From contig DYGX01000019.1 in the NCBI GenBank assembly GCA_020724465.1, positions 1 to 64,000 of the forward strand: a stretch of 64,000 nt of DNA. The letters run 5' to 3'. This document shows positions 1-64,000 of the stretch, one piece after another. Under the pieces are notes generated by a model. The model was not told the origin of the DNA. It saw nothing but the letters and a program-made list of their open reading frames with translations, and did no database searches. The DNA is from Thermoflexus sp. (GTDB lineage Bacteria; Chloroflexota; Anaerolineae; Aggregatilineales; Aggregatilineaceae). The translations under genes were made by a program, and so were the position numbers. Numbering within the stretch: position 1 is the first letter of the stretch; every line of letters starts with the position of its first letter.

Positions 1-5
1 GACTA

Positions 6-398
6 CTACTCTAACGCGAAAGCCCTATCCCGCCTCATTTTTGGCGAAGGTATTGGAAGAACGTCGTCAAATGTTGTCTCAGTCGTCAGCGGCTCGAAGG
101 CGACCTCGCCGACCCAGCGCAACGCCAGGATGATCGCGAACACCAGCAGCGCGCTGATCAGGGGGCCAATCGGCCAGCCGGCGGCGAAGTCGGCGATCGA
201 CGCATCCAGATCGGCCACGATCGGGGCCAACCGCTCGCCCACCACCGGCACCCAGCGGTCCAGGGCCCGGTTCAGCGTATCGAGCAGCGAATCGCTGTCG
301 ACGTCGAAATAGGTCACGATGGTGATCAGGCTGGTGACCAGCCCCAGGATCCCCCCGGCGATGTTCAGGCAACTGACACAACCCTGCTCGCTGTCCAT
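6..398 (-). CDS. Small two-pass membrane protein, unrecognised
   Basis: The frame encodes 130 residues that I do not recognise as a family. Two hydrophobic stretches, about residues 10-30 and 76-94, suggest two membrane helices separated by an acidic loop of about 45 residues; the C-terminal tail is soluble. Two cysteines (C7 and C10) lie just before the first helix. The ATG at 398 is preceded by a GGAGGG ribosome binding site about 10 bases away. The gene is divergent from nurA, with about 236 bases between the two starts. Confidence 0.6.
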   Translation of the reverse strand: MDSEQGCVSCLNIAGGILGLVTSLITIVTYFDVDSDSLLDTLNRALDRWVPVVGERLAPIVADLDASIADFAAGWPIGPLISALLVFAIILALRWVGEVAFEPLTTETTFDDVLPIPSPKMRRDRAFALE

Positions 399-554
399 TG
401 GTGAAGCGCCCTCCGCCTGGCTTGGTGCTTATCTATATCAATGCAAATGTGCTGCCGGCTGTCAAGCCGCGCAGCGGGCGCGCGACGGAATCACTGATGA
501 GGATCTGGGCAGCGGCGTCCCCCAACCGGTAGTACTATTGTGCTATTCTTACGC

Positions 555-583
555 TTGACGCTACCGAACATTAGTGCTACACT
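555..583 (+). promoter_or_regulatory. Sigma-70-type promoter for nurA
   Basis: TTGACG (555-560) is followed after exactly 17 bases by TACACT (578-583), which carries an extended -10 TG at 575-576. This is a near-consensus housekeeping promoter about 50 bases before the nurA start. It is the best-formed example of the TGCTAYACT element seen at several other starts in the window. Confidence 0.7.
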
Positions 584-634
584 GACTCAAGACTAAAGTT
601 AAAATGACGTTTGTGTCGAGGCGGGAGAAGGCTT

Positions 635-1870
635 GTGACGCTCGAATTTGAGAAGGTTGTCCCGCAGGTCGAGCGGATGGGCCGGGCGCTGGCAGCGCGG
701 AATATCACGCTCAGCGAGCGCGGCGAAATCGCCTGGCAGATGTTCCAATCCCTCGGCGATCTGGACGCTATCCACGCGCGCATCCAGCTCGCACGCGACC
801 GCGATGCCGGGTTCCGGGGCGCCGCACCGCTCCACGAGCCGGTGAACCGGGCCTATCCGCGCCCCGACCCGCCCCGGCTGGCGACCATCCTTGCCGCTGA
901 TGGATCGCAGGTCTATCCCAACACGCACGGCGCCGCGCTGTATTACCTGACCAACGTCGGCGTTTTCGTTTACCATCACGGCCTGGACGAGCTGCCCGAG
1001 CAGCTCACCGAGCCGGTGCTGTGTTATACCGACGCCCTGTTGCACGACGAGCGCGGGCAGGTCATCAGCAACGCCGCTGTCAACGCCCGGCGGACCGTCC
1101 ACGAGCTTCAAGTCCTGGCGCGCGAGACCTGGAACCGGCGCGGGCTGGGCCGCCCGCTTCTGGCCATCAGCGATGGGCCGCTGCTGTTCTGGGTGGGCAA
1201 AGACGTGCCGGACGGTCGCCAACTGCAGGACGACTACCTGGCGGCTATGGTCCACCTGCACGACGCGCACGTCGCGCTCCAGCAGACGTCCGGGCATTCG
1301 GCCAGCACGATCGGCTATGTGGACCGGCCGACCTCGGCGTTCGTCGTCAGCCTGGTCTATCTGATGAGTCTGATCCCCGACGAGGTGCGCGCCGCCGCAC
1401 TGGAAACCAACGGCCCGCTCGAAGGGCTGATCGACCAGTGGTTGATGTTCCGCCTGCTGCGGCCAGGCGAGCGCTCGGCGCTGTTCGTCCAGCAGTCGCC
1501 GCAGAACAAGCGCTATCGCGACCGGGGCGAGAGCTACGAGATCGTCTTTTTCTATCTCAACGTCGGCCAGCCGCACGCTTACCATCTGGCGCGGGTGGAG
1601 ATGCCCGCCTGGGTTGCCAAAGACCCGGCACGTGTCGACGAGGTCCACGCGCTATTGATGGCGCAGTGCGAGATGATGTGGCGCTATCCCTACGCGCTGA
1701 CGCGCGCCGATGAGCTGGCCGTGGTCCGCAGCATTGAGCGCACGCAGCTTGATGAGCTGATCGAAATCGAGCTGCGCCGCAATACGCAGACAGTCGAGCT
1801 TTCGGAAAAGCTTGAAGCGAAAGTGGTGCGGCACGGCCGCACACGGTATGGTGAGAGGCGACGCCGGTAA
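635..1870 (+). CDS. nurA: NurA-family 5'-3' nuclease
   Basis: This 411-residue protein matches the NurA domain: an ATILAADGSQVYP segment gives the diagnostic Asp-Gly-Ser metal-binding motif at D89-S91, and the C-terminal half has the family's conserved acidic and histidine-containing helices. NurA works with the HerA translocase to resect DNA ends during double-strand break repair. The start is the GTG at 635, which has GGGAG about 7 bases upstream; an earlier in-frame ATG-like extension has no binding site. HerA lies two genes downstream and Mre11-Rad50 about 8 kb on, which supports a repair role. Family assignment is strong; activity is inferred. Confidence 0.85.
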   Translation: MTLEFEKVVPQVERMGRALAARNITLSERGEIAWQMFQSLGDLDAIHARIQLARDRDAGFRGAAPLHEPVNRAYPRPDPPRLATILAADGSQVYPNTHGAALYYLTNVGVFVYHHGLDELPEQLTEPVLCYTDALLHDERGQVISNAAVNARRTVHELQVLARETWNRRGLGRPLLAISDGPLLFWVGKDVPDGRQLQDDYLAAMVHLHDAHVALQQTSGHSASTIGYVDRPTSAFVVSLVYLMSLIPDEVRAAALETNGPLEGLIDQWLMFRLLRPGERSALFVQQSPQNKRYRDRGESYEIVFFYLNVGQPHAYHLARVEMPAWVAKDPARVDEVHALLMAQCEMMWRYPYALTRADELAVVRSIERTQLDELIEIELRRNTQTVELSEKLEAKVVRHGRTRYGERRRR

Positions 1871-1930
1871 GCGTTGGAGCGAGGAAGGCGCGGGCGCCAC
1901 GCAGGCGGCCCGCCGAGCGAGGGATCGAGT

Positions 1931-2542
1931 ATGAACGAGACGACGACACAGCAGCCTGTTATCGGGAGCGTCTTACGAGCCAGCACGATGGGCTTTGTGT
2001 GCGGGACGCGCAGTCAGGACATCGGGCACCCCTCGTTTGGGGCGTTTGTGCGCACACAGCACGAACCCGGCAGCGAGACCGAGGTCATCGGCCTGATCTA
2101 CGCCATCAGCATCGACGACGACCCCCTGGTTCGCCAGTTGATCCTGGCCAACAACATGAACACGGCCACCACCCGCGACCAGCGCGAGAATCGCATGGTC
2201 CCGGTCGAGATCAGCGTGGTCAATATCGGCTACATCCAGGCCGGGCGAGTCTATCACAACCTGCCGCCCCGCCCGCCGCTCAGTCTGGATCCGGTCCAGC
2301 TTTGCGACGACGCCTGTATCCAACAGTTTACGGAGCGGTTCGATTTTCTGCGGCTGGTGCTGAATACCAGCGAGGTGCCGACCGAAGAGCTGGCCGCAGC
2401 GGCGCTGCTCCACGCGGCGAGCGCCCGCCCGCCCGAGCAGCGATACGATTTTCTGGTCGCCGCCGGACGCCAGCTTGCCGGGCTGCTGGCGCACGATCTG
2501 CCGCGCCTGCAACACCTGCTGCGCCTCATCAAACCGGCGTAG
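1931..2542 (+). CDS. HAS-barrel-like protein beside NurA
   Basis: The product is 203 residues. Its N-terminal half (IGSVLRASTMGFVCGTR, then a repeating beta pattern ending in IGLIYAISID) resembles the HAS-barrel, the beta-barrel found at the N-terminus of HerA and related ATPases that docks NurA. The C-terminal half is helical and Leu/Ala-rich, and no nucleotide-binding motif is present. The ATG at 1931 follows nurA by 60 bases in the same direction. I infer an accessory or adaptor of the NurA-HerA machine; the domain call rests on pattern recognition only. Confidence 0.6.
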   Translation: MNETTTQQPVIGSVLRASTMGFVCGTRSQDIGHPSFGAFVRTQHEPGSETEVIGLIYAISIDDDPLVRQLILANNMNTATTRDQRENRMVPVEISVVNIGYIQAGRVYHNLPPRPPLSLDPVQLCDDACIQQFTERFDFLRLVLNTSEVPTEELAAAALLHAASARPPEQRYDFLVAAGRQLAGLLAHDLPRLQHLLRLIKPA

Positions 2543-2577
2543 CCTCCCTGATCCGCTGCTGCTGGCGAAGGCGCGCG

Positions 2578-3705
2578 ATGACTCGAGGGACCTTCCCCAC
2601 CAACCGGACAGAGCTTGTGGCGCTCGGCGTGTTGACCGCCGTGTCTGTCGCCCTCGGCGCGCTGTTTGCCGTCTTCTTCAACCGCTTGCCGGTCGAAGGC
2701 ACAACGCTGGCGATCGACTGGAAAGGACTGTGGGCGGACATTCGATCCGGCGTCCACTATGGCACACTCCGCAACCCGCCATGGAGTATCTTCTTTCTTT
2801 ACCCGCTCACATGGCTGCCCATGCAGGCCGCCTGGGGCGTGGCGATGTACCTGACCCTGATGGTGCTGATCGTCAGCGTGCCGCCAACTCACCCCCGCTG
2901 GCGCTACTGGCTTGGTGTTTTGCTTCTCACTACTTCAATTCCTTCTCTACGGCACATGGCTGACGGCAACCTGGAAGGGGTGATGGTTGCCGGGCTGCTG
3001 TTGGTCCTTTACGGCTATCACCGGGCCAGCGCGCCGGCTCTGGCCGCCGGTTTGCTCTTGGGCACCGCCAAACCTCAACAAGTGTTTCTGCTGCTGCCGG
3101 TTCTAGGTGTCTATATGCTCTTGACGCTCTCGCGCCGCGTGCTGCTCCAGACGGCCGCCATGTGTCTGACCGTGATGATCCCGGCGCTGGTGTGGCGCGG
3201 CGAGGAATGGTGGGCGATCGGCATCAATGCGATACCCGACCGGAATTCGCTGATGGATATGTCGCTGATGGCTGCTCTCAACCGGATGGGGCTTGGAGCG
3301 CCAACGGTCAAGATCATCGTGATTGGGGCCGTAGCCGGGCTTGCTTTTTGGACTGCGTGGCAGGTGCGGCCGGTGCTCTCGCGCGAGTTGGTGGGGATGC
3401 TGGTGGCGGCGTCGCTGCTGGCCGCGCCCTATTCAGCGGGGAACAGCGTGCTGGTCGTGCTGGCGCTCGGGGTGATACCCGTCTTCCAGCGCCGTGTCGT
3501 ACCTGGCTTGGTCTTGATTGCGCTGTATAACGCGTCAATCGTGCTCAACAATGTTGAATATCGTCATCTGGCGGCATATTACCAGACCGGGCTAACACTG
3601 TTGTCCCTGCTGGTTCTGGCTGCAGACGTACTGCACCAGAGGCGCCAACCGGAACCGTCGGCCGGAAGTACAGCGGTCAAGCGGCAGCAGCCCATGCGGG
3701 CGTAA
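2578..3705 (+). CDS. GT87-like polytopic membrane glycosyltransferase
   Basis: This 375-residue protein has about 9-10 hydrophobic segments. It shows the layout of GT87/DUF2029 polyprenol-phosphate-mannose transferases: an Asp early in the first loop (AIDWKGLW), a NPPWSIFFLYPL segment, a GNLEG motif, and KPQQVFLLLP in a later loop. Enzymes of this type add sugars to lipids or proteins on the outer face of the membrane. The ATG at 2578 is 35 bases after the HAS-barrel gene, so it may be co-transcribed with nurA although no functional link is obvious. The acceptor cannot be told from sequence. Confidence 0.6.
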   Translation: MTRGTFPTNRTELVALGVLTAVSVALGALFAVFFNRLPVEGTTLAIDWKGLWADIRSGVHYGTLRNPPWSIFFLYPLTWLPMQAAWGVAMYLTLMVLIVSVPPTHPRWRYWLGVLLLTTSIPSLRHMADGNLEGVMVAGLLLVLYGYHRASAPALAAGLLLGTAKPQQVFLLLPVLGVYMLLTLSRRVLLQTAAMCLTVMIPALVWRGEEWWAIGINAIPDRNSLMDMSLMAALNRMGLGAPTVKIIVIGAVAGLAFWTAWQVRPVLSRELVGMLVAASLLAAPYSAGNSVLVVLALGVIPVFQRRVVPGLVLIALYNASIVLNNVEYRHLAAYYQTGLTLLSLLVLAADVLHQRRQPEPSAGSTAVKRQQPMRA

Positions 3706-3768
3706 GATTGAAGCGGGGCAACAACCCGGTACAATTCAATCTAAATTCGCGCAATGCCCGGTTTGGGG

Positions 3769-3774
3769 TATAAT
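3769..3774 (+). promoter_or_regulatory. TATAAT -10 element before herA
   Basis: A consensus TATAAT lies 40 bases before the herA ATG. The -35 position (TTCGCG) matches poorly. It suggests that herA can be transcribed independently of the nurA group. Confidence 0.5.
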
Positions 3775-3813
3775 AGTTTAGAACTAACGTTCTATGCTGC
3801 GAGGGAGAGGATC

Positions 3814-5535
3814 ATGGTGGTTGGCGATACCCTGTTCCCCGATTCGGACCGGCTCGAGGACTGGTTCCCGCGCGAGACAGCGGCTCCCGCATCCGGCCTG
3901 ATGATGGCCGGGCGGCGGCTGGGTGTGGTCGTCGGCGGATCGCTCAGCCGCGGGCTGGACGTCAAGCTCGACCGCGAGACGGTGATCGAGGACCTGGCCG
4001 TGGGACGCTATGTCGTTGTGCGTGGCAGCCACAAGCGCTTCTTCTGCATGATCACCGACATCACGCTCGACACCACCAACCCTGCCATCCGCAGCGACCC
4101 GCCGGACCTGTCCGACCCGTTTCTGCGCGAGATCTACGCCGGAACCGCCGCCTTCGGCACAATCCACGTCGCACCGATGCTCACCATCGACGAGGACGAA
4201 GGCGAGCCGCGCCCGGTCAAGACCATCCCCAGCCACTTCATGCCGGTCGAGATCGCCACTGCCGAGGATGTGGATGACGTCTTTGGGCGCGAGGACCCGA
4301 CGCACTTCAACATCGGCGCACCGTTGGAACTGGAAGAGACGCAAATCAACCTCGACCTGCGGCGGCTGGTCGAGCGCTCGGTGGGCGTCTTCGGCAAGAG
4401 CGGCACCGGCAAGAGCTTCCTGACGCGCATCCTGCTGGCAGGGATCGTCAAGAACCAGGTCGCCACCAACCTGATCTTCGACATGCACAACGATTATGGC
4501 TGGGCCGTCAAGGACGAGCACGGCGTGCAGGCCAAGGGCCTCAAACAGTTGTTCCCGGATAAGGTCGCCATCTTCACCCTGGACGACGAAGCCACCCGCC
4601 GCCGGGGCGCCAAAGCCGATCACATTGTCCGGATCAGCTACCGCGACATCCAGCCCGAAGACCTCGCCATGCTCAAAACCACGCTCGATCTGTCGGACTC
4701 GATGATCGACGCGGCCTACGAGTTGCAGAAGAAGTGGCGCGACGAGTGGATCGACAAACTGATCAACGCCGACCCGGCCCTCATGGATGCGTTGAAAGAA
4801 GAGCTGTCGTCCAGCATGGCGTCAGTCCAGGCGCTGCAGCGGCGCGTGCGGCGCTTCGAGCGTTTCGAATTCCTGCGCCCCGAAGTCGTCGCGGACTCGG
4901 CTACCGAGATCCTGAACCACATCGAGCGCGGCAAGAGCGTTGTGCTGGAGTTTGGGCGCTATGGCAACGCGCTTGAGGCGTATATCCTGGTCGCCAACTA
5001 CCTGACGCGGCGCATCCACGCCATGTATGTGGAGAAGGTCGAGAAGGCGCTGGGCGACGAAAGCCTGGAGCCGCCGCAACTGCTGATCACCATCGAGGAA
5101 GCGCACAAGTTCCTCGACCCGCTGATCGCGCGCCAGACCATCTTCGGCACCATCGCGCGCGAGCTGCGCAAATACAACGTCACACTGCTGATCGTGGACC
5201 AGCGCCCCAGCGGGATCGACGAAGAAGTGATGAGCCAGATCGGGACACGCGTCACCGCGCTGCTCGACAACGAGCGCGACATCGCCGCCGTGCTGACCGG
5301 GATCAGCGGCGCGGGCGGCCTGCGCGAGGTCCTGGCGCGGCTCGACACCCGCCAGCAGGCCATCATCATCGGGCACGCGGTGCCAATGCCGGTTGTGGTC
5401 AAGACGCGCACCTACGACACCGAATTCTACGCCGCAGTCACAGCCGACGGACGGCCTGCCGGCGCCGTCGCCGACACCAAGATCAAGACCGACGCCGACC
5501 GCGCTCGCGACCGAGACTCGCGGCGCATCCGCTAA
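3814..5535 (+). CDS. herA: HerA-type hexameric DNA translocase
   Basis: This 573-residue protein is a HerA/FtsK-superfamily ATPase. Residues 1-180 form the HAS-barrel, GKSGTGKS at 194-201 is Walker A, and LLITIEEAHKF around 420-431 (E428, E429) is Walker B with the HerA EEAH signature. It is followed by a helix with RELRKYNVT and a DQRPSGID sensor region. HerA hexamers translocate DNA and stimulate NurA. The ATG at 3814 is chosen because GGGAGAGG lies just upstream; the preceding ATG overlaps the promoter. Length fits the family. The nearby nurA and HAS-barrel genes make the functional pairing likely. Confidence 0.9.
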   Translation: MVVGDTLFPDSDRLEDWFPRETAAPASGLMMAGRRLGVVVGGSLSRGLDVKLDRETVIEDLAVGRYVVVRGSHKRFFCMITDITLDTTNPAIRSDPPDLSDPFLREIYAGTAAFGTIHVAPMLTIDEDEGEPRPVKTIPSHFMPVEIATAEDVDDVFGREDPTHFNIGAPLELEETQINLDLRRLVERSVGVFGKSGTGKSFLTRILLAGIVKNQVATNLIFDMHNDYGWAVKDEHGVQAKGLKQLFPDKVAIFTLDDEATRRRGAKADHIVRISYRDIQPEDLAMLKTTLDLSDSMIDAAYELQKKWRDEWIDKLINADPALMDALKEELSSSMASVQALQRRVRRFERFEFLRPEVVADSATEILNHIERGKSVVLEFGRYGNALEAYILVANYLTRRIHAMYVEKVEKALGDESLEPPQLLITIEEAHKFLDPLIARQTIFGTIARELRKYNVTLLIVDQRPSGIDEEVMSQIGTRVTALLDNERDIAAVLTGISGAGGLREVLARLDTRQQAIIIGHAVPMPVVVKTRTYDTEFYAAVTADGRPAGAVADTKIKTDADRARDRDSRRIR

Positions 5536-5709
5536 ACGGCACGGGGCCACTGACGGAGCGGTGTCGCGCCACACGGCGGACCTGCACCACTGGGTAAGCG
5601 CGTAAGAAATCCATAAAATCGCTATAGACGAGCAACCCACATCTGCTCTGCGCGTACAGACTAGCAGAAATACCGCATCGGATGTGGAATAGATAAGGCG
5701 AGGACACTG

Positions 5710-6351
5710 ATGACCGAGAATAACACGTCACCGACGCCCGAAGAGATGGGCGCCAAGCTGGACGAAGAGATCAAGGAAACCGTGCAAGACTGGGCCGAGA
5801 ATCCCGAGAACACCGACTTCGACGACCTGGACAAGCGCATCGACGCCAAAGTGCGCCGCACGATCGCCGGATGGGTCGGCGCCGACGAAAACGCGGACTG
5901 GAAAGAGATCGGCCTTAAGGCGGACGCCAACACCCGCAAGGCAATCGCCGGGTGGGTGGGCACCGATGAGACTGCGGACTGGCCGACGATCACCAACAAG
6001 GTGGAGAACCGCATCCGCCTCAACATCGCCTCGCTGGTGCACGCCGAGCCGAAAGCCGAGCCGGGCACCGAGGCCAGCTGGGCCGACATCGGCACCAAGG
6101 TTGAAAGCGACGTGCGCTCGTGGGTGGCCGGTCTGGTCGGAACTTCGCAAGACGCCGACTGGCGCACGATCTCGAACCAGGTGACCGCCAAGGTCAAGGA
6201 CGCGTTTGAGAAGCTGCGCCGCACGGAGAAGAAGACCGACGACAGCGACGTGCGCCGCGCCGCGCAGCGCATCTCGATTGAGGGTGAGGAAGCCGGCGGC
6301 GAGAACCCGCCCCCCGCTGCGCCGGTTGACCCGGCTGAGCAGATCGAGTAA
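5710..6351 (+). CDS. Acidic protein of five 27-residue repeats
   Basis: The 213-residue product is soluble, acidic and unrecognised. Five degenerate units of about 27 residues follow one another from residue 35 to 180. Each has a form like ADW-x-x-I-x-x-K-x6-R-x-x-IAGWVG-x-x-E; three units carry IAGWVG or VAGLVG, and most begin with Asp-Trp or Ser-Trp. The regular Trp and amphipathic spacing suggests a stack of helical hairpins or a coiled-coil oligomer. The C-terminus is disordered and Pro-rich. It follows herA by 174 bases and is followed by a hairpin, so it is probably monocistronic. Confidence 0.65.
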   Translation: MTENNTSPTPEEMGAKLDEEIKETVQDWAENPENTDFDDLDKRIDAKVRRTIAGWVGADENADWKEIGLKADANTRKAIAGWVGTDETADWPTITNKVENRIRLNIASLVHAEPKAEPGTEASWADIGTKVESDVRSWVAGLVGTSQDADWRTISNQVTAKVKDAFEKLRRTEKKTDDSDVRRAAQRISIEGEEAGGENPPPAAPVDPAEQIE

Positions 6352-6387
6352 TCATACATCCAGCCTGGCCGCACGCAACCACACACC

Positions 6388-6426
6388 AACTCCCCCGGCC
6401 CGGCTCTGCCTGCCACCGGGGGAGTT
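6388..6426 (+). terminator. Hairpin after the repeat-protein gene
   Basis: An 11-bp perfect stem (AACTCCCCCGG at 6388-6398 with CCGGGGGAGTT at 6416-6426) encloses a 17-base loop, 37 bases after the stop codon. There is no T-run, so it is either a weak terminator or an mRNA-end stabiliser. Confidence 0.5.
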
Positions 6427-6493
6427 GTGCTACCTGCGCCGGGCGCGGCGCCCGGCCTGCGCTTCGCCGCTTCTGTTCTGCGAAGGAGACATC

Positions 6494-6697
6494 ATGGACC
6501 TGTCCGAATGGGCTTTGATCATCGCGCCGCTGGCCCTGATCCAGATCGGGCTGGCGGTCTACGCGCTCTACGACATCTACAAGCGCGGTGGGGCGCGCCC
6601 GCCCCTGCCGACCTGGGTGTGGGTCCTCATCGTGGCCTTCGGCCAGTTCTGGGGGCCGCTCGTCTATTTTTTCCTTGGCCGCCGAGAGGACGTCTAG
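6494..6697 (+). CDS. PLDc_N-domain small membrane protein
   Basis: This 67-residue protein has two membrane helices (about residues 7-27 and 40-60) and ends FFLGRREDV. The WVLIVAFGQFWGPLVYFFLGR stretch is the hallmark of the short phospholipase D N-terminal (PLDc_N) family, which has no catalytic part. The ATG at 6494 follows GAAGGAG. It ends 3 bases before the ABC ATPase start, so it is the first gene of the exporter operon and may be a small membrane partner of that exporter. Confidence 0.7.
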   Translation: MDLSEWALIIAPLALIQIGLAVYALYDIYKRGGARPPLPTWVWVLIVAFGQFWGPLVYFFLGRREDV

Positions 6698-6700
6698 CCT

Positions 6701-7645
6701 ATGACCGGCACGGCGATTGAGATCCGCAGCCTGACCAAACGCTTCGGGAATTTCACCGCGCTCAAGGGGTTCGATCTCACCGTTCCGCGCGGCGCGATCT
6801 TCGGTTTCCTGGGGCCCAACGGCGCGGGCAAGACCACCACGCTGCGCATCATGACCGGGCTGGCACGCGCGACCAGCGGCGACGTGGTGATCGAAGGCGT
6901 GCGCGTCGGCAGCGGGCAGCGCCCGCCCATCGGCTATCTGCCGGACACGCCCAGCTTCTACAACTGGATGACGGCGCCTGAGTTCCTGCGCTACATCGCC
7001 GATCTGCACGGCCTGGCCGATCCGCCCATCGCCGCGCTGCTGGAGCGCGTCGGCCTGGGCGACACAGGCAAGCGCAAAATCGGCGGCTACTCGCGCGGGA
7101 TGAAACAGCGGCTGGGGCTGGCCCAGGCGCTGCTGCCGCGGCCCGCCGTGCTGCTGCTCGACGAGCCGGCCTCGGCCCTGGACCCGGCCGGGCGCAAGGA
7201 AGTGCTGGACATCATGAGCGACCTGCGCGGCGAGCTGACCATCTTCTTCTCGACGCACATCCTCAACGACGCCGAGCGCATCTGCGACGCCGTCGGCATT
7301 CTGCACGAAGGCGAGCTGCTGCTCCAGGCGCGGCGCGACGAGCTGCTCGCGCGCTTTGCGCAGCCGATCTTCGAGATCGACGTCGCGCCGGACGACGCGC
7401 CGGGCCTGGCGGCGCTGGCCGAGCAGGTCAGGGCGCAGCCCTGGGCCGAGCGCGTCTATCAAGATGGCGCGCGCCTGCGCGTCAGCGTCCGCGATGTGCC
7501 GGCTGCGCGGCAGGCCCTGTTGCCGATGCTGGCCGACCGCGCCGTGCACCGCGTCGAGATGGTCGGCGCGACGCTGGAAGACGTCTTCCTGCGGCTGACG
7601 AACAACAAGACCGGCGCGACAAGCGCCGCCGAGAGGGTGGCGTGA
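6701..7645 (+). CDS. ABC transporter ATP-binding protein (ABC-2/NatA type)
   Basis: The 314-residue ATPase has Walker A GPNGAGKTT near residue 43, a Q-loop region, the YSRGMKQRLGLAQ signature (the usual LSGGQ is YSRGM, as in NatA/CcmA-type exporters), Walker B VLLLDEP and an H-loop in FFSTHIL. A C-terminal domain of about 90 residues (from residue 220) is typical of ABC-2 ATPases. It energises the permease encoded next, whose start overlaps this stop. The substrate is unknown. Confidence 0.85.
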   Translation: MTGTAIEIRSLTKRFGNFTALKGFDLTVPRGAIFGFLGPNGAGKTTTLRIMTGLARATSGDVVIEGVRVGSGQRPPIGYLPDTPSFYNWMTAPEFLRYIADLHGLADPPIAALLERVGLGDTGKRKIGGYSRGMKQRLGLAQALLPRPAVLLLDEPASALDPAGRKEVLDIMSDLRGELTIFFSTHILNDAERICDAVGILHEGELLLQARRDELLARFAQPIFEIDVAPDDAPGLAALAEQVRAQPWAERVYQDGARLRVSVRDVPAARQALLPMLADRAVHRVEMVGATLEDVFLRLTNNKTGATSAAERVA

Positions 7646-8409
7646 TGCGCGTCTTCCTGGTGCAGATGCGTAAGGAACTGCGCGAGCAGTGGCGCACGCG
7701 CAAGATGCTGATCGTCGTGGTCGTGCTGGTGGCGTTCGGCCTGATGTCGCCGGTGTTCGCCAAGATCACGCCCGACCTGCTCAAGTCGCTGGGCGAAAGC
7801 CAGGTGGGCGGGGTGCAGATCATCATCCCCGAGCCGACCACCCGCGACGCAAACGATCAGTTCGTCAAAAACACGACGCAGTTCGGGCTGCTGCTGGCCG
7901 TACTGGTCGGTTTCGGCGCGATTGTCGGAGAGCGCGAGCGGGGCCAGCTTGCCCTGATCTTCCCGCACCCGCTGCCGCGCCGGACCTTCGTGCTGGCGAA
8001 GTTTGCCGCGCTGGCGATTCTGTTCGGTGCGGCGCTGCTGCTTGGCGCCGCCGCCGATTACCTCTACACCGTGCTTTTGTTCGACGCCCCGCCAGCCGGG
8101 GGCTTTCTTGCGATGGTCGCGCTGCTGTATGTGTGGCTGCTCAGCCTGCTGGCGCTCACGCTGCTGGCGAGCACCCTGGGCCGCAACATGACGGCGGCGG
8201 GCGGGATCGCGTTCGGGCTGGTGCTGCTGGCATCGCTGGCGGGGTTGATCACGCGGCTGGCGCCCGGCGCGCTGACCGAATGGGGCCGCGCCCTCGCCAA
8301 CGGCGGGGATCCCCCGGCGCGTTGGGGCGCGCTGGCCGTCACGCTGGCGATCACCGGGCTGGCGGTCGCTGCGAGCGTGCTGATTCTGGAGCGCCAGGAA
8401 ATCGAATAG
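7645..8409 (+). CDS. ABC-2 type permease
   Basis: The 254-residue membrane protein starts with an amphipathic segment (RVFLVQMRKELREQWRTRKM) typical of ABC-2 permeases. It has a first helix at about 25-45, a long extracytoplasmic loop, and five more helices with GERERGQLALIFPHPLPR between helices 2 and 3. The latter is the conserved coupling element of this family. The ATG at 7645 shares a base with the ATPase stop codon (TGATG); a GTG one codon earlier is also possible. It forms the channel of the exporter with the preceding ATPase. Confidence 0.8.
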   Translation: MRVFLVQMRKELREQWRTRKMLIVVVVLVAFGLMSPVFAKITPDLLKSLGESQVGGVQIIIPEPTTRDANDQFVKNTTQFGLLLAVLVGFGAIVGERERGQLALIFPHPLPRRTFVLAKFAALAILFGAALLLGAAADYLYTVLLFDAPPAGGFLAMVALLYVWLLSLLALTLLASTLGRNMTAAGGIAFGLVLLASLAGLITRLAPGALTEWGRALANGGDPPARWGALAVTLAITGLAVAASVLILERQEIE

Positions 8410-8430
8410 GGGCGCCCGGCGTCATGCAAA

Positions 8431-8455
8431 CCGGGCCGGATAGCAACCGGCCCGG
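8431..8455. terminator. Shared hairpin between convergent genes
   Basis: CCGGGCCGG (8431-8439) pairs with CCGGCCCGG (8447-8455) around a 7-base loop. It lies between the ABC permease stop and the ferritin-like stop on the other strand, so it can serve both directions. Neither side has a strong T-run. Confidence 0.5.
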
Positions 8456-8485
8456 CCAGCGTATTGGTAGATCAGAATGCGGCGG

Positions 8486-8908
8486 CTATTCCCAGTTTTT
8501 GAGCAGCTTCAGCGTTTCTTCCATATGGCCCTGCTCGTCGCGCACCATATCCTCAAGCTGCACGACCAGCGCTTTGTCACCGAACTCCTCGGCCATCTGG
8601 GCCCGCTTGGTATATCCGGCAACGGCTTTCTTCTCCGCCTCGGCGATGGCTTCCAGCATCGCGCGGACCGTGTCCGCTTTCGGCACCGCAACCGGCTCGG
8701 TCGTCGGCTCGCCGCCCAGCGCGACGATCTTGTCCGCCAGGAACTGCGCGTGCATCAACTCATCGGTGATTTCGGCTTGCATGAACTGGACGAGTTGCGG
8801 GCGCCACGGGCCGCTGACTTTCGCCGAATAGACGGTGTACATGATAACCGCCTGGAGTTCATTCGCCAGGTCCTCATTGAGCGCATTGATCAGTGTTTGC
8901 TTGTCCAC
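8486..8908 (-). CDS. Ferritin-like / bacterioferritin-family protein
   Basis: The 140-residue all-helical protein has the ferritin four-helix pattern with metal ligands E17, E50 with H53 (DELMHAQF), E92, and E125 with H128 (DEQGHMEE). These are the two E-x-x-H pairs of a di-iron site. Length and motifs fit bacterioferritin-like or DUF892-type ferritin-like proteins that oxidise or store iron or protect against peroxide. Start ATG at 8908 has a GAAAGGGG sequence upstream. It stands alone on the minus strand. The haem-binding Met of true bacterioferritin is not evident. Confidence 0.75.
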   Translation of the reverse strand: MDKQTLINALNEDLANELQAVIMYTVYSAKVSGPWRPQLVQFMQAEITDELMHAQFLADKIVALGGEPTTEPVAVPKADTVRAMLEAIAEAEKKAVAGYTKRAQMAEEFGDKALVVQLEDMVRDEQGHMEETLKLLKNWE

Positions 8909-9033
8909 GATAGCCCCTTTCTTTCAGCCTCTGCAAGCGAGTCTGCGAAATGACTATTCAGATTGTAGCCCAATTCTGCGCCAATTGTGAGCCGGCCCCC
9001 CTTCGCTCGCTTTCATCCCGCACCGCCGTGCGC

Positions 9034-9039
9034 TACAAT
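9034..9039 (+). promoter_or_regulatory. Possible -10 element (TACAAT)
   Basis: TACAAT lies 34 bases before the GTG of the bisphosphate nucleotidase gene. The -35 position is TTTCAT at 17-base spacing, a partial match. Confidence 0.4.
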
Positions 9040-9073
9040 TACGCCGTCTCCAACGCAAGCGGGAGCAGGCCGA

Positions 9074-10108
9074 GTGCGCATCACCAACCATGATCTTGAG
9101 ACGATCAAAACCATCGCGCGGATGGCAGCTTCGCTCTGCCAGGCAATCCAGGCCGAGCTGGTCGATCCGGCTCAGAAGGACGGCAGCGAGCCGGTGACCA
9201 TCGCCGATTACGCGTCGCAGGCGCTGATCGGGAACGCGCTGGCCGAGAACTATCCCGACGACGCCGTGCTGGCCGAAGAACGCTCCGAAGAATTCATGCT
9301 GCTGCTGAACGACCGGCAGCGCGCGCTGGTGCAGCGCTACGTCACCGACGCGGTGGGCGGCTATGTGTTCGAAGAGCAAATCTGCGCCTGGCTGGACTAT
9401 GGCAAGCAAAAGACCGCCGCCCGCACGTGGGTGATCGACCCCATCGACGGCACCAAAGGGTTTCTGGGGCGGCGGCATTACTGCGTGGCGATCGGGCTGC
9501 TGGTTGACGAGCGGCCGGTGCTCGGCGTCCTGGCGTCGCCCGGCTTCTACAGCGACGATCCCAACCCGCCAGACGACCCCGGCGCGCTGATCTACGCGCG
9601 GCAGGGCGGCGGGGCCTATCTGGAGCCGCTGTTCGGCGGCCCGCCTCAGCCGATCCATGTTTCCTCGCAGCTTGAACCGGCGCGGGCCGTGTTGCTGACC
9701 AGCTACGAGGCAGAGCATGTCGATCGAAGCTTTCTGGATCGCGTCCGGCGGGCGCTGGGCCGCGGGCCGGACTCGCCCGAGCGCCAGATCGACAGCCAGG
9801 ACAAGCACGCCATGATCGCCGCGGGCATCGGCGACATCTTTGTGCGGCTGGCTCCGGAGCCGGGCTACCGCGAGAAGGCCTGGGACCATGTCGCGGGCCA
9901 CGCCATCGTCGAAGAAGCGGGCGGGCGCATCACGGATATTCTGGGCCGCCCGCTTGATTTCAGCACCGGGCGCCGCCTGCTGAACAATCGCGGCGTGCTG
10001 GTCACCAACCGCTATTTGCACGACGCCGCGCTGGCTGCGATCCGCATCAGCCGGTCGTCGCGCCGCCGGGATGAAAGCCAACCGCCGGGAGATGACACCG
10101 AACGATGA
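9074..10108 (+). CDS. Inositol-monophosphatase-family 3'(2'),5'-bisphosphate nucleotidase (CysQ/HAL2-like)
   Basis: The 344-residue protein carries the Li-sensitive phosphatase motifs: KDGSEPVTIADYASQ near residue 30, an AEE metal ligand, DPIDGTKGF at D122-F130, and WDHVAGHAIVEEAGG near residue 275. The length and the long insertion between the AEE and DPIDGT motifs match HAL2-like 3'-phosphoadenosine phosphatases rather than SuhB. GTG at 9074 follows GGGAG; upstream in-frame sequence is Pro-rich and overlaps the promoter. Its stop overlaps the mre11 start (ATGA), so they are co-transcribed. Confidence 0.75.
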   Translation: MRITNHDLETIKTIARMAASLCQAIQAELVDPAQKDGSEPVTIADYASQALIGNALAENYPDDAVLAEERSEEFMLLLNDRQRALVQRYVTDAVGGYVFEEQICAWLDYGKQKTAARTWVIDPIDGTKGFLGRRHYCVAIGLLVDERPVLGVLASPGFYSDDPNPPDDPGALIYARQGGGAYLEPLFGGPPQPIHVSSQLEPARAVLLTSYEAEHVDRSFLDRVRRALGRGPDSPERQIDSQDKHAMIAAGIGDIFVRLAPEPGYREKAWDHVAGHAIVEEAGGRITDILGRPLDFSTGRRLLNNRGVLVTNRYLHDAALAAIRISRSSRRRDESQPPGDDTER

Positions 10109-11343
10109 ACGAGCCGATCCGTGTGCTGCATTTCGCCGACGTGCACATTGGCATGGAGAACTACGGGCGGACCGATCCGGGTACCGGCCTTAGCTCGCGC
10201 GTGGTGGACTTTCTGCGCTGTATGGACGAGATGGTGGAATTCGCCCGCGCGCACGAAGTTGACCTGGTGATCTTCGCCGGGGACGCCTTCAAATCGCGCA
10301 ATCCGTCGCCAACCTTCCAGCGCGAGTTCGCCTACCGGGTGCAGGACCTGGCGGCGATGGCGCCAGTTGTGCTGCTGGTGGGCAACCACGACCTGCCGGC
10401 CATCGAGCGGCGCGCGTCCAGCATCGAGATCTACGAGACGCTCAACGTGCCCAACACCCTGCTCGGGCGCGACTACGCCGTGCACGAGCTTCAAACCCGG
10501 CGCGGCGGCGTGCTGGTCGGGACCGCGCCGTACCCGGTGCGCGCCCAACTGCTGCGGGGGATCGACGTGCCGCATCACAGCACCATCGCCGAGATCGACC
10601 AGTTGATGGAGCAGCAGCTTACGCGCACGCTGCAGACCCTGGCCGATCAGGTCACCGGGTCCGAGCTGCCGCGCATCCTGACCGGGCACTTCAGCGTCGG
10701 TGGGGCCTCGCTGGGCAGCGAGCGCAGCGTGATGCTGGGGCGCGACGTGATCGTCATGCTCAGCACCGTGGCCGACCCGGCCTGGGATTACGTCGCCCTG
10801 GGGCACATCCACAAGCACCAATGCCTGACGCTGGGCCGCGAGGGGGTGCCGCCGGTGGTGTACAGCGGCAGCCTGGAGCGCATCGACTTCGGCGAGGAAG
10901 GCGATCAAAAGGGCTTTGTCTGGGCCGAGGTGGGGCGTGGTTCGGCGAGCTGGCAGTTCGTGCCGGTCGCGTGCCGCCCGTTTACCACCTTGCGGGTGGA
11001 CGTGCGCGGTGCCGGCGATCCAACGCAGGTTGTGCTGGAAGCGATCGCCCGCCATAACCTGGACGACGCGGTCGTGCGCCTGATCGTCACCGCCGATCCG
11101 GAGTCCGATCTGCTGCTCAACGAGCGGGCAATCCAGCACGCCCTGCTCGAAGCCGGCGCGAACCACGTCGCATCCCTGCAGCGCAGCGTCGAGCGACCCG
11201 CCCGGCTGCGCCTGGGATCGACCCCCGAAGGGCTGACGCCGCTTGAGCTGCTGGAACGCTATCTGGCCAGCAAAGAGGTTCCGGCGGAACGCGTGGCACT
11301 GCTGCTCGAACACGCGCGGCAGTTGTTCGAGCAGGACGAGTGA
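10105..11343 (+). CDS. sbcD: Mre11/SbcD-type double-strand break nuclease
   Basis: The 412-residue metallophosphoesterase has all Mre11 motifs: FADVHIG (D12, H14), FAGDAF (D60), VGNHDLP (N94-D96), GHFSVGG, and LGHIHKH. A C-terminal capping and Rad50-binding region follows from about residue 280. With Rad50 it opens and resects DNA ends and hairpins. It overlaps the upstream phosphatase by 4 bases and precedes rad50 by about 50 bases. Its size is close to archaeal Mre11 and E. coli SbcD. Confidence 0.9.
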   Translation: MNEPIRVLHFADVHIGMENYGRTDPGTGLSSRVVDFLRCMDEMVEFARAHEVDLVIFAGDAFKSRNPSPTFQREFAYRVQDLAAMAPVVLLVGNHDLPAIERRASSIEIYETLNVPNTLLGRDYAVHELQTRRGGVLVGTAPYPVRAQLLRGIDVPHHSTIAEIDQLMEQQLTRTLQTLADQVTGSELPRILTGHFSVGGASLGSERSVMLGRDVIVMLSTVADPAWDYVALGHIHKHQCLTLGREGVPPVVYSGSLERIDFGEEGDQKGFVWAEVGRGSASWQFVPVACRPFTTLRVDVRGAGDPTQVVLEAIARHNLDDAVVRLIVTADPESDLLLNERAIQHALLEAGANHVASLQRSVERPARLRLGSTPEGLTPLELLERYLASKEVPAERVALLLEHARQLFEQDE

Positions 11344-11395
11344 CGCGCGTCCATCGACCGGCAAAACAGACAATTAGTGTCATAAAGGGTTTGCC

Positions 11396-13960
11396 ATGCT
11401 TCCTGTGCGCCTGGAGATCCGTAATTTCCTGGCCTACCGCAACCCCGACCCGATCGAGTTCGATGGTATCCACCTGGGATGCCTGACCGGGCCGAACGGC
11501 GCGGGCAAGTCGTCGCTGCTGGATGCCATCACCTGGGCGCTGTGGGGTCGCGCCCGGCTGCGCAGCGACGATGACCTGATCCACCAGGGCCAGACCGAGA
11601 TGCTGGTCCAGCTGGACTTTCTGCAAGGCGCGACGCGCTACCGCGTGGTGCGCAAGCGCCAGATGGGCAGGACCGCTCGCCAGGGGCGCAGCATGCTCGA
11701 CCTGTTTGTGTGGGACGAAGAGCAGCAGACCTGGAACTCGCTCTCCGGTTCCTCGATCCGCGATACCGATCGCAAGATCACCGAGCTGCTGCGGCTGGAT
11801 TACGAGACGTTCGTCCACTCGGCGTTCCTGCAACAGGGGCGCGCCGATGCCTTCACGGTCAAGACCCCGACCCAGCGCAAAGAGATTCTGGGCGAGATCC
11901 TCGGGCTGGCGCAGTGGTCGGTGTACGAGGAACGCGCCAAGCAGGTGCTGCGCCAGCTTGAAGACGAGCTGAACGTCATCGCCTTCCGCCTGCACGAGAT
12001 CGAGCAGCAGGAAGCCGAGGAACCGGCTCTGCGCCGCGATCTGGCGCTGGCGGAAAGCGCGCTGGCCGACGCCACCGCGCTGCGCGAGCAGGCCGAGGCG
12101 CTCTACAACGAAGTCGCCGGGGCCGAAGAGCAGATGAGCGCCGCGCAGCAGCGGCTGGCCCAGGCGGAACAGCGCATCCGGCAGCGCCGCGCCGATCTGG
12201 ATGAGATCGAGCAGGACATCGACCGGCAGACGCACAAGCTGGAGCAGTTGCAGGCCATCGTCGCCGCGCGCGAATCCATCGAGGAAGGCTACGCGCAGCT
12301 TCAAGCCGCGCGCCAGGCCGACCAGGCTCTGGGCGAAAAACTGCAGGCCATGAGCGCCATCAAGGAGCGGCTCAACGAGGTCGACCGCCGCATCCAGGAC
12401 GCCCGCGCTCAACTGGAAGCCGAGGCCAAGGTTCACCGCGACCGCATCGAATCCGCCCGGCGCAGCGCCGAAGAGCTGGAAAGCCACCAGGCCGAGCTGG
12501 ACGACGTGCTGACCCAGGTCCGCGCGCTGGAAGCGGAAGAACAGCGCCGCGACGAACTGCGCGACGAGATCGCCCGGCTGAGCCAGGAAATGGCCGATCT
12601 ACAAGCGACCAACCGCGCGCTTTACGACGAGATGCAGGCTATCAAGGCGCGCCTGGAAGACGTTCAGGCTGCCGAGGCGACCTGCCCGCTGTGCGGCCAG
12701 CCGCTGGACGAGGATCACAAGGCGGCGCTGCTGGCCGACTTGCAGGCACAGGGCACCGCGCGCGGCGACCGGCACCGCGCCAACCAGGCCCGCATCGAGG
12801 AGATCAAGACGACGATTGCGGCGCACAAGGAGACCATCGACGGCATCACGATCGCCCTGCGCGGCCTGCCCGCCCGGCGCGATCGCGCCGCCAGCCTGCG
12901 CGCCAGCACCGAGCAGGCCCACGAAGCCGCCGCCACGATTCAGCAAGAGGCGGCGGCGCTGGCCGTGATCGAGCAGATGCTCGCCGCCGGCGACTACGCG
13001 CAGGAGCTTCAGCAGCAGCGCGCCGCCATCCAGGCCGAGATCGACGCGCTCGGCTACGACCACGACGCCCACAACGCTGCCCGCGCCACGCTCAACACCT
13101 ATCACGAGTTCGAGGCGCGCCAGCACGAACTGCAAGCCGCCTTGCAGCAGCTCCCGGAAGCCGAAACCGCGCTCGCCAATCTGTATGCCCGACGCGAACG
13201 GTGGCAGGAAGCGCTGGCCGGGGAAGAGGCGGCGTACGAGGCCGCCCGGCAGGAGATCGCCGGGCTGCAGGGGGCGGTCGAAGAAGCGCGCCGCCGCGAA
13301 GAAGAACTGCGCCGCCGCCGCACCGACGAAAAGCGCGCCAACGAGCAGGTCGTCCGCGTCCAACAGGCGCTCAGCGCGCTGGAAAACGCCCGCCAGCGCA
13401 AAAGCGCCCTGGAAGCGCGGCGCGCTGAGCTTGTGGAGCGCCAGTCGATCTACACGGAACTGCGCGACGCCTTCGGCAAAAACGGCGTCCCCGCCATGAT
13501 CATCGAGGCCGCCATCCCTGAGCTGGAAGAAGCGGCCAACCATCTGCTCAGCCGCATGACCAGCGGCCGGATGCATGTCCGGCTGGACACGCAGCGCGAA
13601 AAGCGCACCGGCGGCGTGGCCGAGACGCTCGACATCCTGATCAGCGACGAGCTGGGCACACGCAGCTACGAGGCGTATTCCGGCGGCGAGGCGTTTCGCG
13701 TCAACTTCGCGATCCGCGTGGCGCTCAGCCAGATGTTGGCGCGGCGCGCCGGGGCGCAGCTTCGCACCCTGTTCATGGACGAAGGTTTCGGCACGCAGGA
13801 CGAAGAGGGCCGCCAGCGCCTGGTCGAGGCCATCACCGCCGTGCAGGACACCTTCGATCTGCTGCTGGTGATCACGCATGTCGAGGAGCTGCGCGATGCC
13901 TTCCCGGTGCAGATCGAGGTGCAGAAGACCGCCGACGGCAGCCGGATCACGGTGCGCTAA
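11396..13960 (+). CDS. sbcC: Rad50/SbcC-type SMC ATPase
   Basis: This 854-residue SMC-like protein has Walker A GPNGAGKSS at 32-40 and two long coiled coils (about 180-420 and 450-690). A CPLCGQ zinc-hook lies exactly central (C430, C433), followed by an SGGEAFRVNFAIRVALS signature and Walker B LFMDEGFGTQD near the C-terminus. Overall length resembles archaeal Rad50 more than the roughly 1050-residue E. coli SbcC. It partners the Mre11 encoded just upstream. Confidence 0.9.
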   Translation: MLPVRLEIRNFLAYRNPDPIEFDGIHLGCLTGPNGAGKSSLLDAITWALWGRARLRSDDDLIHQGQTEMLVQLDFLQGATRYRVVRKRQMGRTARQGRSMLDLFVWDEEQQTWNSLSGSSIRDTDRKITELLRLDYETFVHSAFLQQGRADAFTVKTPTQRKEILGEILGLAQWSVYEERAKQVLRQLEDELNVIAFRLHEIEQQEAEEPALRRDLALAESALADATALREQAEALYNEVAGAEEQMSAAQQRLAQAEQRIRQRRADLDEIEQDIDRQTHKLEQLQAIVAARESIEEGYAQLQAARQADQALGEKLQAMSAIKERLNEVDRRIQDARAQLEAEAKVHRDRIESARRSAEELESHQAELDDVLTQVRALEAEEQRRDELRDEIARLSQEMADLQATNRALYDEMQAIKARLEDVQAAEATCPLCGQPLDEDHKAALLADLQAQGTARGDRHRANQARIEEIKTTIAAHKETIDGITIALRGLPARRDRAASLRASTEQAHEAAATIQQEAAALAVIEQMLAAGDYAQELQQQRAAIQAEIDALGYDHDAHNAARATLNTYHEFEARQHELQAALQQLPEAETALANLYARRERWQEALAGEEAAYEAARQEIAGLQGAVEEARRREEELRRRRTDEKRANEQVVRVQQALSALENARQRKSALEARRAELVERQSIYTELRDAFGKNGVPAMIIEAAIPELEEAANHLLSRMTSGRMHVRLDTQREKRTGGVAETLDILISDELGTRSYEAYSGGEAFRVNFAIRVALSQMLARRAGAQLRTLFMDEGFGTQDEEGRQRLVEAITAVQDTFDLLLVITHVEELRDAFPVQIEVQKTADGSRITVR

Positions 13961-13977
13961 GACGGAGCCGGATACCG

Positions 13978-14736
13978 ATGCCGCTCTCACTTGACCGGCA
14001 GAACGCCTATCGCGCGCAGTACGCCCGCTTGCATCCCGGCTGGCGTCCTGCGACCGAGGTCTACGAAGCCCTGATCCGCACCTATCTGCGCCCCGGCCAG
14101 ACCATCGTCGATCTGGGCTGCGGCCGGGGCGGGGTGCTGGAACAGCTTGGCGCGGCGGCGGAGCGCTCACTGGGAATCGATCCGGATTTCGCATCGCTGG
14201 CCGGGCATCGCTTGCCCGATCTGCCGCGTGCGGTCGCGCTGGCCGATGCGCTGCCGCTGCGCGCCGGCAGCGTAGATCTCGTGCTGGCAAGCTGGGTGCT
14301 GGAACACCTCACCGATCCGGCGCGCACCTTCGCGGAGATCGCCCGCGTGCTGCGGCCTGGCGGGGCGTTCCTCTTCCTGGCGCCGGGCGCGTACAGCCCC
14401 GCCGCGCTGGTCAACCGCCTGCTCGGCCCGCTGCAACGCTGGCTTGTTCCCCGCCTCTATGAACGCCAGGAAGCGGATGCCTTTCCGGTCGTCTACCGCG
14501 CCAATACCCGGCGGCAGATCGCGGCGCTGGCGGCGCGGGCCGGGCTGCAACTGCAAACGCTGCAGCACATCAGCGACCCGACGTATTTCGCGTTTCACCC
14601 GCTGCTGTTCCGGCTCAACGCGGCGCTGGCCAGCATCTTGCCGCGAGCCATGGCCGAGCACCTCGTCGGCGCGTGCGTCAAGCCGGACGAGGCGCAGGCC
14701 CCGTGGGACAACCGCCAAGCTGATCCAAAATTCTAA
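13978..14736 (+). CDS. Class I SAM-dependent methyltransferase
   Basis: The 252-residue protein has motif I VDLGCGRGG near residue 44, an acidic residue after beta-2 (LGIDPDF), and motif III LRPGGAFLFLAPG. These are the hallmarks of Methyltransf_11-type enzymes. The C-terminal half has a hydrophobic segment and probably binds the substrate, which cannot be named. It begins 17 bases after rad50 and may be read through from it. Confidence 0.75.
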   Translation: MPLSLDRQNAYRAQYARLHPGWRPATEVYEALIRTYLRPGQTIVDLGCGRGGVLEQLGAAAERSLGIDPDFASLAGHRLPDLPRAVALADALPLRAGSVDLVLASWVLEHLTDPARTFAEIARVLRPGGAFLFLAPGAYSPAALVNRLLGPLQRWLVPRLYERQEADAFPVVYRANTRRQIAALAARAGLQLQTLQHISDPTYFAFHPLLFRLNAALASILPRAMAEHLVGACVKPDEAQAPWDNRQADPKF

Positions 14737-14832
14737 GTAAACCTGCGAATTTTCTATCGTTTTTCTACCATTTTGACCGATCATCCTGTATCATACACGC
14801 CACAGACTGGCCGGCTCGGCAAAGGAGCGTGC

Positions 14833-16176
14833 ATGATCCGGGTTCTCACATCCCTCAACGTCGCGCGGCTGGCGCTGTTCCCGCTGGGGCTGGGGCTGGC
14901 GATGGTGCTGGTCTCCGGCACGCTCAACCGCGTCATGATCGTTGAGCTGGGGCTGCCCGCGTCGCTGGTCGGCCTTTTCTTCGCCATGACGCTGATCGTG
15001 TCGCCCACGCGCGTGTGGCTCGGCTACCTCTCGGACGGGCACCCGCTGCGCGGCAAGCGCCGCGAGCCGTACATCGCTCTCGGCGCGCTGTGCGTCGCCG
15101 CCTCGGTGACCGGGATGACGCTGCTCGTCACCAGGGCGGGCGGCAGCCGCGCGGTGATCATCCCCGGTGGACTGCTGGCGTTTGTGGGCTATGGCGTCAG
15201 CCTGAACCTGGCCAGCAACTCGTTCGAGGCGCTGCTGGCGGATCGCTTTCACGGCCATGCACGCCCGCGCGCGGTGACGCTCTTCAAAGTGGCGATGTTC
15301 GGCGGGATCATGGCCGGGGCGCTGGGGCTGGGCCGGCTGCTAGAGCCGTTCGACTACGAGCGCTTTCTGGCGATCGTGCTCGGCGCGATGGCGCTGTTCA
15401 TCGCGATGGCGCTGCTCGGCACGGCGCGCCAGGAGCCGCCGCTGCCCGCCCTGCACACCCTCACGCAGCGCGCCGCCGCGCAGCCGTTCTGGTCTGTGAT
15501 CCGCACCGTGATCTGGCGCGACCAGCAAGCACGGCGCTTTTTCGCGCTGGTGGTGTTTGTCACGCTCGGCACGCTGGCGCAGGACGTGCTGCTCGAACCA
15601 TACGGCGCGCTGGCGCTCGACATGAGCGTGGCGCAAACCACCCGCCTGACGGCGATGTGGAGCGTCGGCACGATGCTGATGCTGGTCGTCTCCGGCGTAT
15701 GGCTGATCAAGCGATGGGGCTATATTGCCGTGCTGCGCGCCGGGCTGGCGATCAGCATCGCCATGTTCGCCGGGATCGTGATCGCGGGCGTGCTGAACAG
15801 TGTGCCGCTGTTCATGGCGCTGATCTTCGGCCTGGGAATCGGCGCCGGGCTGGCGATGGCCGGTCTGCTCACTGCCGTCATCGAGTTCACGACCGCCGTG
15901 CGTGCCGGGCTGCTGATGGGCGTCTGGGGCATGGCCGCGGAGTTTGGCCGGACGGCCGGCGGTTTCATGGGCGGGATCGTGGTTGATGTGCTGCGGGCGC
16001 TCACCGGCGGCAACGACTGGATCGCGTACAGCGCCGTCTTCGCCACCGAAGCGATCCTGCTCCTCATCGTGCTGGCGCTGGCGAGCGAGCTGCGCGTCGA
16101 GCGGTCTGTGGCGCAGGCCGAGGCGCGCGCCCCGATCCACCCACCCGCCGAAGAACTGACCGCGCTCGGCCTGTAA
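14833..16176 (+). CDS. PucC/BCD-family transporter
   Basis: The 447-residue protein has 12 predicted membrane helices. Sequences typical of the BCD (bacteriochlorophyll delivery) branch of the MFS superfamily are present: a GTLNRVMIVELGLPASLVG segment in helices 1-2, RVWLGYLSDGHPLRGKRREPYI in the loop after helix 2, and FGRTAGGFMGG in helix 11. Family members include PucC and LhaA, which act in light-harvesting complex assembly, but homologues occur in organisms without known photosynthesis. ATG at 14833 is preceded by AAAGGAG. No pigment gene is near, so its role here is open. Confidence 0.7.
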   Translation: MIRVLTSLNVARLALFPLGLGLAMVLVSGTLNRVMIVELGLPASLVGLFFAMTLIVSPTRVWLGYLSDGHPLRGKRREPYIALGALCVAASVTGMTLLVTRAGGSRAVIIPGGLLAFVGYGVSLNLASNSFEALLADRFHGHARPRAVTLFKVAMFGGIMAGALGLGRLLEPFDYERFLAIVLGAMALFIAMALLGTARQEPPLPALHTLTQRAAAQPFWSVIRTVIWRDQQARRFFALVVFVTLGTLAQDVLLEPYGALALDMSVAQTTRLTAMWSVGTMLMLVVSGVWLIKRWGYIAVLRAGLAISIAMFAGIVIAGVLNSVPLFMALIFGLGIGAGLAMAGLLTAVIEFTTAVRAGLLMGVWGMAAEFGRTAGGFMGGIVVDVLRALTGGNDWIAYSAVFATEAILLLIVLALASELRVERSVAQAEARAPIHPPAEELTALGL

Positions 16177-16243
16177 GCCGCGCGCTGCGCGCCGGGCCGC
16201 CGCCCGCTTGCATTTCACCCCCACTCGTTGTAGGCTGGTCCGC

Positions 16244-16990
16244 ATGAGAGAGACCCAGGCGATTATCGAACGCGTGCGGCGCATCGCGCCCGACCTGCAA
16301 CAGATCGATCTGTCGACCGACGCCTCGCTGTCGCAGCTTCAGCCCGGCCAATCGCTGTTCGCCCACGTGCTCGAAAACACGCAGTACACGCCCTACCTGC
16401 GCGAGCAGTGGTACCCGATCGCGGTCGGCGCGGCGCGGGTGGTGGTCGAGCTGCCGCCTCGCCAGCGTTATCACCCCGGCCAGGTGGTCAGCGTCCTGAC
16501 CCCGGTCGGGCGGCCGCTCCCGGTGCGCAGCGGCGCGCGTCATGTGCTTTTGATCGTACACGATACCCCGCCCACGCCGCTGATCCTGCTGGCGCACCAG
16601 TTGATCGCGGCGGAGGCCGCGGTGACGCTCGTGCTCAGCGGCAGCGCGCTGCGCTATCCGCTGGAGCTGCTGCCCCCGCAGATCGAGATCATCCACGGCG
16701 ACACCGGCTGGGCCTGGCCGGAGCAGGTGCAGACGCTTGGCTGGGCCGAGCAGGTGATCGCGCTGGCGCCGCCCTACGCCCAGGTCGAAACCTATGGCGC
16801 GCTCTACGAGACGATCGGGCAGCTTCGCGCGGGGGCGATTCCCGACGGGTTCGCGCTCGGTCTGTTCGACCAGCCGCTCGCCTGCGGGACGGGCGCCTGC
16901 CAGGCCTGCCAGGTGGCGTGTCAGGGCGGCGACGTGCTCGCCTGCGTTGACGGACCGGCGATTGACCTCAAGCGCGTGAGATTCCGATGA
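16244..16990 (+). CDS. PyrK-like iron-sulfur electron-transfer subunit, degenerate FAD site
   Basis: The 248-residue protein resembles the dihydroorotate dehydrogenase electron-transfer subunit PyrK. The C-terminal CGTGACQACQVAC followed by LAC gives C-x4-C-x2-C-x11-C, as in the PyrK 2Fe-2S site. The N-terminal barrel is recognisable, but where PyrK has the Arg-Pro-(Leu/Tyr)-Ser FAD motif this protein reads LREQWYPIAVG, so FAD binding may be altered. The ATG at 16244 is used. It overlaps the PIG-L gene by 4 bases and shares its operon with a PyrD-like gene. Confidence 0.65.
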   Translation: MRETQAIIERVRRIAPDLQQIDLSTDASLSQLQPGQSLFAHVLENTQYTPYLREQWYPIAVGAARVVVELPPRQRYHPGQVVSVLTPVGRPLPVRSGARHVLLIVHDTPPTPLILLAHQLIAAEAAVTLVLSGSALRYPLELLPPQIEIIHGDTGWAWPEQVQTLGWAEQVIALAPPYAQVETYGALYETIGQLRAGAIPDGFALGLFDQPLACGTGACQACQVACQGGDVLACVDGPAIDLKRVRFR

Positions 16991-17802
16991 CCCACCAGCC
17001 GGCACCCCAGACCGCGCTCGACGACGACCGCGCGCAGCCCGTCATGCTGCGGCATGTGCTGTTCTTCGGCGCCCATCCCGACGACGAAACCGTGATGCTC
17101 GGCGGCACGCTCGCCATGCTCAAGCAGCGCAACGTACACACCCACGTGGTCTGCGCCACCGACGGTCGCGGCGGCGAGCACGGCGGCCTGCCCGAAGCCA
17201 GCACGCCCGAGACGCTGGCGCGCGTCCGGCAGGGCGAGCTGCGCTGCGCGGCAGACGCGCTGGGGCTGGACAGCCTGACGCTGCTGGGCTATGAAGACCC
17301 GGTCGTCGGTCCTGGCGAGACGCTTTACGGATTCGACGCCGACGACGAGACGCTCGTCCGCCAGGTGCTCGACCAGATCCGCGCTGTGGGGGCCGAGGTC
17401 GTGCTCAGCCACGGCAGCGGCGGAGAATACGGACACCCCGCGCATGTCCAGATGCACCGGGCAGTGCGGCAGGCAGTCGAACGGCACGCCCCGCACGTGA
17501 TCTTCTATGGTGTCAGCGCGCTGGTGCCCGGCATCGAGGACCGGCTGTGGAATCAGGACGACCCGGCCCATCTGCTGTTGGACATCACGCCCTGGATCGA
17601 GCGCAAGCATGCCGCCATGCTCTGTCACCGCACCCAGCACCCGCTGTTCCTGCGGCGGCGCAAGCTGACGTCCGTGCGGCAGGCGATCCGCACCATCGAG
17701 TCGTTCCACCGCTTCTGGCCGCCGCTGGCCCCCGGCCAGGCCCCCGACGATCCCTTTGCCCGCGCGCTGCTCACCGCCGGTGCCGTGCGAGGACCAGCCT
17801 GA
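16987..17802 (+). CDS. PIG-L/LmbE-family zinc deacetylase
   Basis: The 271-residue protein has the AHPDDE motif (H30, D33), a GRGGEHG loop and HPAH at 150-153, which complete the zinc site of PIG-L N-acetylglucosaminyl deacetylases such as MshB and BshB. Members act on GlcNAc-linked lipids or thiol precursors. The start overlaps the PyrK-like stop (ATGA), and the PyrD-like gene follows after 28 bases, so three genes form one operon. The substrate is not evident. Confidence 0.8.
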   Translation: MTHQPAPQTALDDDRAQPVMLRHVLFFGAHPDDETVMLGGTLAMLKQRNVHTHVVCATDGRGGEHGGLPEASTPETLARVRQGELRCAADALGLDSLTLLGYEDPVVGPGETLYGFDADDETLVRQVLDQIRAVGAEVVLSHGSGGEYGHPAHVQMHRAVRQAVERHAPHVIFYGVSALVPGIEDRLWNQDDPAHLLLDITPWIERKHAAMLCHRTQHPLFLRRRKLTSVRQAIRTIESFHRFWPPLAPGQAPDDPFARALLTAGAVRGPA

Positions 17803-17830
17803 TGCGCCGGGCGGCACAGGAGAGACGCGC

Positions 17831-18787
17831 ATGATCGAGCTGACACGCGGCGGCAAAGCGCCCCTGATCGTCAATAACCCGGTCCTGCTGGCGTCCGGCG
17901 TGGCCGGATACGACGCTGCCGCCTATGCCGGCCTGCTGGATCTGTCGAAGCTGGGCGCGATCGTCACCAACCCGATCACCTGGCGCCCGCGCCGGGCCGC
18001 GCACGGGCCGCGCGTCGTGCCGCTGCCGGCCGGCGTGCTGATTCACACCGGGCTGCCCAACCCCGGCGTCCGCCGCGTGATCAGGGACTATCGCGCGCGG
18101 TGGGCGCGCAGCCCGGTCCCGATCATCGCGCATGTGGTCGCCACCACGCCCGAAGACGTCGCCGCCTGCGCCGCCGAACTGGACCGTTGCGAGAGTGTAG
18201 CGGCGGTGGAGCTTGGGATACACGACCAGGCGGCGCAGCGCGATCTGCACGCTGTCATCCAGGCGGCGCGCGACGCAACACTGCTGCCGGTTCTGGTGCG
18301 TCTGCCGCTCTACAACGCGTTGGAACTGGCACCCGGCGCCGAAGCGGCCGGCGCAGGCGCGGTGGTCGTGGCCGGGCCGCCGCGCGGGACGGCGCGCGAT
18401 CCGGTTTCCGGTCAGCTTGCCGGGGGGCGCATCTACGGGCCGAGCCAGACGGCGCAGGCGCTGCGCGCGGTGGGGCAGGTGGCGCGGGCGGTCGCGATCC
18501 CGGTGATCGGCTGCGGCGGGATCCACACGCCGGACCACGCGCGCGACTTCATCGAAGCGGGCGCGGTGGCCGTGCAGATCGATGCGCTGCTGTGGACGCA
18601 GCCGCACATGGTCGAGGTCATCGCCCGCAACCTGGGCGGCCTGGAGCTGACCCGCGCCGCCGGAGCGCTGGCCGACGAGTGGGAACCGGGCATGGGCGAA
18701 ACGATGCGCAAGCGGCGAGAGTGGGACAAGCCTCACCGCCCGTTGGACGTGCGCCCGCTCCGCCCGCCCGACGACCTGCCCGAATGA
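17831..18787 (+). CDS. PyrD-like flavoprotein lacking dihydroorotate catalytic residues
   Basis: The 318-residue TIM-barrel protein aligns by eye with class 1B dihydroorotate dehydrogenase along its length: NPVLLASG at 16-23, PRVVPLPAG, GLPNPGV, and the FMN phosphate loop IPVIGCGGI. Key residues are missing. The FMN/orotate Lys position reads TNPIT (N47), the first Asn of the NSxGLxN motif is replaced (LIHTGLPN), and the catalytic loop NxSCPN is VELGIHDQ at 126-133. It probably still binds FMN but is unlikely to oxidise dihydroorotate. AGGAGAG precedes the ATG. Confidence 0.65.
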   Translation: MIELTRGGKAPLIVNNPVLLASGVAGYDAAAYAGLLDLSKLGAIVTNPITWRPRRAAHGPRVVPLPAGVLIHTGLPNPGVRRVIRDYRARWARSPVPIIAHVVATTPEDVAACAAELDRCESVAAVELGIHDQAAQRDLHAVIQAARDATLLPVLVRLPLYNALELAPGAEAAGAGAVVVAGPPRGTARDPVSGQLAGGRIYGPSQTAQALRAVGQVARAVAIPVIGCGGIHTPDHARDFIEAGAVAVQIDALLWTQPHMVEVIARNLGGLELTRAAGALADEWEPGMGETMRKRREWDKPHRPLDVRPLRPPDDLPE

Positions 18788-18936
18788 CGCCCGGCGCGTC
18801 GGGATCGGGCTTGCTTAGCCCGTGGCAAATGCGAAATCAAGCGCGCGGCGGGTGGGTAGCGGGCGCAGCAACCCGCGCCCCGACAGAACACCTACCGCCG
18901 AGGGCGGGGGTGAAGGGCAAAGGCGCATCCCACGCG

Positions 18937-19455
18937 CTAGGCGTGCAGCTTCGGCGCGAGGTCGCCCGCCCAGGAACGGATGGCGTCCCAGTCGCGGTGG
19001 TCGCCTTCCGACCACACGCCAAGCCGGACGCTCACGCGGAACATCAGCCGCTTGCGCCAGGACGGAACTCTGGCAATGTCCAGCGCCCCGGCGAAGTACC
19101 CCTCGCTCACCGGCCTGACCAGGCCCCGGACCGGCTCCAACCACGCTTTCACGCCCTCGTGATATTGCGTATTCTTCATAGAGAGCGTCATGCAGACCAG
19201 AAACGCGGCAAACGGGCGTTCGGCCAGGGCAGCCTGGTGCGCGCGCAGGAACTGCATGGCTTCCGGCAGCCAGCGGCGATCCTGGATCGCGCTCCCGGCA
19301 ACGACGGCGCTGTACGGCGACAGATCGGTTACCTCTGTCATGGGGCGAACCTCAACATCGAGACCGCGCTCGGACAGAGTCTGCCCGATCGCTTCGGCAA
19401 CACCGGCGGTCGTGCCGGTCCGGCTGGCGTAGGTGACCAGAACGCTGTGGGACAT
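18937..19455 (-). CDS. Flavodoxin-domain protein (HemG-like)
   Basis: The 172-residue protein starts with VLVTYASRTGTTAGVAEAIG, a flavodoxin FMN-phosphate loop. It continues with a YSAVVAGSAI segment and a central insertion (about 115-150) similar to menaquinone-dependent protoporphyrinogen oxidase HemG and other flavodoxin_5 proteins. ATG at 19455 is preferred over upstream frames, which run into the divergent promoter region. The gene is convergent with the PyrD-like gene and divergent from the DUF2089 gene. Confidence 0.7.
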   Translation of the reverse strand: MSHSVLVTYASRTGTTAGVAEAIGQTLSERGLDVEVRPMTEVTDLSPYSAVVAGSAIQDRRWLPEAMQFLRAHQAALAERPFAAFLVCMTLSMKNTQYHEGVKAWLEPVRGLVRPVSEGYFAGALDIARVPSWRKRLMFRVSVRLGVWSEGDHRDWDAIRSWAGDLAPKLHA

Positions 19456-19618
19456 CAGATGTGCTTGCTCCCTATCGCGGCGGATGATCAGGGGACGTGG
19501 ACACGCACAGGGTAGCACGCGGGTGCGCGGCGGGACAGTGCCGGACGGCGTGAATTTGCGCGCCGATCCGCGCTGCGCGCTCCCCCATCCGCCCGAACCA
19601 ATCAATTTAATTGCACCA

Positions 19619-19644
19619 TCAATATAACACATCGTTGATATTGA
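19619..19644. promoter_or_regulatory. Inverted repeat in the AT-rich divergent intergenic region
   Basis: TCAATAT (19619-19625) and ATATTGA (19638-19644) form a perfect 7-bp inverted repeat with a 12-base centre. It lies just upstream of the -35 of the DUF2089 operon and between divergent genes, where an operator would be expected. The local composition is strikingly AT-rich for this window. Confidence 0.4.
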
Positions 19645-19661
19645 AATTTTTAACTTCGTGA

Positions 19662-19690
19662 TTGACTTTCTGAATTTGCTCTGTTACGAT
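19662..19690 (+). promoter_or_regulatory. Strong promoter of the DUF2089/YvlB-like operon
   Basis: TTGACT (19662-19667), a 17-base spacer and TACGAT (19685-19690), with a TG at 19682-19683, form a near-consensus promoter 43 bases before the DUF2089 start. Confidence 0.7.
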
Positions 19691-19732
19691 AAAAAGCAAG
19701 CGCGCTCAGAACCACACCAACGAGGGAAGGCC

Positions 19733-20131
19733 ATGTATCCAGTCTATCCGGTGCCCAGCCAGTGCCCGGTCTGTTACGAGACGATGATCATCCAGCGGCT
19801 GCACTGCCCCAACTGTGACGTGACGGTCGAGGGGCGCTTTTCGCTGGGGCGGCTGGCTCTGCTCACCCCCGAACAGATTGAATTCGTCGAAGTCTTTCTG
19901 CGCTGCGAAGGCAAGATCACCCGCGTCGAAAAAGAGCTGGATATTTCCTACCCCACCGTGCGCAGCCGCCTGAACGAAATCATCCAGGCCATGGGCTACG
20001 AAGTGTCAGGCGGCTCGGAGCACGGTGAGGACCTGACGCCCGAAGAACGCCGCCAGGTGCTGGACGATCTGGCGAGCGGCAAGATCACGTCAGAAGAGGC
20101 GATCGAACTGCTGCGCGGCGAGCTACCTTAG
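19733..20131 (+). CDS. DUF2089 zinc-ribbon/HTH regulator
   Basis: The 132-residue protein has a zinc ribbon (C11, C14, C25, C28), then a helix-turn-helix region (LTPEQIEFVEVFLRCEGKI with ISYPTVRSRLNEI), and ends with an SHOCT-like helical pair (GKITSEEAIELL). This is the DUF2089 architecture. The last element recurs in the two YvlB-like proteins downstream, which implies a common interaction. The ATG has GAGGGAAGG upstream. It is the first gene of the operon and probably regulates it. Confidence 0.75.
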   Translation: MYPVYPVPSQCPVCYETMIIQRLHCPNCDVTVEGRFSLGRLALLTPEQIEFVEVFLRCEGKITRVEKELDISYPTVRSRLNEIIQAMGYEVSGGSEHGEDLTPEERRQVLDDLASGKITSEEAIELLRGELP

Positions 20132-20175
20132 CCGCACCCGGTTCTCCCAGACGCTGAGAGAAGGAGCGTATGATC

Positions 20176-20610
20176 ATGGCATCGCGCAAGGATATTCTGG
20201 ACATGCTCGCACGCGGCGAGATCGACGTGGATCGCGCCACCGAGCTGCTGAGCCAGGCGCACAGCGCGCCCGCGCCGGACGTCCCACCCCCGCCTGAACC
20301 CGAAGCGCCCATCCCACCGGCTCCGGCGCCGGAACCACCGCGCGCTGCTGCGGCCCGTGGCACAGGCAAGCCGCGCTGGCTGCGGGTCCATATCAGCGAG
20401 CTGGACACGGGGCGCAACCGGGTCAAGATCAACGTGCCGCTGGGGCTGGTGCGTTTGGGGATGAAGATCGGTGCGCGCTTTACCGACGAGTTGAACGAGG
20501 ACGTCATCGGCGACGTGCTGCACGTTCTTGAGAGTGAGGATATCGATGGCACGCTGGTCGAGGTCGAGGACGTCGAGGACAACGAGCGGGTGCACGTGTT
20601 TGTCGAATGA
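20176..20610 (+). CDS. SHOCT-like/YvlB N-terminal family protein
   Basis: The 144-residue protein begins with a helical pair (KDILDMLARGEIDVDRATELL) of the SHOCT or YvlB/LiaX N-terminal type, followed by a Pro-rich linker (about 32-58). A C-terminal domain beginning RWLRVHISELDTGRNRVKINVPLGL is shared with the protein at 22895. ATG at 20176 has AAGGAG 9 bases away; an ATG two codons earlier is too close. Related proteins sit in envelope-stress operons. Confidence 0.65.
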   Translation: MASRKDILDMLARGEIDVDRATELLSQAHSAPAPDVPPPPEPEAPIPPAPAPEPPRAAAARGTGKPRWLRVHISELDTGRNRVKINVPLGLVRLGMKIGARFTDELNEDVIGDVLHVLESEDIDGTLVEVEDVEDNERVHVFVE

Positions 20611-20652
20611 GGCCGGAAACCGGGCAGAAATCCGGGCGAGAGGACGGGAAAG

Positions 20653-21801
20653 ATGAAGCGGATTGAGGAAGTTAACGTCAATGCCCCGGTGGTCGTGCAG
20701 GCGGTCAGCGGAGACCTGACTCTGCGCGGGCGCGAAAGCACCGCGCTGACGATCGACGGCGATGCTCCGCAGATCGAGTATCTGGGCGGGAGCCAGCCCT
20801 ATCTGGTGCGCTGCAATGGAGACTGCCGTCTCACCGTTCCGCCCAAAATGAACGTCGTCATCCAGCACGTGGCCGGAGACGCGCGAGTTGCCGATTTGGA
20901 CGGAATGACCGAAATTCAGAACATCGGCGGCGATCTGACGATCGGGCACGTGCGGAATGTGGTGATCGACAACGTCGGCGGCGACCTGCGGCTCAAGTGG
21001 GCCGACCAGGATGTGCGTATCAAGAACATCGGCGGCGATGCCACGCTTCGCGAGGTATGCGGCAGCCTGACGATCGACAACGTCGGCGCGGATGTCTATA
21101 TCCGTGGCGTGGATGGCAACTGCACCGTCGAGCACTCCGGCGACGACCTGGTGCTCAACATCGCGTTCCATCCGGATCACGAGTACCGTTTTGGCGCCGG
21201 TGGTGATATCCTATGCCGCATCCAGCCCGAAACCGACGCGCGCTTCGTGCTGCCGCCGGATATGCGCTACGAGCTGGACGTCGAGGCGACCATCACCGAA
21301 ACCGAAAGCGGCGAGCAGACGGTGATCGTCGTCGGCGAGGGGCGCGCGACTGTCACGCTTACCGCCGGGCGCGAACTGCGCCTGATCGGCGAGGCCGAGG
21401 ACTACGTCTTCAACCTGGGCGCGCAGATCGAGGAAGAGCTGGAAGCCCGGCTCAGCAGCCTGGAAGAGAAGCTCAGCCGTCAGTTCGAAGGGCTGGACGA
21501 GCGCATCCAGGCGCACACCGAGCAGTTCGCCGAGAAAGCAGCGCGCTTCGCGTCGCGCGCGGAGCGGCAGGCCGAGCGCGCGCGCCGCAGTCTGGAGCGC
21601 AAAATGAAAAGCCGGAAGCGCGAGTTTGGCGGCGTGCGCTTCACGTGGGGCTTTCCGCCCGAACCGCCCCAGCCACCGCGCCCCCCGGCGGAACCCGTCA
21701 GCGAAGAAGAGCGCCTGATGATCCTGCGCATGGTGCAGGATAAGAAGATCACAATCGAAGAGGCGGAGCGGCTGCTGGCAGCCCTTGAGCGGCGCGAATA
21801 G
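20653..21801 (+). CDS. DUF4097-like beta-helix protein with C-terminal SHOCT-like helices
   Basis: The 382-residue protein starts with a repetitive beta-strand domain (about 10-215), with recurring NIGGDLTIG, NVGGDLRLK, NIGGDATL and NVGADVYI units of about 20 residues. This matches the DUF4097 adhesin-like right-handed beta helix. A coiled coil (about 250-320, Arg/Glu-rich) and an SHOCT-like pair (MVQDKKITIEEAERLLAALE) follow. There is no signal peptide or membrane helix, so it is probably cytoplasmic. It resembles YvlB/LiaX proteins of cell-envelope stress responses. Confidence 0.7.
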   Translation: MKRIEEVNVNAPVVVQAVSGDLTLRGRESTALTIDGDAPQIEYLGGSQPYLVRCNGDCRLTVPPKMNVVIQHVAGDARVADLDGMTEIQNIGGDLTIGHVRNVVIDNVGGDLRLKWADQDVRIKNIGGDATLREVCGSLTIDNVGADVYIRGVDGNCTVEHSGDDLVLNIAFHPDHEYRFGAGGDILCRIQPETDARFVLPPDMRYELDVEATITETESGEQTVIVVGEGRATVTLTAGRELRLIGEAEDYVFNLGAQIEEELEARLSSLEEKLSRQFEGLDERIQAHTEQFAEKAARFASRAERQAERARRSLERKMKSRKREFGGVRFTWGFPPEPPQPPRPPAEPVSEEERLMILRMVQDKKITIEEAERLLAALERRE

Positions 21802-21861
21802 CGCGGCACACACAGCGCACAGCCGACAACCGCCGCGCAGCAAACAGAGCAGGACGGCAGC

Positions 21862-22863
21862 ATGGCGGCAGGCGCAGTCACCACACGGCCCGCGCGCCCC
21901 GAGACCGGTCTCCGGCCGGTCCACTTGCGGCGCGATCTGGGCGAGATCGCCAACCTGATAGAGTATTGCTTCGCGCCCACGCTGGACAGCAGTGGGCGTG
22001 CGGCCATCCAGGAGATGCGCCTGTTGAGCCGGTCTGGCCCGCTGTTGTGGCTGCTGTCGCGCTTCGACAGAGTCGGCCCCAGCCTGCTCAAAGGCTTCGT
22101 CTGGCTGGAAGCGGGCCGTCTGGTCGGCAACGTGTCGATCTCGCCGGCCGGGTACGGCGAGGGATGGATCATCGCCAATGTCGCGGTCCATCCCGACTAC
22201 CGCCGCCATGGCATCGCCCGCCATCTGATGCAGGCGGCGCTGGACTGGGTCGCCCATCACGGGCGGTTCGCCGTGCTGCAGGTCGAGGCCGACAACGAGC
22301 CGGCACGCGCGCTTTACGATGGGCTGGGGTTCCGCGCCCTGCGCGCGTTTACCCGCTGGCGCCGGGCAAGCGGTTTCTTCGCGCAGCCGCCCGCGTCGGC
22401 TGGCGCTCCCCTGCGCCTGCTAGGGCGCGCGGAGATTCCGGCGCTGCTGGCGCTGGCGCAGCGCGTCCGCCCGGATGCGGCGGGCGGGCTGGGCTGGCTG
22501 CGCCCCACCCGGCTTGAGGCGTTCAGCCCGCCGCGCTTTGGCCTGGTGAGCAGCCTGCTAAGCGGCAAGCGGATCACCCTGTGGGGTCTGCCTGAGGGCA
22601 ACGCGCTTGGCGCTGGCCTGATCGCCGAGACACGGGCCGGGACGAGCGCGGCGGTCTTTGACCTGCTGGTCGATCCGGCCCGGCAGGGTACGCTTGAAGC
22701 GGCGCTGATCGGCCATGTCGTGCGGGTCTTCGCCCGGGCGCGCCAGCCGCTGATCACCGAGCACCCGGCCGATGATGAAGCCGCCGCGGAGCAGTTCCGC
22801 GCCAACTATTTCCGTCCGGAGCGCACCCTGGTTCACATGATCTGGCCGGCGGATGCGCACTAG
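21862..22863 (+). CDS. GNAT-family N-acetyltransferase
   Basis: The 333-residue protein has a GNAT core in its first half: VGNVSISPAG, IIANVAVHPDYRRHGIARHLMQAAL (acetyl-CoA loop R-x-x-G-I-A) and DNEPARALYDGLGF. The second half is a more degenerate GNAT-like fold, so it may be a tandem-domain enzyme. It lies between two YvlB-like genes in the same operon. Substrate unknown. Confidence 0.75.
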   Translation: MAAGAVTTRPARPETGLRPVHLRRDLGEIANLIEYCFAPTLDSSGRAAIQEMRLLSRSGPLLWLLSRFDRVGPSLLKGFVWLEAGRLVGNVSISPAGYGEGWIIANVAVHPDYRRHGIARHLMQAALDWVAHHGRFAVLQVEADNEPARALYDGLGFRALRAFTRWRRASGFFAQPPASAGAPLRLLGRAEIPALLALAQRVRPDAAGGLGWLRPTRLEAFSPPRFGLVSSLLSGKRITLWGLPEGNALGAGLIAETRAGTSAAVFDLLVDPARQGTLEAALIGHVVRVFARARQPLITEHPADDEAAAEQFRANYFRPERTLVHMIWPADAH

Positions 22864-22894
22864 GCAACACACACGGCAAGGAAGGATTGAACAG

Positions 22895-23269
22895 ATGTCG
22901 ACGGCAGAAGAACGGATGCGGATCTTGCAGATGATCCAGGACGGGAAAGTCACGCCCGAAGAGGGAGCGAACCTGATCGAGGCGCTGAACCGCGGCGGCC
23001 GACCCACCCCGCCCCCGGCGCCTGGCCTGGATCCGCGCCTGCTGCGGGTGCGGATCACCGATATGCGCACCGGCAAGACCAAAGTGAACGTCAACATCCC
23101 GATGGGCCTGGTCAACGTCGGGGTCAAGCTGGGGGCGCGCTTCGCCCCGGCCAGCTCAGGGGTGGACTACGAGGAAATCATGGCAGCCATCAAGAGCGGC
23201 GCCAGCGGCAAGCTGGCCGATGTCGAGGACATAGAAAGCGGCGAGCATGTGGAGATCTGGGTCGAATAG
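22895..23269 (+). CDS. Second SHOCT-like/YvlB-type protein, paralogue of 20176 gene
   Basis: The 124-residue protein repeats the architecture of the gene at 20176: an N-terminal helical pair (MIQDGKVTPEEGANLIEAL), a short Pro linker, then RLLRVRITDMRTGKTKVNVNIP and an acidic end. The paired DNxVKIN/TKVNVN and VEDxExxEHVxIWVE segments make paralogy clear. ATG at 22895 has GGAAGGA upstream. It closes the operon before a terminator. Confidence 0.65.
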   Translation: MSTAEERMRILQMIQDGKVTPEEGANLIEALNRGGRPTPPPAPGLDPRLLRVRITDMRTGKTKVNVNIPMGLVNVGVKLGARFAPASSGVDYEEIMAAIKSGASGKLADVEDIESGEHVEIWVE

Positions 23270-23308
23270 CGAACGAACGCCGCGCGCCTGTGCGCGCCCC
23301 CCAACGTC

Positions 23309-23346
23309 AGAAGCGCCTGGTTTCGCGTCACCCGGCGCTTCTTTTT
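23309..23346 (+). terminator. Rho-independent terminator of the YvlB-like operon
   Basis: AGAAGCGCC (23309-23317) pairs with GGCGCTTCT (23334-23342) around a 16-base loop, followed by a run of T. It lies 40 bases after the last stop of the plus-strand operon, and 5 bases before the end of the convergent aminotransferase. Confidence 0.85.
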
Positions 23347-23350
23347 CGCC

Positions 23351-24538
23351 TCAGGCCGGGCGCCGCGCTTCGTCGAGCGCCCGCTCAAAGCCGGGCAGGG
23401 CGCGCCGGATCATGGCGTCGCTAGCCGTCAACGAGATGCGGAAATAGCCGGGCATCTCGACGACCGTCCCCGGCAGACAGAGGATCTTGTGCCGGGCCAG
23501 GATGCGGACGAACTCCCAGTCGTCCGCGATGGGCGCGCGCGGGAGCAGATAGAACGTGCCTTCGGGCGAGTGCAGCTCGTAACCCTGCTCGCGCAGCGCG
23601 CCGACCAGCCAATCGCGCCGGGCCTGAAGCTGGCCGATGTCAATCGACAGGCGATCCAGATCGGGCAGGGCGTGCTGCAACAGCGCGTTCGGGAATGCAA
23701 AACCGATCAGCAGCAGCGCCCCCGTCAGGGCGTCGCGCAGCGGCTCGCGCTCCGGCATGGTGGGCGGCAGCGCGATAAACCCGATCCGCTGCCCTGGCGA
23801 CAGCAGCGTCTTGCCATAGGTGTAGATCAGCAGCGTATAGGGATAGTACGCCGTCGGGCTGGGGTAGGCGCGCCCCTCGTAGATGATGCGGCTGTAGGCT
23901 TCGTCGGAGAGCAGGTAGATCGGGTGCCCGTGGCGCGCGCTGGCATCCGCCAGCAGATCGGCCAGCGCCTGCAACGTCTCCGGCGGGTAGATGCGCCCGG
24001 TCGGATTGTTGGGCGAGTTAACAATGATCGCCCGCGTGCGGCTCGTGATCGCGTCCGCGATGGCGTTCAGGTCGAGATCAAAGGTGATCGGGTCAACCCG
24101 CACGCGCACAGGCCGGCCGCCGACCGCCAGGATCTGCGCCTCGTAGAAAAACCACGGCGGCGAGTTGAAGATCACCTCGTCGCCCGCCTCGACCAGCGTC
24201 CACAGCGCGGCGAACAGCCCGGCAAACGCGCCGGTGGTCATCAGGATATCTTCAGCGGCGAAGTCGATCCCGCGCCAGGCGCTCAGCGACCGGCTTACCG
24301 TCTCGCGGGAGTCCGGCTCGCTCAGCTTGTAGGCAAACCAGCCCTTATCGTGCGGCGTCGTAGCGCGCTGCAGCGCCTCGACATAAGCGGGCAGCGGCCC
24401 GTCTTGTGGATTGCCATAGGCAAAGTCAGCGATATCTGGCTCGTGGGCGTGCTTCTCGAAGAACTCGAAGTAGCGAAGGACTTGCTGCAGCGCGGCGGCC
24501 GCCTGAGACCTGTCCGCAAGCCGGTGGATGGTATGCAT
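23351..24538 (-). CDS. PLP-dependent class I/II aminotransferase
   Basis: The 395-residue protein is a fold-type I aminotransferase: TTGAFAGLFAAL in the cofactor loop, NSPNNPTGR (substrate/PLP binding Asn), LLSDEAYSRI (Asp), and YTYGKTLLSPGQRIGF with the Schiff-base Lys. ATG at 24538 follows CAGGAG by about 9 bases. It is monocistronic and converges on the preceding operon. Aspartate/aromatic-type specificity cannot be separated from sequence alone. Confidence 0.85.
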   Translation of the reverse strand: MHTIHRLADRSQAAAALQQVLRYFEFFEKHAHEPDIADFAYGNPQDGPLPAYVEALQRATTPHDKGWFAYKLSEPDSRETVSRSLSAWRGIDFAAEDILMTTGAFAGLFAALWTLVEAGDEVIFNSPPWFFYEAQILAVGGRPVRVRVDPITFDLDLNAIADAITSRTRAIIVNSPNNPTGRIYPPETLQALADLLADASARHGHPIYLLSDEAYSRIIYEGRAYPSPTAYYPYTLLIYTYGKTLLSPGQRIGFIALPPTMPEREPLRDALTGALLLIGFAFPNALLQHALPDLDRLSIDIGQLQARRDWLVGALREQGYELHSPEGTFYLLPRAPIADDWEFVRILARHKILCLPGTVVEMPGYFRISLTASDAMIRRALPGFERALDEARRPA

Positions 24539-24585
24539 GATGTCAGGCTCCTGTGTTCCGGTCCGGACGATTTAATTCTAATATG

Positions 24586-24599
24586 TTAAGCGATCTTAA
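24586..24599. promoter_or_regulatory. Small palindrome upstream of the aminotransferase
   Basis: TTAAG and CTTAA flank CGAT in a short AT-rich patch about 50 bases before the aminotransferase start. A TAGAAT -10-like element on the minus strand (24575-24580) is adjacent. It is a possible operator. Confidence 0.3.
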
Positions 24600-24623
24600 G
24601 ACGCTTTGTCACAGCGCGCAAAA

Positions 24624-24651
24624 AGCCCGGATTGCCGCGGCAACCCGGGCT
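24624..24651 (-). terminator. Terminator of the M42 peptidase operon
   Basis: On the minus strand AGCCCGG pairs with CCGGGCT, with an inner TTGCC/GGCAA stem, a two-base loop, and a following T-run (AAAA on the plus strand at 24620-24623). It lies 25 bases beyond the last M42 stop codon. Confidence 0.85.
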
Positions 24652-24676
24652 GTCGAGTGCGTGATACACTTCGGGG

Positions 24677-25666
24677 CTAGGTGGGCCGCTCGATGGGGTT
24701 CGCCAGCACCGCCGCCAGCAGATCAACCGCCGCCACGATGTCGCCGCGCAGGGCGGTTTCGCTGCGCGTGTGAACCTGGCGCGCGGGGATTGAGATGCCG
24801 CCTGTCGGCACCCCTGCCCGCGCCAACTGGATCGAGGCGCCGTCGGTCGCGCCGAGCATCATCACGTCGAGCTGGTAGGGGATGCCGGCCTCCTCGGCGC
24901 GAGCGATCATCAGGTCGCGGACCCAGCCGGGCACGATGTGACGGGTATCGCGCACTTTGATCGCCGCCCCGCCGCCGAGCGTGATCGCGGATGGCGACGC
25001 CTTGGGCGCATCCCCCGCCGGCGTGATATCGATCGCGATCCCGAAATCCGGCTCCAGAGCGAAGGCGCCCGTCTGCGCGCCCCGGCGCCCGATCTCTTCC
25101 TGCACGGTGAACGCGAAGAAGAGCGTGTGAGGCGTACCCTGCTCGCGCAGGCGGCGCAGCGCCTCGATCTGGACCGCGCAGCCAAGCCGGTTATCGAGCG
25201 ACTTGGCGATAACACGCTCTCCCTGCCACAGCGCCTCGCTCACAAAGGCGCCGGGGTCGCCCGGCCGCACGCCGCTGCCGGCGGGAAGATCGAGAAAGAA
25301 CCCTTCCAGGCGGGGAATCTCGTTGCGCTTGCTGAACTGATGCTCGACGCCGACCGGCGCGATCGTCCCGTTCTCGAAGCGCACGCGCGCGCCAAGCAGC
25401 GACGCAGGCAGCACGCCGCCCAGGTTGCTGAAGCGCGCGAATCCCTGCCGGTCGATGTGCGACACGATGACGCCGATCTCATCCATATGCGCCGCGCTCA
25501 TGACCCGCAGCGGCCCCTCGCCCAAGCGGCAGATCAGGTTGCCGAGCGCGTCGACCCACACCTCGTCGGCCAGCGGCTCGACCTCGGCACGGATCAGATC
25601 GCGCACCTGGTGCTCGAACCCGGACGGCCCCCACGCCTCGGCCAGTTTCGTGATCAGTGCTTCCAC
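24677..25666 (-). CDS. M42-family aminopeptidase (third of three)
   Basis: The 329-residue protein has the full M42/TET metal set: AHMDEIG (H, D), KSLDNRLGC (bridging Asp), FTVQEEIGRRGA (catalytic Glu pair), an Asp in AIDITPAG, and the C-terminal His in RQVHTRSE. TET aminopeptidases form dodecamers that trim peptides, often with cobalt or zinc. GTG start; its start is 3 bases after the previous M42 stop. It ends the operon. Confidence 0.85.
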   Translation of the reverse strand: MEALITKLAEAWGPSGFEHQVRDLIRAEVEPLADEVWVDALGNLICRLGEGPLRVMSAAHMDEIGVIVSHIDRQGFARFSNLGGVLPASLLGARVRFENGTIAPVGVEHQFSKRNEIPRLEGFFLDLPAGSGVRPGDPGAFVSEALWQGERVIAKSLDNRLGCAVQIEALRRLREQGTPHTLFFAFTVQEEIGRRGAQTGAFALEPDFGIAIDITPAGDAPKASPSAITLGGGAAIKVRDTRHIVPGWVRDLMIARAEEAGIPYQLDVMMLGATDGASIQLARAGVPTGGISIPARQVHTRSETALRGDIVAAVDLLAAVLANPIERPT

Positions 25667-25669
25667 GGC

Positions 25670-26704
25670 TCAATCCCTTTCCAGCACAGCCGGTGTCAGC
25701 GCCATCCACGCGGCGCGCAGCAGCCGGCTTTGATTCTCGAAATCAGACAGGTTCATCACGCTCGCCGGGCCGTGCAGATAGCGGCACGGGTTGGCGACCA
25801 CCGCGCTCGGCACGCCGCCCCGCGTCAGGTGAATCGCCCCGGCGTCGGTCCCCCCGGCGTGCTGCGGCGAGCGAAACTGGAACGGGATCCCCTCGCGCTC
25901 GCCGGTCTGCGCCAGAAAGCGCACCAGGCGCGGATCGCTGACCATCGAGCGGTCGACCACGGTGATCGCCGGACCGCCGCCCAGGCGCGTGATCGTCGTC
26001 TGATCCGGCTCGTCGGGGTCTTCGGGCAGGTCGTGGCAGGCGGTCGTTTCCAGCACAAACGCCACATCCGGCTCGATCGCCTGCGCTGCCACCCGCGCCC
26101 CGCGCAGGCCGACTTCTTCCTGAACGGTAAAGGCGACGTGCAGGTCAAAGGGGAACGGCTCTCCCTGGATCAGCGCGATCAGCGAGGCGCAGCCCGCGCG
26201 ATCGTCCAGCGCCTTGCCGCGCACGGTTGGACCCAGCTCGACCAGGCGGCTGTCGAAGGCGATCAGCTCGCCGCGTTCCACCGCGTTTTGAGCTGCGTCG
26301 CGGCTCGACACCCCGATATCGATCCGCAGCCGCTCGATGGACACCGTGTCTTCGGACGAATTGAGATGAATGGGCGCCCACGCCACCACGCCGGGGATGC
26401 GCTCCGGCCCGACCAGCACGCGCGTGCCCGGCAGAATCCGCGCGTCGATCCCGCCCACGGCGCGGAAGCGCAGCAGGCCGTCGCTGTCATAGCCGACGAC
26501 GATCAGCCCCACCTCGTCCATGTGGGCTGCCGCCATCACGCGCAGATCGACCGCGCCCGTCCCGCGCCGCACCGCGAGCAGGTTGCCGAGCGCATCGACG
26601 CGTACAGCCTCAACATAGTCGCGGATGTGCGTGTAGATCAGGTCGCGGACGGCGTCTTCCCCGCTGGACACGCCGATCGCGTCGCACAGCTCGCGCAGAA
26701 TCAT
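25670..26704 (-). CDS. M42-family aminopeptidase (second of three)
   Basis: The 344-residue paralogue keeps AHMDEVG, KALDDRAGC, FTVQEEVGLRGA and a terminal His in CRYLHGPAS. Its ATG overlaps the stop of the upstream M42 gene by 4 bases (ATGA). Differences around the C-terminal specificity region from its two neighbours suggest a different peptide preference, but this cannot be named. Confidence 0.85.
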   Translation of the reverse strand: MILRELCDAIGVSSGEDAVRDLIYTHIRDYVEAVRVDALGNLLAVRRGTGAVDLRVMAAAHMDEVGLIVVGYDSDGLLRFRAVGGIDARILPGTRVLVGPERIPGVVAWAPIHLNSSEDTVSIERLRIDIGVSSRDAAQNAVERGELIAFDSRLVELGPTVRGKALDDRAGCASLIALIQGEPFPFDLHVAFTVQEEVGLRGARVAAQAIEPDVAFVLETTACHDLPEDPDEPDQTTITRLGGGPAITVVDRSMVSDPRLVRFLAQTGEREGIPFQFRSPQHAGGTDAGAIHLTRGGVPSAVVANPCRYLHGPASVMNLSDFENQSRLLRAAWMALTPAVLERD

Positions 26705-27789
26705 GGCGTCCGCTCCTCTTTTGCGTTGTCCCGCGGCAGTTTCCAGGCGATCTGCGCCAGCGTGTCCGGCCCCAGCGTCTCGATGAACGCCGCCAGCAGC
26801 CGGCCCGCCCGTGTGATATCGCGCAGGTCGACCACCTCAGAGGGCGTGTGCATGTTGCGAATCGGGATGCTGAGCAGCGCAGTCGGGATCCCGGCGTGGC
26901 TGACCTGGATCGCCCAGGCGTCCGTGCCGCTGTGGCCGGGCAGCACCTCAACCTGGAGCTTGATTTCATGGTCCTTCGCCACCTGGCGCAGGGCCTTGAA
27001 CAGGCCGGGATGGAAATTCGGCCCGCGCCCCAGTGTTGGCCCCTCGCCCAGCGCAAACGACACATCGTCGTTGACGCCCGGCTGCTCGCCGAAGGTCGTG
27101 TCGATGGCAATCGCCAGATCGGGCCGCACCTGATAGGCTGCGACAGTCGCCCCGGCCAGGTTCACTTCTTCCTGCACCGCGGCAACGGCCACCACATCCC
27201 ACGCGTGCGTGCGGCGCGTTAGCTCGTCCAGGCAGACGGTCACCGCCGCGACCGAGGCCCGGTTGTCCAGCGATTTGCCCACCGCCCGCTCGCCGCGCAG
27301 CTTCACAAACGGCGCGTCGAACGTGACCAGATCGCCGATGCGAACCAGCGCGGCGACTTCGTCCGCTGGCAGGCCGACGTCGATCCACAGCTCGCTGGCG
27401 GGCGGGTATTTCTTGCGGTCGCGGCTCATGTGCGGCGGCGCCGCGCCGAACACGCCCGGCAGCACGCGCCGCCCGTGCACCAGAACCGGCTGTGCGAGCA
27501 GGGCGCGATAGTCCGTCCCGCCCAGCTTCTCGGTGCGCAAGAAACCGTCGCGCACCTCGGCCACTATCAGGCCGATCTCGTCCATATGGGCGCACAGCAT
27601 GATCGTCGGGCGCGGCTCTGGCCCCGTGCCGCGCTTGACCGCGATCAGGCTGCCCAGGCCGTCCTGCTCGAACGCGTCCACCAGCGGCGTCCAGGCCGCC
27701 TGAATGACAGCCCGCACCGGCCCCTCGTGCGCCGAGGGAGCCGGGGTTTCGCTCAGTTGTTTAAGATGCTCGGTGAGGTCCAATGGCAT
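26701..27789 (-). CDS. M42-family aminopeptidase (first of three)
   Basis: The 362-residue protein has CAHMDEIG, KSLDNRASVA, AAVQEEVNLAGA and RNMHTPSE, so all metal ligands and the catalytic Glu are kept. Its insertion with AAPPHMSRDRKKYPPASE near residue 120 is typical of M42. ATG at 27789 gives the normal N-terminus for the family; a GTG 12 codons earlier is the alternative. It leads the three-gene M42 operon. Confidence 0.8.
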   Translation of the reverse strand: MPLDLTEHLKQLSETPAPSAHEGPVRAVIQAAWTPLVDAFEQDGLGSLIAVKRGTGPEPRPTIMLCAHMDEIGLIVAEVRDGFLRTEKLGGTDYRALLAQPVLVHGRRVLPGVFGAAPPHMSRDRKKYPPASELWIDVGLPADEVAALVRIGDLVTFDAPFVKLRGERAVGKSLDNRASVAAVTVCLDELTRRTHAWDVVAVAAVQEEVNLAGATVAAYQVRPDLAIAIDTTFGEQPGVNDDVSFALGEGPTLGRGPNFHPGLFKALRQVAKDHEIKLQVEVLPGHSGTDAWAIQVSHAGIPTALLSIPIRNMHTPSEVVDLRDITRAGRLLAAFIETLGPDTLAQIAWKLPRDNAKEERTP

Positions 27790-27843
27790 AAGAGGATGTT
27801 CTTTCGATGATGGTCTGCGATCCACGAAGGAATTTTGTTCCGG

Positions 27844-28377
27844 TTACTGCGATGAATTCGATACTGAATCCGGCGAAAACGTGTCCTGCGTCGGCGTTGG
27901 CTCCATCGTCGGCGTGTCCTGCGGCGGAACCGGCGTGTTGGTCGGCAGCGGGATCTCGGTCGGCGGCAGCGTGACGGTGGGCGGCAGAGTCGCCGTCGGC
28001 GGCACGGTGAGCGTCGGCGCGACCGTCGGCTGTGGCAGCGGTGTCCACGTCGGCAGCGGCGTGATAGTCGCTGTTGGGAACACGATCTGCGGCACAGTTG
28101 GATACAGGAACAACTGCGTGGCCGTCGGGCGCAGCGGGCCGCCGAGCGGGGTCGGGGTCGCCAGGCTAAACGGAGTCACCGTTGGCGAGGCGGTCACCCC
28201 ACCCAGGGTGGGCACCGGCGTCCCCCCGCCGGAGCGCGTGGCCTGCGATTCGGGCGCCGTCGCCAGCAGGATCGCGCCCAGGCAATAGCAGGGCAGCGTC
28301 AGCAGGATAATCACCAGCAGCACGATGCGAATGGTGCGCTGGCTGCTGGTGATGTTTACCAGGGAGTCAAAACCCAT
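27844..28377 (-). CDS. Membrane-anchored Thr/Pro-rich extracellular protein
   Basis: The 177-residue protein has one membrane helix at about 18-41 (a signal anchor) and then some 130 residues almost entirely of Pro, Thr, Val, Leu and Ser, such as TVPPTATLPPTVTLPPTE. This low-complexity stalk is probably extracellular and a substrate for O-glycosylation. It sits 54 bases upstream of the M42 operon on the same strand but is not obviously linked to it. Confidence 0.65.
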   Translation of the reverse strand: MGFDSLVNITSSQRTIRIVLLVIILLTLPCYCLGAILLATAPESQATRSGGGTPVPTLGGVTASPTVTPFSLATPTPLGGPLRPTATQLFLYPTVPQIVFPTATITPLPTWTPLPQPTVAPTLTVPPTATLPPTVTLPPTEIPLPTNTPVPPQDTPTMEPTPTQDTFSPDSVSNSSQ

Positions 28378-28450
28378 CGAAGACCTTTTTCCCGGCGGGA
28401 CCCGTCAGCGCGAATGGTAGCATGCCCGCCGAGGGCTGTCAAAGCCCCCG

Positions 28451-29692
28451 CTAGCGAATGTCCAGCCAGACCGCCGCCGCAATCGCCCCGGCGGTGCAGA
28501 CGGCCGCATGATGGGCCGGTGTGTCATAGTGCGCCAGATCGAGGGCGCGTCGCCCGCGCTGCTTTTGCAGGCGCTCGACCAGCGGCCAGACGTAGCTCCG
28601 CCCCTCGACACGCCCCAACTCTGCCACCAGCCAGAACCGCCGCCCATCATAGATATGCAGCCAGGCATCGTGCGCGATCGCGACCGGGCCGTCGAGCGTC
28701 TTGCGACCGCGCGCCCGGGCCGGTGTCTGGGTGAGCAGCACATACTCGACCCGGTCAAACGGCACACGCCAGCGCGCCCGGCCGCTGAAGCGGTTGCGGC
28801 GCCAGACCTCGCGCCGCTGCGTGTCGATCAGCACATCCGAAACGGTCAGCGCGCGTCCCCAGGTCGCCAGGGCGAGCAGGCCCAGCACCCCCCCTACGCC
28901 GATGCCAACATAAGGCAGCCAGGGCGGGTTGACCTGAGCCAGCCCGCTTTGCAGCGAGCCGATACCAAGCATCACGAACAGCAGCGCGGCGACGGTGTAC
29001 CCGGCAGCGCGCAGCACCAGCGCGATCACCCAGCGCGCCGGGCGGGCAAAAATGAAGCCGCGGCGGGTGGCCGCCATGCGCCACTCTTCAAACGCGAACG
29101 GCGGCGTGCGCGGCGTGACGACCGGGGCCGCGCGCAACCCAGGCGCCGCGGGTCCGGCGGGCGCGGGTGGCGCCGCCGGCTCCGTCTCCGATTGGCGCGC
29201 GGGCGGTTCCACCGGCGGCGCGGGCGCGAGCGGGGTGGGCGGAGTCGCGGTTACCGGCGTGGAGTGAGGCGCGCCGACAATATGAAACGGTCGCCCGATG
29301 ACCTCGGCCAGCGCGCGACCCGACGCGGTCGCCTGGGCCTGGTATTCCTCGGCGCGCCCGCTGGGCCAGTGCGCCAGCCCGCACCAGCGCAGCCGGTCGG
29401 CGTCGCCCGAGGCAGGCTGGAGCATCAGCCCCAGATGCCAGTTGCGGCTCTCCGGCGCCCAACCGACCACCACGCGCGCCACCGAGGCCGGGTCGACATA
29501 GCCGTCTTCGGGCAAGCGCCGGGCACGGGCAAACGTGGGCGAGCAGACGATGGCGCCCGGGCGCGCTTCGAGCAGCGGGCGCACCACACCCGCCGAGGGA
29601 TCGTGTGCGCCGTTGAACAACCGCCAGCGGCCCGGTTCCAGCTCGATGGTCAGGTTGTAGGCGGCATGGATGGTCTCGGGCGGGTTGGACAT
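28451..29692 (-). CDS. Two-helix membrane protein with long Pro/Ala linker, unrecognised
   Basis: The product is 413 residues. Residues 1-140 form a soluble domain with several Trp. About 140-205 is a Pro/Ala-rich linker, and 225-290 contains two membrane helices. The C-terminal part (VSDVLIDTQRREVWRRNRF, FDRVEYVLL) resembles a PH-like photosystem-assembly/DUF fold that follows a helix pair, and it ends in another hydrophobic stretch. ATG at 29692 has AAGGTGAAG upstream; a longer frame starts at 29755. I do not recognise the family. Confidence 0.5.
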   Translation of the reverse strand: MSNPPETIHAAYNLTIELEPGRWRLFNGAHDPSAGVVRPLLEARPGAIVCSPTFARARRLPEDGYVDPASVARVVVGWAPESRNWHLGLMLQPASGDADRLRWCGLAHWPSGRAEEYQAQATASGRALAEVIGRPFHIVGAPHSTPVTATPPTPLAPAPPVEPPARQSETEPAAPPAPAGPAAPGLRAAPVVTPRTPPFAFEEWRMAATRRGFIFARPARWVIALVLRAAGYTVAALLFVMLGIGSLQSGLAQVNPPWLPYVGIGVGGVLGLLALATWGRALTVSDVLIDTQRREVWRRNRFSGRARWRVPFDRVEYVLLTQTPARARGRKTLDGPVAIAHDAWLHIYDGRRFWLVAELGRVEGRSYVWPLVERLQKQRGRRALDLAHYDTPAHHAAVCTAGAIAAAVWLDIR

Positions 29693-29803
29693 GATGACGT
29701 ACTTCACCTTCGCAAAAATACCTTCCGAGCGGGCGGCACGCGCAGCCCCGCGCACCGGGCCTTTAGTCTACCGCGCAGCGCGCCCGGTGGCGAATGGACC
29801 GTC

Positions 29804-30742
29804 TCACGCGCTCAAGAAGATCACCGCCGTGCCGGCCACCGCCAGCGCCGTCCCCACCACCGCGCGCCAGGTGATCCGCTCTTTGAACACAAAATGCCCG
29901 ACCGGCAGCAGGATGATCGGCGGGAAGCTCATCAGGGTCGAGGCGATTCCGACGGGCGCGTTCTGCACCGCCACCAGCGAGAGCCACACGCCGATGAACG
30001 GCCCGAACAGGGCGCCGCCGATCAGAATCGCGATCACGCGCGGGTGATCGCGCAGCGCCTGGAAGCTGCTGCGCGCACGCCCCGTCGCCACCGTGATCGC
30101 CCAGATCGCCACGGTCGAAACCGACAGGCGCATCAGATTGCCGGACAACGCCGGATAGTCGCCTTCCAACCCGACCTTCGACGCGATCAGGCCCCCGGCC
30201 TGGCCCAGCGCGCCGCCCAGGCCCAGCAGCACCCCCAGCACATAGAAGCGCGGCGGCATCGCCGGCAGGCCGCCCTTGCCGCTGTTGCTGCGGTCGATCA
30301 CGACCCACGCCACGCCGCTCACTGCCAGCAGAATCCCGGCGATCTCCGGACCGGTCAGGTGCTCGCCGAGCAGCGGCCAGGCCAGCAGCGCGCCCATCAC
30401 CGGCGCAAGCGCCATCAGCAGCATCGACAGGCGCGGGCCGATCATCACGAACGCCTGGAACAGCATCGCGTCCCCGATGACAAAGCCGATCAAGCCAGAC
30501 AGCCCCATCCAGCCCCAGCGTTCCGGCCCGGCATCAACCGGCAGCAGGCTGCCTTCCATCGCCCAATGCAGCAGGCTGACCATCACGACCGCCATCAGCA
30601 GGCGGACGCGATTGACCACCGCCGAGCCAACCCGCCGGCCCGACAGCGTGAAAAAGACCGAGGTGAAGCTCCAGCAGACCGAAGTTGCCAGCCCAGCCAG
30701 CTCGCCCAGGTAGGAGTCCACAGATGCCGTCCTTGTGCTCAC
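29804..30742 (-). CDS. DMT-superfamily EamA transporter
   Basis: The 312-residue protein has ten predicted helices in two EamA repeats, each with the characteristic FxALPxxxA-like ends: MLLMALAPVMGALLAWPLLGEH in the first and IASTLMSFPPIILLPVGHFVFKE in the second. Proteins of this type export metabolites such as amino acids. The GTG at 30742 is used because the ATG candidates are internal. Its upstream region holds a hairpin that is repeated beyond the FTR1 gene. Confidence 0.8.
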   Translation of the reverse strand: MSTRTASVDSYLGELAGLATSVCWSFTSVFFTLSGRRVGSAVVNRVRLLMAVVMVSLLHWAMEGSLLPVDAGPERWGWMGLSGLIGFVIGDAMLFQAFVMIGPRLSMLLMALAPVMGALLAWPLLGEHLTGPEIAGILLAVSGVAWVVIDRSNSGKGGLPAMPPRFYVLGVLLGLGGALGQAGGLIASKVGLEGDYPALSGNLMRLSVSTVAIWAITVATGRARSSFQALRDHPRVIAILIGGALFGPFIGVWLSLVAVQNAPVGIASTLMSFPPIILLPVGHFVFKERITWRAVVGTALAVAGTAVIFLSA

Positions 30743-30760
30743 ATCGCCCGATCAACAAGA

Positions 30761-30791
30761 CCGCTAACGCGCGCCGGTCGCACGTTAGCGG
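30761..30791. repeat. Hairpin repeat, copy 1 (upstream of the DMT gene)
   Basis: CCGCTAACGCGCG pairs with CGCACGTTAGCGG (one mismatch) around CCGGT. The left arm and flank (GACCGCTAACGCGCGCC, 17 bases) are identical to a hairpin at 31938, so this is a repeated element. Between here and 31000 I see no gene: the 315-base region holds this hairpin, the Fur-box promoter and otherwise nothing I can interpret. Confidence 0.6.
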
Positions 30792-31000
30792 CGGATACCA
30801 TTTCTCACCATCCTGACTTCACCGGCTGATCCCCCCTTTTGAGCGCCAGAATATCGGGCTTTCACCGCGTTACCAAGTGCACCGCGCGAGAGAAGAATTC
30901 TACCACCTTTTAAAGTCAGTTTTCGCCCTGTTTTCAAGCGTCACTCAACACAGAGGCCTTGTTTCACCCTATTTGCTTATGGTCCAATACAACTCAATGA

Positions 31001-31015
31001 TGAGAATCATTCTCA
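31001..31015 (+). promoter_or_regulatory. Fur box overlapping the FTR1 promoter
   Basis: TGAGAATCATTCTCA is a perfect 7-1-7 palindrome of the Fur-family type, 42 bases before the FTR1 start. A likely promoter, TTGCTT (30973-30978) with AATGAT (30996-31001) at 17-base spacing, places the palindrome over the -10 to +1, where a bound Fe-Fur repressor would block polymerase. Protein and site together predict iron-repressed uptake. Confidence 0.75.
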
Positions 31016-31057
31016 ATTAGCGCTTCATTATCGCCAGGGTATGGGGAGGAACCTCGC

Positions 31058-31945
31058 ATGTTGCCATCTTTGCTGCTCACCCTGCGTGAAGGGCTGGAAG
31101 CCGCTCTGATCGTGGGGATCATATTTGGCATTCTGCGCCGGTTGGAGCGACAGGACCTGCGCGGGCTGGCATGGACGGCGATCGCCGCGGCATCCGGACT
31201 GAGTCTGGCGCTGGCGGGGGTGCTGCACATCGCCGGGGCGGAGTTTGAAGGCCAGGGCGAGATGCTATTTGAAGGTATCACCATGCTGCTGGCGGTCGGC
31301 GTGCTCACCTGGATGATCTTTTGGATGCGCCGCCAGGCGCGCTTTATCGAAAGCAGACTCGAAACCGAGATGCGCGGCGCGATCCGGCACGGTCACTCCT
31401 GGGCACTGTTCAGCGTTGTGTTCCTGGCGGTTTTCCGCGAGGGCGTGGAGACTGCCCTGTTCCTGACCGCAGCCAATGTCGCCAGCGGCGATGGGCTGGC
31501 GACACTCATCGGCGGGGTGATTGGTCTGGCGGGTGCCGTCCTGATCGGTTGGGGGATTTACGTCGGCGCGGCACGACTGAACGTGCGGCGCTTTTTCGAC
31601 GTGACCAGCGTGCTGCTGCTGATCTTTGCCGCCGGATTGTTTGCCCACAGTCTGCACGAATTTGAAGAAGCAGGCTGGCTCCCGGCCATCGCTGAGGAGG
31701 TCTGGGACCTGAAGCCGATCCTGAGCGATACCTCAACTGTGGGAAGCATGCTGCGAATGCTGGCCGGTTACAACGACGCACCCACCCTCCTTGAAGTGGT
31801 CGGTTATCTCGCTTATTGGACTGTGGCGCTCATCGCCGCCAATCGCTGGAGCAGGGGCATGAGCAATTCGCCATACCGCTCTTCAGATGATGGGCCAAAT
31901 GCGCGGGATCGGATGACGCGAAGGGTCGAAGCCCAGGACCGCTAA
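31058..31945 (+). CDS. FTR1-family iron permease
   Basis: The 295-residue protein has seven predicted helices and two iron-binding REXXE motifs, REGLE at 10-14 and REGVE at 127-131, placed in helices 1 and 4 as in FTR1/EfeU. It imports Fe3+ (or Fe2+ after oxidation). GGGGAGG precedes the ATG at 31058. EfeO or EfeB partners do not lie nearby. The stop codon falls inside the second copy of a repeated hairpin. Confidence 0.85.
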   Translation: MLPSLLLTLREGLEAALIVGIIFGILRRLERQDLRGLAWTAIAAASGLSLALAGVLHIAGAEFEGQGEMLFEGITMLLAVGVLTWMIFWMRRQARFIESRLETEMRGAIRHGHSWALFSVVFLAVFREGVETALFLTAANVASGDGLATLIGGVIGLAGAVLIGWGIYVGAARLNVRRFFDVTSVLLLIFAAGLFAHSLHEFEEAGWLPAIAEEVWDLKPILSDTSTVGSMLRMLAGYNDAPTLLEVVGYLAYWTVALIAANRWSRGMSNSPYRSSDDGPNARDRMTRRVEAQDR

Positions 31946-31970
31946 CGCGCGCCAGGCGCGCGTTAGCGGT
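31938..31970. repeat. Hairpin repeat, copy 2 (at the FTR1 stop)
   Basis: ACCGCTAACGCGCG (31938-31951) pairs perfectly with CGCGCGTTAGCGGT (31957-31970), loop CCAGG. The TAA stop of FTR1 (31943-31945) is part of the left arm. It shares 17 identical bases with copy 1 at 30761. Either copy could act as a terminator, though no T-run follows. Confidence 0.65.
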
Positions 31971-32016
31971 GCGAGCACAGCCCTGCCGCCGCGCTCTCAG
32001 GCGGCGAGGCGGCGGC

Positions 32017-33831
32017 TCAGGCCAGTTCCAACGATTTGACGTCGATCAGATAGGTGGCGTGGTTGATGAATTCCTTGACGCTCATCGCGCCCAGGTCTTC
32101 GCCGGTGCGCAGACGCACGCTGACCGCGCTCTTCTCGATATCGCGGTCGCCTACCACCAGCAGCCACGGCACGCGCATCTGCGTCTGGTGCCGGATCTTG
32201 GCCGCCATGCGGTTGTTCGAGTCGTCCACCTCGACGCGCATCCCGGCCTCGCGGAGCTGCCGCGCGACGTCGCGGGCGTACTCCAGGTGGCGGTCGGCGA
32301 CGGGGATCAGCACGGCCTGGACCGGCGCCAGCCACGGCGGGAACGCGCCGTTGAAGTGCTCGATCAGGATGCCGATGAAACGCTCCAGCGAGCCAAACGG
32401 CGCGCGGTGGATCATCACCGGGCGGTGGCGCTCGTTGTCTTCGCCGACATACTCCAGCTCGAAGCGCTCCGGCAGGTTGTAGTCCACCTGAACCGTGCCA
32501 AGCTGCCACTCGCGCTTGAGCACGTCGCGGAAGATGAAGTCCAGCTTCGGCCCATAGAAGGCCGCCTCGCCTTCTTCGACCACGTAGTTGAGACCAAGCT
32601 TTTCGCAGGCGTGGATGATTGCGTTCGTCGCCTGCTCCCAGCTTTCGTCGCTGCCCACGTACTTATCCGACGCGGGGTCGCGCGTGCCGACGCGCACGCG
32701 GAAGTCGTGCATGCCCAGGCTGCCGAAGACGTACTGGATCAGGCGCACCACCTCGATGAACTCGTCCAGCAGTTGTTCGGGCGTGACGAACAGGTGCGAG
32801 TCATCGATGGTGAAGCCGCGCACGCGCGTCAGGCCCGAAAGCTCGCCGCTCTGCTCGTAGCGGTAGACCGTGCCGAACTCGGCGTAGCGCACCGGCAGAT
32901 CGCGGTACGAGTGCAGCTCGCTCTTGTAGATCATGATGTGGTGCGGGCAGTTCATCGGCCTGAGCAGGAACTCCTCGCCGTCCACATCGATCGGGCTGTA
33001 CTGGCTGTCCTTGTAGTACGGGTAGTGCCCGGACGTCCGATAGAGATCCAGCCTGCCGATGTGCGGCGTGACGACGGGCTGGTAGCCGCGCTCCATCTGC
33101 GCCTGGCGCAGGAAGCGCTCCAGCGTGTCGCGCAGGATGGCGCCCTTGGGCTTCCACAGCGGCAGCCCCTTGCCCACCAGCGGATCGATCACGAACAGGC
33201 CAAGCTGCACGCCGAGCGTGCGGTGGTCGCGCTTTCTGGCCTCTTCGAGCAGCGTCAGATATTCCTCAAGCTGTTCCGCCGTCTCCCAGGCCGTGCCGTA
33301 GATGCGGGTCAGCATCGGGCGCTTCTCGTCGCCGCGCCAGTAGGCTCCGGCGGGCGCTTTGAAGGTGATGCTGATCGCGTCCGGGTTGATTTCGCGCGTG
33401 TTGGCGACGTGCGGCCCCCGGCAGAGGTCCTCGAAGGTCGCCTGCCGGTAGGTGCTGATCACGACCGGCTCGCTGGTCTTCTCGCCGTACTCGTCCAGGC
33501 CGCCTTGTTCCAGCCCGTCGATCAGCTCCAGCTTATAGGGCTGATCGCGGAACAGCGCGCGCGCCTCGTCCGCCGAGACCTCGCGCCGCACGAAATCGTG
33601 CCCTTCGCGGATGATCTCGCGCATGCGCGCCTCGATCTCGACCAGATCTTCCTCGGTCAGCGGGCGCGGCAGGTCGAAGTCGTAGTAGAAACCGTCCTCA
33701 ATCGGCGGCCCGATCGCGATCTTCGCGTCGGGAAACTTCTCCAGCACGGCCTGCGCCATGACGTGCGCGCAGGAATGCCGGATGCGGTAGAGCTTGCTGT
33801 CGGCATACCGTTCCATAATTGGGTCGGTCAT
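32017..33831 (-). CDS. thrS: Threonyl-tRNA synthetase without TGS domain
   Basis: The 604-residue protein charges tRNA-Thr. It opens directly with the editing (N2) domain, HSCAHVMAQAV at H19-H23, and has the class II core motifs YRYEQSGELSGLTRVRGF (motif 2) and GSLERFIGILIEHF (motif 3), then the anticodon-binding domain. The usual N-terminal TGS domain of about 60 residues is absent. The ATG at 33831 directly follows AAGGAG, an unusually short spacing; ATG at 33816 is the alternative. A threonine-type T-box lies upstream on the same strand. Confidence 0.85.
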   Translation of the reverse strand: MTDPIMERYADSKLYRIRHSCAHVMAQAVLEKFPDAKIAIGPPIEDGFYYDFDLPRPLTEEDLVEIEARMREIIREGHDFVRREVSADEARALFRDQPYKLELIDGLEQGGLDEYGEKTSEPVVISTYRQATFEDLCRGPHVANTREINPDAISITFKAPAGAYWRGDEKRPMLTRIYGTAWETAEQLEEYLTLLEEARKRDHRTLGVQLGLFVIDPLVGKGLPLWKPKGAILRDTLERFLRQAQMERGYQPVVTPHIGRLDLYRTSGHYPYYKDSQYSPIDVDGEEFLLRPMNCPHHIMIYKSELHSYRDLPVRYAEFGTVYRYEQSGELSGLTRVRGFTIDDSHLFVTPEQLLDEFIEVVRLIQYVFGSLGMHDFRVRVGTRDPASDKYVGSDESWEQATNAIIHACEKLGLNYVVEEGEAAFYGPKLDFIFRDVLKREWQLGTVQVDYNLPERFELEYVGEDNERHRPVMIHRAPFGSLERFIGILIEHFNGAFPPWLAPVQAVLIPVADRHLEYARDVARQLREAGMRVEVDDSNNRMAAKIRHQTQMRVPWLLVVGDRDIEKSAVSVRLRTGEDLGAMSVKEFINHATYLIDVKSLELA

Positions 33832-33897
33832 CTCCTTGCGAATAGGGTCCGCCCGCGGCCTGCGCCGCGGTGTATCAAGCCCGGCCTGCGGCGCCAC

Positions 33898-34107
33898 CTA
33901 AAGGCAGCAGCGCCGGTGCGGCTGCCAGTTGGCGCGGTCGGCGGGCAGCAGCGCGCCCGGCCGCCGGATCGCGGCCTGCCTGCCGGATGCCAGGCCGTTG
34001 ACGGGCCGGTACATCCCGCCGCACACGCCGACATTCGCCCATTCCGCCGCAAGCTGCGCGGCGTCAAGCCGATCACGCATCGACTGGTTGCTGATGTGGG
34101 GAGCCAT
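33898..34107 (-). CDS. Small 69-residue ORF upstream of thrS
   Basis: The frame encodes 69 residues (MAPHISNQSMRDRLDAAQL at its start, ending RRCCL) with no recognised relatives. An AGGAGG ribosome binding site lies 10 bases before the ATG at 34107, much better than the thrS site, and the stop is 66 bases before thrS. It may be a leader peptide or a small protein; a chance frame is possible. Confidence 0.4.
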   Translation of the reverse strand: MAPHISNQSMRDRLDAAQLAAEWANVGVCGGMYRPVNGLASGRQAAIRRPGALLPADRANWQPHRRCCL

Positions 34108-34123
34108 TGGATCACTGCCTCCT

Positions 34124-34258
34124 GTTAGCGCTAAGTGCTGCGTCCCGGCGGTGTGCGGGACGCCGAAAGACGGTTGTGCATGTGGCTAACAGGGGGCACG
34201 CTGCGCTGACCCCTGCTGCCGGCGACGATGCGGCTCGCTCGGCAGGGATCAGCGCAGC
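34124..34258 (-). other. Highly structured leader region upstream of thrS
   Basis: Read on the minus strand, 34258-34200 folds as GCTGCGCTGATCCCTGC with GCAGGGGTCAGCGCAGC (17 pairs, one wobble). Next, CTGTTAGC and GCTAACAG (about 34189-34124) enclose a second hairpin, GCGTCCCG/CGGGACGC. The density of long stems between genes suggests a structured RNA. I do not recognise a named class. Confidence 0.45.
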
Positions 34259-34341
34259 CAGTCCCTACCGATGCCGCCCGGTAGTGCCGTCGGTGGTGGT
34301 GTCACCCGTCGGGGTGTCGGGAAGCATCGCGGTCATCACCC

Positions 34342-34698
34342 TCACGCTCCTATCGAAGCCGGCAGCTCGCTCTCATTGGCGCACTGCTCAAACACGCTCT
34401 CAAAGACGCCCAGCACCATCAGGTTATCGACGACGTCCTCGATCGTGTCCTGGAACAAGTCCTCAACGATCACATGCGGTATTTCGAGCGCGAGGAAGGG
34501 CGTCGGCGCCAGGGCGCGCTTGTGTGCGCGCGCAACATCCAGGCTCAACTGCATCTCGCGCCGCAGGTATTCGATCGTCACAAAGTGCGCCTGCCAGATC
34601 TGGTTGTCTTCCATCTCCACCAAGACATCGGCGCTGTCTGTATACGGGTCGAATGCCACCTCAGGCTCAGGTTCAACCCAGACACGTTTTACCAGCAC
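34342..34698 (-). CDS. 118-residue acidic protein, unrecognised, behind a T-box
   Basis: The product begins LVKRVWVEPEPEVAFDPYTDSADV and is helix-rich and acidic, with no motif I can name. GTG at 34698 has GAGGGAA 8 bases upstream. It is the first gene after the T-box terminator (34774) on the minus strand and thus the gene the T-box directly controls. ThrRS follows 510 bases further downstream. Confidence 0.6.
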   Translation of the reverse strand: MLVKRVWVEPEPEVAFDPYTDSADVLVEMEDNQIWQAHFVTIEYLRREMQLSLDVARAHKRALAPTPFLALEIPHVIVEDLFQDTIEDVVDNLMVLGVFESVFEQCANESELPASIGA

Positions 34699-34773
34699 GG
34701 TTCAATTCCCTCAGACCACAGTCTTCATTACAGCAGATATTCCCATACTACACCCATTTTGCGCACCCCAAAC

Positions 34774-35045
34774 AAAAACCTCGCCCTGTGACCTGTACAG
34801 CCTGGGGCGAGGTCCGAATGACCACGCGGTTCCACCCACGTTCAACAGCGTGCCGCGTGGGCACGCCGTCCTCTTTGGCCGATAACGGGGCATCCGGCGC
34901 TGTCTACTGGGCCAGGGGCCGTTCGGAGCGCGCTCTCGGGGGGTTTTCGCGGCGGGCGGTCGAGCGGGCTTGCAGTCCGAGACCCGCTCTCCCTGGGACG
35001 CGCACACAGACCGCTACTCGTCCCGATCATCGCTTTTCACGATCA
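34774..35045 (-). promoter_or_regulatory. T-box riboswitch leader, probably threonine-specific
   Basis: On the minus strand the T-box core GGGTGGAACCGCG (34837-34825) is enclosed by antiterminator arms CCGCGTGG/CCACGCGG (34853-34860, 34822-34829). It is followed by the terminator CCTCGCCC/GGGCGAGG (34812-34779) and TTTTT. Upstream are the stem I elements AGTAG (35018-35014) and GAGAGCGGG. The returning strand CCGC-GAAA-ACC places ACC (34944-34942), a Thr codon, at the specifier position. Threonine specificity is supported by thrS downstream. Nothing else is seen in 35046-35200. Confidence 0.8.
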
Positions 35046-35204
35046 TGTTCGGTTGTCAGGATAACAGCATAGCGCAAGCCGGCCCGTCAGTCAAGAGTTG
35101 GGCGCGCCTTTATAGCGATCACTAATATCTGCGCGAGGGCATCCCTGGCGCGGTGCCCGGCGTTGCATAGCTGTTTGGTACGATTTCCTCTGCATTTGGC
35201 GCTG

Positions 35205-35213
35205 TGCTATACT
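35205..35213 (+). promoter_or_regulatory. Extended -10 (TGCTATACT), probably leaderless start
   Basis: TGCTATACT ends 6 bases before the ATG at 35220, so transcription should begin at or near the A of the start codon. No ribosome binding site is present before that ATG, consistent with a leaderless mRNA. No clear -35 is seen. This starts the eight-gene operon. Confidence 0.6.
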
Positions 35214-35219
35214 GACGCT

Positions 35220-35516
35220 ATGCAAGACGCGAATCTGCCGGATGACCTCGAGCGTTGGGTTCCTCGTCTGCGCGGTTGGGCAGCGCGCCTGCGCGCGCTG
35301 CGGCTCGATGGCGCTGCCGGGGTGCTGCTGGACGTGGCCGAGCCGCTGGGCCCCATCGGAGCGCAGTTGTTGTGGGTGGTACAGCCGGCGCTGGCGTGGG
35401 TCGCCCCGCGCGACGAGGTCGCCGCGCTGGCGCGGCTGATCGACGCTCCGGGCGGGGTCGCCTGGATGCGCGAGCAGCTCATCGCCGGGGACGGAGAAGA
35501 AAGCGACCATGAATGA
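35220..35516 (+). CDS. 98-residue helical protein, first gene of the undescribed operon
   Basis: The product is short, Leu/Ala/Arg-rich and helical (RLRGWAARLRALRLDGAAG), with a hydrophobic stretch around 50-65 (PIGAQLLWVVQPALAWV) that may be an amphipathic or re-entrant helix. I recognise no family. It overlaps the next gene by 8 bases, so translation is coupled. Confidence 0.6.
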   Translation: MQDANLPDDLERWVPRLRGWAARLRALRLDGAAGVLLDVAEPLGPIGAQLLWVVQPALAWVAPRDEVAALARLIDAPGGVAWMREQLIAGDGEESDHE

Positions 35517-36249
35517 CAGCGCGCTGATCATTGTTGTGCTGACCATCGCCTTTTCCGCGACGCTGATTGGCGCGGTGATTGCGCGGCGCGTGGCGGTGCC
35601 GCTGCGCCCCATCGCCGCCTACCAGGCGCTGCCGGAGATCGCCGCCGACGCCGTCGAGAGCGCCCGGCGCGTGCATGTCTCCCTCGGCAGCAGCGCGGTC
35701 GGCGAGCCGGGCACCGTAAGCGCGCTGGTATCCAGCGAGATCGCCTATCAGCTTGCCGAGCGCATGGCGATCAGCCCGTACCCGCCGCTGGTCACGCTCA
35801 GCCAGGGCACGACCCTGCCGCTGGCGCAGGACACGCTGCGCCGCGCCTACGAGGCCCGCCAGCGCGCGGCCTATTTCCGCCCCACGCAGGTGACCTGGTA
35901 CCCGCAGGGGCCGCGCTCGCTGGCCTTTGCCGCGGGCGCGTCGAGCCTGGCCGCCGACAGCGACGTTTTCACGTCCATTCTGCTGGGTCGCTTCGGGGCG
36001 GAGCTGGCCTATTTCGGCGAAAGCGCCGTGCGCCACGACCAGATTCTGATCGCGCACAGCGACCAGCCGGGCGGCCAGGCGATCGCGTATGCTCAGTCGG
36101 ACCGGCCACTGCTCGGCGAGGAGCTGTACGCCGGCCCGGCCTATCTGACCCGGCGCCCGCTGCACGTCGGGACCGTCGTGGCGCTGGATGTGCTGCGCTG
36201 GCTGGTGATTCTGGCGATCCTGTTCACCGCGCTCCAGGCCGCGCTGTGA
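35509..36249 (+). CDS. DUF6754-like membrane protein
   Basis: The 246-residue protein has single membrane helices at each end (about 5-25 and 222-243) and a mixed alpha/beta domain between, containing PPLVTLSQGTTLPLAQDTLRRAY and AFAAGASSLAADSDVF. The pattern reminds me of DUF6754-type proteins found in Chloroflexota, though I cannot confirm it. The large central domain lies on one side of the membrane, either side possible. Confidence 0.5.
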   Translation: MNDSALIIVVLTIAFSATLIGAVIARRVAVPLRPIAAYQALPEIAADAVESARRVHVSLGSSAVGEPGTVSALVSSEIAYQLAERMAISPYPPLVTLSQGTTLPLAQDTLRRAYEARQRAAYFRPTQVTWYPQGPRSLAFAAGASSLAADSDVFTSILLGRFGAELAYFGESAVRHDQILIAHSDQPGGQAIAYAQSDRPLLGEELYAGPAYLTRRPLHVGTVVALDVLRWLVILAILFTALQAAL

Positions 36250-36316
36250 GACAACGGGTAGAATGAAGCGCCCGGCGGAACCGCCGGCCATCGAGACGCG
36301 AAGTAGGGGGGTGCGC

Positions 36317-36967
36317 GTGAGACGCCATCGCTTGCTCAACTTCCTGGCGACCGCCACCGCGATGATCGCGGGCGTAACGATGGTGATCGGCCTGCTGAGC
36401 GATCCCGGCTCAGACGCCCGCGCCGTCGCCGCACTGGTGATCCAGCTTGTGGCCGTCACCGGCGCGATCGCCGTGCTGCTTGGCATCCTCAACCTGCTGA
36501 GCGTCCACCTGGGTCGCTTCACCCACGCGGAGCGCGGCTGGCCGTACAGCCTGCTTGTGCTGGTGGTGGCCGTCGGCGTCATCGTGCTGCGCATTCTGGA
36601 TCGCGCCGCGATCTGGTCGGGCGATCTCGAGGGCGAACAGCTCAGCCCGCGCGTCTTCGAGGCCGTCCAGGTCAGCGTGGAGTCGGCGCTGGCGGCTCTG
36701 GTCGTTTTCTTTCTGGTCTACGCCGCCTTTCGGTTGATGCGCCGGGGCGTGACCGGGTGGAATGTGCTGTTCACGGTAACGATCGTGGTCGCGCTGGTCG
36801 GCTGGATTCCGCTTGAAGACCTCGACGTGTTCGCGGAACTGCGCGAGTGGCTGGTACGCGTGCCGGTGGGCGCGGGCGCGCGCGGCATTTTGCTTGGCGT
36901 TGGGTTGGGCACGGTCACGGCGGGCGTGCGGGTGCTGCTCGGCCAGGACCGCTCGCTGCGCGACTAG
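36317..36967 (+). CDS. Polytopic membrane protein, unrecognised
   Basis: The 216-residue product has about six hydrophobic segments (LLNFLATATAMIAGVTMVIGL, VAALVIQLVAVTGAIAVLLG and four more). There are acidic residues in the loop between segments 3 and 4 (GDLEGEQLSPR). GTG at 36317 follows GGGGGG; an in-frame ATG at 36263 is another candidate. It is co-directional with and 30 bases from the large Asp-Trp-motif gene. Confidence 0.6.
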   Translation: MRRHRLLNFLATATAMIAGVTMVIGLLSDPGSDARAVAALVIQLVAVTGAIAVLLGILNLLSVHLGRFTHAERGWPYSLLVLVVAVGVIVLRILDRAAIWSGDLEGEQLSPRVFEAVQVSVESALAALVVFFLVYAAFRLMRRGVTGWNVLFTVTIVVALVGWIPLEDLDVFAELREWLVRVPVGAGARGILLGVGLGTVTAGVRVLLGQDRSLRD

Positions 36968-36997
36968 GCGCCGGCATCCTGAGGGGCAGGACAGCGT

Positions 36998-39900
36998 ATG
37001 CCAGACGATCGCAACCTCTTTGACGATGACAGCCTGCTTCCCGATAAGGAACAGGCTCAAACGCCCGGCGCGGCCCGCCCGCCCTGGGAGACGCGGCCCG
37101 GCGCTCAGCCAGCCGAGCCGCAGGACGCTGCGCCGACTCCGGCGCCATGGGAACTGCACCCCGGCGCTCCCGAAGCCGCGCCCGGCTCCGAGCCGGCGTC
37201 CCTCGACGCGCTGCGCCAGCAGGCCAGCGCCTGGGAGACATGGGATCTGGCCGACGAAGAAGCGCCGGACGAGCACCACGCGCAGGCCTCTGATGAATCC
37301 GGCACCGGCGATCTGGCCTGGATGAGCGCGTTCGGGACCGCCGCCGACGCCGCGCCCACACCCCCCGAAGAAGACGATCTGTCCTGGCTGGGCGAAATCG
37401 AGCCGGGGCAGGAGCCACCGCCCGGCGAGGCGCCTGCCGCGCCGCGCAAAATGGATACCGACGAACTGCCCTGGCTGGATGACGAGACTTTCCGCCGCAT
37501 CCCCACGATCGAGCCGGAAGACGACCTTGTGCTGTCATCCCCGGACCTGGAAGCGGAATTCCTCACGGCGGAACAGCCCGCCGAACCTGCCGAAGCGATC
37601 CCTGATTGGCTGAGCGAACCCTTCAGCGCGGATGAGGCCGAGACCGCCTCAGACAGCGCCCGCCTGCCCGCTCCACCCGAAGAAACCCCGGAGCCTCGCA
37701 GCGTGATCCGGCGGTTAGAACCCCTCAAGCCGTCGCCGCCCGCCGAAGACGAAGGCGTGCCCGACTGGCTGAGCGAAGCCGACCAGGCGCTCGACGCGGT
37801 CGAGGCCGGTCAGCCGCCCGCGCTGACCTACGACGAATGGGAGCGCCAGCAGGAAGAACAGGAGCGCGAAGCGCGCAAGACGCCCGAAGAGCGCCTGCTG
37901 GAAAGCGTGCCGGACTGGTTCGAGAAGTTCGGCGACGAGCCGGTTCCGCCCCCGCCCGCCGGCCAGCCGCAGGACAAGCCCCAGGAGCCGGATTTTGTCC
38001 CAGGCTGGTTCATGGGGCTTGAGGAGCAAGCTCCCGAAGAAGCGCCAGACTGGGTTCAGAAGCTCGATTTCACGGGCGATCCGCTGGCCGCGCCAGCCGC
38101 GCCGCCAGCCCCCGCGCCCGAACCCGACCTGGAAGACGAGGTACCCGACTGGTTTAAGGGAATCGGCGCGCCCGGCGAGGCAGGCCCGGTTTCCCCCACC
38201 GCCCCGCCCTTCCTCAGCGAGCCGGGCCAGGACTTGCCCGCAGGCGAGGAGCTTCCGTTTGCCGATTGGATGGCCGGCGCGGAAGCGGACCGGACAGAAG
38301 CGGACACAGGCGACTTTGTCGAGCGGTTTGAGCCGCTCCAGCCGACCGATTTCGGCCCGGCGCCCGACGCCGACAGCATCCCGGATTGGCTGCGCGAGAT
38401 CGAGCTTCAGAGCCAGGCTGCGCCGTTCGCGCAGCCGGACGAAGCGCCGGCGGACGACAGCCTGGACTGGCTGGCCAACCTTTCGCCAGAGGATGTCGCC
38501 GCCAGCCAGGCACTCGAAGAGCTATTCGGCGCAGAACCCCAGCCTGCCCCCGTAGCGCCCGCGCCTGAAACACCCGAACCACCGGCAACCCTGGCCGAAG
38601 AGGAGCTGGAAGACTTGCTGGGGCGCTATGAGGCGCCACCCCCGCAAGAGCCGCTGGAAGCAGGCGAGACGGCCTGGGCCGACGAGCAGGCGCTGGCCGC
38701 GTCGCTCGATCAGGCGCTGACGGCGGAAGCCCAGCCGGAGCTTGAGGGGTTCTTCCCGGAGATCCACCCCGGCCAGCCCATCCCCGGATTGGAGCGCCTC
38801 TTTGAGGACGAGACACCGCCGCCCGGCGAGCAACCGCGTGAAGCTGCCCCGGCGGAACCCCCCGACTGGGTCGCGGACCTGCGCCCGTCCGATCTGCCGG
38901 TGACGGTGCGCGCAGCCGGTGCCGAAGTCGATGTGCCGCAGACGCCCGTCGTCGAACTGCCTCCGCGCGTCCACGCCTTCCGCGAGAAGACCCTGCGCGA
39001 GCTGGGCGAACCCCCACCCCCGCCGCCTGCCGCCGAAGCCGGCGCGCTGGCCGGGATCGCGGGCGCGCTGGGGCGGGTGGATGCGATCCTGCCCGCCGAG
39101 GAACCGGCCGGGCCGCTTTCAGGCGTGGTGGTCACGCGCGAGCAGCAGACGCGCGTCAAGAAGCTTCAGGCGCTGCTGGCCGCCGCCGAAGAGCCGGAAG
39201 AAGGCCCCGCCGCGACGCCGGAGCCGCTCGAAGCGCTGGCCGTGCCGGGACGCGCGCCGCGCCGTCCGCGCCGGGCGCGCCGCTTCAAGCCCGACCGCCT
39301 GGTCGTGATGCTGCTGATGCTGGCGGCGTTGGTGGTCCCGTTTGCCACCGACGCCCTGCATTTCGCCGGCGATCCGCCGCCGCTGGGCGTGGCCGGGCAG
39401 GACACCGCCGCGCTGTTCGACGCGCTCGAACCCGGCGATTATGTGCTGATCGCGTTCGAGTACGGGCCGACCGCCGCGGGCGAGCTGGATCCGCTGGTCG
39501 ATGCCGTGCTGCGCGATGCGTTCGTGCAGGGTGCCGTCCCGCTGGCGATCAGCACCAATGTGGGCGGGGCGCTACACGCCGAGGCCGTCTTGGCGCCGTT
39601 GGCCCACGACGACGCGCTGCTGGCCGCCCGTTCCGGCGAGCGCAATCCATCGCCGCTGCGGGCCGGGCGGGATTACGCGCTGCTCGGCTACCTGCCCGGC
39701 GATCTCTATGGTGTGCGGACGCTGGCGGACGTCTACGGCGAGGCCGGAACGGTGCACCCGGCTTTCGCCACCGATCTACGCGGCAAAGCGACCAATCTTC
39801 CGGTTCATGCCGTGGCCGAAGACATCGCCCTGATCGTCGTCGCGGGCGAGGAAATCGACGACGCGCGCACCTGGGCCGAGCAGCTCAAAGACGTGCCTGT

Positions 39901-40195
39901 GCCGAAGGTCGCGCTGGTGACGGCCGCGCTGGAGCCGCTGATCGATCCATATGTGTATGAGGACGGCTACGCGGGCTACCTGGCCGGGGTGCGCGACACG
40001 TACCGCTATAACCTGGCGCGCAACGCCAACGCGCGCACGCCGTACACCCTGCCCGATGGCCTGTCATTCGACCTTCCCAACCCAGAAGAAGCGCGCTGGC
40101 ACAGCATGGCGCTCGGCGCGGCGGCGGCTGCCGCGCTGATCGCGCTCGGCCTGCTCATCAACCTCTCCCGCACCCTGCTACGGAGGCGGCTGTGA
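36998..40195 (+). CDS. Large acidic protein with a dozen Pro-Asp-Trp motifs and a C-terminal membrane domain
   Basis: Residues 1-740 of this 1065-residue protein are disordered, rich in Pro, Ala, Glu and Asp. They carry repeated short motifs of the form hydrophobic-Pro-Asp-Trp-hydrophobic: IPDWLSE (about 201), VPDWLSE (254), VPDWFEKF (304), APDWVQKL (350), VPDWFKGI, IPDWLRE, LDWLANL, PPDWVADL and related forms. A basic segment leads to a membrane helix at about 767-787. A soluble alpha/beta domain of about 245 residues and a final helix at 1037-1058 follow. The N-terminus is probably cytoplasmic. No known family. Confidence 0.65.
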   Translation: MPDDRNLFDDDSLLPDKEQAQTPGAARPPWETRPGAQPAEPQDAAPTPAPWELHPGAPEAAPGSEPASLDALRQQASAWETWDLADEEAPDEHHAQASDESGTGDLAWMSAFGTAADAAPTPPEEDDLSWLGEIEPGQEPPPGEAPAAPRKMDTDELPWLDDETFRRIPTIEPEDDLVLSSPDLEAEFLTAEQPAEPAEAIPDWLSEPFSADEAETASDSARLPAPPEETPEPRSVIRRLEPLKPSPPAEDEGVPDWLSEADQALDAVEAGQPPALTYDEWERQQEEQEREARKTPEERLLESVPDWFEKFGDEPVPPPPAGQPQDKPQEPDFVPGWFMGLEEQAPEEAPDWVQKLDFTGDPLAAPAAPPAPAPEPDLEDEVPDWFKGIGAPGEAGPVSPTAPPFLSEPGQDLPAGEELPFADWMAGAEADRTEADTGDFVERFEPLQPTDFGPAPDADSIPDWLREIELQSQAAPFAQPDEAPADDSLDWLANLSPEDVAASQALEELFGAEPQPAPVAPAPETPEPPATLAEEELEDLLGRYEAPPPQEPLEAGETAWADEQALAASLDQALTAEAQPELEGFFPEIHPGQPIPGLERLFEDETPPPGEQPREAAPAEPPDWVADLRPSDLPVTVRAAGAEVDVPQTPVVELPPRVHAFREKTLRELGEPPPPPPAAEAGALAGIAGALGRVDAILPAEEPAGPLSGVVVTREQQTRVKKLQALLAAAEEPEEGPAATPEPLEALAVPGRAPRRPRRARRFKPDRLVVMLLMLAALVVPFATDALHFAGDPPPLGVAGQDTAALFDALEPGDYVLIAFEYGPTAAGELDPLVDAVLRDAFVQGAVPLAISTNVGGALHAEAVLAPLAHDDALLAARSGERNPSPLRAGRDYALLGYLPGDLYGVRTLADVYGEAGTVHPAFATDLRGKATNLPVHAVAEDIALIVVAGEEIDDARTWAEQLKDVPVPKVALVTAALEPLIDPYVYEDGYAGYLAGVRDTYRYNLARNANARTPYTLPDGLSFDLPNPEEARWHSMALGAAAAAALIALGLLINLSRTLLRRRL

Positions 40196-40878
40196 CTCCT
40201 GAGACTCTCGACCTGATCGGCGGCTGGGTGTCGCTGGTGCTCACGCTCATGGTGTTCAGCTATCTGCTGGGCGACAACTTCCTCTACCGCATCGCGGTGC
40301 ACGTCCTGGTCGGCGTCGCCGCGGGCTATGTGGCGGTTGTCGCCGTCGAGAACGTGATCCTGCCCTGGATCAACGCGACGCTACTGGCCGATCCGGGTGA
40401 GGCCGGCCAGACAACCCTACGGGGGATGCGGGCCGTGGGCGCGGTTCCGTTCCTGATCGGTGTGCTGCTGCTGTTCAAGGTCTCGGCGCGGCTGGCGCCG
40501 GTCGGCAATTTGGGACTGGCGCTGCTCGTCGGCGCGGGGACGGCTGTGGCCGTGATCGGCGCGGCGCGCGGGACGATCATCCCTCTGGCTCGCGAGACCG
40601 GCCAGGCCGCCGGCGGCGAGGACAGCGCCCTGATTGAGGGCGTGATCCTGATCATCGGTGTGATCACGACGCTGGCCTATTTTCAGTATCTGGCGGCGGC
40701 GCGCGATGGCCGCGTCCAGCGGGCGCGCGGGCTGCGCGTGTTCAGCGGTGTGGGGCAGGCGTTCGTGATCGTGACGCTCGGCGCGCTCTACGCGGGCGCG
40801 ATCCTGACCAGCCTGACCATCTTCAGCGGTGTGTTCCGCGACCAGCTTGAGTTCATCCTCGACAAAGTAGGGGGCTAG
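40192..40878 (+). CDS. Six-helix membrane protein, unrecognised
   Basis: The 228-residue protein has six predicted helices (about 5-25, 30-50, 77-97, 103-125, 148-168 and 181-210) with short loops and few charges. GTG at 40192 overlaps the preceding stop by 4 bases. The next gene begins 6 bases after its end. I do not recognise a transport family. Confidence 0.65.
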   Translation: MTPETLDLIGGWVSLVLTLMVFSYLLGDNFLYRIAVHVLVGVAAGYVAVVAVENVILPWINATLLADPGEAGQTTLRGMRAVGAVPFLIGVLLLFKVSARLAPVGNLGLALLVGAGTAVAVIGAARGTIIPLARETGQAAGGEDSALIEGVILIIGVITTLAYFQYLAAARDGRVQRARGLRVFSGVGQAFVIVTLGALYAGAILTSLTIFSGVFRDQLEFILDKVGG

Positions 40879-40884
40879 CCGGCG

Positions 40885-42708
40885 ATGGCCTTTGAACAAG
40901 TCAATTCGGTCCTCGTCGCAGACATCGGCAGCGCGCACACCCGCCTGCTGCTGATCGACCTGGTCGAGGGGCAGTACCGGCTGGTGGCGGCGTCACGAGC
41001 GCGCACCACCGCCGCGCCGCCGCTGGGTCGGGCCTCGCTTGGTTTGGAAGACGCGGCTCAGCGCATGACCGCCCAGATCGGGCGCAAGCTGGTCAGCAGC
41101 GACCCGGATCAGCTCTTCCTGATGCCCGAATCCGGCGGCCACGGCGTGGACGAATTCCTGGCGACGGGCAGCGCCGGACGGCCCATGCGCGTGCTGCTGG
41201 TCGGCCTGACGCCGGAGATCAGCCTGGCGAGCGGGCGGCGCGCGCTGTCCGGCAGCTACGTGACCGTCACCGACGTGCTCAGCCCGGACGATACGCGCAG
41301 CGAAGAAGAGCAGATCAACGCCATCCTGCGCGGCGAGCCAGACTTGATCGTGATTGTGGGCGGGACGGACGACGGCGCCGAATCGGTCCTGCTGGCCTTG
41401 GTCGACCGCGTGCGCGACGCGCTGGCGCTGATCGGGCGCGGGAACGTCCCGGCGGTGCTATTCGCGGGCAACCACCGGCTGCGCGGTCAGGTGAAACTGA
41501 TGCTGGAGCCATATACCAGCGTTTTCGTCGCCAGGAATGTACGCCCCTCGCTGTCTGACGAGCAGCTTTTCCCGGCGCAGCTTGAGCTGGCGCTGGTCTA
41601 CGACGACTATCGCAGCCGGACGGCGGGGGGTTTTGCAGAAGTCGGGCGGCAGAGCCAGGTCGGTGTGGTGCCAACCTCGCAGGGTTATATCAGCACGGTG
41701 CGCTATCTCAACACGCTGCCGCGCCGGCGCGGGATCGCCGGGCCGCTGATCGTGGACGTGGGCAGCGCCAACAGCGTGATTGTGGCGGGCGTGGGCGGCG
41801 AGCCGTACTATACCATCCGCACCGATCTGGGCATCGGCGAGCATTTCCCCAGCGCGCTGGCGGCGGTCGGCCCTCAACGCGTGATGGAGTGGCTGCCGTT
41901 CGAGACCACGCCCGACGCGCTGTGGGATTACGCGCACAACAAGGCGCTGCGCCCCGGCACCATCCCCGGCACGCCGGAAGACCTGATGATCGAGCAGGCG
42001 CTGGCGCGGGCGATCGTGCGCCAGCTTGTGACGGAGTCGCGGGCGGATTGGGGCGTTGCGCCGGATGGGAAGCTGCCCGCCTTCGATCCGATTATCGGCG
42101 CGGGCGCCATCCTGACCGAAGCGCAGCATCCGGGCATCTGTGCCATGCTGCTTCTCGACGCGATCCAGCCCGAAGGCGTGACCGATCTGCAGATCGACCC
42201 GGCCAACCTGCTGTCGGCGGCGGGCGTGATCGCCTACCTCAAGCCGTTGATTACGGTTCAGGTGCTGGAAACGGGCGGCCTGCTGCGTCTGGGGACGGCT
42301 TTCAGCCCGACCGGACAGGCACGCTATGGCCGGCCGGCGATGCATGTGCAGATCCAGCCGGACGACGGCCCCACCATCAACCACACGGTCAAGGGCGGCG
42401 AAGTGTGGATGGCCCCGGTGCTGCCCGGCGTCGCGGCACGGGTGACCGTCCGGCTGCGCGGCGGATTGTCGATCGGCGGCAAGGGTCGCATCCGCCAGCG
42501 CGTGATCGCAGGCGCCGCCGGGATCATCTTCGACGCGCGCGGGCGTCCGCTGGCCATGCCGCGCCCGCGGGACCGCGCGGCCCGTCTGACACGCTGGCAG
42601 GCGGCGATGGGCGGGCAGGAGGTGGCGGCTGCCCTGGAACGCGCCGCCGCATCCCCCATGCACAGCGCCCCACCGCCCGAGGAGAACGTCTATGCCGTAC
42701 TATCCTGA
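40885..42708 (+). CDS. MutL-family (glutamate mutase L-like) actin-fold protein
   Basis: The 607-residue protein has two phosphate-binding loops of the ASKHA/actin-like fold: VLVADIGSAHTRLLLID at 9-25 and PLIVDVGSANSVIVAG near residue 290. The intervening and following pattern (DDTRSEEEQINAILRGEPDLIVIVGGTDDGAE, FDPIIGAGAILTEAQHPG) resembles MutL, a chaperone-like protein of glutamate mutase. No mutase subunits are near. In this operon it more likely serves as an ATPase for the membrane assembly. It overlaps the next gene by 17 bases. Confidence 0.65.
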   Translation: MAFEQVNSVLVADIGSAHTRLLLIDLVEGQYRLVAASRARTTAAPPLGRASLGLEDAAQRMTAQIGRKLVSSDPDQLFLMPESGGHGVDEFLATGSAGRPMRVLLVGLTPEISLASGRRALSGSYVTVTDVLSPDDTRSEEEQINAILRGEPDLIVIVGGTDDGAESVLLALVDRVRDALALIGRGNVPAVLFAGNHRLRGQVKLMLEPYTSVFVARNVRPSLSDEQLFPAQLELALVYDDYRSRTAGGFAEVGRQSQVGVVPTSQGYISTVRYLNTLPRRRGIAGPLIVDVGSANSVIVAGVGGEPYYTIRTDLGIGEHFPSALAAVGPQRVMEWLPFETTPDALWDYAHNKALRPGTIPGTPEDLMIEQALARAIVRQLVTESRADWGVAPDGKLPAFDPIIGAGAILTEAQHPGICAMLLLDAIQPEGVTDLQIDPANLLSAAGVIAYLKPLITVQVLETGGLLRLGTAFSPTGQARYGRPAMHVQIQPDDGPTINHTVKGGEVWMAPVLPGVAARVTVRLRGGLSIGGKGRIRQRVIAGAAGIIFDARGRPLAMPRPRDRAARLTRWQAAMGGQEVAAALERAAASPMHSAPPPEENVYAVLS

Positions 42709-43771
42709 CACGCGTGTGGTGAAGGGCCTGGCGCGCATCGTCCGCGAGCGGCGCCTGCCCCCGCACGCCGTTCCCCGCGCGACAGCAACCCCCAGCGGCA
42801 CGCCCGTCGAGGCGGTGCACGTCGTGCTGCAGGGCGATGTGCTGCGCGATTACCGGATCATCGACGTGGCGGATTATTTCGACACGCGCGACACCGCGCG
42901 CGCCGCAGGCTGGATCGAGGTCGGCGAGGGCGACCATGTGACCGCCGGGCAGCCGTTGGCCCAGCGCGGGCGCGGGCGGCGGGCGCGGACGCTCAACGCG
43001 CCGGCCAGCGGAATCGTGGTGCGCCTGGACGGAGCGCGCATCGTGCTGCAAGTCAGCGAGACAGCGGTGGAAGTGCTCGCCAAGATCCCCGGCGAGATCA
43101 CCGCCGTCGAACCGCACGCCGTTCAGATCACCGGCATCGGAGCGCTGATCCAGTGCGTGTGGGGCAACGGCGGCTATGCCTTCGCCACCCTGCGCGAGCT
43201 TCCGCCGGACGGTTTCGCCGGGCTGAGCAAGCTCGACACACGCATCTCCGACTATCGAAACGTCGTCGTCCTCAGCCCGCAGCCGCTGACCCGTGGGGAT
43301 CTGCTCGTCGCCCAACAGCAGGAGCTGGCGGGCGTCGTAGCGCCGAGCATGCCCTCGAACTTGCGCGAATTTGCGCTGGGGCTTACATTCCCAGTATTGT
43401 TAACGGAAGGTTTCGGGCACATCCAGCCCACTGAATTGATCTATCGGCTTTTGCAGAGTAACATGGGGCGACAGGCGGCTTTCGACGCGGCAGTTCCCGA
43501 TCCCTGGTCTCCAAACCGGCCCGAGATCATGATTCCGCTGCCCTCAGGGGGCACCATGCCCGCCGCGCCATCGCTGCACGACCGGCTGACGGTTGGCGCC
43601 CGTGTTCGTCTGACGCGCGCGCCCTGGCAGGGGCTGACGGGCGAGGTGAGCGAGCTGCCGGAAACACCGCAGATCGTCGAGAGCGGGCTGCGTGTGCCTT
43701 GCGCGCGCGTGCGCGTCAGCGGTGGACGTGTGATTACCGCCCCGCTCGCCAATCTCGAATTATTTGGCTAG
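42692..43771 (+). CDS. Protein with barrel-sandwich domain and C-terminal KOW-like segment
   Basis: The 359-residue protein contains a barrel-sandwich-hybrid (biotinyl/lipoyl-like) stretch around 70-130 (VGEGDHVTAGQPLAQRG, TLNAPASGIVVRLDG). It has a central domain with an FALGLTFPVLLTEGFG hydrophobic loop, and a C-terminal KOW-like element (GARVRLTRAPWQGLTGEVSEL) as in NusG or ribosomal proteins. No lipoylated Lys motif is present. The start overlaps the MutL-like gene, implying a stoichiometric partner. Confidence 0.55.
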   Translation: MPYYPDTRVVKGLARIVRERRLPPHAVPRATATPSGTPVEAVHVVLQGDVLRDYRIIDVADYFDTRDTARAAGWIEVGEGDHVTAGQPLAQRGRGRRARTLNAPASGIVVRLDGARIVLQVSETAVEVLAKIPGEITAVEPHAVQITGIGALIQCVWGNGGYAFATLRELPPDGFAGLSKLDTRISDYRNVVVLSPQPLTRGDLLVAQQQELAGVVAPSMPSNLREFALGLTFPVLLTEGFGHIQPTELIYRLLQSNMGRQAAFDAAVPDPWSPNRPEIMIPLPSGGTMPAAPSLHDRLTVGARVRLTRAPWQGLTGEVSELPETPQIVESGLRVPCARVRVSGGRVITAPLANLELFG

Positions 43772-43827
43772 CCTCGTGATAGGGGGCCACCGCAGCACCC
43801 TCACGTGCACCTAACGCGGAGGAAATT

Positions 43828-45423
43828 ATGGGCTTCGAAGACCTGGAAGATCTCAGCGAACTTGACGAAATGCCGCCGTTCGAGGAGGATTTAACGCTTC
43901 CCGACTTCGACGAAGAGCCAGGGGGCGGCGTCAGCCGGACCTTCAAGATCATCGGTGCGCTGTTGGTGCTGCTGGTCGTCGGGATCGTGGCCGTGCTGGT
44001 GTGGTGGGCGCTGCAAGGCGGCAATGAGCCAAGCCCTAACGAGAAAACCAGCACCGCCATCGTCGCCATGAACGCCACGACCTTCGCGGACGCGACGCGC
44101 ACGCAGGAAGCCTACCAGGCGACGCTGGAAGCCCTCTCCATCGCGGCCACGGCCAGCCAGGAAGCGATCGCGACCTTCGAGTTCTACTCAACCCAAACGC
44201 AGGAAGCCGCCATCCAGCAGGAGATCCAGCGGCAGACGCAGGCCGCGCTCGACGCGGCGGCAACCGCCACCGCCGAGGCCGACCTGAATGCCACCGCTTT
44301 TGTGCTAACCCAGACCCAGGCCGTGAGCGACGCGAACCTGACCGCGACCGCCATCCAGTCGCGCGCATTCAGCGGCCAGGTGATCGACGAGGCGGGCAAT
44401 ATCTTTGGTGGTGTCATTCTGCGGCTGTATCGCGACGACGGCGACGGGATCTTCAACCCGGCGGACGAGTTCGCCATGTCCGGCGCGCCGCAGCCCAACC
44501 CCGGCTCGACGCCGCAGCCTGGCACGCCGCAGACGCTGGCCTACGGAGACACGGTCAACGATACGCTGGAGCGCGAGTCGGTGGATCTGTGGCGGTTCGA
44601 GGGACGGGCCGGCGACGTGGTCACCATCGAGGCGATCGCCGGAAACCCGGCGCAGATGGATATGTTCCTGGTCCTGCTCGGCCCCAACCAGCAACCCCTG
44701 ACCGATGACGACGACAGCGGCGAAGAGCTGAACGCGATGATTAGCGGCTACACGCTGCCCCAGGACGGAGTCTATACCATCCAGGTCAGCAGCGTCTCCG
44801 GCCCCGGCCCCTACACGCTGCGCCTGACGGGCAGCACGTCCGAAACCGAGAGCCAGGGCGCACTGCCGCGCGTGCAGGACCGCAGCGGGATTCGCCTGGT
44901 TCAGCTTGGGGCGCCGTCGCCCACGCCGATTCCCGGCGGCGGCGACACGTTCATCACCTTCACCGAGACGGACCTGGAAGGCCAGTTCCAGTTCGAAGAC
45001 CTGGACCCTGGCATCTACTGGCTGGTGATCGACTACGACAGCCTGCCCGAAAGCATCAAGGCGCTGATCCCGCGCACCGAGGAACTGGTCATTATGGTCA
45101 CCGTCCCGGTGACGGGCCGCGTGACCTTCACCGTCGGCGTGCCGCCGACTGCGACGCCCGACGACTCGATCTTCCGGACGCAGACCGCGATCGCGACGCT
45201 GACCGTGTCCCCCGAGGCGCTCGGCTCGCCCACGCCGGAAGCCACAGCTTCGCCGACGACCGGGCCGGACCTGACCGCCACGCTGGAGCGCTACGGCTTG
45301 CTGTCGGACTTCGGCGCAACAACCGGTCTGGAAGGCGGCAGCGGCCTGACGGTGCTCGCCATTGCCGCGGCTGGTCTGGTGGCGGTGGTGTTCATCGCGC
45401 GCAAGCTGCGCACCGCGGCCTGA
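43828..45423 (+). CDS. Membrane-anchored surface protein with nested PPC domain
   Basis: This 531-residue protein has an acidic cytoplasmic N-terminus and a membrane helix at about 45-67. A Thr/Ala-rich coiled stalk (70-170) follows, then a beta domain beginning FSGQVIDEAGNIFGGVILRLYRD. A bacterial pre-peptidase C-terminal (PPC) domain is inserted in it (DTVNDTLERESVDLWRFEGRAGD to YTLRLTGS), after which the first domain resumes (DTFITFTETDLEGQFQFEDL). A Pro/Thr linker and a second helix end it. GGAGG precedes the ATG. Last gene of the operon. Confidence 0.65.
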   Translation: MGFEDLEDLSELDEMPPFEEDLTLPDFDEEPGGGVSRTFKIIGALLVLLVVGIVAVLVWWALQGGNEPSPNEKTSTAIVAMNATTFADATRTQEAYQATLEALSIAATASQEAIATFEFYSTQTQEAAIQQEIQRQTQAALDAAATATAEADLNATAFVLTQTQAVSDANLTATAIQSRAFSGQVIDEAGNIFGGVILRLYRDDGDGIFNPADEFAMSGAPQPNPGSTPQPGTPQTLAYGDTVNDTLERESVDLWRFEGRAGDVVTIEAIAGNPAQMDMFLVLLGPNQQPLTDDDDSGEELNAMISGYTLPQDGVYTIQVSSVSGPGPYTLRLTGSTSETESQGALPRVQDRSGIRLVQLGAPSPTPIPGGGDTFITFTETDLEGQFQFEDLDPGIYWLVIDYDSLPESIKALIPRTEELVIMVTVPVTGRVTFTVGVPPTATPDDSIFRTQTAIATLTVSPEALGSPTPEATASPTTGPDLTATLERYGLLSDFGATTGLEGGSGLTVLAIAAAGLVAVVFIARKLRTAA

Positions 45424-45467
45424 TCGACGCCGGGCCGTGCTGCCCGGACACACACCAGACATCTATC

Positions 45468-45499
45468 TGCCGTAGGGACGCCGCCTTGTCCCTACGGCA
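45468..45499 (+). terminator. Hairpin after the eight-gene operon
   Basis: TGCCGTAGGGAC (45468-45479) pairs with GTCCCTACGGCA (45488-45499) in a 12-bp perfect stem with an 8-base loop, about 45 bases after the operon's last stop. It has no T-run. It separates the operon from the regulator that follows. Confidence 0.55.
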
Positions 45500-45535
45500 T
45501 ATGTACTATCTAATCCGGATACGATCGCACCCGTT

Positions 45536-46924
45536 ATGGTCCAGATACCCGCCACATCCATCTACCGCTCTGCCGATGCAGCCGCGATCCGCGAGGTGCT
45601 GGGTCGGGGCCAGCCCGTCGCAGTAATCGGACTGAGCAACTTTGGCAAATCCACCCTGCTGCGCTATCTGGCCAATCCGCTTCACAGCGAGCAATATCGC
45701 CAGCAGACCGGGCGCCAGGCGATCTTCGTCTATGTGGACTGCAACCGGATGCTGGAGATGACGCCGCAGGGATTCTACGAGGTGATCCTGCGCGCGTTGC
45801 TGGAAACCCTGCGGAGCGTGGGCGCTCCCGACGCGCTGTACAACACCATCGCGGCCTACTACGGGCGCGTGGTTGAGGGAACCGGGTCGTTCGCCATCCC
45901 GCTGGCCTTCAACAACGCGATCGTCGCGCTGATGGACGACGAGCACAACCGCGACGTGGTGCTGTTGCTGGACGAATTTGACGCGGTGCTGACCGGGCTT
46001 GACGAGCGCGTGTTCCTGAACCTGCGCGCCATCAAAGACAAATACGGCCCGCGTCTGAACTACCTCACGGCGACCGTCCGTCCGCTGTCGGCGGCGGGCG
46101 GCGGCGACGACCTGGCGGAGTTCATCGAGCTGTTCGCCGCGCACAAGTATGTGCTCCAACCGCTATCCCCCGACGACGCCACCGCGCTGGCCGGCGATAT
46201 CTTCCGCAGCGCCAACGACACGCTCGAACCGCTCGAGCGCCGCTTTATTCTGGAGCAGGCCGGGGGGCATCCCGGGCTGATAGAGGCGGTGGCGCACGTG
46301 GTGATGCAGATCGAGTCGGGCGCGCCCGCCTCGTACACCGCGCAGGCGTTCAGTATGGCCGCCGATGAACTGCAAAACCACCGCCTGGTGCGCGCCGAGC
46401 TGAACAAGCTCTGGTCTCAGCTTCCCGCACCGGCACGCAACATCGCCGTGACCGCGGCGGTTCACGGCATGGACGCGCTCCAGAACGACCAGCGACGCGA
46501 GCTGGAAGCACTGGGGCTGATCGTGCGCGACGAACACGGCGAGCGCCTCTTTGCCCGCCTGCTGGAGCACTACGCGCGCCGCCAGGCGCTGGTCCAGCGG
46601 AGCGCGCCGGAAGGGGTGCGGGTCGATCTCGACGCCGGAACCGTCTGGGTCGAGGGGAAAATGACCGAGCCGCTCACCGATCTGGAGTACCGGCTGCTGC
46701 TGCTGCTGTACGGGCGCATGGATAAAATCTGTGATAAGTATCAGATCGTCGAAAGCGTCTGGGGGCAGGAATATCTGGGCGAGGTCGATGACGCGCGCAT
46801 TGAAAAGCTGGTCAGCCGCCTGCGCGCCAAGCTGGAACCCGACCCCGCCCGCCCAAAGTATATCTCCACCGTCCGGGGGCGCGGCTACCGGCTGAACAGC
46901 GCGCCCGACACCACCGCGCCGTAA
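45536..46924 (+). CDS. ATPase fused to an OmpR-type winged-helix DNA-binding domain
   Basis: The 462-residue protein has Walker A GLSNFGKST at 32-40 and a Walker B VVLLLDEFDAV near residue 140. A helical region with a PLSPDDATALA motif (AAA/STAND-like ATPases) follows, then residues about 362-455 form an OmpR/PhoB winged helix (TDLEYRLLLLLYG, ARIEKLVSRLRAKL, ISTVRGRGYRL). There is no receiver domain, so ATP or an effector bound to the ATPase part presumably controls it. It may regulate the operon upstream or the kinases downstream. Confidence 0.75.
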   Translation: MVQIPATSIYRSADAAAIREVLGRGQPVAVIGLSNFGKSTLLRYLANPLHSEQYRQQTGRQAIFVYVDCNRMLEMTPQGFYEVILRALLETLRSVGAPDALYNTIAAYYGRVVEGTGSFAIPLAFNNAIVALMDDEHNRDVVLLLDEFDAVLTGLDERVFLNLRAIKDKYGPRLNYLTATVRPLSAAGGGDDLAEFIELFAAHKYVLQPLSPDDATALAGDIFRSANDTLEPLERRFILEQAGGHPGLIEAVAHVVMQIESGAPASYTAQAFSMAADELQNHRLVRAELNKLWSQLPAPARNIAVTAAVHGMDALQNDQRRELEALGLIVRDEHGERLFARLLEHYARRQALVQRSAPEGVRVDLDAGTVWVEGKMTEPLTDLEYRLLLLLYGRMDKICDKYQIVESVWGQEYLGEVDDARIEKLVSRLRAKLEPDPARPKYISTVRGRGYRLNSAPDTTAP

Positions 46925-46981
46925 CCCGTGCCCGCGCCGCGCACGCCTCCCGGCAGGTCCCCCGCGAGCGAATCGGACGTG

Positions 46982-46990
46982 TGCTATACT
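46982..46990 (+). promoter_or_regulatory. Extended -10 (TGCTATACT) before the multi-GAF kinase
   Basis: TGCTATACT ends 43 bases before the ATG at 47034. No -35 is evident; a TG-extended -10 can suffice for a housekeeping sigma factor. Confidence 0.5.
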
Positions 46991-47033
46991 GTGGGCTGCA
47001 TCGCTTGGTCCGGCTGAAAGCCTGGGTCAGAAG

Positions 47034-50000
47034 ATGGCGTACCTGCTGATTCTGCCGATCGCCCTGTACATCGCGCTGGCAACCGTCGCGATCCAGCGCC
47101 AGCCGCGCACGATCTCCAGCATTGTGCTGGCGCTCTACCTCGGCGTCGCGGCCATTGCCTCTTGCGCGCTCTTGATCCTGGGCACGACCGACAACCCGCG
47201 CCTTGCCGACTTCGTCGCGCTGGTGATCACCGTCCTGACCGCTTCGTTCTACTGGCTGTTCCTGCCGCTGACCCTCATCGGCCTCTATTACGATACGCGC
47301 CTGCGGCGCCTGCCGCGCGGGCGTCTGGCGCTGATGCTGGGCGCGGCGCTGGCGTTGATCGCCGCGCTCGATGTGCTTCTGGTCCGCGCCCTTGTCGCCA
47401 GCCCCGGCCCCATCGCGGTGCGAGCAGCGCACAGCTTCTGGCTCGGCTGGTGGCTGGAACACGGCCGGTCGCCGCTGGCGCTGATCGGCGTTCTGCTGGC
47501 CGCCCAGCTTCCCGTGCTGGCGGTGGTTGTGGTCAGCGTTCGCACCCGGCGGATGGACCTGTGGCGGGTGGCTGTGCCGCTGGTCTTTGCGTCGATGCTC
47601 AGCCTGATGATCCCGCTGGTCACCCCGCTGACCGGCACACGCTGGACCATTACCCTGACGGGTCTTGGCTACGCGCTGCCGATCCTCGTGCTGACGCGCA
47701 CGGTCGAGCACGTTGCCCCCGAACTGCCGCTGACGACGCTGCTGCAGTCGATGATCGACAGCCACAGCGCGGGCGCGTTTGTCATCGACAGCAAGCGCCG
47801 CGTGATCTGGACCGACCGCCAGATCAGCCGCTGGCTCGGTGGGAATGGAGCGCCTGCCGGTCTGGTTCCACCGTCGCTGGGCGAGTTTCTACGCAACACC
47901 CCGCTGCGCGACGCGACCCTGGCGCTGCTGGCTGCAGATGAAACCAGCGGGGAGTGCGTCATCCCCGACGCGACGGACGAGCGCGTGTTGCGCATCGAGC
48001 GCCACCCGCTCCAGGCCGAGGTCGGGATGCCGGGCGCGCAGCTTTTCATTCTGTACGACATTACCACCTCGCGCATCCGGCAGGACTTGCACGAGCGCCG
48101 CCAGGAAATCCTGGCGCTCAGCGCCGTCAGCGCGGACATCGCTTCGGCGCTGGACATGGACGAGGTCATCACGCGCGCGCTGACGCAGGTAGTCGCCATG
48201 ACGCACCTCAACGCGGCGGCGATCGCCCTGCTCGACCCGGCAGCGCCGGGCGGGCTGCGGCTCGCCGGCAGCACCGGCCTGCCCGCTACCCCGGACGCGA
48301 CACGTCACGCGCTGCCCTTTGGGGATGCGATCATTCATCAGGCGCTGCAAAGCCGGGCGCCGGTCATCATCTCCGACGCAACGCGAGACGCCGACTACGG
48401 GCCGCACCTGGTTCAGACCGGCATTCTGTCGCTCGTCACCGTGCCGCTCATCGCGCGCGATCAGGTGATCGGCGCGCTGCTGGTAGGCCGCGAGACGCCG
48501 TACACATACGAGCCGGTCACGGTCGCGCTGATCGAAAGCGTGGGGCGCCAGCTGGCGGTTGCCATCGAAAACGCGCGCCTGCACGCCGAGGAGCGCGCCC
48601 AGCGGCTGCTGGCCGAAACGCTGGCCGAAGTCGCGGGGATTCTCAACTCCGTCGATCTTGATCACGCCTTGCAGCAGATGCTTGAATTGCTGCGCCGCGT
48701 GCTGGAGTTCGAGACGGCCAGCGTGCTGCTCAACGCCGAGCCGGGCCAGCTTCGCCTGAGCGCGTACACCGGTTTCGACAACCCGCCCGACCGCGAGACG
48801 CTGCTTCAGATCCGGGTGGAGATCGCGCGGCTGCCCTATCTGCAGCGGCTATTCGCCGAGCGCAAACCCCTGCTGGTCGCCGACACGACGCACGATCCCG
48901 TCTGGGTTCAGCGCGACCACCCGCGCGGATCGTGGCTTGGTATCCCGCTGCTCATGCACGATCAGGTTTTCGGCTGCTTCAGCATTTCGCACTCGCAGCC
49001 GGGCCACTTCACCGAGCGCGACCTGCAGATCGCCGCCGCTTTCGCCGACCAGGCCGCGGTGGCAGTCGAGAATCACCGCCTCATCGCCAGCGAGCACCGC
49101 CGCCGCGTCCAGGCCGAGACTCTGCAGCAGACCTCGCACGACCTGGTCACCAGTCCCAACCTGGACCGGGCGATGTCCGCCGCGCTCAACCATCTGGCGG
49201 CCGTGCTCCAGTTCGACCGCGCGCATATCGCGCTGTTGGAAAATGGCGGGCGCGTCTGGACCCCCCGCGCCAGCCTGCCCACGCCCCCCAGACTGCCCGA
49301 AAACAAATCGCTGCTGGTGGCCGATTTTCCGCTGATCGCCGAGCTGGTGAAAACCAAGCGCCCGCTGCTGATCGCCGACACGCGCCAGCATGACCTCTGG
49401 CGGCCGGGGCGCTACAGCCCGCGCGAAATCCGAAGCTGGATCGGCATCCCGCTGATCGTGCGCGATCGCGTCATCGGCCTGCTAAACGTGGATAGCTACG
49501 AGCCGAATCGCTTTTCAGAAGAGCAGTTCCAGATCGCGCAGGTCTTCGCCAACCAGATCGCGGCGGCCATTGAGATTTTCCGCCTGATCGAAGCCGCCAG
49601 CCGCCAGAACCGCGCCATGCAGGCGTTGAACACCATCCTCTCGGCCAGCAACGAGGCGCTCACCCAACAAAACCTGATGGCCGTGCTGCTCACGCGCGTG
49701 CTGGAAGCGCTCAACGTCAAGGCGGGCGCGATCCACCAGCGCGACGCGGACTGCGGTGATCTGGTGCTTCAGGCGGCCGCCGGCCTGCCGGATGCGGTTG
49801 TCGAGCAGATCCGCCGCATCCCGCTGGCGACCACGCTCCCGCCGGTCGCGCTGCCGGACGATTTCGAGATGGCCTTTCTGAGCGTGCCGCTGATCTCACA
49901 CGGCAGCGAGATCGGCTTGCTGAGCCTGTGCCAGCCCAGGCAGACGCCCTTCAGCCCCACGCTGCACCGGCTGCTGCCGCAGATCGGCCAGCAGTTGGGC

Positions 50001-52142
50001 GTCGTGATGGACAACGCCAATCTGTTCGAAGACGCCCTACGGCGCGAGGCCCTTTCGACCAATCTGGGCCGCCTCAGCCTGGCGATCAGCGCGCAGCTTG
50101 ACCGCGAGACCGTCCTGAACCTGATCTGCCGCGAGAGCATCGCGGTCTTCGAGGCCCAGGGCGCCTACATCTGGCTGATTGAGAGCGGCGAGCTGGTCGG
50201 CAGCGCGGCTACTGGCGAGGGTGCGGAGTGGTTCATCGGCCACCGCATCGACCTGCGCGACACGGAGCAGCTCCCCGCCCGCGTGCTGCACGCCTGGCAG
50301 TCCCAGTATGTCAATCATGTCGCGTCCAGCAATGCCCTCGATCCCGAATTCATTCAGATGACGCGCGCGCAATCGGTGATCGCGGTGCCGCTGCTCAAGG
50401 CGGATATCCCGACCGGGACGCTGCTGCTGGTCAACACCGAGAACCCCGAAGCCTTTGCCGGCTGGCAGACCGAGCAGATCGGGCTGCTGGGCGTTCAGGC
50501 GGCGCTGGCGATCCAGAACGCGACCCTTTTCGACGAGATCCGCCACCGTCTGGATCAGCTTCGCCTGGTGAACGAAGTCGGGCGCTATGCGACCGCGATC
50601 CTCAGCCCGCAGAGCCTGATCGAAGGCGTGGCCGACAAGCTGTCGGACATTCTGCATTACGACCTGGTCGGCCTGATGCTGATCGAAGACGACGACCTGT
50701 CGGTCCATTCGATCTTCGTGCGCGACGAGGTGCTGGCGACCACTGACGAGCGGGGCTTGCGCTCGCCGATGCAGACGGTCGGGTTGCAGGCCGTCCGCCA
50801 GGCCGAGCCGATTCTGCAAAACCACACCCTGCTGCGCCGCGCCGAAGAAGGCACCACGCCGGAGACGGTACCCTACTGTGCGCTGGCAACGCCGCTGATC
50901 GCCGCCGACGAGGTGATCGGCGTGCTGGTCGTCGAGCGGCGCGGGTTCAACAGCATCCTGCAAGAAGACCTGGACGTGATGGAGCCGCTGACTGCCCAGC
51001 TGGCGATCTCGGTGGCAAACGCGCGCCTGTTCGAGAAGGTGCGCCAGCAAACCATCGAGCTGGAAGCGCGCGTGATGGAGCGCACCGCCGAGATCCGCCG
51101 CCAGCAAGAGCGCACCGAGGCGATCATTGGCTCGGTGGCCGACGCCGTGATCGTCTTCGACCTGGACGGGCAGGTGATGATGATGAACCCGGTGGCACGC
51201 GCGCTGTTCGAACAGCACGACCTGGAAATGGACCTCAGCACGCGCATCAGCGGGTTGGTGACGCGCTCGCTGGCCGCCGGGGCGTCCGGCGCCGACCTGA
51301 CCGAGATCATCGAGCGGGGCGAGGTGGCGCTGCAGGTCAAGGCGGCGCGCGTGGTCGATGGCGACCGGGTGCTGGGGTCGGTAGCCGTCCTGCGCGACAT
51401 TTCGCAGCTCAAAGAGCTGGACCGCATGAAAGATCAGTTCGTGTCCAACGTCTCGCACGAACTGCGCACGCCGCTGGCGAACCTCAAGCTGTATGTCTCG
51501 CTGCTGCAGCAGGGTCGCCCGGAGCGCCGCGACAGCTACCTGCAGGTCATGGAGCGCGAGGTGGAGCGCCTGGCTCGCCTGATCCGCGATCTGCTGGACC
51601 TCTCGCGCCTGCAAAGCGAGCACCGCGCCGAGCGCGTCCAGCGCCGCGAGCCGGTCAACCTGGAAGAGACCATCAATCTTGTCATTCAAGACAACTTGGC
51701 CTGGGCCGAGAGCAAGCACAACCGGCTGTGCCACCAGGCCGAGCGCAGCCCGCTGCCGTGGGTGATGGGCGACCCTGACCAGATCGTGCGCGCGCTCACC
51801 AACCTGATCAGCAACGCGCTGAGCTACACGCCCGAACATGGCGAGGTGATTGTTCGCAGCCGCGCCGAAGGGCCGGAGCACAGCCCCGCCGAATGGGTTA
51901 TCATTGAAGTGACCGACACCGGAATCGGGATCCCAGAAGCCGAGCTGCCGAAGATCTTCGAGCGCTTCTACCGGGGCACCAACGTCAACCCGGCGATTCC
52001 CGGAACCGGGTTGGGCCTGGCCATCATCAAGGAGATCGTCGAGTTACACGGGGGGACGATCACCGTCGAGAGCCAGGAAGGCAAGGGCAGCACGTTCCGG
52101 ATGCGGCTGCCGGCCATAACATCACGTGTGCCAAACACGTAG
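47034..52142 (+). CDS. 1702-residue multi-GAF sensor histidine kinase
   Basis: The N-terminus (about 1-230) has seven hydrophobic segments. A PAS-like region is followed by six consecutive GAF-like domains (approximately 370-510, 515-685, 690-855, 860-1000, 1005-1170, 1175-1345), a coiled coil, and a PAS domain near 1360-1465. HisKA has SHELRTPL with H1475, and the HATPase is at about 1550-1690 (ISNALSYTP, DTGIGIP, GTGLGL). The stop is 19 bases before the receiver-kinase gene, so they are a signalling pair. No haem or bilin-binding Cys/His is certain in the GAF domains. Confidence 0.85.
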   Translation: MAYLLILPIALYIALATVAIQRQPRTISSIVLALYLGVAAIASCALLILGTTDNPRLADFVALVITVLTASFYWLFLPLTLIGLYYDTRLRRLPRGRLALMLGAALALIAALDVLLVRALVASPGPIAVRAAHSFWLGWWLEHGRSPLALIGVLLAAQLPVLAVVVVSVRTRRMDLWRVAVPLVFASMLSLMIPLVTPLTGTRWTITLTGLGYALPILVLTRTVEHVAPELPLTTLLQSMIDSHSAGAFVIDSKRRVIWTDRQISRWLGGNGAPAGLVPPSLGEFLRNTPLRDATLALLAADETSGECVIPDATDERVLRIERHPLQAEVGMPGAQLFILYDITTSRIRQDLHERRQEILALSAVSADIASALDMDEVITRALTQVVAMTHLNAAAIALLDPAAPGGLRLAGSTGLPATPDATRHALPFGDAIIHQALQSRAPVIISDATRDADYGPHLVQTGILSLVTVPLIARDQVIGALLVGRETPYTYEPVTVALIESVGRQLAVAIENARLHAEERAQRLLAETLAEVAGILNSVDLDHALQQMLELLRRVLEFETASVLLNAEPGQLRLSAYTGFDNPPDRETLLQIRVEIARLPYLQRLFAERKPLLVADTTHDPVWVQRDHPRGSWLGIPLLMHDQVFGCFSISHSQPGHFTERDLQIAAAFADQAAVAVENHRLIASEHRRRVQAETLQQTSHDLVTSPNLDRAMSAALNHLAAVLQFDRAHIALLENGGRVWTPRASLPTPPRLPENKSLLVADFPLIAELVKTKRPLLIADTRQHDLWRPGRYSPREIRSWIGIPLIVRDRVIGLLNVDSYEPNRFSEEQFQIAQVFANQIAAAIEIFRLIEAASRQNRAMQALNTILSASNEALTQQNLMAVLLTRVLEALNVKAGAIHQRDADCGDLVLQAAAGLPDAVVEQIRRIPLATTLPPVALPDDFEMAFLSVPLISHGSEIGLLSLCQPRQTPFSPTLHRLLPQIGQQLGVVMDNANLFEDALRREALSTNLGRLSLAISAQLDRETVLNLICRESIAVFEAQGAYIWLIESGELVGSAATGEGAEWFIGHRIDLRDTEQLPARVLHAWQSQYVNHVASSNALDPEFIQMTRAQSVIAVPLLKADIPTGTLLLVNTENPEAFAGWQTEQIGLLGVQAALAIQNATLFDEIRHRLDQLRLVNEVGRYATAILSPQSLIEGVADKLSDILHYDLVGLMLIEDDDLSVHSIFVRDEVLATTDERGLRSPMQTVGLQAVRQAEPILQNHTLLRRAEEGTTPETVPYCALATPLIAADEVIGVLVVERRGFNSILQEDLDVMEPLTAQLAISVANARLFEKVRQQTIELEARVMERTAEIRRQQERTEAIIGSVADAVIVFDLDGQVMMMNPVARALFEQHDLEMDLSTRISGLVTRSLAAGASGADLTEIIERGEVALQVKAARVVDGDRVLGSVAVLRDISQLKELDRMKDQFVSNVSHELRTPLANLKLYVSLLQQGRPERRDSYLQVMEREVERLARLIRDLLDLSRLQSEHRAERVQRREPVNLEETINLVIQDNLAWAESKHNRLCHQAERSPLPWVMGDPDQIVRALTNLISNALSYTPEHGEVIVRSRAEGPEHSPAEWVIIEVTDTGIGIPEAELPKIFERFYRGTNVNPAIPGTGLGLAIIKEIVELHGGTITVESQEGKGSTFRMRLPAITSRVPNT

Positions 52143-52160
52143 CGGGGAGAGTGGTTCAGG

Positions 52161-53282
52161 ATGGGCAAGGCAACGATTCTGGTCGTCGAAGATGACCAGC
52201 ATCTGATGGAAGGTATTCGCGATATCCTCGAAATCAACGAGTACGAAGTCTTGACCGCAACGCACGGCCAGGCGGGCCTGGAGATTCTCCACAGCCGGCC
52301 CGAACCGCCCGATTTGATTGTGTCCGACATCATGATGCCGCACATGAACGGCTACGAGTTCTTCGAGGCGGTGCGAGCCAACGACGCCTGGATCGCGATC
52401 CCGTTCATCTTCCTGACGGCGAAGGGCGAGCGCGATGATATCCATCGCGGCAAGCGGATGGGCGCCGAAGATTACGTCGTCAAACCGTTCGATGCCGACG
52501 ATCTGCTGGTCGCCGTCTCGGCCAAGCTGGACCGCAAGCGCCAGCTCGACGCGGTGGTGCAGGGCAGCATCGACGAGATCAAGCGGAACATCCTGACCAT
52601 CCTCAATCACGAGATGCGCACGCCGCTGACGTATGTCGTCGCCTATGCCGACATGCTCAGCCGCGACGTGCCTGATCTGAGCGTGGACGACATGCGCAGC
52701 TTCCTGCGCGGGATCAACGCCGGGGCGAACCGCCTGCGCCGTCTGGTGGAGAACTTCATCCTGCTCGTCGAGCTGCAAACCGGCGAGGCAGCCGCCACCT
52801 ACGCGTGGCGCCGCCAGCGCATGACCGATTTTTCGGGCGTGCTCCAGAACGTGCAGCAGAAATACGCCGATATCGCGGACGAGAAAGGCGTCACGCTGGT
52901 GCTCGAAACGACAGACACGCTCCCGCCCGTCCTGGCGGACCCGGAATATCTTTCGGCGGCGGTTGAGTGCCTGGTCGACAACGCGATCAAGTTCACCGAA
53001 CAGCCCGGCCGCACCGCGCGTGTGCGTATCTTGGGCACGGACGACGGCGTGGCGATCGAGGTCTCGGACCAGGGCCGCGGCATCCCCCCTCAGGAGCTGG
53101 AGCATATCTTCGAGGCGTTCTACCAGATCCAGCGTGAGAAGTACGAAGACCAGGGCGCAGGGTCCGGGCTGGCCATCGTCAGCGGCGTCGTCCGGCTGCA
53201 CCAGGGGACGATCGATGTGAACAGCGCGGTCGGCAAAGGCAGCACCTTCACCATCCGGCTGCCCCGTGCTCCCGAAGCCTAG
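52161..53282 (+). CDS. Receiver-histidine kinase hybrid
   Basis: The 373-residue protein has an N-terminal receiver domain with phospho-acceptor D56 (IVSDIMMP) and the Lys in VKPFDADD, then HisKA with NHEMRTPLT (H150) and an HATPase (VDNAIKFTEQ, DQGRGIPP, GSGLAIVSG). The receiver-first order suggests it takes phosphate from the upstream multi-GAF kinase and relays it or modulates its own kinase. There is no output DNA-binding domain. Confidence 0.85.
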   Translation: MGKATILVVEDDQHLMEGIRDILEINEYEVLTATHGQAGLEILHSRPEPPDLIVSDIMMPHMNGYEFFEAVRANDAWIAIPFIFLTAKGERDDIHRGKRMGAEDYVVKPFDADDLLVAVSAKLDRKRQLDAVVQGSIDEIKRNILTILNHEMRTPLTYVVAYADMLSRDVPDLSVDDMRSFLRGINAGANRLRRLVENFILLVELQTGEAAATYAWRRQRMTDFSGVLQNVQQKYADIADEKGVTLVLETTDTLPPVLADPEYLSAAVECLVDNAIKFTEQPGRTARVRILGTDDGVAIEVSDQGRGIPPQELEHIFEAFYQIQREKYEDQGAGSGLAIVSGVVRLHQGTIDVNSAVGKGSTFTIRLPRAPEA

Positions 53283-53518
53283 CGAGCGGTGCGCGCCGGG
53301 TCAGAAATTCGTCAGTCGGTTGTCAGACCTGGGCACACCCGGCATGGTAGGATCGGAGACAGCAAGACAGGTGCACCGACAGGAAAGAGTTTTACGTATA
53401 CGGTACAGTCAGATAGAGTCTATGACGGCGCTCACGCCGCGCTGCGCCTGGCCGGATGCCCGGCCCCCGCGGCTGTGTTCCATCGTTTTCGCCAGGTGAC
53501 GAGGAGGTAACCCTTCCC

Positions 53519-54256
53519 ATGGCTTCTCTGCTGCAGAAGATTAACACCCTGATCTCGGCCAACATTCACGGGCTGGTCGACCAGGCGCTCGAAGCGAACT
53601 CGGTCAAGGTGATGGACGAGTATATCCGCCAGGCCGAGCGCAACCTTGACGCGCTGGACGACGCGGCGGCGACCATCGGCGGCACGGTCAAGACGCTCAA
53701 ACGCAAATATGAGGAATTCGCCGCCGCTGCCGAAAAGCTGGACCGCGACATCGACACGCTGCTCTTGCGGGCCAAGACCGATCTCGCCCAGGCTGCTCAG
53801 GCCGAGCTGAATCAGAAGCAGCAGCTCGCCCAGGAATACTACGAGCAGTGGCAGGCCCAGGAACAGGAATACCGTCGCATGCTCGACGCCAAGCTCAAGC
53901 TGGAAGCCAAGCTCACCACCATCAAGCAGGAACGCGAGCATCTCAAGGCCCTGCTGGAGCTGGTGGAAGCCAAGGAGCTAACCACGCGCACCATCAAGAG
54001 CCTGGATGATGTGGCGGGGGTGGGCGACGAGGATGTCCGCCGCCTGGGCGACCAGATCCGCGCCCGGCTCGACCGCGAAGAGGCGCGCCTGGAAATGGCG
54101 TCGACCAGCATCCGCGACCAGATCGACGAGGCGATCGGTATTTCCGAGATCGAGCTGCAGCTCGAAGAGCGCCGCCAGCGCCTGGGCCTGAGCAGCCCGG
54201 AGAGCGCCGCCGGCAGCGATCAAAGCTCGGCCAGCAGCAGCGGAACCGGACTGTAG
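53519..54256 (+). CDS. pspA: PspA/IM30-family envelope-stress protein
   Basis: The 245-residue protein is almost wholly coiled-coil and begins MASLLQKINTLISANIHGLVD, like PspA/IM30, with the amphipathic N-terminal helix. The family's ESCRT-III-like helices are present, and a C-terminal Ser-rich tail extends it. These proteins form membrane-binding assemblies under envelope stress. GAGGAGG precedes the ATG at 53519. The next gene, with a membrane helix pair and coiled coil, is a probable partner. Confidence 0.85.
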   Translation: MASLLQKINTLISANIHGLVDQALEANSVKVMDEYIRQAERNLDALDDAAATIGGTVKTLKRKYEEFAAAAEKLDRDIDTLLLRAKTDLAQAAQAELNQKQQLAQEYYEQWQAQEQEYRRMLDAKLKLEAKLTTIKQEREHLKALLELVEAKELTTRTIKSLDDVAGVGDEDVRRLGDQIRARLDREEARLEMASTSIRDQIDEAIGISEIELQLEERRQRLGLSSPESAAGSDQSSASSSGTGL

Positions 54257-54350
54257 TCCCCGGACGGCCGTCGGAACCCGGCTCAGGCGAAGGGGCGTAT
54301 CGGTCATCATACGCCCTTGCCTGTTTTCGGGCGCCCCGGCAGGAAAAGGT

Positions 54351-55178
54351 GTGCCTATTATGAGAGACGAGATGCGCCAGCGCGCCTGGAAGGCGATCTT
54401 GAGCAATGCCTTTTTCAGTCTTGAAAGCGCCTTGATCATCGCCCTCTCAATCGTGCTGTTTGGGCTGGGCTTCGCCCCGTTCGAGGCGTGGCAGGCGTGG
54501 TACTGGCTGGTCTTCGGCGCGCTGGCCGAAGCGCTCTATCTCGGCGTCACGATCACCGACCCCGAAGCCAACAAGAAGATCGTCAACCAGATGCTCAGCG
54601 AGCGCTTCGACCCCGGCATGATCCGCAACCCCGCCGCCCGCGACCGGCTGAAACGCGCCCTCGACTATCACCGCCTGATCCTCGAGGCCGCCGCGCGCTT
54701 CAGCGGGCCGACCCGGCGCAGCATCGAAACCACCGCAGATGAGATCAGCGACTGGGTCGAGCAGATCTACCGGCTGGCACAGCGCCTCGACAGCTTCGAG
54801 GAAAACCCCATCATCAACCGCGACCGGCGCATGGTCCCGCACGACCTCAAGGCGCTGCGGCGGCGGTTGGAGCGCGAGACGGACCCGGCCGTGCGCGCCG
54901 AGCTTGAAGAGGCGATCCAGACCAAAGAGACACAGCTTGCCAACCTGCGCAACCTGGAAAACAACATCAAGCGCGCCGATATCCAGCTCGACCACACGCT
55001 GTCGGCCCTGGGAACCATCTACGCACAGGTGCAACTGATCGACGCCCGCGACGTCGACAGCGCGCGGACACAGCGGCTGCAAAGCGAGATCCGCGAGGAA
55101 GTGCTGTCGTTGGCGGACACCATCGCCGCCATCGACGAGGTTCAGAGCTATCACAAGGCGGCCAATGGTAGTCTCTGA
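54351..55178 (+). CDS. Membrane protein with long coiled-coil, PspA partner
   Basis: The 275-residue protein has two membrane helices at about 20-60 (LESALIIALSIVLFGLGF, AWYWLVFGALAEALYLGV) and a long cytoplasmic helical region from 85 to 265, with predicted coiled coil (LKALRRRLERETDPAVRAELE). GTG at 54351 has AGGA 6 bases away; ATG at 54360 is an alternative. Its position directly after pspA suggests it anchors or regulates PspA. The family is not recognised. Confidence 0.65.
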   Translation: MPIMRDEMRQRAWKAILSNAFFSLESALIIALSIVLFGLGFAPFEAWQAWYWLVFGALAEALYLGVTITDPEANKKIVNQMLSERFDPGMIRNPAARDRLKRALDYHRLILEAAARFSGPTRRSIETTADEISDWVEQIYRLAQRLDSFEENPIINRDRRMVPHDLKALRRRLERETDPAVRAELEEAIQTKETQLANLRNLENNIKRADIQLDHTLSALGTIYAQVQLIDARDVDSARTQRLQSEIREEVLSLADTIAAIDEVQSYHKAANGSL

Positions 55179-55677
55179 GGCGCGAGAGCCGGACCCGGGC
55201 GCGGCGCCAGCGGCGCTGGGCTACCGGCTGGCGCGCGCGACCCTGCTCGATCTGCGCGCGATTTACCGCCTGGAGCAAGTCATCTTCCCCTACGATGCCT
55301 ACACCTATCTCGACCTGTTGCTGCTCTTTCTGTGGCCGGGGACGCGCAACCTGAAGATCGTCGCGCCAGACGGCTCGCTGGCCGGTTTCGTCTCGGCGGG
55401 GCCGGGCCTGGCCCGCCGGCGCGGGTGGATTATCACCCTGGGCGTGGCGCCCGAACACCAGCGGCGCGGGTTGGGGCGCTGGCTGCTGGCCGCCGCCGAA
55501 CAGCGCCTGGGCCGCCCGGAGATGCGCCTGACCGTCCGCATCAGCAACGCGCCCGCCATCGCGCTCTACCACCAGATGGGCTACAGCGTGGTGGAGCGCC
55601 GACCGGGTTACTATCGCAACGGGGAAACGGGGCTGGTCATGGAGCGGCGCATCAGGCCCACTGGGGAAACTCGATGA
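55165..55677 (+). CDS. RimI-like GNAT acetyltransferase
   Basis: The 170-residue protein has the GNAT core: LGVAPEHQRRGLGRWLLAAAEQ (acetyl-CoA loop Q-R-R-G-L-G), RLTVRISNAPAIALYHQMGYS, and an ERRPGYYRNG end typical of RimI-type N-terminal acetylases. It overlaps the preceding gene by 14 bases. Its 3' end overlaps the convergent YfcE-type gene by 26 bases. Confidence 0.8.
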   Translation: MVVSEAREPDPGAAPAALGYRLARATLLDLRAIYRLEQVIFPYDAYTYLDLLLLFLWPGTRNLKIVAPDGSLAGFVSAGPGLARRRGWIITLGVAPEHQRRGLGRWLLAAAEQRLGRPEMRLTVRISNAPAIALYHQMGYSVVERRPGYYRNGETGLVMERRIRPTGETR

Positions 55678-56158
55678 ACTCGACGCTGTCCGCCTCGGTG
55701 TCGAGCAGGGCGATCGAGCGCGATTGCGGGCAGCTTCCGCCCAGGGCGCCGGGGTTGATCAGGCGCACCCGGTAGGCGCTGCGCAGCTCGTTGCGGCGCT
55801 CGTGCGTGTGCCCGTGGCACAGATAGGTGAAGCGCCCGCTGAACATCATGCGGTAGAGCAAATCCAGATCGTGGCCGTGCGTCACGCCGATGCGCACCCC
55901 GTCGATCTCCAGCTCGCGGCTGCGCTGCGGCGGCTGAACCCCGATCTGCCGGGCCGCATCGGCCAGCTCCGCCTGCGCGTAATCGCCGTTGCCGAGCACA
56001 AAGGTCACATCCCACCCCGCAAACAGCAAGATGATCTCCGGCGAGGTGAAGTCCCCACAGTGGATCAGGCGCGAGACGCCGCGCTCGCGAAAAACATCCA
56101 GCGCGCGGCGCGTGTTGTCCCGGCTGTTGTGCGTGTCGGAAAGCAGGCCGATTTGCAT
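55652..56158 (-). CDS. YfcE/MJ0936-type metallophosphodiesterase
   Basis: The 168-residue protein has all calcineurin-like motifs: LLSDTHNS (D, H), HCGDFTS, GNGD, VTHGHD and CHGHTH. These make the two-metal phosphodiesterase site of small YfcE-family enzymes that hydrolyse cyclic or bis-phosphodiesters. ATG start at 56158. It ends within the convergent acetyltransferase and starts 5 bases past the phosphoglycerate-mutase-type gene. Confidence 0.85.
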   Translation of the reverse strand: MQIGLLSDTHNSRDNTRRALDVFRERGVSRLIHCGDFTSPEIILLFAGWDVTFVLGNGDYAQAELADAARQIGVQPPQRSRELEIDGVRIGVTHGHDLDLLYRMMFSGRFTYLCHGHTHERRNELRSAYRVRLINPGALGGSCPQSRSIALLDTEADSVEFIEFPQWA

Positions 56159-56163
56159 CGTGT

Positions 56164-56754
56164 CTAATATCCCGGCAAGTCGTCATACGGCCAGGCGCAG
56201 AACTCGGTCAGCGGCAGCATCGCCGCCCGGTCGAGCGCCAGGACTTCGGCAAAGCCGATCTGTCCCCAGTCCGCAAACCGCGCCGGCTCGCCGCGCAGGT
56301 GCGCCAGATAGAGCGTGAGGACGGTGGCATGGCTCACCACGGCGATCGGCTCGTGCAAGGGATGGCGCGCAAGGATGCCGTCCATGGCGGCGACTAAGCG
56401 CCTCAGGGCTGCGTGAGCCGGCTCCCAGCCGGCGACCGGCGCCCGTTCCGGATCGGCCAGGAAGGCGCGCTGCGCCGCCTCGAACTCCTCAGGCGCCAGC
56501 CACACATCGCGGCGCGCCTCGTCCAACCCGTCAACCACGCGCACCGGCAGATTGTGCGCGGCCTGAACCGCCTCGGCGACCACCCGCGCCTTGAGTTGCG
56601 GGCTGGTATACACCGCCGCGACGCCCGCCCAGAAGGGGGCGCGGACCAGCGCACGCACCTGTTCCTCGCCCGCCGCCGACAGCCCCCAGCGCGAAGGCGG
56701 CACATGCGGCTCCTGGCGCGTGTGCGGATGGCGGATGAGGTAGATCCAGCTCAT
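56164..56754 (-). CDS. Histidine phosphatase (phosphoglycerate mutase-like)
   Basis: The 196-residue protein begins MSWIYLIRHPHTRQE, with the phospho-histidine RHPHT (RHG variant), and continues with VYTSPQLKARVVAEAV and VVSHATVLTLYL, the second catalytic His. These mark histidine phosphatases of the CobC/GpmB type. ATG at 56754 overlaps the DUF1232 stop by 4 bases. The substrate is unknown. The RHG glycine is replaced by Pro (R-H-P), a common variant. Confidence 0.8.
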   Translation of the reverse strand: MSWIYLIRHPHTRQEPHVPPSRWGLSAAGEEQVRALVRAPFWAGVAAVYTSPQLKARVVAEAVQAAHNLPVRVVDGLDEARRDVWLAPEEFEAAQRAFLADPERAPVAGWEPAHAALRRLVAAMDGILARHPLHEPIAVVSHATVLTLYLAHLRGEPARFADWGQIGFAEVLALDRAAMLPLTEFCAWPYDDLPGY

Positions 56755-57140
56755 GCCTGGCGATCCTCGTCGCGCACCTCGTAACGGCCTTCGATGACCG
56801 GACCCTCGCTGTTCGCCGGGCGGCGCGCGGCGCGCGGTCCCCCGGCGGGGGGCACCCTGCCGCGATACTGCTGCAGCACTTCTTTGGGCGCGCTGTTGAT
56901 GAACATCTGCAGGGCGAGCAGCAGCACGCCGATGTCGTCCAACGCCCCCAGCGGCCCGAACGCGATCTCCGGCAGGAAGTCGATAGGCGAAAACAGGTAC
57001 AGCAGCGCGGCCAGCGGGATCAGCTTGGCCCGCCCGCTCACCCGCCGGTCGAGCAGCAGACGCCACGAGAGCGTGACATTGTTCCACAACCGGGCCAGCA
57101 GGTCCGGATCGTTCAGACTGGTCTGACGGCGTTTAGCCAT
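56751..57140 (-). CDS. DUF1232 (YkvA) family protein
   Basis: The 129-residue protein has the DUF1232 signature RAKLIPLAALLYLFSPIDFLPE, in which the FSPIDFLPE motif is diagnostic, followed by a second hydrophobic segment (DDIGVLLLALQMFI). The C-terminus is Arg/Pro-rich and soluble. Function is unknown. It is translationally coupled to the downstream phosphatase. Confidence 0.75.
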   Translation of the reverse strand: MAKRRQTSLNDPDLLARLWNNVTLSWRLLLDRRVSGRAKLIPLAALLYLFSPIDFLPEIAFGPLGALDDIGVLLLALQMFINSAPKEVLQQYRGRVPPAGGPRAARRPANSEGPVIEGRYEVRDEDRQA

Positions 57141-57159
57141 GTGTTTTCTCTGTTCCTCG

Positions 57160-58374
57160 CTAACGTCCCATTGGTTCTATCGAACTATACGCGGGCGCGC
57201 GGCGCTGGTTCCGCGTCGCTTCGAGTCGAAGCAGGGCCGCGCCCAGCAGCGTGACGGCCAGCACACCGCCGATCCCCGCCACAAAAGGCCATTCGGGGCT
57301 GCGCGTGTATAGCGCCCCGGCAAGATTGGTCCCGCCCAGCGTCGCCAGCCCGGCCAGCGTATCGACCAGCGCGTAGGCCATTCCGCGCTGGTGCTCGGCC
57401 ACACGCTCGCTGATGGCGGCCACAGCCAGCGGGCGCGTGGTGTAGTAGGCGCCGAGCAGGAAATAGGCCACCGCAACCACCGGACCCGCCCCGCTCCACA
57501 GCAGCAACGCGAACGACACCATCACTAATAATAGGCTAGCAAAAAACGCCCGCCAGGACGATAGCCGCCCCAGCGCCAGGCTGAAAACGGCCGTGCCCAG
57601 CGCGTTGAGCGAGCCGAAGACGCCGATCGCCGTGCGCGAAAAACCGCGCACTTCCTCAAGGAACTGCGCCGAAAGCGGCTGGCCGGTCAACACCGCCAGG
57701 AAGCCAAAGGTCAGCACGCCCAGCGCCAGGATCACCGGGGGGCGGCGCAGCATCCCCTTGTAGTCGTGACCGTGGGACGGGCGCGACGGCGCGGGATAGT
57801 CGCGCACCTGGCGGATCGACCAGATGCTCAGCACGAACCAGAAGACGCTGATCAGGAACACGGCACGCAGGCCGACGGTGTCGCCGATCCAGCCGCCGAT
57901 CGTGGGTGAGGCGACCAGCCCGGCAGAATACGCGGTCCACAGCAGGGCGAACGACGCCTGAATCGGCAGGTCGGGCGCGCGGGTTGGGTCGTGCTGCGCC
58001 GCCTGCGCGAGATACAGGTTGGTGACCGGGATCGCCACCGACGACATGCCATAGATCAGGAAGCCCGGCGCGGCCCAGCGCCAGTCCGGCGCGAGCGCGA
58101 TGATCAGCACGCCGGCCAGCCCGATATACCAGCCGGGCAACATGATCCGGCGCGCCCTGGCCCGATCCGCCAGGATGCCCACCGGCAGGATGAACAGCAG
58201 CCGCGCCAGCCCCCACATACCGATGGTGAAGCCGGTTTCGGACGGCGAAGCGCCCAGCGAGCGCACGTAGAGCGGCTGGATGTACATCCATAGCCCCTCG
58301 CCGATCCCCCACAGCAGGTACGACGTCATGACCCAGCGCGTGTCGCGGCCTACCTGATGCCAGAGCTTGAACAC
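57160..58374 (-). CDS. MFS transporter
   Basis: The 404-residue protein has 12 predicted helices, a GMWGLARLLFILPVGILADRARARRI loop (MFS motif A, G-x-L-a-D-r-x-G-R-k/r), and TLGGTNLAGALYTRSPEWPFVAG at the end. Substrates cannot be named. GTG at 58374 follows GAGGAG 9 bases away; an upstream ATG lacks a binding site. Confidence 0.75.
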   Translation of the reverse strand: MFKLWHQVGRDTRWVMTSYLLWGIGEGLWMYIQPLYVRSLGASPSETGFTIGMWGLARLLFILPVGILADRARARRIMLPGWYIGLAGVLIIALAPDWRWAAPGFLIYGMSSVAIPVTNLYLAQAAQHDPTRAPDLPIQASFALLWTAYSAGLVASPTIGGWIGDTVGLRAVFLISVFWFVLSIWSIRQVRDYPAPSRPSHGHDYKGMLRRPPVILALGVLTFGFLAVLTGQPLSAQFLEEVRGFSRTAIGVFGSLNALGTAVFSLALGRLSSWRAFFASLLLVMVSFALLLWSGAGPVVAVAYFLLGAYYTTRPLAVAAISERVAEHQRGMAYALVDTLAGLATLGGTNLAGALYTRSPEWPFVAGIGGVLAVTLLGAALLRLEATRNQRRAPAYSSIEPMGR

Positions 58375-58429
58375 AGGCGCTCCTCGGTTGCACGATAGCA
58401 GCGGTGGCAAGCAGGACAGAACATCTTAG

Positions 58430-58468
58430 CGCCAGGCGGGAGCAGCGCGCAACCGCCGCATCCTGGCG
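58430..58468 (-). terminator. Hairpin after the esterase gene
   Basis: On the minus strand CGCCAGG pairs with CCTGGCG around a 25-base loop, 3-8 bases after the alpha/beta hydrolase stop. There is no T-run, so its termination strength is doubtful. Confidence 0.35.
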
Positions 58469-58470
58469 GA

Positions 58471-59265
58471 TCAGTCCATGCGCGCCGAGATGAAATCCCA
58501 CACCAGGGCATAGACCGTCTCGCGCTCGATATCCTGCGTCAGAACGTGGTCGCTGTTTTCCAGTGTGTGGGTAACCAGGTCCGTGCTGTTCACCAGGCTG
58601 GATGCCAGCGCCAGATTGTCATAGGGAACGGTGCGGTCGGCGCGCGAGTAGATCAGCAGCAGGGGAACCGTCAGCCCCGGCAGCCGGCGCAGCACTTCTC
58701 CCATCAACTGGTGAAGCTGGCCCGCCGATTCGGTCGGCACCACGCCGTAATCGCCCCGGCCGTAGACCTCGCGCCCCTGCGCGCGCTGAACCTCGCGCAC
58801 ATAGGCATCCAGGCGGCCCGGCCAGTTTTCTTTGGGGACGAACGGAACGGCGTGCTTGATCAGCGGCGCAAAGGCGAGGTCGCGCCGTTCCAGGCGGAGC
58901 GGCGCCGCCATCGCCACGACGCCGTCGACCAGCCCGGCGGCCCCGGCCAGCAAACTCAGCAGGCCGCCCATCGACAGGCCGACCGCGAAGACCTTGCGGC
59001 AGTGCTGGCGCAGCAGCGCGATCGCGTCTAGCTCATCCTCGTACCAGTCGATCCAGCGCTGGGTCGCCATCACTTCGGGGTCGGTCCCGTGGCCGGAGAG
59101 GCGCGGCCCGTAGACGGTCAGCCCGCGCGCGTGCAGGTACTCGCCCAGCCAGCGCATTTCCTCAGGCGAGGCGGTGAAGCCGTGCGTGCAAACCGCGCCG
59201 ACCTCGCCGCCCAGGAAGAAAAAGGGCGCGCCCCCAGGGGCGATCACAAACCCGTCGCTGTTCAT
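58471..59265 (-). CDS. Alpha/beta hydrolase, carboxylesterase-like
   Basis: The 264-residue protein has the oxyanion HGFTASPEEM region, nucleophile elbow GLSMGG (Ser near 107), an acid in LIYSRADRTVP and the catalytic His in ENSDHVLTQD. These are close to thermostable carboxylesterases of the Est30 type and monoacylglycerol lipases. ATG at 59265. It is divergent from the WD40-like gene. Confidence 0.8.
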   Translation of the reverse strand: MNSDGFVIAPGGAPFFFLGGEVGAVCTHGFTASPEEMRWLGEYLHARGLTVYGPRLSGHGTDPEVMATQRWIDWYEDELDAIALLRQHCRKVFAVGLSMGGLLSLLAGAAGLVDGVVAMAAPLRLERRDLAFAPLIKHAVPFVPKENWPGRLDAYVREVQRAQGREVYGRGDYGVVPTESAGQLHQLMGEVLRRLPGLTVPLLLIYSRADRTVPYDNLALASSLVNSTDLVTHTLENSDHVLTQDIERETVYALVWDFISARMD

Positions 59266-59382
59266 CGCGTCTCCGTTCTCCGTGACCGCACGGCGCTGAG
59301 TCTAGCACAGCGGCGGCCAGCCGCCTACCGCGCGTAGGACGCGCACCGGGCACAACGACGGGTAACGCGCCGCGATCCCCGC

Positions 59383-59388
59383 TATACT
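59383..59388 (+). promoter_or_regulatory. TATACT -10 element before the propeller protein
   Basis: TATACT is 31 bases before the ATG at 59420, with no clear -35. It agrees in form with other -10 elements in the window. Confidence 0.45.
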
Positions 59389-59419
59389 ACACAGCGTGAC
59401 CGCTAAGGAGACATAACCT

Positions 59420-61117
59420 ATGACATCCCTTCCCATACGCACACTGCTCTGGCTGGTTCTCGCGCTGCTGCTGGCCGTCCCGGCGGTGCAGGCGCAGGAC
59501 GCATCCGTCTTTCCGCTGCCCGCCGATCTGTATATCCTGACATCGGAACACCGTGTGCTGCGCATTGATGCCGTCACCGGCGGGCAAACGCCTGTCTCGC
59601 CGGAAGGCCAGCCGGTTGCCACCTTTGATCTCGCGCCTGGCGGCGCGTGGTACGCCTACCGCACGCTCGACAACCACGCCGTGATCGTGGGCGCGCTCAA
59701 TAACATGAGCGGGTTCGTTGTCGAGTTCGACCAACCGCTGCCGCCGGGTGACACGGCGCAGGGTATCGCCTGGTCGCCGGATGCCGCGCGCCTGGCCTAC
59801 ACTGTTCCCCAGGGCGTGCGGATCGCCGATCTCAGCACCTATGGCATCGATCCGTTCACGGTCAGCGAGGTCCAGGGCGGGCCGTGGATCGATCTCTATT
59901 GGGCTGATGCCGGCACCTTGATCGCGCTGAGCGCCGATGCGTCCAGCACGCGGATCAGCGGCGGGCCGGGCGCCTGGCGCGCCGAACCCAACCCGGAGCC
60001 GCCCGCCCGCCGTCTGCCGGTCGAGGCGACGCTCGATCCCGAAGGCGTGCGGCTGGCGGATGGCCGGGTCGTGCCGGGAACCGCCGGAGCGCTGGCCTTC
60101 GCCTGGGGGCCGCTCCCGCTGCCGTCGCTGCCCGCCGATGTGCTGCCCGCCGATCTGGCCTTCCTCGCGCCGGATGCCAGCGGCGTCACGCAGGTCTGGG
60201 TGCTGCCTGCTGGTGGAGCGCCGGCGCGGGCGGTGACGAGCAGCCCCCAGCCCGTGCTGGATTACGCGGTCGCAGCGGGGCGCGTCGCGACGGTGACAGC
60301 CGATACCCTGGCGGTCGGCAGCCTGGATGGTGGCGCGGCGCAGACCCTGGCCACGCTGATCACCGAGCGCGTGCGCCCATCGGTCGCGTTCAATGCGGAC
60401 GCCTCGCGGGTGGCGTTCAGCGACCAGCGCGGGCTGTGGATCGTGCCGTCTGACGGCAGCGAACCGCCACGCCAGGTGATTGCGAACGTGCTCGACGATC
60501 AGAACGTGATCGCGATCCGCGTCTATATGCGGCCGCAGTGGAGCGCCGACGAAACGCGTCTGCTGGTCACCATCGGGCTGTATGAAGGCTCGTATCCGGG
60601 CGTCGTCGATCTGGCCGATGGCAGCGTGACCGAGCTTCCGGGTTCGGTGGCGGGCGAAGCTCAGTGGACGGTTGATGGCCGCGTGGCGAGCACCAGCGCC
60701 AGTTTTGGCTACAGCACGCCGGGACTGTACGTGCTCGATCCGGCCACGCCCGACGCCGCGCCTGTGACGCTGCTGGGCACCGATCACCCGGTCTTCGACG
60801 CGATGCAGGCGCCGGACGGTACATGGTATGTTGTGGTGGGCTCCAACGCCGGGATGGGGCCGCAGTGGATGCGGCTGCTTTCGGGCAGCGCGCCCGGAGC
60901 GTTCGCGCCGCTGTTTGGCGAGGCGGGCGCGGTGCTTGACGCGCCCGAACTGGCACCCGCGGCGGGGGCGGCGCCCCGTCTGGTAGGCGGGCTGCGAAAC
61001 ACGACCTACACGCCGGACGGAATCGAGGGCGAGCTGGTAGTCGCGGATCTCAGCAGCGGCGAGGTGTGGGTGGCGCCTGCGCCCGCTCCGGCGCGCGCGC
61101 CAGGATGGGTGCGCTAG
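59420..61117 (+). CDS. Secreted WD40/PD40-like beta-propeller protein
   Basis: The 565-residue protein has a signal peptide (about 1-25, AVQAQDAS cleavage). Repeated beta segments of the PD40 (TolB-like) type follow: IAWSPDAARLAY, VAFNADASRVAFSDQRGLWI, PQWSADETRLLVTIG. The propeller ends near residue 540 with a Pro/Ala tail. It is probably extracellular or periplasmic. ATG at 59420 is preceded by AAGGAGA. Confidence 0.75.
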   Translation: MTSLPIRTLLWLVLALLLAVPAVQAQDASVFPLPADLYILTSEHRVLRIDAVTGGQTPVSPEGQPVATFDLAPGGAWYAYRTLDNHAVIVGALNNMSGFVVEFDQPLPPGDTAQGIAWSPDAARLAYTVPQGVRIADLSTYGIDPFTVSEVQGGPWIDLYWADAGTLIALSADASSTRISGGPGAWRAEPNPEPPARRLPVEATLDPEGVRLADGRVVPGTAGALAFAWGPLPLPSLPADVLPADLAFLAPDASGVTQVWVLPAGGAPARAVTSSPQPVLDYAVAAGRVATVTADTLAVGSLDGGAAQTLATLITERVRPSVAFNADASRVAFSDQRGLWIVPSDGSEPPRQVIANVLDDQNVIAIRVYMRPQWSADETRLLVTIGLYEGSYPGVVDLADGSVTELPGSVAGEAQWTVDGRVASTSASFGYSTPGLYVLDPATPDAAPVTLLGTDHPVFDAMQAPDGTWYVVVGSNAGMGPQWMRLLSGSAPGAFAPLFGEAGAVLDAPELAPAAGAAPRLVGGLRNTTYTPDGIEGELVVADLSSGEVWVAPAPAPARAPGWVR

Positions 61118-61191
61118 GCCAGACCGGGACAGCCACGTGCCCGGATGCGCGCCTGGGGCAGAGACTCATACCGCGCCGGGCCGCATCCGGG

Positions 61192-61197
61192 TACAAT
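61192..61197 (+). promoter_or_regulatory. TACAAT -10 element before the response regulator
   Basis: TACAAT lies 45 bases before the ATG at 61243 and is nested in the 8-base palindrome ACAATTGT at 61193-61200. No clear -35 is present. Confidence 0.4.
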
Positions 61198-61242
61198 TGT
61201 ATCAGTGTGTAGAGCGGGCCACCTCTGGAAAGGAAGGCCGTG

Positions 61243-61920
61243 ATGCCAGAGCGGATTCTGGTCATTGAAGACGAAGAGCGCATCGCTCAGTTTGTCAAGC
61301 GCGGCTTGATCTACGAGGGCTACCGCGTTGACGTCGCCTACGACGGACAGCAGGGTCTTGAGATGGCGCGCGATACACCGCCGGACCTGGTGATCCTCGA
61401 CTGGATGCTGCCGGGGTTGGACGGCCTGGAAGTCTGCAAACGCCTGCGCGCTGCCAGCGACGTCCCGATCTTGATGCTGACCGCCAAGGAAGACGTGCAG
61501 GATCGCGTGCTGGGGTTGGACGCCGGCGCCGATGACTATCTCGTCAAGCCGTTCGCGTTCGACGAGCTGCTGGCGCGCATCCGGGCGTTGTTCCGGCGTG
61601 CCGCGCCGTCGTCGCAGCCGGAAGTGCTGCGCTTTGCCGATCTCTCGCTGGACACAGGCACGCACCGCGCCCAGCGCGGCGACCGCTTCATCGACCTGAC
61701 GGCGAAAGAGTACGAGCTGCTGGAGCTGTTCATGCGCAATCCGCGCCGGGTGCTGACGCGCGAGATGATCTTCGACCGGGTGTGGGGCTACGACTTCGGC
61801 GGCGAGAGCAACATCATCGAAGTGTATGTGCGCTATCTGCGTCAGAAGACGGAAGAAAACGGCGAGCCGCGCCTGGTCCACACCGTGCGCGGCGTGGGGT
61901 ACGTGCTGCGCGAAGACTAG
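61243..61920 (+). CDS. OmpR-family response regulator
   Basis: The 225-residue protein has a receiver domain with phospho-acceptor D53, acidic D10/E11, the Thr in LMLTAKED and Lys in VKPFAFDE. A PhoB/OmpR winged helix (about 125-222) ends in [17 protein letters not shown] at 61243 (a GTG one codon before is possible) has AAAGGAAGG upstream. Its kinase gene starts 180 bases downstream. A paired direct repeat before the PDZ gene suits this type of regulator. Confidence 0.9.
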
Positions 61921-62032
61921 CGAGTTTGGGGCCGGCGCCGGGGCCAGCCGGCCGCTCCGGCGCCGCATTCCGGCCGGTCGGGCACGCCAACTGCTACCCT
62001 CTGGCATTTCTCATCCCCTGCTCACATTCTGG

Positions 62033-62041
62033 TGCTACACT
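62033..62041 (+). promoter_or_regulatory. Extended -10 (TGCTACACT) before the HAMP kinase
   Basis: TGCTACACT ends 59 bases before the ATG at 62101. It allows the kinase to be expressed independently of the regulator gene. Confidence 0.5.
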
Positions 62042-62100
62042 GACAGACAACGCACGCCCCATCGTTCGCCTAGCACGAGGGCAGCAGAGCGCCCAGCCGT

Positions 62101-63552
62101 ATGACCATTCGCACCCGCCTGACCTTCCTCTATTCCAGCCTGCTGGCTGTGGTGATTCTCGTCTTCATCGCGGCCACGTCGAGCATCCTGAGCTGGACGC
62201 TGCGCATGCAGGTGGACGAAACGCTGCGCGACGTGATTGAGGACGAGCGTTACAACGCGATCAACGACATCATGTGGCCGACCTCAGGCGGGTCGATGTC
62301 GCCCAAGGCGCGCAGCACGCCGGGGTTGTTCGTGCAGGTCTGGCATTACGACGAGCAGGGGCGGCCCTTCCTGCACACCGTGTCGTACAGCCTGCTCGGC
62401 TACGGCTACAACGAACCGCTGGACCCGATGGCGCTGGGCGAGTCGCACGAGGTGCGGCGCGACGTCCACACGGGCGGCGACCACCGCCGGGTGATGTCCG
62501 CCCCGCTGATCGTCGATGGCCGGGTGCGGGGCTACATCCAGGTGGCCGCCTCGCTGCGCACAGTAGACGCCGCCATTGACCGCCTGCTGAAGATCATGCT
62601 GGTCGGTGGGGCGCTGGCGCTGCTGGTTTCGCTGCTGCTGGGCGACTATCTGGCGCGGCGGGCGCTGCGGCCCATCGACGCCATCGCCCAGACGGCCAAG
62701 CAGATCACGGCGGCGGACGATCTCAGCCGCCGCATTCCCTACGACGGCCCGCCCGACGAACTGGGCCAGCTCACGCATATCTTCAACAACACCCTCGAAC
62801 GGCTGGAGCGCCTGTTCAACGTCCAGCGCCGCTTCGTGGCGGATGTCTCGCACGAGATGCGCACGCCGCTGACGACCATCCAGGGCAATATCGACCTGAT
62901 GCGCCGCATCGGCCCGGACGACGAGGCGATGGAGGCGATCGCCAGCGAGGCGCGCCGCATGTCGCGGCTGGTCGAAGACCTGCTGCTGCTCGCCAAGGCC
63001 GACGCCGGGCGACTCCCGCTGGAGCAGGTGCCCGCCGAGCTGGATACCCTGCTGGTCGAAGTCTACCATCAGGCGCAAATGCTATCGGACGGAGTCACGA
63101 TCGCGCTGGGGCAGGTCGAGCCAGCGCGCGTGCTGGGCGACGCCGACCGTCTCAAGCAGCTTCTGCTGAACCTGGTGTCCAACGGCATCAAATACACACC
63201 CCCCGGCGGCACGATCACCCTGGGCCTGGCTCGCGAAGGCAACGAGGCGGTCCTCACCGTCCGCGACACCGGCGTGGGCATCCCGCCCGAAGACCTGCCG
63301 CACGTCTTCGACCGCTTCTACCGGGTGGACAAGGCACGCTCGCGCGGGCAAGGCGGGACCGGCCTGGGCCTGTCCATCGCCAAGTGGATTGCCGAGGCGC
63401 ACGGCGGATCGATCAGCGTCAGCAGCGTGGTCGATGCCGGGTCGGTTTTCACGGTGCGCCTGCCGCTGCTACCGGACTCTGAGCACCACCCGACTGCCTC
63501 GCGCCCCCCGCTGCCGAGCCTGCGCACCATGCGCCTGTCGCGGCCACGCTGA
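62101..63552 (+). CDS. HAMP-domain sensor histidine kinase
   Basis: The 483-residue protein has two membrane helices (about 10-30 and 163-185) enclosing an extracytoplasmic sensor domain of about 130 residues, then HAMP (RRALRPIDAIAQTAKQIT). HisKA has SHEMRTPL (H251), and the HATPase motifs are LVSNGIKYTP, DTGVGIP and GTGLGLSIAKWI. The arrangement fits an OmpR-pair kinase like those that sense envelope state. It pairs with the response regulator just upstream. Confidence 0.9.
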   Translation: MTIRTRLTFLYSSLLAVVILVFIAATSSILSWTLRMQVDETLRDVIEDERYNAINDIMWPTSGGSMSPKARSTPGLFVQVWHYDEQGRPFLHTVSYSLLGYGYNEPLDPMALGESHEVRRDVHTGGDHRRVMSAPLIVDGRVRGYIQVAASLRTVDAAIDRLLKIMLVGGALALLVSLLLGDYLARRALRPIDAIAQTAKQITAADDLSRRIPYDGPPDELGQLTHIFNNTLERLERLFNVQRRFVADVSHEMRTPLTTIQGNIDLMRRIGPDDEAMEAIASEARRMSRLVEDLLLLAKADAGRLPLEQVPAELDTLLVEVYHQAQMLSDGVTIALGQVEPARVLGDADRLKQLLLNLVSNGIKYTPPGGTITLGLAREGNEAVLTVRDTGVGIPPEDLPHVFDRFYRVDKARSRGQGGTGLGLSIAKWIAEAHGGSISVSSVVDAGSVFTVRLPLLPDSEHHPTASRPPLPSLRTMRLSRPR

Positions 63553-63605
63553 GCCGCGCTGCGCATCGACCTGAGCCAACTTCTTAGACATTTCTAAGAT
63601 CGCGC

Positions 63606-63622
63606 TTACACATTCTTTACAC
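63606..63622 (+). promoter_or_regulatory. Direct-repeat operator, TTACAC-N5-TTACAC
   Basis: TTACAC at 63606-63611 and 63617-63622 are spaced exactly 11 bp, one helical turn. This is the layout bound by OmpR/PhoB/PhoP-type dimers. It lies 124 bases before the PDZ gene and just after the two-component operon. A second small inverted repeat (TCTTAG/CTAAGA, 63582-63599) and a 7-bp hairpin (GGATTAC/GTAATCC, 63654-63672) flank it. Confidence 0.5.
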
Positions 63623-63745
63623 TTTGTTGCCACATTGATTCATGGCTAAACGCGGATTACCGGGCGTAATCCATGCTGGCTGATGGTGTGTGAGCTGGAA
63701 CTGCGTTTGCGTCAACAGTCATGAAGAATGGAGGTGTCGCAGACT

Positions 63746-64000
63746 ATGTCTGATCGGAAGCGGTTACTCTCTCTTGGGATTGCGCTGGTACTGGTCTTGA
63801 GCGGTCTGGGGCTGGGGATCGTGCGCGCCGATGACGTAGCGCCGGTTGCGAACAGCGCGATCCAGGCCGAACGGCCCGCCTGGCTGGGCGTGTCGATCGC
63901 GGATTCGGACGACGGCGTGGTGGTTCGCGAGGTTGTGCCCGGTTCGCCCGCCGATGAAGCGGGCATCCGCGTGGGCGACGTGATCACCGCGGTGGACGGC
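63746..64000 (+). CDS. Secreted PDZ-domain protein, truncated by window end
   Basis: The frame opens with ATG at 63746, behind GGAGGTG 9 bases away, and runs to the end of the window (85 codons). It starts with a signal peptide (about 1-29, ending RADDVAP). A PDZ domain begins at about 45 (WLGVSIADSDDGVVVREV, SPADEAGIRVGDVITAVDG), with the carboxylate-binding WLGV loop. HtrA-type proteases or PDZ-only proteins would fit; the part that decides is missing. Confidence 0.75.
   Translation, partial: MSDRKRLLSLGIALVLVLSGLGLGIVRADDVAPVANSAIQAERPAWLGVSIADSDDGVVVREVVPGSPADEAGIRVGDVITAVDG

Follow-up and report, generated by a model that had tools for sequence, protein, structure and literature searches.

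The p118-thrS unit of Thermoflexus sp., which comprises a conserved gene for a 118-residue protein (p118) and the threonyl-tRNA synthetase gene, is probably regulated by threonine at two successive points, where a single sensor is usual: first by a T-box and then by a leader-peptide switch. We estimate the probability of this reading at roughly two in three. The unit is located on the minus strand of a 64,000-nucleotide stretch of contig DYGX01000019.1 that was analysed as a whole and is referred to here as the window. In this arrangement the T-box stands at the promoter, and a short threonine-rich ORF followed by a set of alternative RNA helices stands behind p118 (Table 1).

Table 1. Features of the thrS locus, with positions counted in the window.
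Feature	Position	Strand	Evidence
thrS, threonyl-tRNA synthetase, likely start ATG 33816	32017..33816	-	TIGR00418, 715 bits
69-residue ORF (ORF69)	33898..34107	-	conserved in 6 of 18 genomes of the family
Arm E, GCUAACAGGAGG, holds the ORF69 Shine-Dalgarno AGGAGG	34118..34129	-	pairing with D compared with shuffles
Switch arm D, CCCCCUGUUAGCC, partner of C5' or E	34184..34196	-	complementarity, shuffles
Switch arm C3', CAGCGCAG, partner of B5'	34201..34208	-	alignment/covariation
Switch arm C5', GGCAGCAGGG, partner of B3' or D	34211..34220	-	complementarity
Switch arm B3', UCCCUGCC, partner of A or C5'	34241..34248	-	alignment/covariation
Switch arm B5', CUGCGCUG, loop of the A:B hairpin	34250..34257	-	alignment/covariation
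Switch arm A, GGUAGGGA, holds the leader stop codon UAG	34262..34269	-	alignment/covariation
Candidate threonine leader-peptide ORF, MTAMLPDTPTGDTTTDGTTGRHR then stop, 8 Thr of 23	34265..34336	-	sequence, relatives, shuffles
118-residue protein (p118), conserved before thrS	34342..34698	-	ORF list, relatives, AF2 pLDDT 85.6
Threonine T-box leader with terminator	34774..35039	-	RF00230 match, terminator read in the sequence
T-box bulge UGGA, complement of UCCA (U73 of tRNA-Thr)	34831..34834	-	sequence, relatives, tRNA genes
Specifier codon ACC (Thr), context GAA-A-ACC	34942..34944	-	sequence; register compared with the genome's other T-boxes and relatives
Promoter of the T-box transcript, sigma-70-like, TTGACT-17-TATGCT	35066..35094	-	consensus match only

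The T-box leader and the genes behind it

The original prediction had recognised a T-box with core, antiterminator and terminator on the minus strand. This was borne out by direct reading of the sequence and by a whole-length match to RF00230 (model positions 1-219 of 219; 35039..34800, minus strand; 64.7 bits, E 2.3e-13 in 1601 bases searched). The covariance-model search suggested as a check thus agreed with the prediction, though below the gathering score; at this threshold (93 bits) nothing was obtained within the 64-kb window. From the 8 T-box matches in the Thermoflexus sp. genome only 3 were above the cut-off, and sub-threshold scores are therefore usual in this genome. At the thrS locus of relatives, 14 out of 20 sources matched RF00230 with E<0.01, and two loci (L022 and L025) exceeded the gathering score.

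As compared by eye, the predicted ACC is in register with the specifiers of five other T-boxes of this genome, namely GUC (valS), UUC (pheS), CUC (leuS), and UGG (trpE and trpB). A shifted specifier AAC was ruled out by relatives carrying GAATACC or GAACACC. The UGGA acceptor bulge was present in 37 out of 37 related T-box cores examined and is complementary to U73, which was found in all three tRNA-Thr genes identified; further T-box cores that were compared carry UGGT or UGGC. The terminator arms were read directly from the sequence (34812..34805 and 34786..34779). They are followed by five T, the T run reaches to 34774, and CCUCGCCC, followed by UUUUU, is common to the antiterminator and terminator helices. 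A hairpin scan with a loop limit of 8 did not list these arms. Specifier, bulge and terminator confirm a genuine T-box of the threonine class, which is an ordinary member of its class. Its anatomy is what was observed, and tRNA-dependent read-through would be expected from the class to which it belongs. On shuffled sequence, the scan that provided the promoter gave 0.4 matches per region.

The ORFs of 118 and 69 residues described between T-box and thrS are both present. Instead of two small genes there are three small ORFs, since the reading frame at 34336..34265 had been overlooked. The distance from the terminator to thrS is about 957 rather than 943 bases because ATG 33816 is the most likely start of thrS; a separate ribosome-binding site for thrS is located 15 bases upstream of this codon. 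No TGS domain was matched in the thrS product by the profile search. A second promoter directly before thrS, named in the original prediction as the case that would make the synthetase gene independent of the T-box, was not detected by a consensus scan, which is weak evidence. The prediction had further stressed that T-boxes usually sit directly before the synthetase gene. The separation is real, and in this genome an intervening gene is unexceptional, as it was found behind 4 of the 8 T-boxes (valS, serS, leuS, and thrS).

The first gene behind the valS T-box (L202, contig C53) is a 257-residue ORF which by eye resembles SAM methyltransferases, and the serS T-box (L205, contig C55) is followed by a 60-residue ORF. 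It is thus common in this genome for a synthetase to be separated from its T-box by another gene. The leuS T-box leader (contig C55, 172269-172599, minus strand; L008/L198/L208) encloses a complete tRNA-Ala (GGC) gene. In all 14 leuS loci scanned in the family (further loci L209-L211, L213-L221, L223, and L224) this tRNA gene is located 22-41 bases before the T-box core, and in 13 of them it is preceded by the specifier context GAACUC (CUC). Terminated leuS leader transcripts may hence supply a tRNA. No description of a tRNA gene inside a leuS T-box leader was found in the literature searched. Furthermore, a conserved 43-residue protein of the MAQTNRRPLVERLRELL... type is encoded between the leuS T-box and leuS (L208, L210, L211, L213-L217, L219, and L224). 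This ORF looked like a leucine-rich leader, but its protein sequence is conserved (tblastn, 9 further loci), and a general rule of T-box plus leader peptide for all synthetases of this genome was therefore dropped.

Of 151 genomes sampled from the order, 123 carry a relative of p118. The proposed co-occurrence of p118 with thrS was observed in 57 out of 62 loci fetched, where thrS lies downstream of p118 on the same strand. Among the five exceptions, one is a contig end (L013) and four (L057, L069, L071, and L073) had no thrS in the stretch taken. The 57 loci include loci of family f2, in which no T-box was detected by an Rfam scan of two loci and the core motif was absent from the loci fetched. 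The link between p118 and thrS is therefore independent of the T-box. p118 was not found in f3, f5, part of f8, and one locus (L091) of f1, the family of the window. In 14 of these 15 loci, the exception being L091, a T-box core is located within about 425 bases before thrS. A scan of genome contigs yielded 69 p118 loci. Almost all of them belong to records with titles such as Chloroflexi or Anaerolineae; a single record titled Pleurocapsa is perhaps misnamed. No Pfam or NCBIfam family was matched by any of 59 members, and the comparison with PDB sequences gave nothing better than E 0.6. p118 is predicted to adopt a small fold, for which a fold comparison returned no confident match (best Z 3.1). 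The idea that the small proteins have threonine- or tRNA-related functions is partly supported. A thrS-related role is plausible for p118 from its neighbourhood, which provides a tight genetic link for this uncharacterised protein family, but ORF69 is not evidently a threonine enzyme.

A threonine-rich leader ORF and a probable RNA switch at its stop codon

The overlooked ORF starts directly behind the p118 stop codon and reads ATG ACC GCG ... TAG. Only 1 out of 200 shuffles was as rich in threonine. At the same place relatives carry differing yet threonine-rich ORFs, e.g. MTDLPTTIQTHTLAGRSG, MTETDDTGTVTDGTTLETSTTGRPR, and MTDDDTSTTITLSPR; the leader sequence varies among loci while the threonines and the end near the stop are kept. 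Of the 14 f1 loci, 11 have such a leader; it contains 4 to 10 threonines, a number reached by 0 to 15 of 200 dinucleotide shuffles. No leader was found in L018 and L020, and L021 reaches 4 threonines only in an unrelated ORF. All five f4 loci contain a leader (1 to 48 of 200 shuffles reach the threonine count), and weaker candidates are present in five of the 11 f7 loci. In f2, which is devoid of a T-box, none of the 23 loci scored, namely those fetched with thrS in the stretch, contains an ORF with more than 2 threonines. The distance from the last threonine codon to the leader stop ranges from 5 to 9 codons and is 5 codons in 12 of 18 loci. A purine-rich motif resembling a ribosome-binding site was found not more than 18 bases before each of 24 listed leader starts; the motif is lax and a few spacings are odd. 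These 24 leaders were partly chosen as threonine-rich, and their overall threonine share (130/424) is therefore no test. A short ORF rich in codons for the sensed amino acid, as is characteristic of leader-peptide attenuators, is thus present at this locus.

Mutually exclusive helices at the leader end were found as well, with A:B3' competing with B3':C5'. In an alignment of 13 loci, 94.7% of 208 cells of the A:B3' and B5':C3' helices are paired, a value reached by none of 500 shuffles, and pairing falls to at most 44.7% when the partners are slid against each other. Two-sided changes were found in 6 pairs, 5 in B5':C3' and one in A:B3'; f4, for instance, has GGUAAGGA against UCCUUACC. Covariation thus concerns A:B3' together with B5':C3'. 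The alignment (A2) comprises 13 of 18 loci, omitting near duplicates (L010 and L081) and loci with insertions or divergent sequence (L023, L035, and L054). With segments set by hand, 101 of 104 pairs are formed in each helix, compared to 92.3% and 97.1% in the uncorrected alignment. C5':D is paired in 84.6%, which is not better than shuffles (51 to 408 of 500, depending on the measure).

With a covariance model of the switch element (R1), matches were obtained in 17 of the 151 genomes from the order, in each only at the thrS locus, second matches being the opposite strand of the same place. The model was built from sequences of 13 of these 17 genomes; the other 4 had contributed no sequence to it. 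A search with a short DNA pattern covering A and B was discarded as too loose: of the 11 genomes matched among 298, just 2 belong to the family of the window, and the backward control gave some matches as well.

Counted from the beginning of its A site, a ribosome covers some 12 bases. A ribosome held at the last threonine codon would therefore just leave arm A free, and a ribosome at the stop codon would cover it. As judged from the sequence, the geometry of the leader end and arm A is that of a leader-peptide attenuator.

T-box and leader occur together in most of f1 and in f4. A leader without a detectable T-box was found in f6 (L035 and L054, the latter with only 2 threonines) and f7 (L033 and L036), a T-box alone in f3, f5, and part of f8, and neither sensor in f2. 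The two sensors seem to be able to stand in for each other. In six f2 loci (L037, L038, L060, L061, L065, and L068), hairpins resembling terminators and followed by T runs were seen by eye between p118 and thrS; hence, the two genes may not share one transcript there.

Proposed mechanism and alternative readings

In the proposed mechanism, the T-box at the promoter would read uncharged tRNA-Thr and let RNA polymerase pass the terminator, and ribosomes would translate the short threonine-rich leader behind p118. With plentiful charged tRNA-Thr, the ribosome would reach the stop codon and cover A, B and C would pair, and D would be free for E. Under threonine shortage, the ribosome would stall on the threonine codons about one footprint before A, so that A:B3' could form. 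B5':C3' would be possible alongside it as a pseudoknot, C5' could pair with D, and the downstream genes would be expressed. The stalling, the direction of the switch and its output are what we infer here; the output may be hiding of the ORF69 ribosome-binding site in this genus and possibly polarity on thrS. Counted against two sensors are the absence of the leader from 3 of 14 f1 loci and the weak f7 leaders.

A more far-reaching version is tentative, its chances lying slightly below even. Here, each thrS message of this group of Chloroflexota would sense one tRNA-Thr pool twice: the T-box would respond to uncharged tRNA through transcription, and some 0.5 kb further on a ribosome at the pseudoknotted leader switch would respond to charged tRNA. 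p118 would be governed by one of the sensors, and thrS together with ORF69 by the two combined, resulting in an AND gate that uncouples the genes of the operon.

Relatives of ORF69 occur only at the thrS locus, in 6 of 18 genomes of the family of the window, and share EWANVG..GGM.RP and a terminal W.PH.RCC motif. It appears as a family-specific gene whose ribosome-binding site pairs with the switch. In the window, none of 200 shuffles of E pairs with D as strongly. D:E is also significant (at most 5 of 200 shuffles) in L010, L011, L012, and L019, all of which possess ORF69. Among the 15 of 18 loci tested, D:E pairing is thus significant in 5 overall, namely in 5 of 6 with ORF69 (exception L017) and in 0 of 9 without it, which indicates that the switch does not have release of the thrS site as a conserved outcome. 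Constrained folding, which was calculated without pseudoknots, gave an openness of the ORF69 ribosome-binding site of 0.20 in all ribosome states in the window and hence no support for a simple picture of site release there. In equilibrium folding this site opens clearly only in some other loci, such as L012 (0.15 to 0.52) and L019 (0.20 to 0.52), and locking of A:B returns it to 0.17 and 0.25, respectively. ORF69 and thrS are in the same frame, with TAG followed by GTG (33900..33895), but stop readthrough joining them was rejected, since the nearest relative (L010) carries an additional 174 bases at this place and its ORF69 stop is without an in-frame thrS GTG.

Candidates for the output of the switch, all unproven, are a hidden ribosome-binding site, Rho termination, and service to ORF69 only. 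Possible, though doubtful, is an action of the second switch on transcription: when threonine is abundant, a C-rich stretch beginning with D would be free and Rho would stop transcription before thrS, and stalling would hide the stretch. Where ORF69 is present, its translation would determine whether the message is shielded or exposed (polarity). C exceeds G in the 50 bases that follow C3' in each of the 14 of 18 loci tested (C/G 1.86 overall); 5.1% of 4570 control windows reach C/G 1.8. Moreover, loci without ORF69 have no hidden thrS ribosome-binding site, and no U-run follows the hairpins in the window. However, the C-rich stretch overlaps arm D, which is itself C-rich for pairing, only 2 of 14 loci reach C/G 1.8 when the stretch is moved 10 bases further on, and Rho sites are not reliably predictable. 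That the leader switch serves ORF69 only and the T-box alone controls thrS is improbable. The pairing of D with the ORF69 ribosome-binding site in loci with this gene and the separate thrS site fit this view, but ORF69 is absent from 9 of the 15 loci tested, in which leader and switch are present and thrS is the gene that follows.

The position of p118 allows another interpretation, which we consider rather unlikely, namely that p118 is the true target of the T-box with a function related to threonine or tRNA-Thr, and that thrS needs a second switch because of its distance from the T-box. Its conserved position before thrS in 57 of 62 loci, even in the family without a T-box, and the closeness of the T-box core to thrS in 14 of the 15 loci where p118 is missing would agree with this; on the other hand, p118 has no match in family, fold or function, and neighbourhood alone gives no function. 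Very improbable is a coincidence, in which the threonine-rich ORF would be fortuitous or encode an ordinary small protein and the hairpins would be unrelated to it. Single loci are indeed of modest significance (as many as 15 of 200 shuffles reach the threonine count in f1, and as many as 48 of 200 in f4), but the ORF recurs with changed sequence in f1 (11 of 14 loci) and f4 (5 of 5 loci), such an ORF is absent from all 23 f2 loci, and its stop codon is located inside the covarying arm A.

Comparison with known systems

T-boxes and leader peptides are both known kinds of regulators, and the leader of the enterobacterial thr operon combines a cognate-codon leader peptide with mutually exclusive RNA helices. 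The rtpA (anti-TRAP) operon of B. subtilis reportedly carries a T-box and a Trp leader peptide in series. This operon is the nearest precedent for two sensors in series at the thrS locus, which differs from it in sensing threonine instead of tryptophan, in belonging to the Chloroflexota, in controlling a synthetase gene, in the full gene (p118) between the sensors, and in the multi-armed covarying RNA behind the leader. In the literature searched, no account was found of a T-box combined with a covarying threonine leader switch on thrS or in Chloroflexota. If the proposed reading is true, this would be the second tandem design, after anti-TRAP, in which a T-box and a leader peptide respond to one amino acid, and it would act on an essential synthetase outside the Bacillota.

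A leader with threonine codons before thrS and without a clear U-rich terminator, resembling the one found here, has been described as thrL in Streptomyces lividans (PMC8079986). It has 2 threonines in 18 residues and belongs to another phylum, and the available text of that report mentions no T-box and gives no covariation. For trpS and leuS of Actinobacteria, ribosome-mediated attenuators with a cognate-codon leader and mutually exclusive helices are described (PMC1262725). Neither these, in the part of the source available, nor the enterobacterial thr attenuator have a T-box in front, and at the locus studied here the stop codon is located inside the first arm.

For Bacillota, thrS is reported as the sole synthetase gene with tandem T-boxes (PMC12452182), which likewise places two threonine sensors in series on thrS. 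In that phylum both sensors are T-boxes, in contrast to the T-box and leader peptide proposed for Chloroflexota. A second phylum would thus have doubled the threonine sensors of thrS by another route, which raises the question of why thrS needs two. The order studied here includes loci with a T-box only, a leader only, both, and neither, and their comparison can test this need.

Follow-up and report, generated by a model that had tools for sequence, protein, structure and literature searches.

What kind of machine, if any, is encoded by the eight co-directional genes at positions 35220 to 45423 on the forward strand of the window (the whole 64,000-nucleotide stretch of DNA analyzed here)? The initial annotation read them as an operon of mostly membrane and surface proteins that might constitute an undescribed system. 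All eight open reading frames, here called g1 to g8, lie at the coordinates it gave and encode products of 98, 246, 234, 1065, 228, 607, 359 and 531 amino acids. Four of the seven junctions are tight, as it had claimed: g1/g2, g4/g5 and g6/g7 overlap and 6 bases separate g5 from g6, while the remaining three gaps measure 13, 30 and 56 bases. Nor is an internal promoter evident, as a crude consensus scan of the forward strand from 34700 to 47100 found no sigma-70-like promoter. The dN/dS of each gene relative to its relatives is between 0.04 and 0.33, which indicates that all eight are real genes. In other words, this is a tightly packed eight-gene operon under purifying selection. A gene downstream (45536 to 46924, forward strand) encodes an AAA/NACHT-like ATPase with an OmpR-type winged helix; a homologue is found downstream in 27 loci, but it probably lies outside the operon core.

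Drift can preserve operons, and unrelated genes could in principle simply have been inherited together here because the region rearranges slowly. The conservation of the locus makes this very improbable. As far as contigs extend, all 80 named loci surveyed in the Chloroflexota have g1 to g7 collinear, and within contig reach a second survey recovered the same order in all 20 loci carrying DUF6754, so the clustering is not due to chance. The order is held across classes at 25-40% protein identity, and g1 to g8 are conserved where the genes flanking them mostly are not. This neighborhood survey revealed conservation far stronger than was evident from one sequence, and scattering of the members among relatives, named beforehand as the observation that would speak against a common system, was not seen. 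A g8-type protein with a sortase signal lies directly downstream in 63 loci. DUF6754, the family of g2, was absent from 14 of 14 control genomes outside the Chloroflexota, and plasmids searched at the protein level yielded neither g2 nor g7. As far as tested, the platform appears to be peculiar to the Chloroflexota.

A smaller core, consisting of g6 and g7 side by side, is distributed much more widely than the full operon. Clear g7 matches occur in 144 of 251 Chloroflexota genomes, and g6 and g7 are adjacent in every compact locus in which g7 was found, except in the Chloroflexia, where g7 is located elsewhere. Some compact loci also carry relatives of g1 upstream of g6-g7.

The first member of this core, g6 (40885 to 42708, forward strand; 607 residues), was initially recognized as an actin-fold protein, and it does match the ASKHA family MutL (PF13941) at 1.3e-54, above the cut-off. 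The MutL/GlmL-like region spans residues ~9-462 and is followed by an extra C-terminal domain bearing a near-invariant DARGRPL motif. The suggested likeness to PilM and MreB platforms was not borne out: g6 has no match at E up to 1 to PF14450, PF11104 or PF06723 (FtsA, PilM, MreB), whereas the FtsA of the same genome matches all three. MutL and GlmL are ATPases that accompany the B12-dependent mutases of glutamate and ornithine. However, g6 scores 78 bits against the GlmL equivalog NF040745, for which the cut-off is 475, and the mutase epsilon subunit (PF06368) is absent from the genome, which is 99% complete. Judged from its sequence, g6 is a divergent MutL/GlmL-family ASKHA protein without a mutase partner. 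Some members have E or N where the first phosphate loop should carry the ASKHA aspartate, so ATP hydrolysis by g6 is uncertain. The g6 tree displays broad vertical clustering and is used for that purpose only, as two of its canonical MutL rows are wrongly chosen neighboring ORFs; it does not resolve a single origin of "full" versus "compact" g6.

The partner of g6, g7 (42692 to 43771, forward strand; 359 residues), is predicted by AlphaFold (pLDDT 92) to consist of a barrel-sandwich hybrid, a swivelling beta/beta/alpha domain (~43139-43546, forward strand) and a KOW/Tudor-like barrel (~43583-43768, forward strand). The barrel-sandwich and KOW-like parts noticed in the initial annotation are therefore both in g7, and the former resembles RnfC_N. 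A match to the lysozyme 5i8l was discarded because it is based on a short WGNG-type stretch.

Transmembrane segments are predicted in five of the eight products (g2, g3, g4, g5 and g8) and in none of g1, g6 and g7, in agreement with the expectation of mostly membrane or surface products. The conserved first gene, g1 (35220 to 35516, forward strand), encodes a small soluble protein of 98 residues for which a Pfam search found no family. In g2 (35509 to 36249, forward strand), a Rossmann-like domain (residues ~32-216; fold predicted with pLDDT 95) is bracketed by two membrane helices. It matches DUF6754 (PF20539) with 80 bits against a cut-off of 27, a family that to our knowledge has no described function; no publication in the library searched names DUF6754 or PF13941. 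The polar residues R33, E50, H56, E165, Q190, E204, E205 and R230 of g2 are invariant. A fold search with g2 yielded generic Rossmann matches only, tied at Z of about 10, and by sequence search no solved structural relatives were found for g2, g3, g4C, g5 or g6. Both g3 (36263 to 36967, forward strand) and g5 (40192 to 40878, forward strand, with a GTG start overlapping the g4 stop) are polytopic proteins with about 6 predicted transmembrane segments and match no known family, transporter and secretion families included.

These components could together form a chaperone, in which g6 and g7 reset a membrane enzyme made of g2, g3 and g5 in the manner of the dehydratase reactivases. MutL and GlmL are the families nearest to g6, the swivelling fold class of the g7 middle domain is found also in diol dehydratase reactivase, and g2 has many invariant polar residues on its Rossmann-like domain. 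Yet the genome lacks the mutase epsilon subunit, the operon lacks a B12-type partner, and a reactivase would leave the motif arrays and SH3b domains described below, as well as g8, unexplained. We consider this reading quite unlikely.

The fourth gene, g4 (36998 to 40195, forward strand), encodes a 1065-residue putative scaffold with two predicted transmembrane segments. The initial annotation was right that it has a disordered, motif-rich region, but this region is N-terminal (36998 to 39277, forward strand) rather than a C-terminal tail. It contains six [LIV]P-x-W-[LF] motifs (IPDWL, VPDWL, VPDWF, VPGWF, VPDWF and IPDWL), compared with a mean of 0.12 and a maximum of 1 in shuffled sequences. 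Downstream of it (39299 to 40159, forward strand) are TM1 (residues 768-786), an alpha/beta-type domain predicted to be extracytoplasmic, and TM2 (1036-1054). Profile comparison found no homology between this outer domain and the g2 domain. Because about 15 of 63 homologues have SH3b domains between the two transmembrane segments, we infer that g4 crosses the membrane, with the motif region in the cytosol and the folded part outside, near the wall.

Homologues of g4 carry up to 41 copies of D-[ILV]-P-x-W-L (shuffle means below 0.4), reading for example DIPTWLRE, DVPAWLRD or DLPDWLRD. Genome-wide, the strict form D[ILV]PxWLR clusters almost only within g4, with 31 occurrences against 0 for the control in one genome (G238), 28 against 1 in another (G118) and 15 against 2 in a third (G102); across 57 genomes from families without convincing g7, a hand tally gave 27 against 35 for the control. 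Motifs are missing from 5 of 29 g4-type proteins examined and thus are not the sole means of holding a complex together. PDWL motifs are also present in other proteins of the same genome, so they may be recognized by a general hub that is not part of the operon. Compact systems have a motif-bearing protein directly upstream of g6, often with a zinc ribbon, that terminates in a transmembrane segment or a basic helix. The idea that compact g4 proteins have amphipathic C-tails is weakly supported, as these were clearly above shuffles in just 2 of 6.

Chloroflexota bearing the operon are often filamentous, and the motifs may point to cell division. The g4 motifs could mimic the FtsZ tail and attract one of its receptors (FtsA, SepF or another), placing the platform at the septum and tying division to the wall and surface. 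The FtsZ of the same genome ends in DLDIPAFLRRANR (LDIPAFLRR), and other Chloroflexota FtsZ proteins end in DIPPFLRR, DVPTFLRN or DIPAFLRK; the FtsA gene adjoins the FtsZ gene. In Escherichia coli, binding of FtsZ to ZipA, FtsA and MinC depends critically on I and L within DIPAFL (PMC4117426), and both positions are retained in the g4 motifs. However, the g4 motif has W in place of F and an acidic residue in place of the following basic one, and the likeness was noticed post hoc and carries no chance level. Furthermore, the operon is located away from ftsZ, and FtsZ is expected also in genomes without motif arrays. We regard a division-linked role as unlikely.

The last gene, g8 (43828 to 45423, forward strand), encodes a 531-residue surface protein with an acidic N-tail, an SRTF plus transmembrane segment, nested domains, and a C-terminal transmembrane segment followed by RKLR. 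Domain search and sequence reading place a PPC domain between the two halves of a CarboxypepD_reg-like domain, which are the nested beta domains anticipated earlier. Most g8 homologues have an LPxTG-type signal with a transmembrane segment and basic tail (37 of 65 by simple pattern), and the signal is degenerate in g8 itself; the genome encodes three sortases. With two polytopic membrane proteins and a surface protein, the operon might assemble the surface by export, with g3 and g5 as conduit, g6 as power source and g8 or other sortase-tagged proteins as substrates; a surface-assembly machine was also what the initial annotation considered probable. The sortase signals, the sortases and the SH3b domains in g4 homologues lend surface assembly some support. 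However, neither g3 nor g5 matches a family of transporters or secretion proteins, we know of no ASKHA protein that powers translocation directly, and g8, with an ordinary transmembrane segment, could go via Sec. Export is accordingly an improbable function.

No characterized system appears to match the operon. As initially supposed, no known secretion, pilus or division family was found among the Pfam and NCBIfam matches, including the PilM/N/O/P and Gsp families of type IV pili and type II secretion, and PADLOC gave no anti-phage defense match in g1 to g8 at E up to 0.01. The operon can thus be called undescribed, with the qualification that g2 is already a Pfam family. The reading we favor, at somewhat less than even confidence, is a conserved platform spanning the envelope, with multivalent peptides that would bring the putative ATPase pair g6-g7 together at the membrane; both the complex and its function are inferred. 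FtsA docks on the FtsZ tail and PilM on a PilN tail peptide, and we hypothesize that the repeated D-[ILV]-P-x-W-L peptides of g4 would likewise capture a cytosolic partner and raise its concentration at the membrane, the best candidate being g6 together with g7, its obligate partner. By binding or hydrolyzing ATP, g6 would then remodel the membrane core of g2, g3 and g5, g7 acting as coupler, and this would act on the wall or surface via g4 and g8. A bolder and rather unlikely version sees a second actin-fold, membrane-anchored Chloroflexota machine beside FtsA, organized by arrays of FtsZ-tail-like peptides, up to about 40 in number, that a wall-linked g4 carries. Through binding to the MutL-like ATPase itself or to receptors of the FtsZ tail, the arrays would couple surface proteins to growth of the septum or wall, or to gliding.

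The division, filament and gliding machinery of the Chloroflexota is poorly known, and the operon with its g6-g7 core would be a conserved undescribed envelope system there. The genome paper of Herpetosiphon aurantiacus states that the gliding genes of Chloroflexi were not identified (PMC3368417). The operon is present in a genome taken as that species (G110) and in the Anaerolineae isolate Ornatilinea apprima (L179), so the hypothesis is testable in cultured strains, and the repeated g4 peptide provides a sharp experimental handle.

Several known systems share individual parts with this proposed platform. One is DUF6754, of which g2 is a member. The first domain of g7 has the same fold as the N-terminal barrel-sandwich domain of RnfC/NqrA, but the remainder of g7 is swivelling and KOW-like, without redox parts. 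MutL and GlmL share the ASKHA domain over the first ~460 residues of g6, but g6 is far under the equivalog cut-off, adds the DARGRPL domain, and has membrane proteins as neighbors instead of a mutase subunit in operon or genome. With the FtsA, PilM and MreB platforms the operon would share an ASKHA ATPase at the membrane (a placement proposed here for g6), bitopic partners and, if our proposal for g4 is correct, short linear motifs as docking peptides; it lacks their pilus or division partners, and g6 lacks their Pfam matches. Finally, the g4 motif has the same D-[ILV]-P-x-aromatic-L-R pattern as the FtsZ C-terminal peptide, whose receptors are FtsA, ZipA, SepF and MinC, but presents it with Trp for Phe and an acidic residue after the Arg, in many repeats on a transmembrane protein.

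All eight open reading frames proposed at 35220-45423 on the forward strand (g1 to g8) are present, and, as the initial annotation had it, four of their seven junctions overlap or have a 6-base gap and no internal promoter is evident: a crude scan of the operon region found no promoter-like site on the + strand. The dN/dS against relatives is well below 1 for every gene, and g2, g6 and g7 each occur once in the genome. In 251 Chloroflexota genomes drawn evenly across the phylum, DUF6754 (the g2 family) occurs in 56, and where g2 and the MutL-like g6 share a contig they have the same orientation and are separated by a few kilobases. Iterative profiles run against the ORFs of 40 fetched regions recover the order g1-g2-g3-g4-g5-g6(-g7), to contig limits, in 20 loci with DUF6754, g1 being missed in 2. 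The g6 alignment, used to scan a named genome collection, confirmed 478 relatives, the best 80 of which are all from Chloroflexota and all collinear, with breaks only at contig ends. In 63 of these 80 a g8-type gene lies immediately downstream on the same strand, and in 27 an AAA and winged-helix gene then follows; other neighbours are mostly unconserved. Because order is kept across the 20 DUF6754 loci and the best 80, the genes are not scattered in relatives; scattering was the outcome named as refuting the proposal. The window's own gene of this kind (45536-46924, 3' of the operon) encodes an AAA/NACHT-like ATPase that carries an OmpR-type winged helix in the same chain, a possible regulator.

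The ASKHA fold claimed for the 607-residue g6 is borne out by a match to the MutL family (1.3e-54). Its suggested likeness to PilM or MreB is not: FtsA, PilM and MreB models do not match g6, and all three match the FtsA encoded beside ftsZ in the same genome. One rival reading, a membrane reactivase, would follow the MutL likeness; the score against GlmL falls far below the equivalog cut-off, g6 has an additional domain with a near-invariant DARGRPL, and glutamate mutase epsilon subunit was not found in this genome. Elsewhere, a 1264-residue protein (L073, 4233-8027) joining a glutamate-mutase-like N-terminal part to a MutL domain apparently belongs to a genuine mutase system, separate from this operon.

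The predicted structure of g7 (pLDDT 92) contains the barrel-sandwich and KOW-like (KOW/Tudor barrel) parts expected of it, and between them a swivelling beta/beta/alpha domain that matches rifampin phosphotransferase, enzyme I, RraA and UPF0107 (Z 8.6-10.1, rmsd 2.4-4.7 across about 100-127 residues). Of the 251 genomes, about 144 have a clear match to g7 (E below 1e-18), and 153 have a match at E below 1e-3. Outside Chloroflexia g7 adjoins a g6, even a highly divergent one, in every examined locus; in Chloroflexia it is located elsewhere in the genome. In the compact systems of this g6-g7 core, the gene 5' of g6 often encodes a disordered zinc-ribbon protein that bears LPxWL motifs and has a TM or basic tail at its C-terminus; in some there is also a relative of g1, together with a macrodomain gene. 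Macrodomain genes stand beside g6-g7 in L221, L224 and L213, with a g1-like gene between in L213 and L221; in L218, also a compact locus, an alanine racemase-like ORF (6599-8044) overlaps the g6 start.

Of the membrane proteins, g2 is predicted (pLDDT 95) as a Rossmann-like domain flanked by two TM helices; its fold matches are all generic, and many of its residues are both polar and invariant; g3 and g5 have about six predicted TM segments apiece, and a family search matched neither. Homologues of g8 run from an acidic N-tail and a conserved NRTF/SRTF just ahead of a TM, through Thr-rich spacers, to an LPxTG-type sequence, TM and RRLR. The surface protein with nested beta domains is confirmed in the window's g8, where PPC sits inside a carboxypeptidase-regulatory-like domain; its sortase-type signal is degenerate, and the genome encodes three sortases. 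An export machine is a rival reading of this membrane and surface complement.

The disordered, motif-rich part of the 1065-residue g4 holds as to its motifs and not as to its place: the low-complexity stretch is residues 1 to about 760, not the C-terminal end. It bears six [LIV]P-x-W-[LF] motifs (shuffle mean 0.12, maximum 1); two relatives have 36 and 41, and 5 of 29 g4-type proteins have none. About 15 of 63 g4 homologues carry SH3b domains after the inter-TM part and ahead of the second TM; the predicted topology therefore has the inter-TM part outside the cell and the motif region in the cytosol. In L077 (G118:C1:324796-325439) and at G238:C1:4434030-4435573 the array is mostly near-identical repeats at 48-base spacing, which suggests recent tandem expansion and variable copy number.

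Pooling the motifs gives the consensus D-[LVI]-P-x-W-L-R. Searched as a strict DNA pattern against a control in the 251 genomes, D[ILV]PxWLR clusters almost exclusively within g4 (for example, 31 hits versus 0 in G238 and 28 versus 1 in G118), with exceptions in a small number of proteins, one of them TPR-type; by hand tally, 57 genomes of families without a convincing g7 gave 27 versus 35. Off the operon, in L112 and L113 (C53:85700-88000 of the window's own genome), several LPDWL motifs occur in a second protein or pair of proteins, TPR repeats being present in one, and similar clusters lie at G080:C9:180164-181254 and G112:C1:3369256-3369635. A membrane thioredoxin-like protein (L108, 1456-2076) has one ELPDWLEQ in its N-tail, a hint of a general receptor for g4-type motifs.

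We propose that g6-g7 would dock on the g4 tail and, driven by ATP, remodel g2-g3-g5, so that the machine would act on the wall or surface. The operon is real and conserved, lies outside every known system tested and is undescribed within the literature searched, and the g4 peptide array offers a direct way in for experiments on its role. The rival that such a docking peptide brings up is a division-linked mimic of the FtsZ tail. FtsZ ends in DLDIPAFLRRANR in this genome and in DIPPFLRR, DVPTFLRN or DIPAFLRK elsewhere in Chloroflexota, and in the E. coli tail, DIPAFL, I and L are critical for binding ZipA, FtsA and MinC (PMC4117426). The g4 motif keeps the I and L positions and replaces Phe with Trp, a likeness in sequence that we treat as a lead, short of demonstration.
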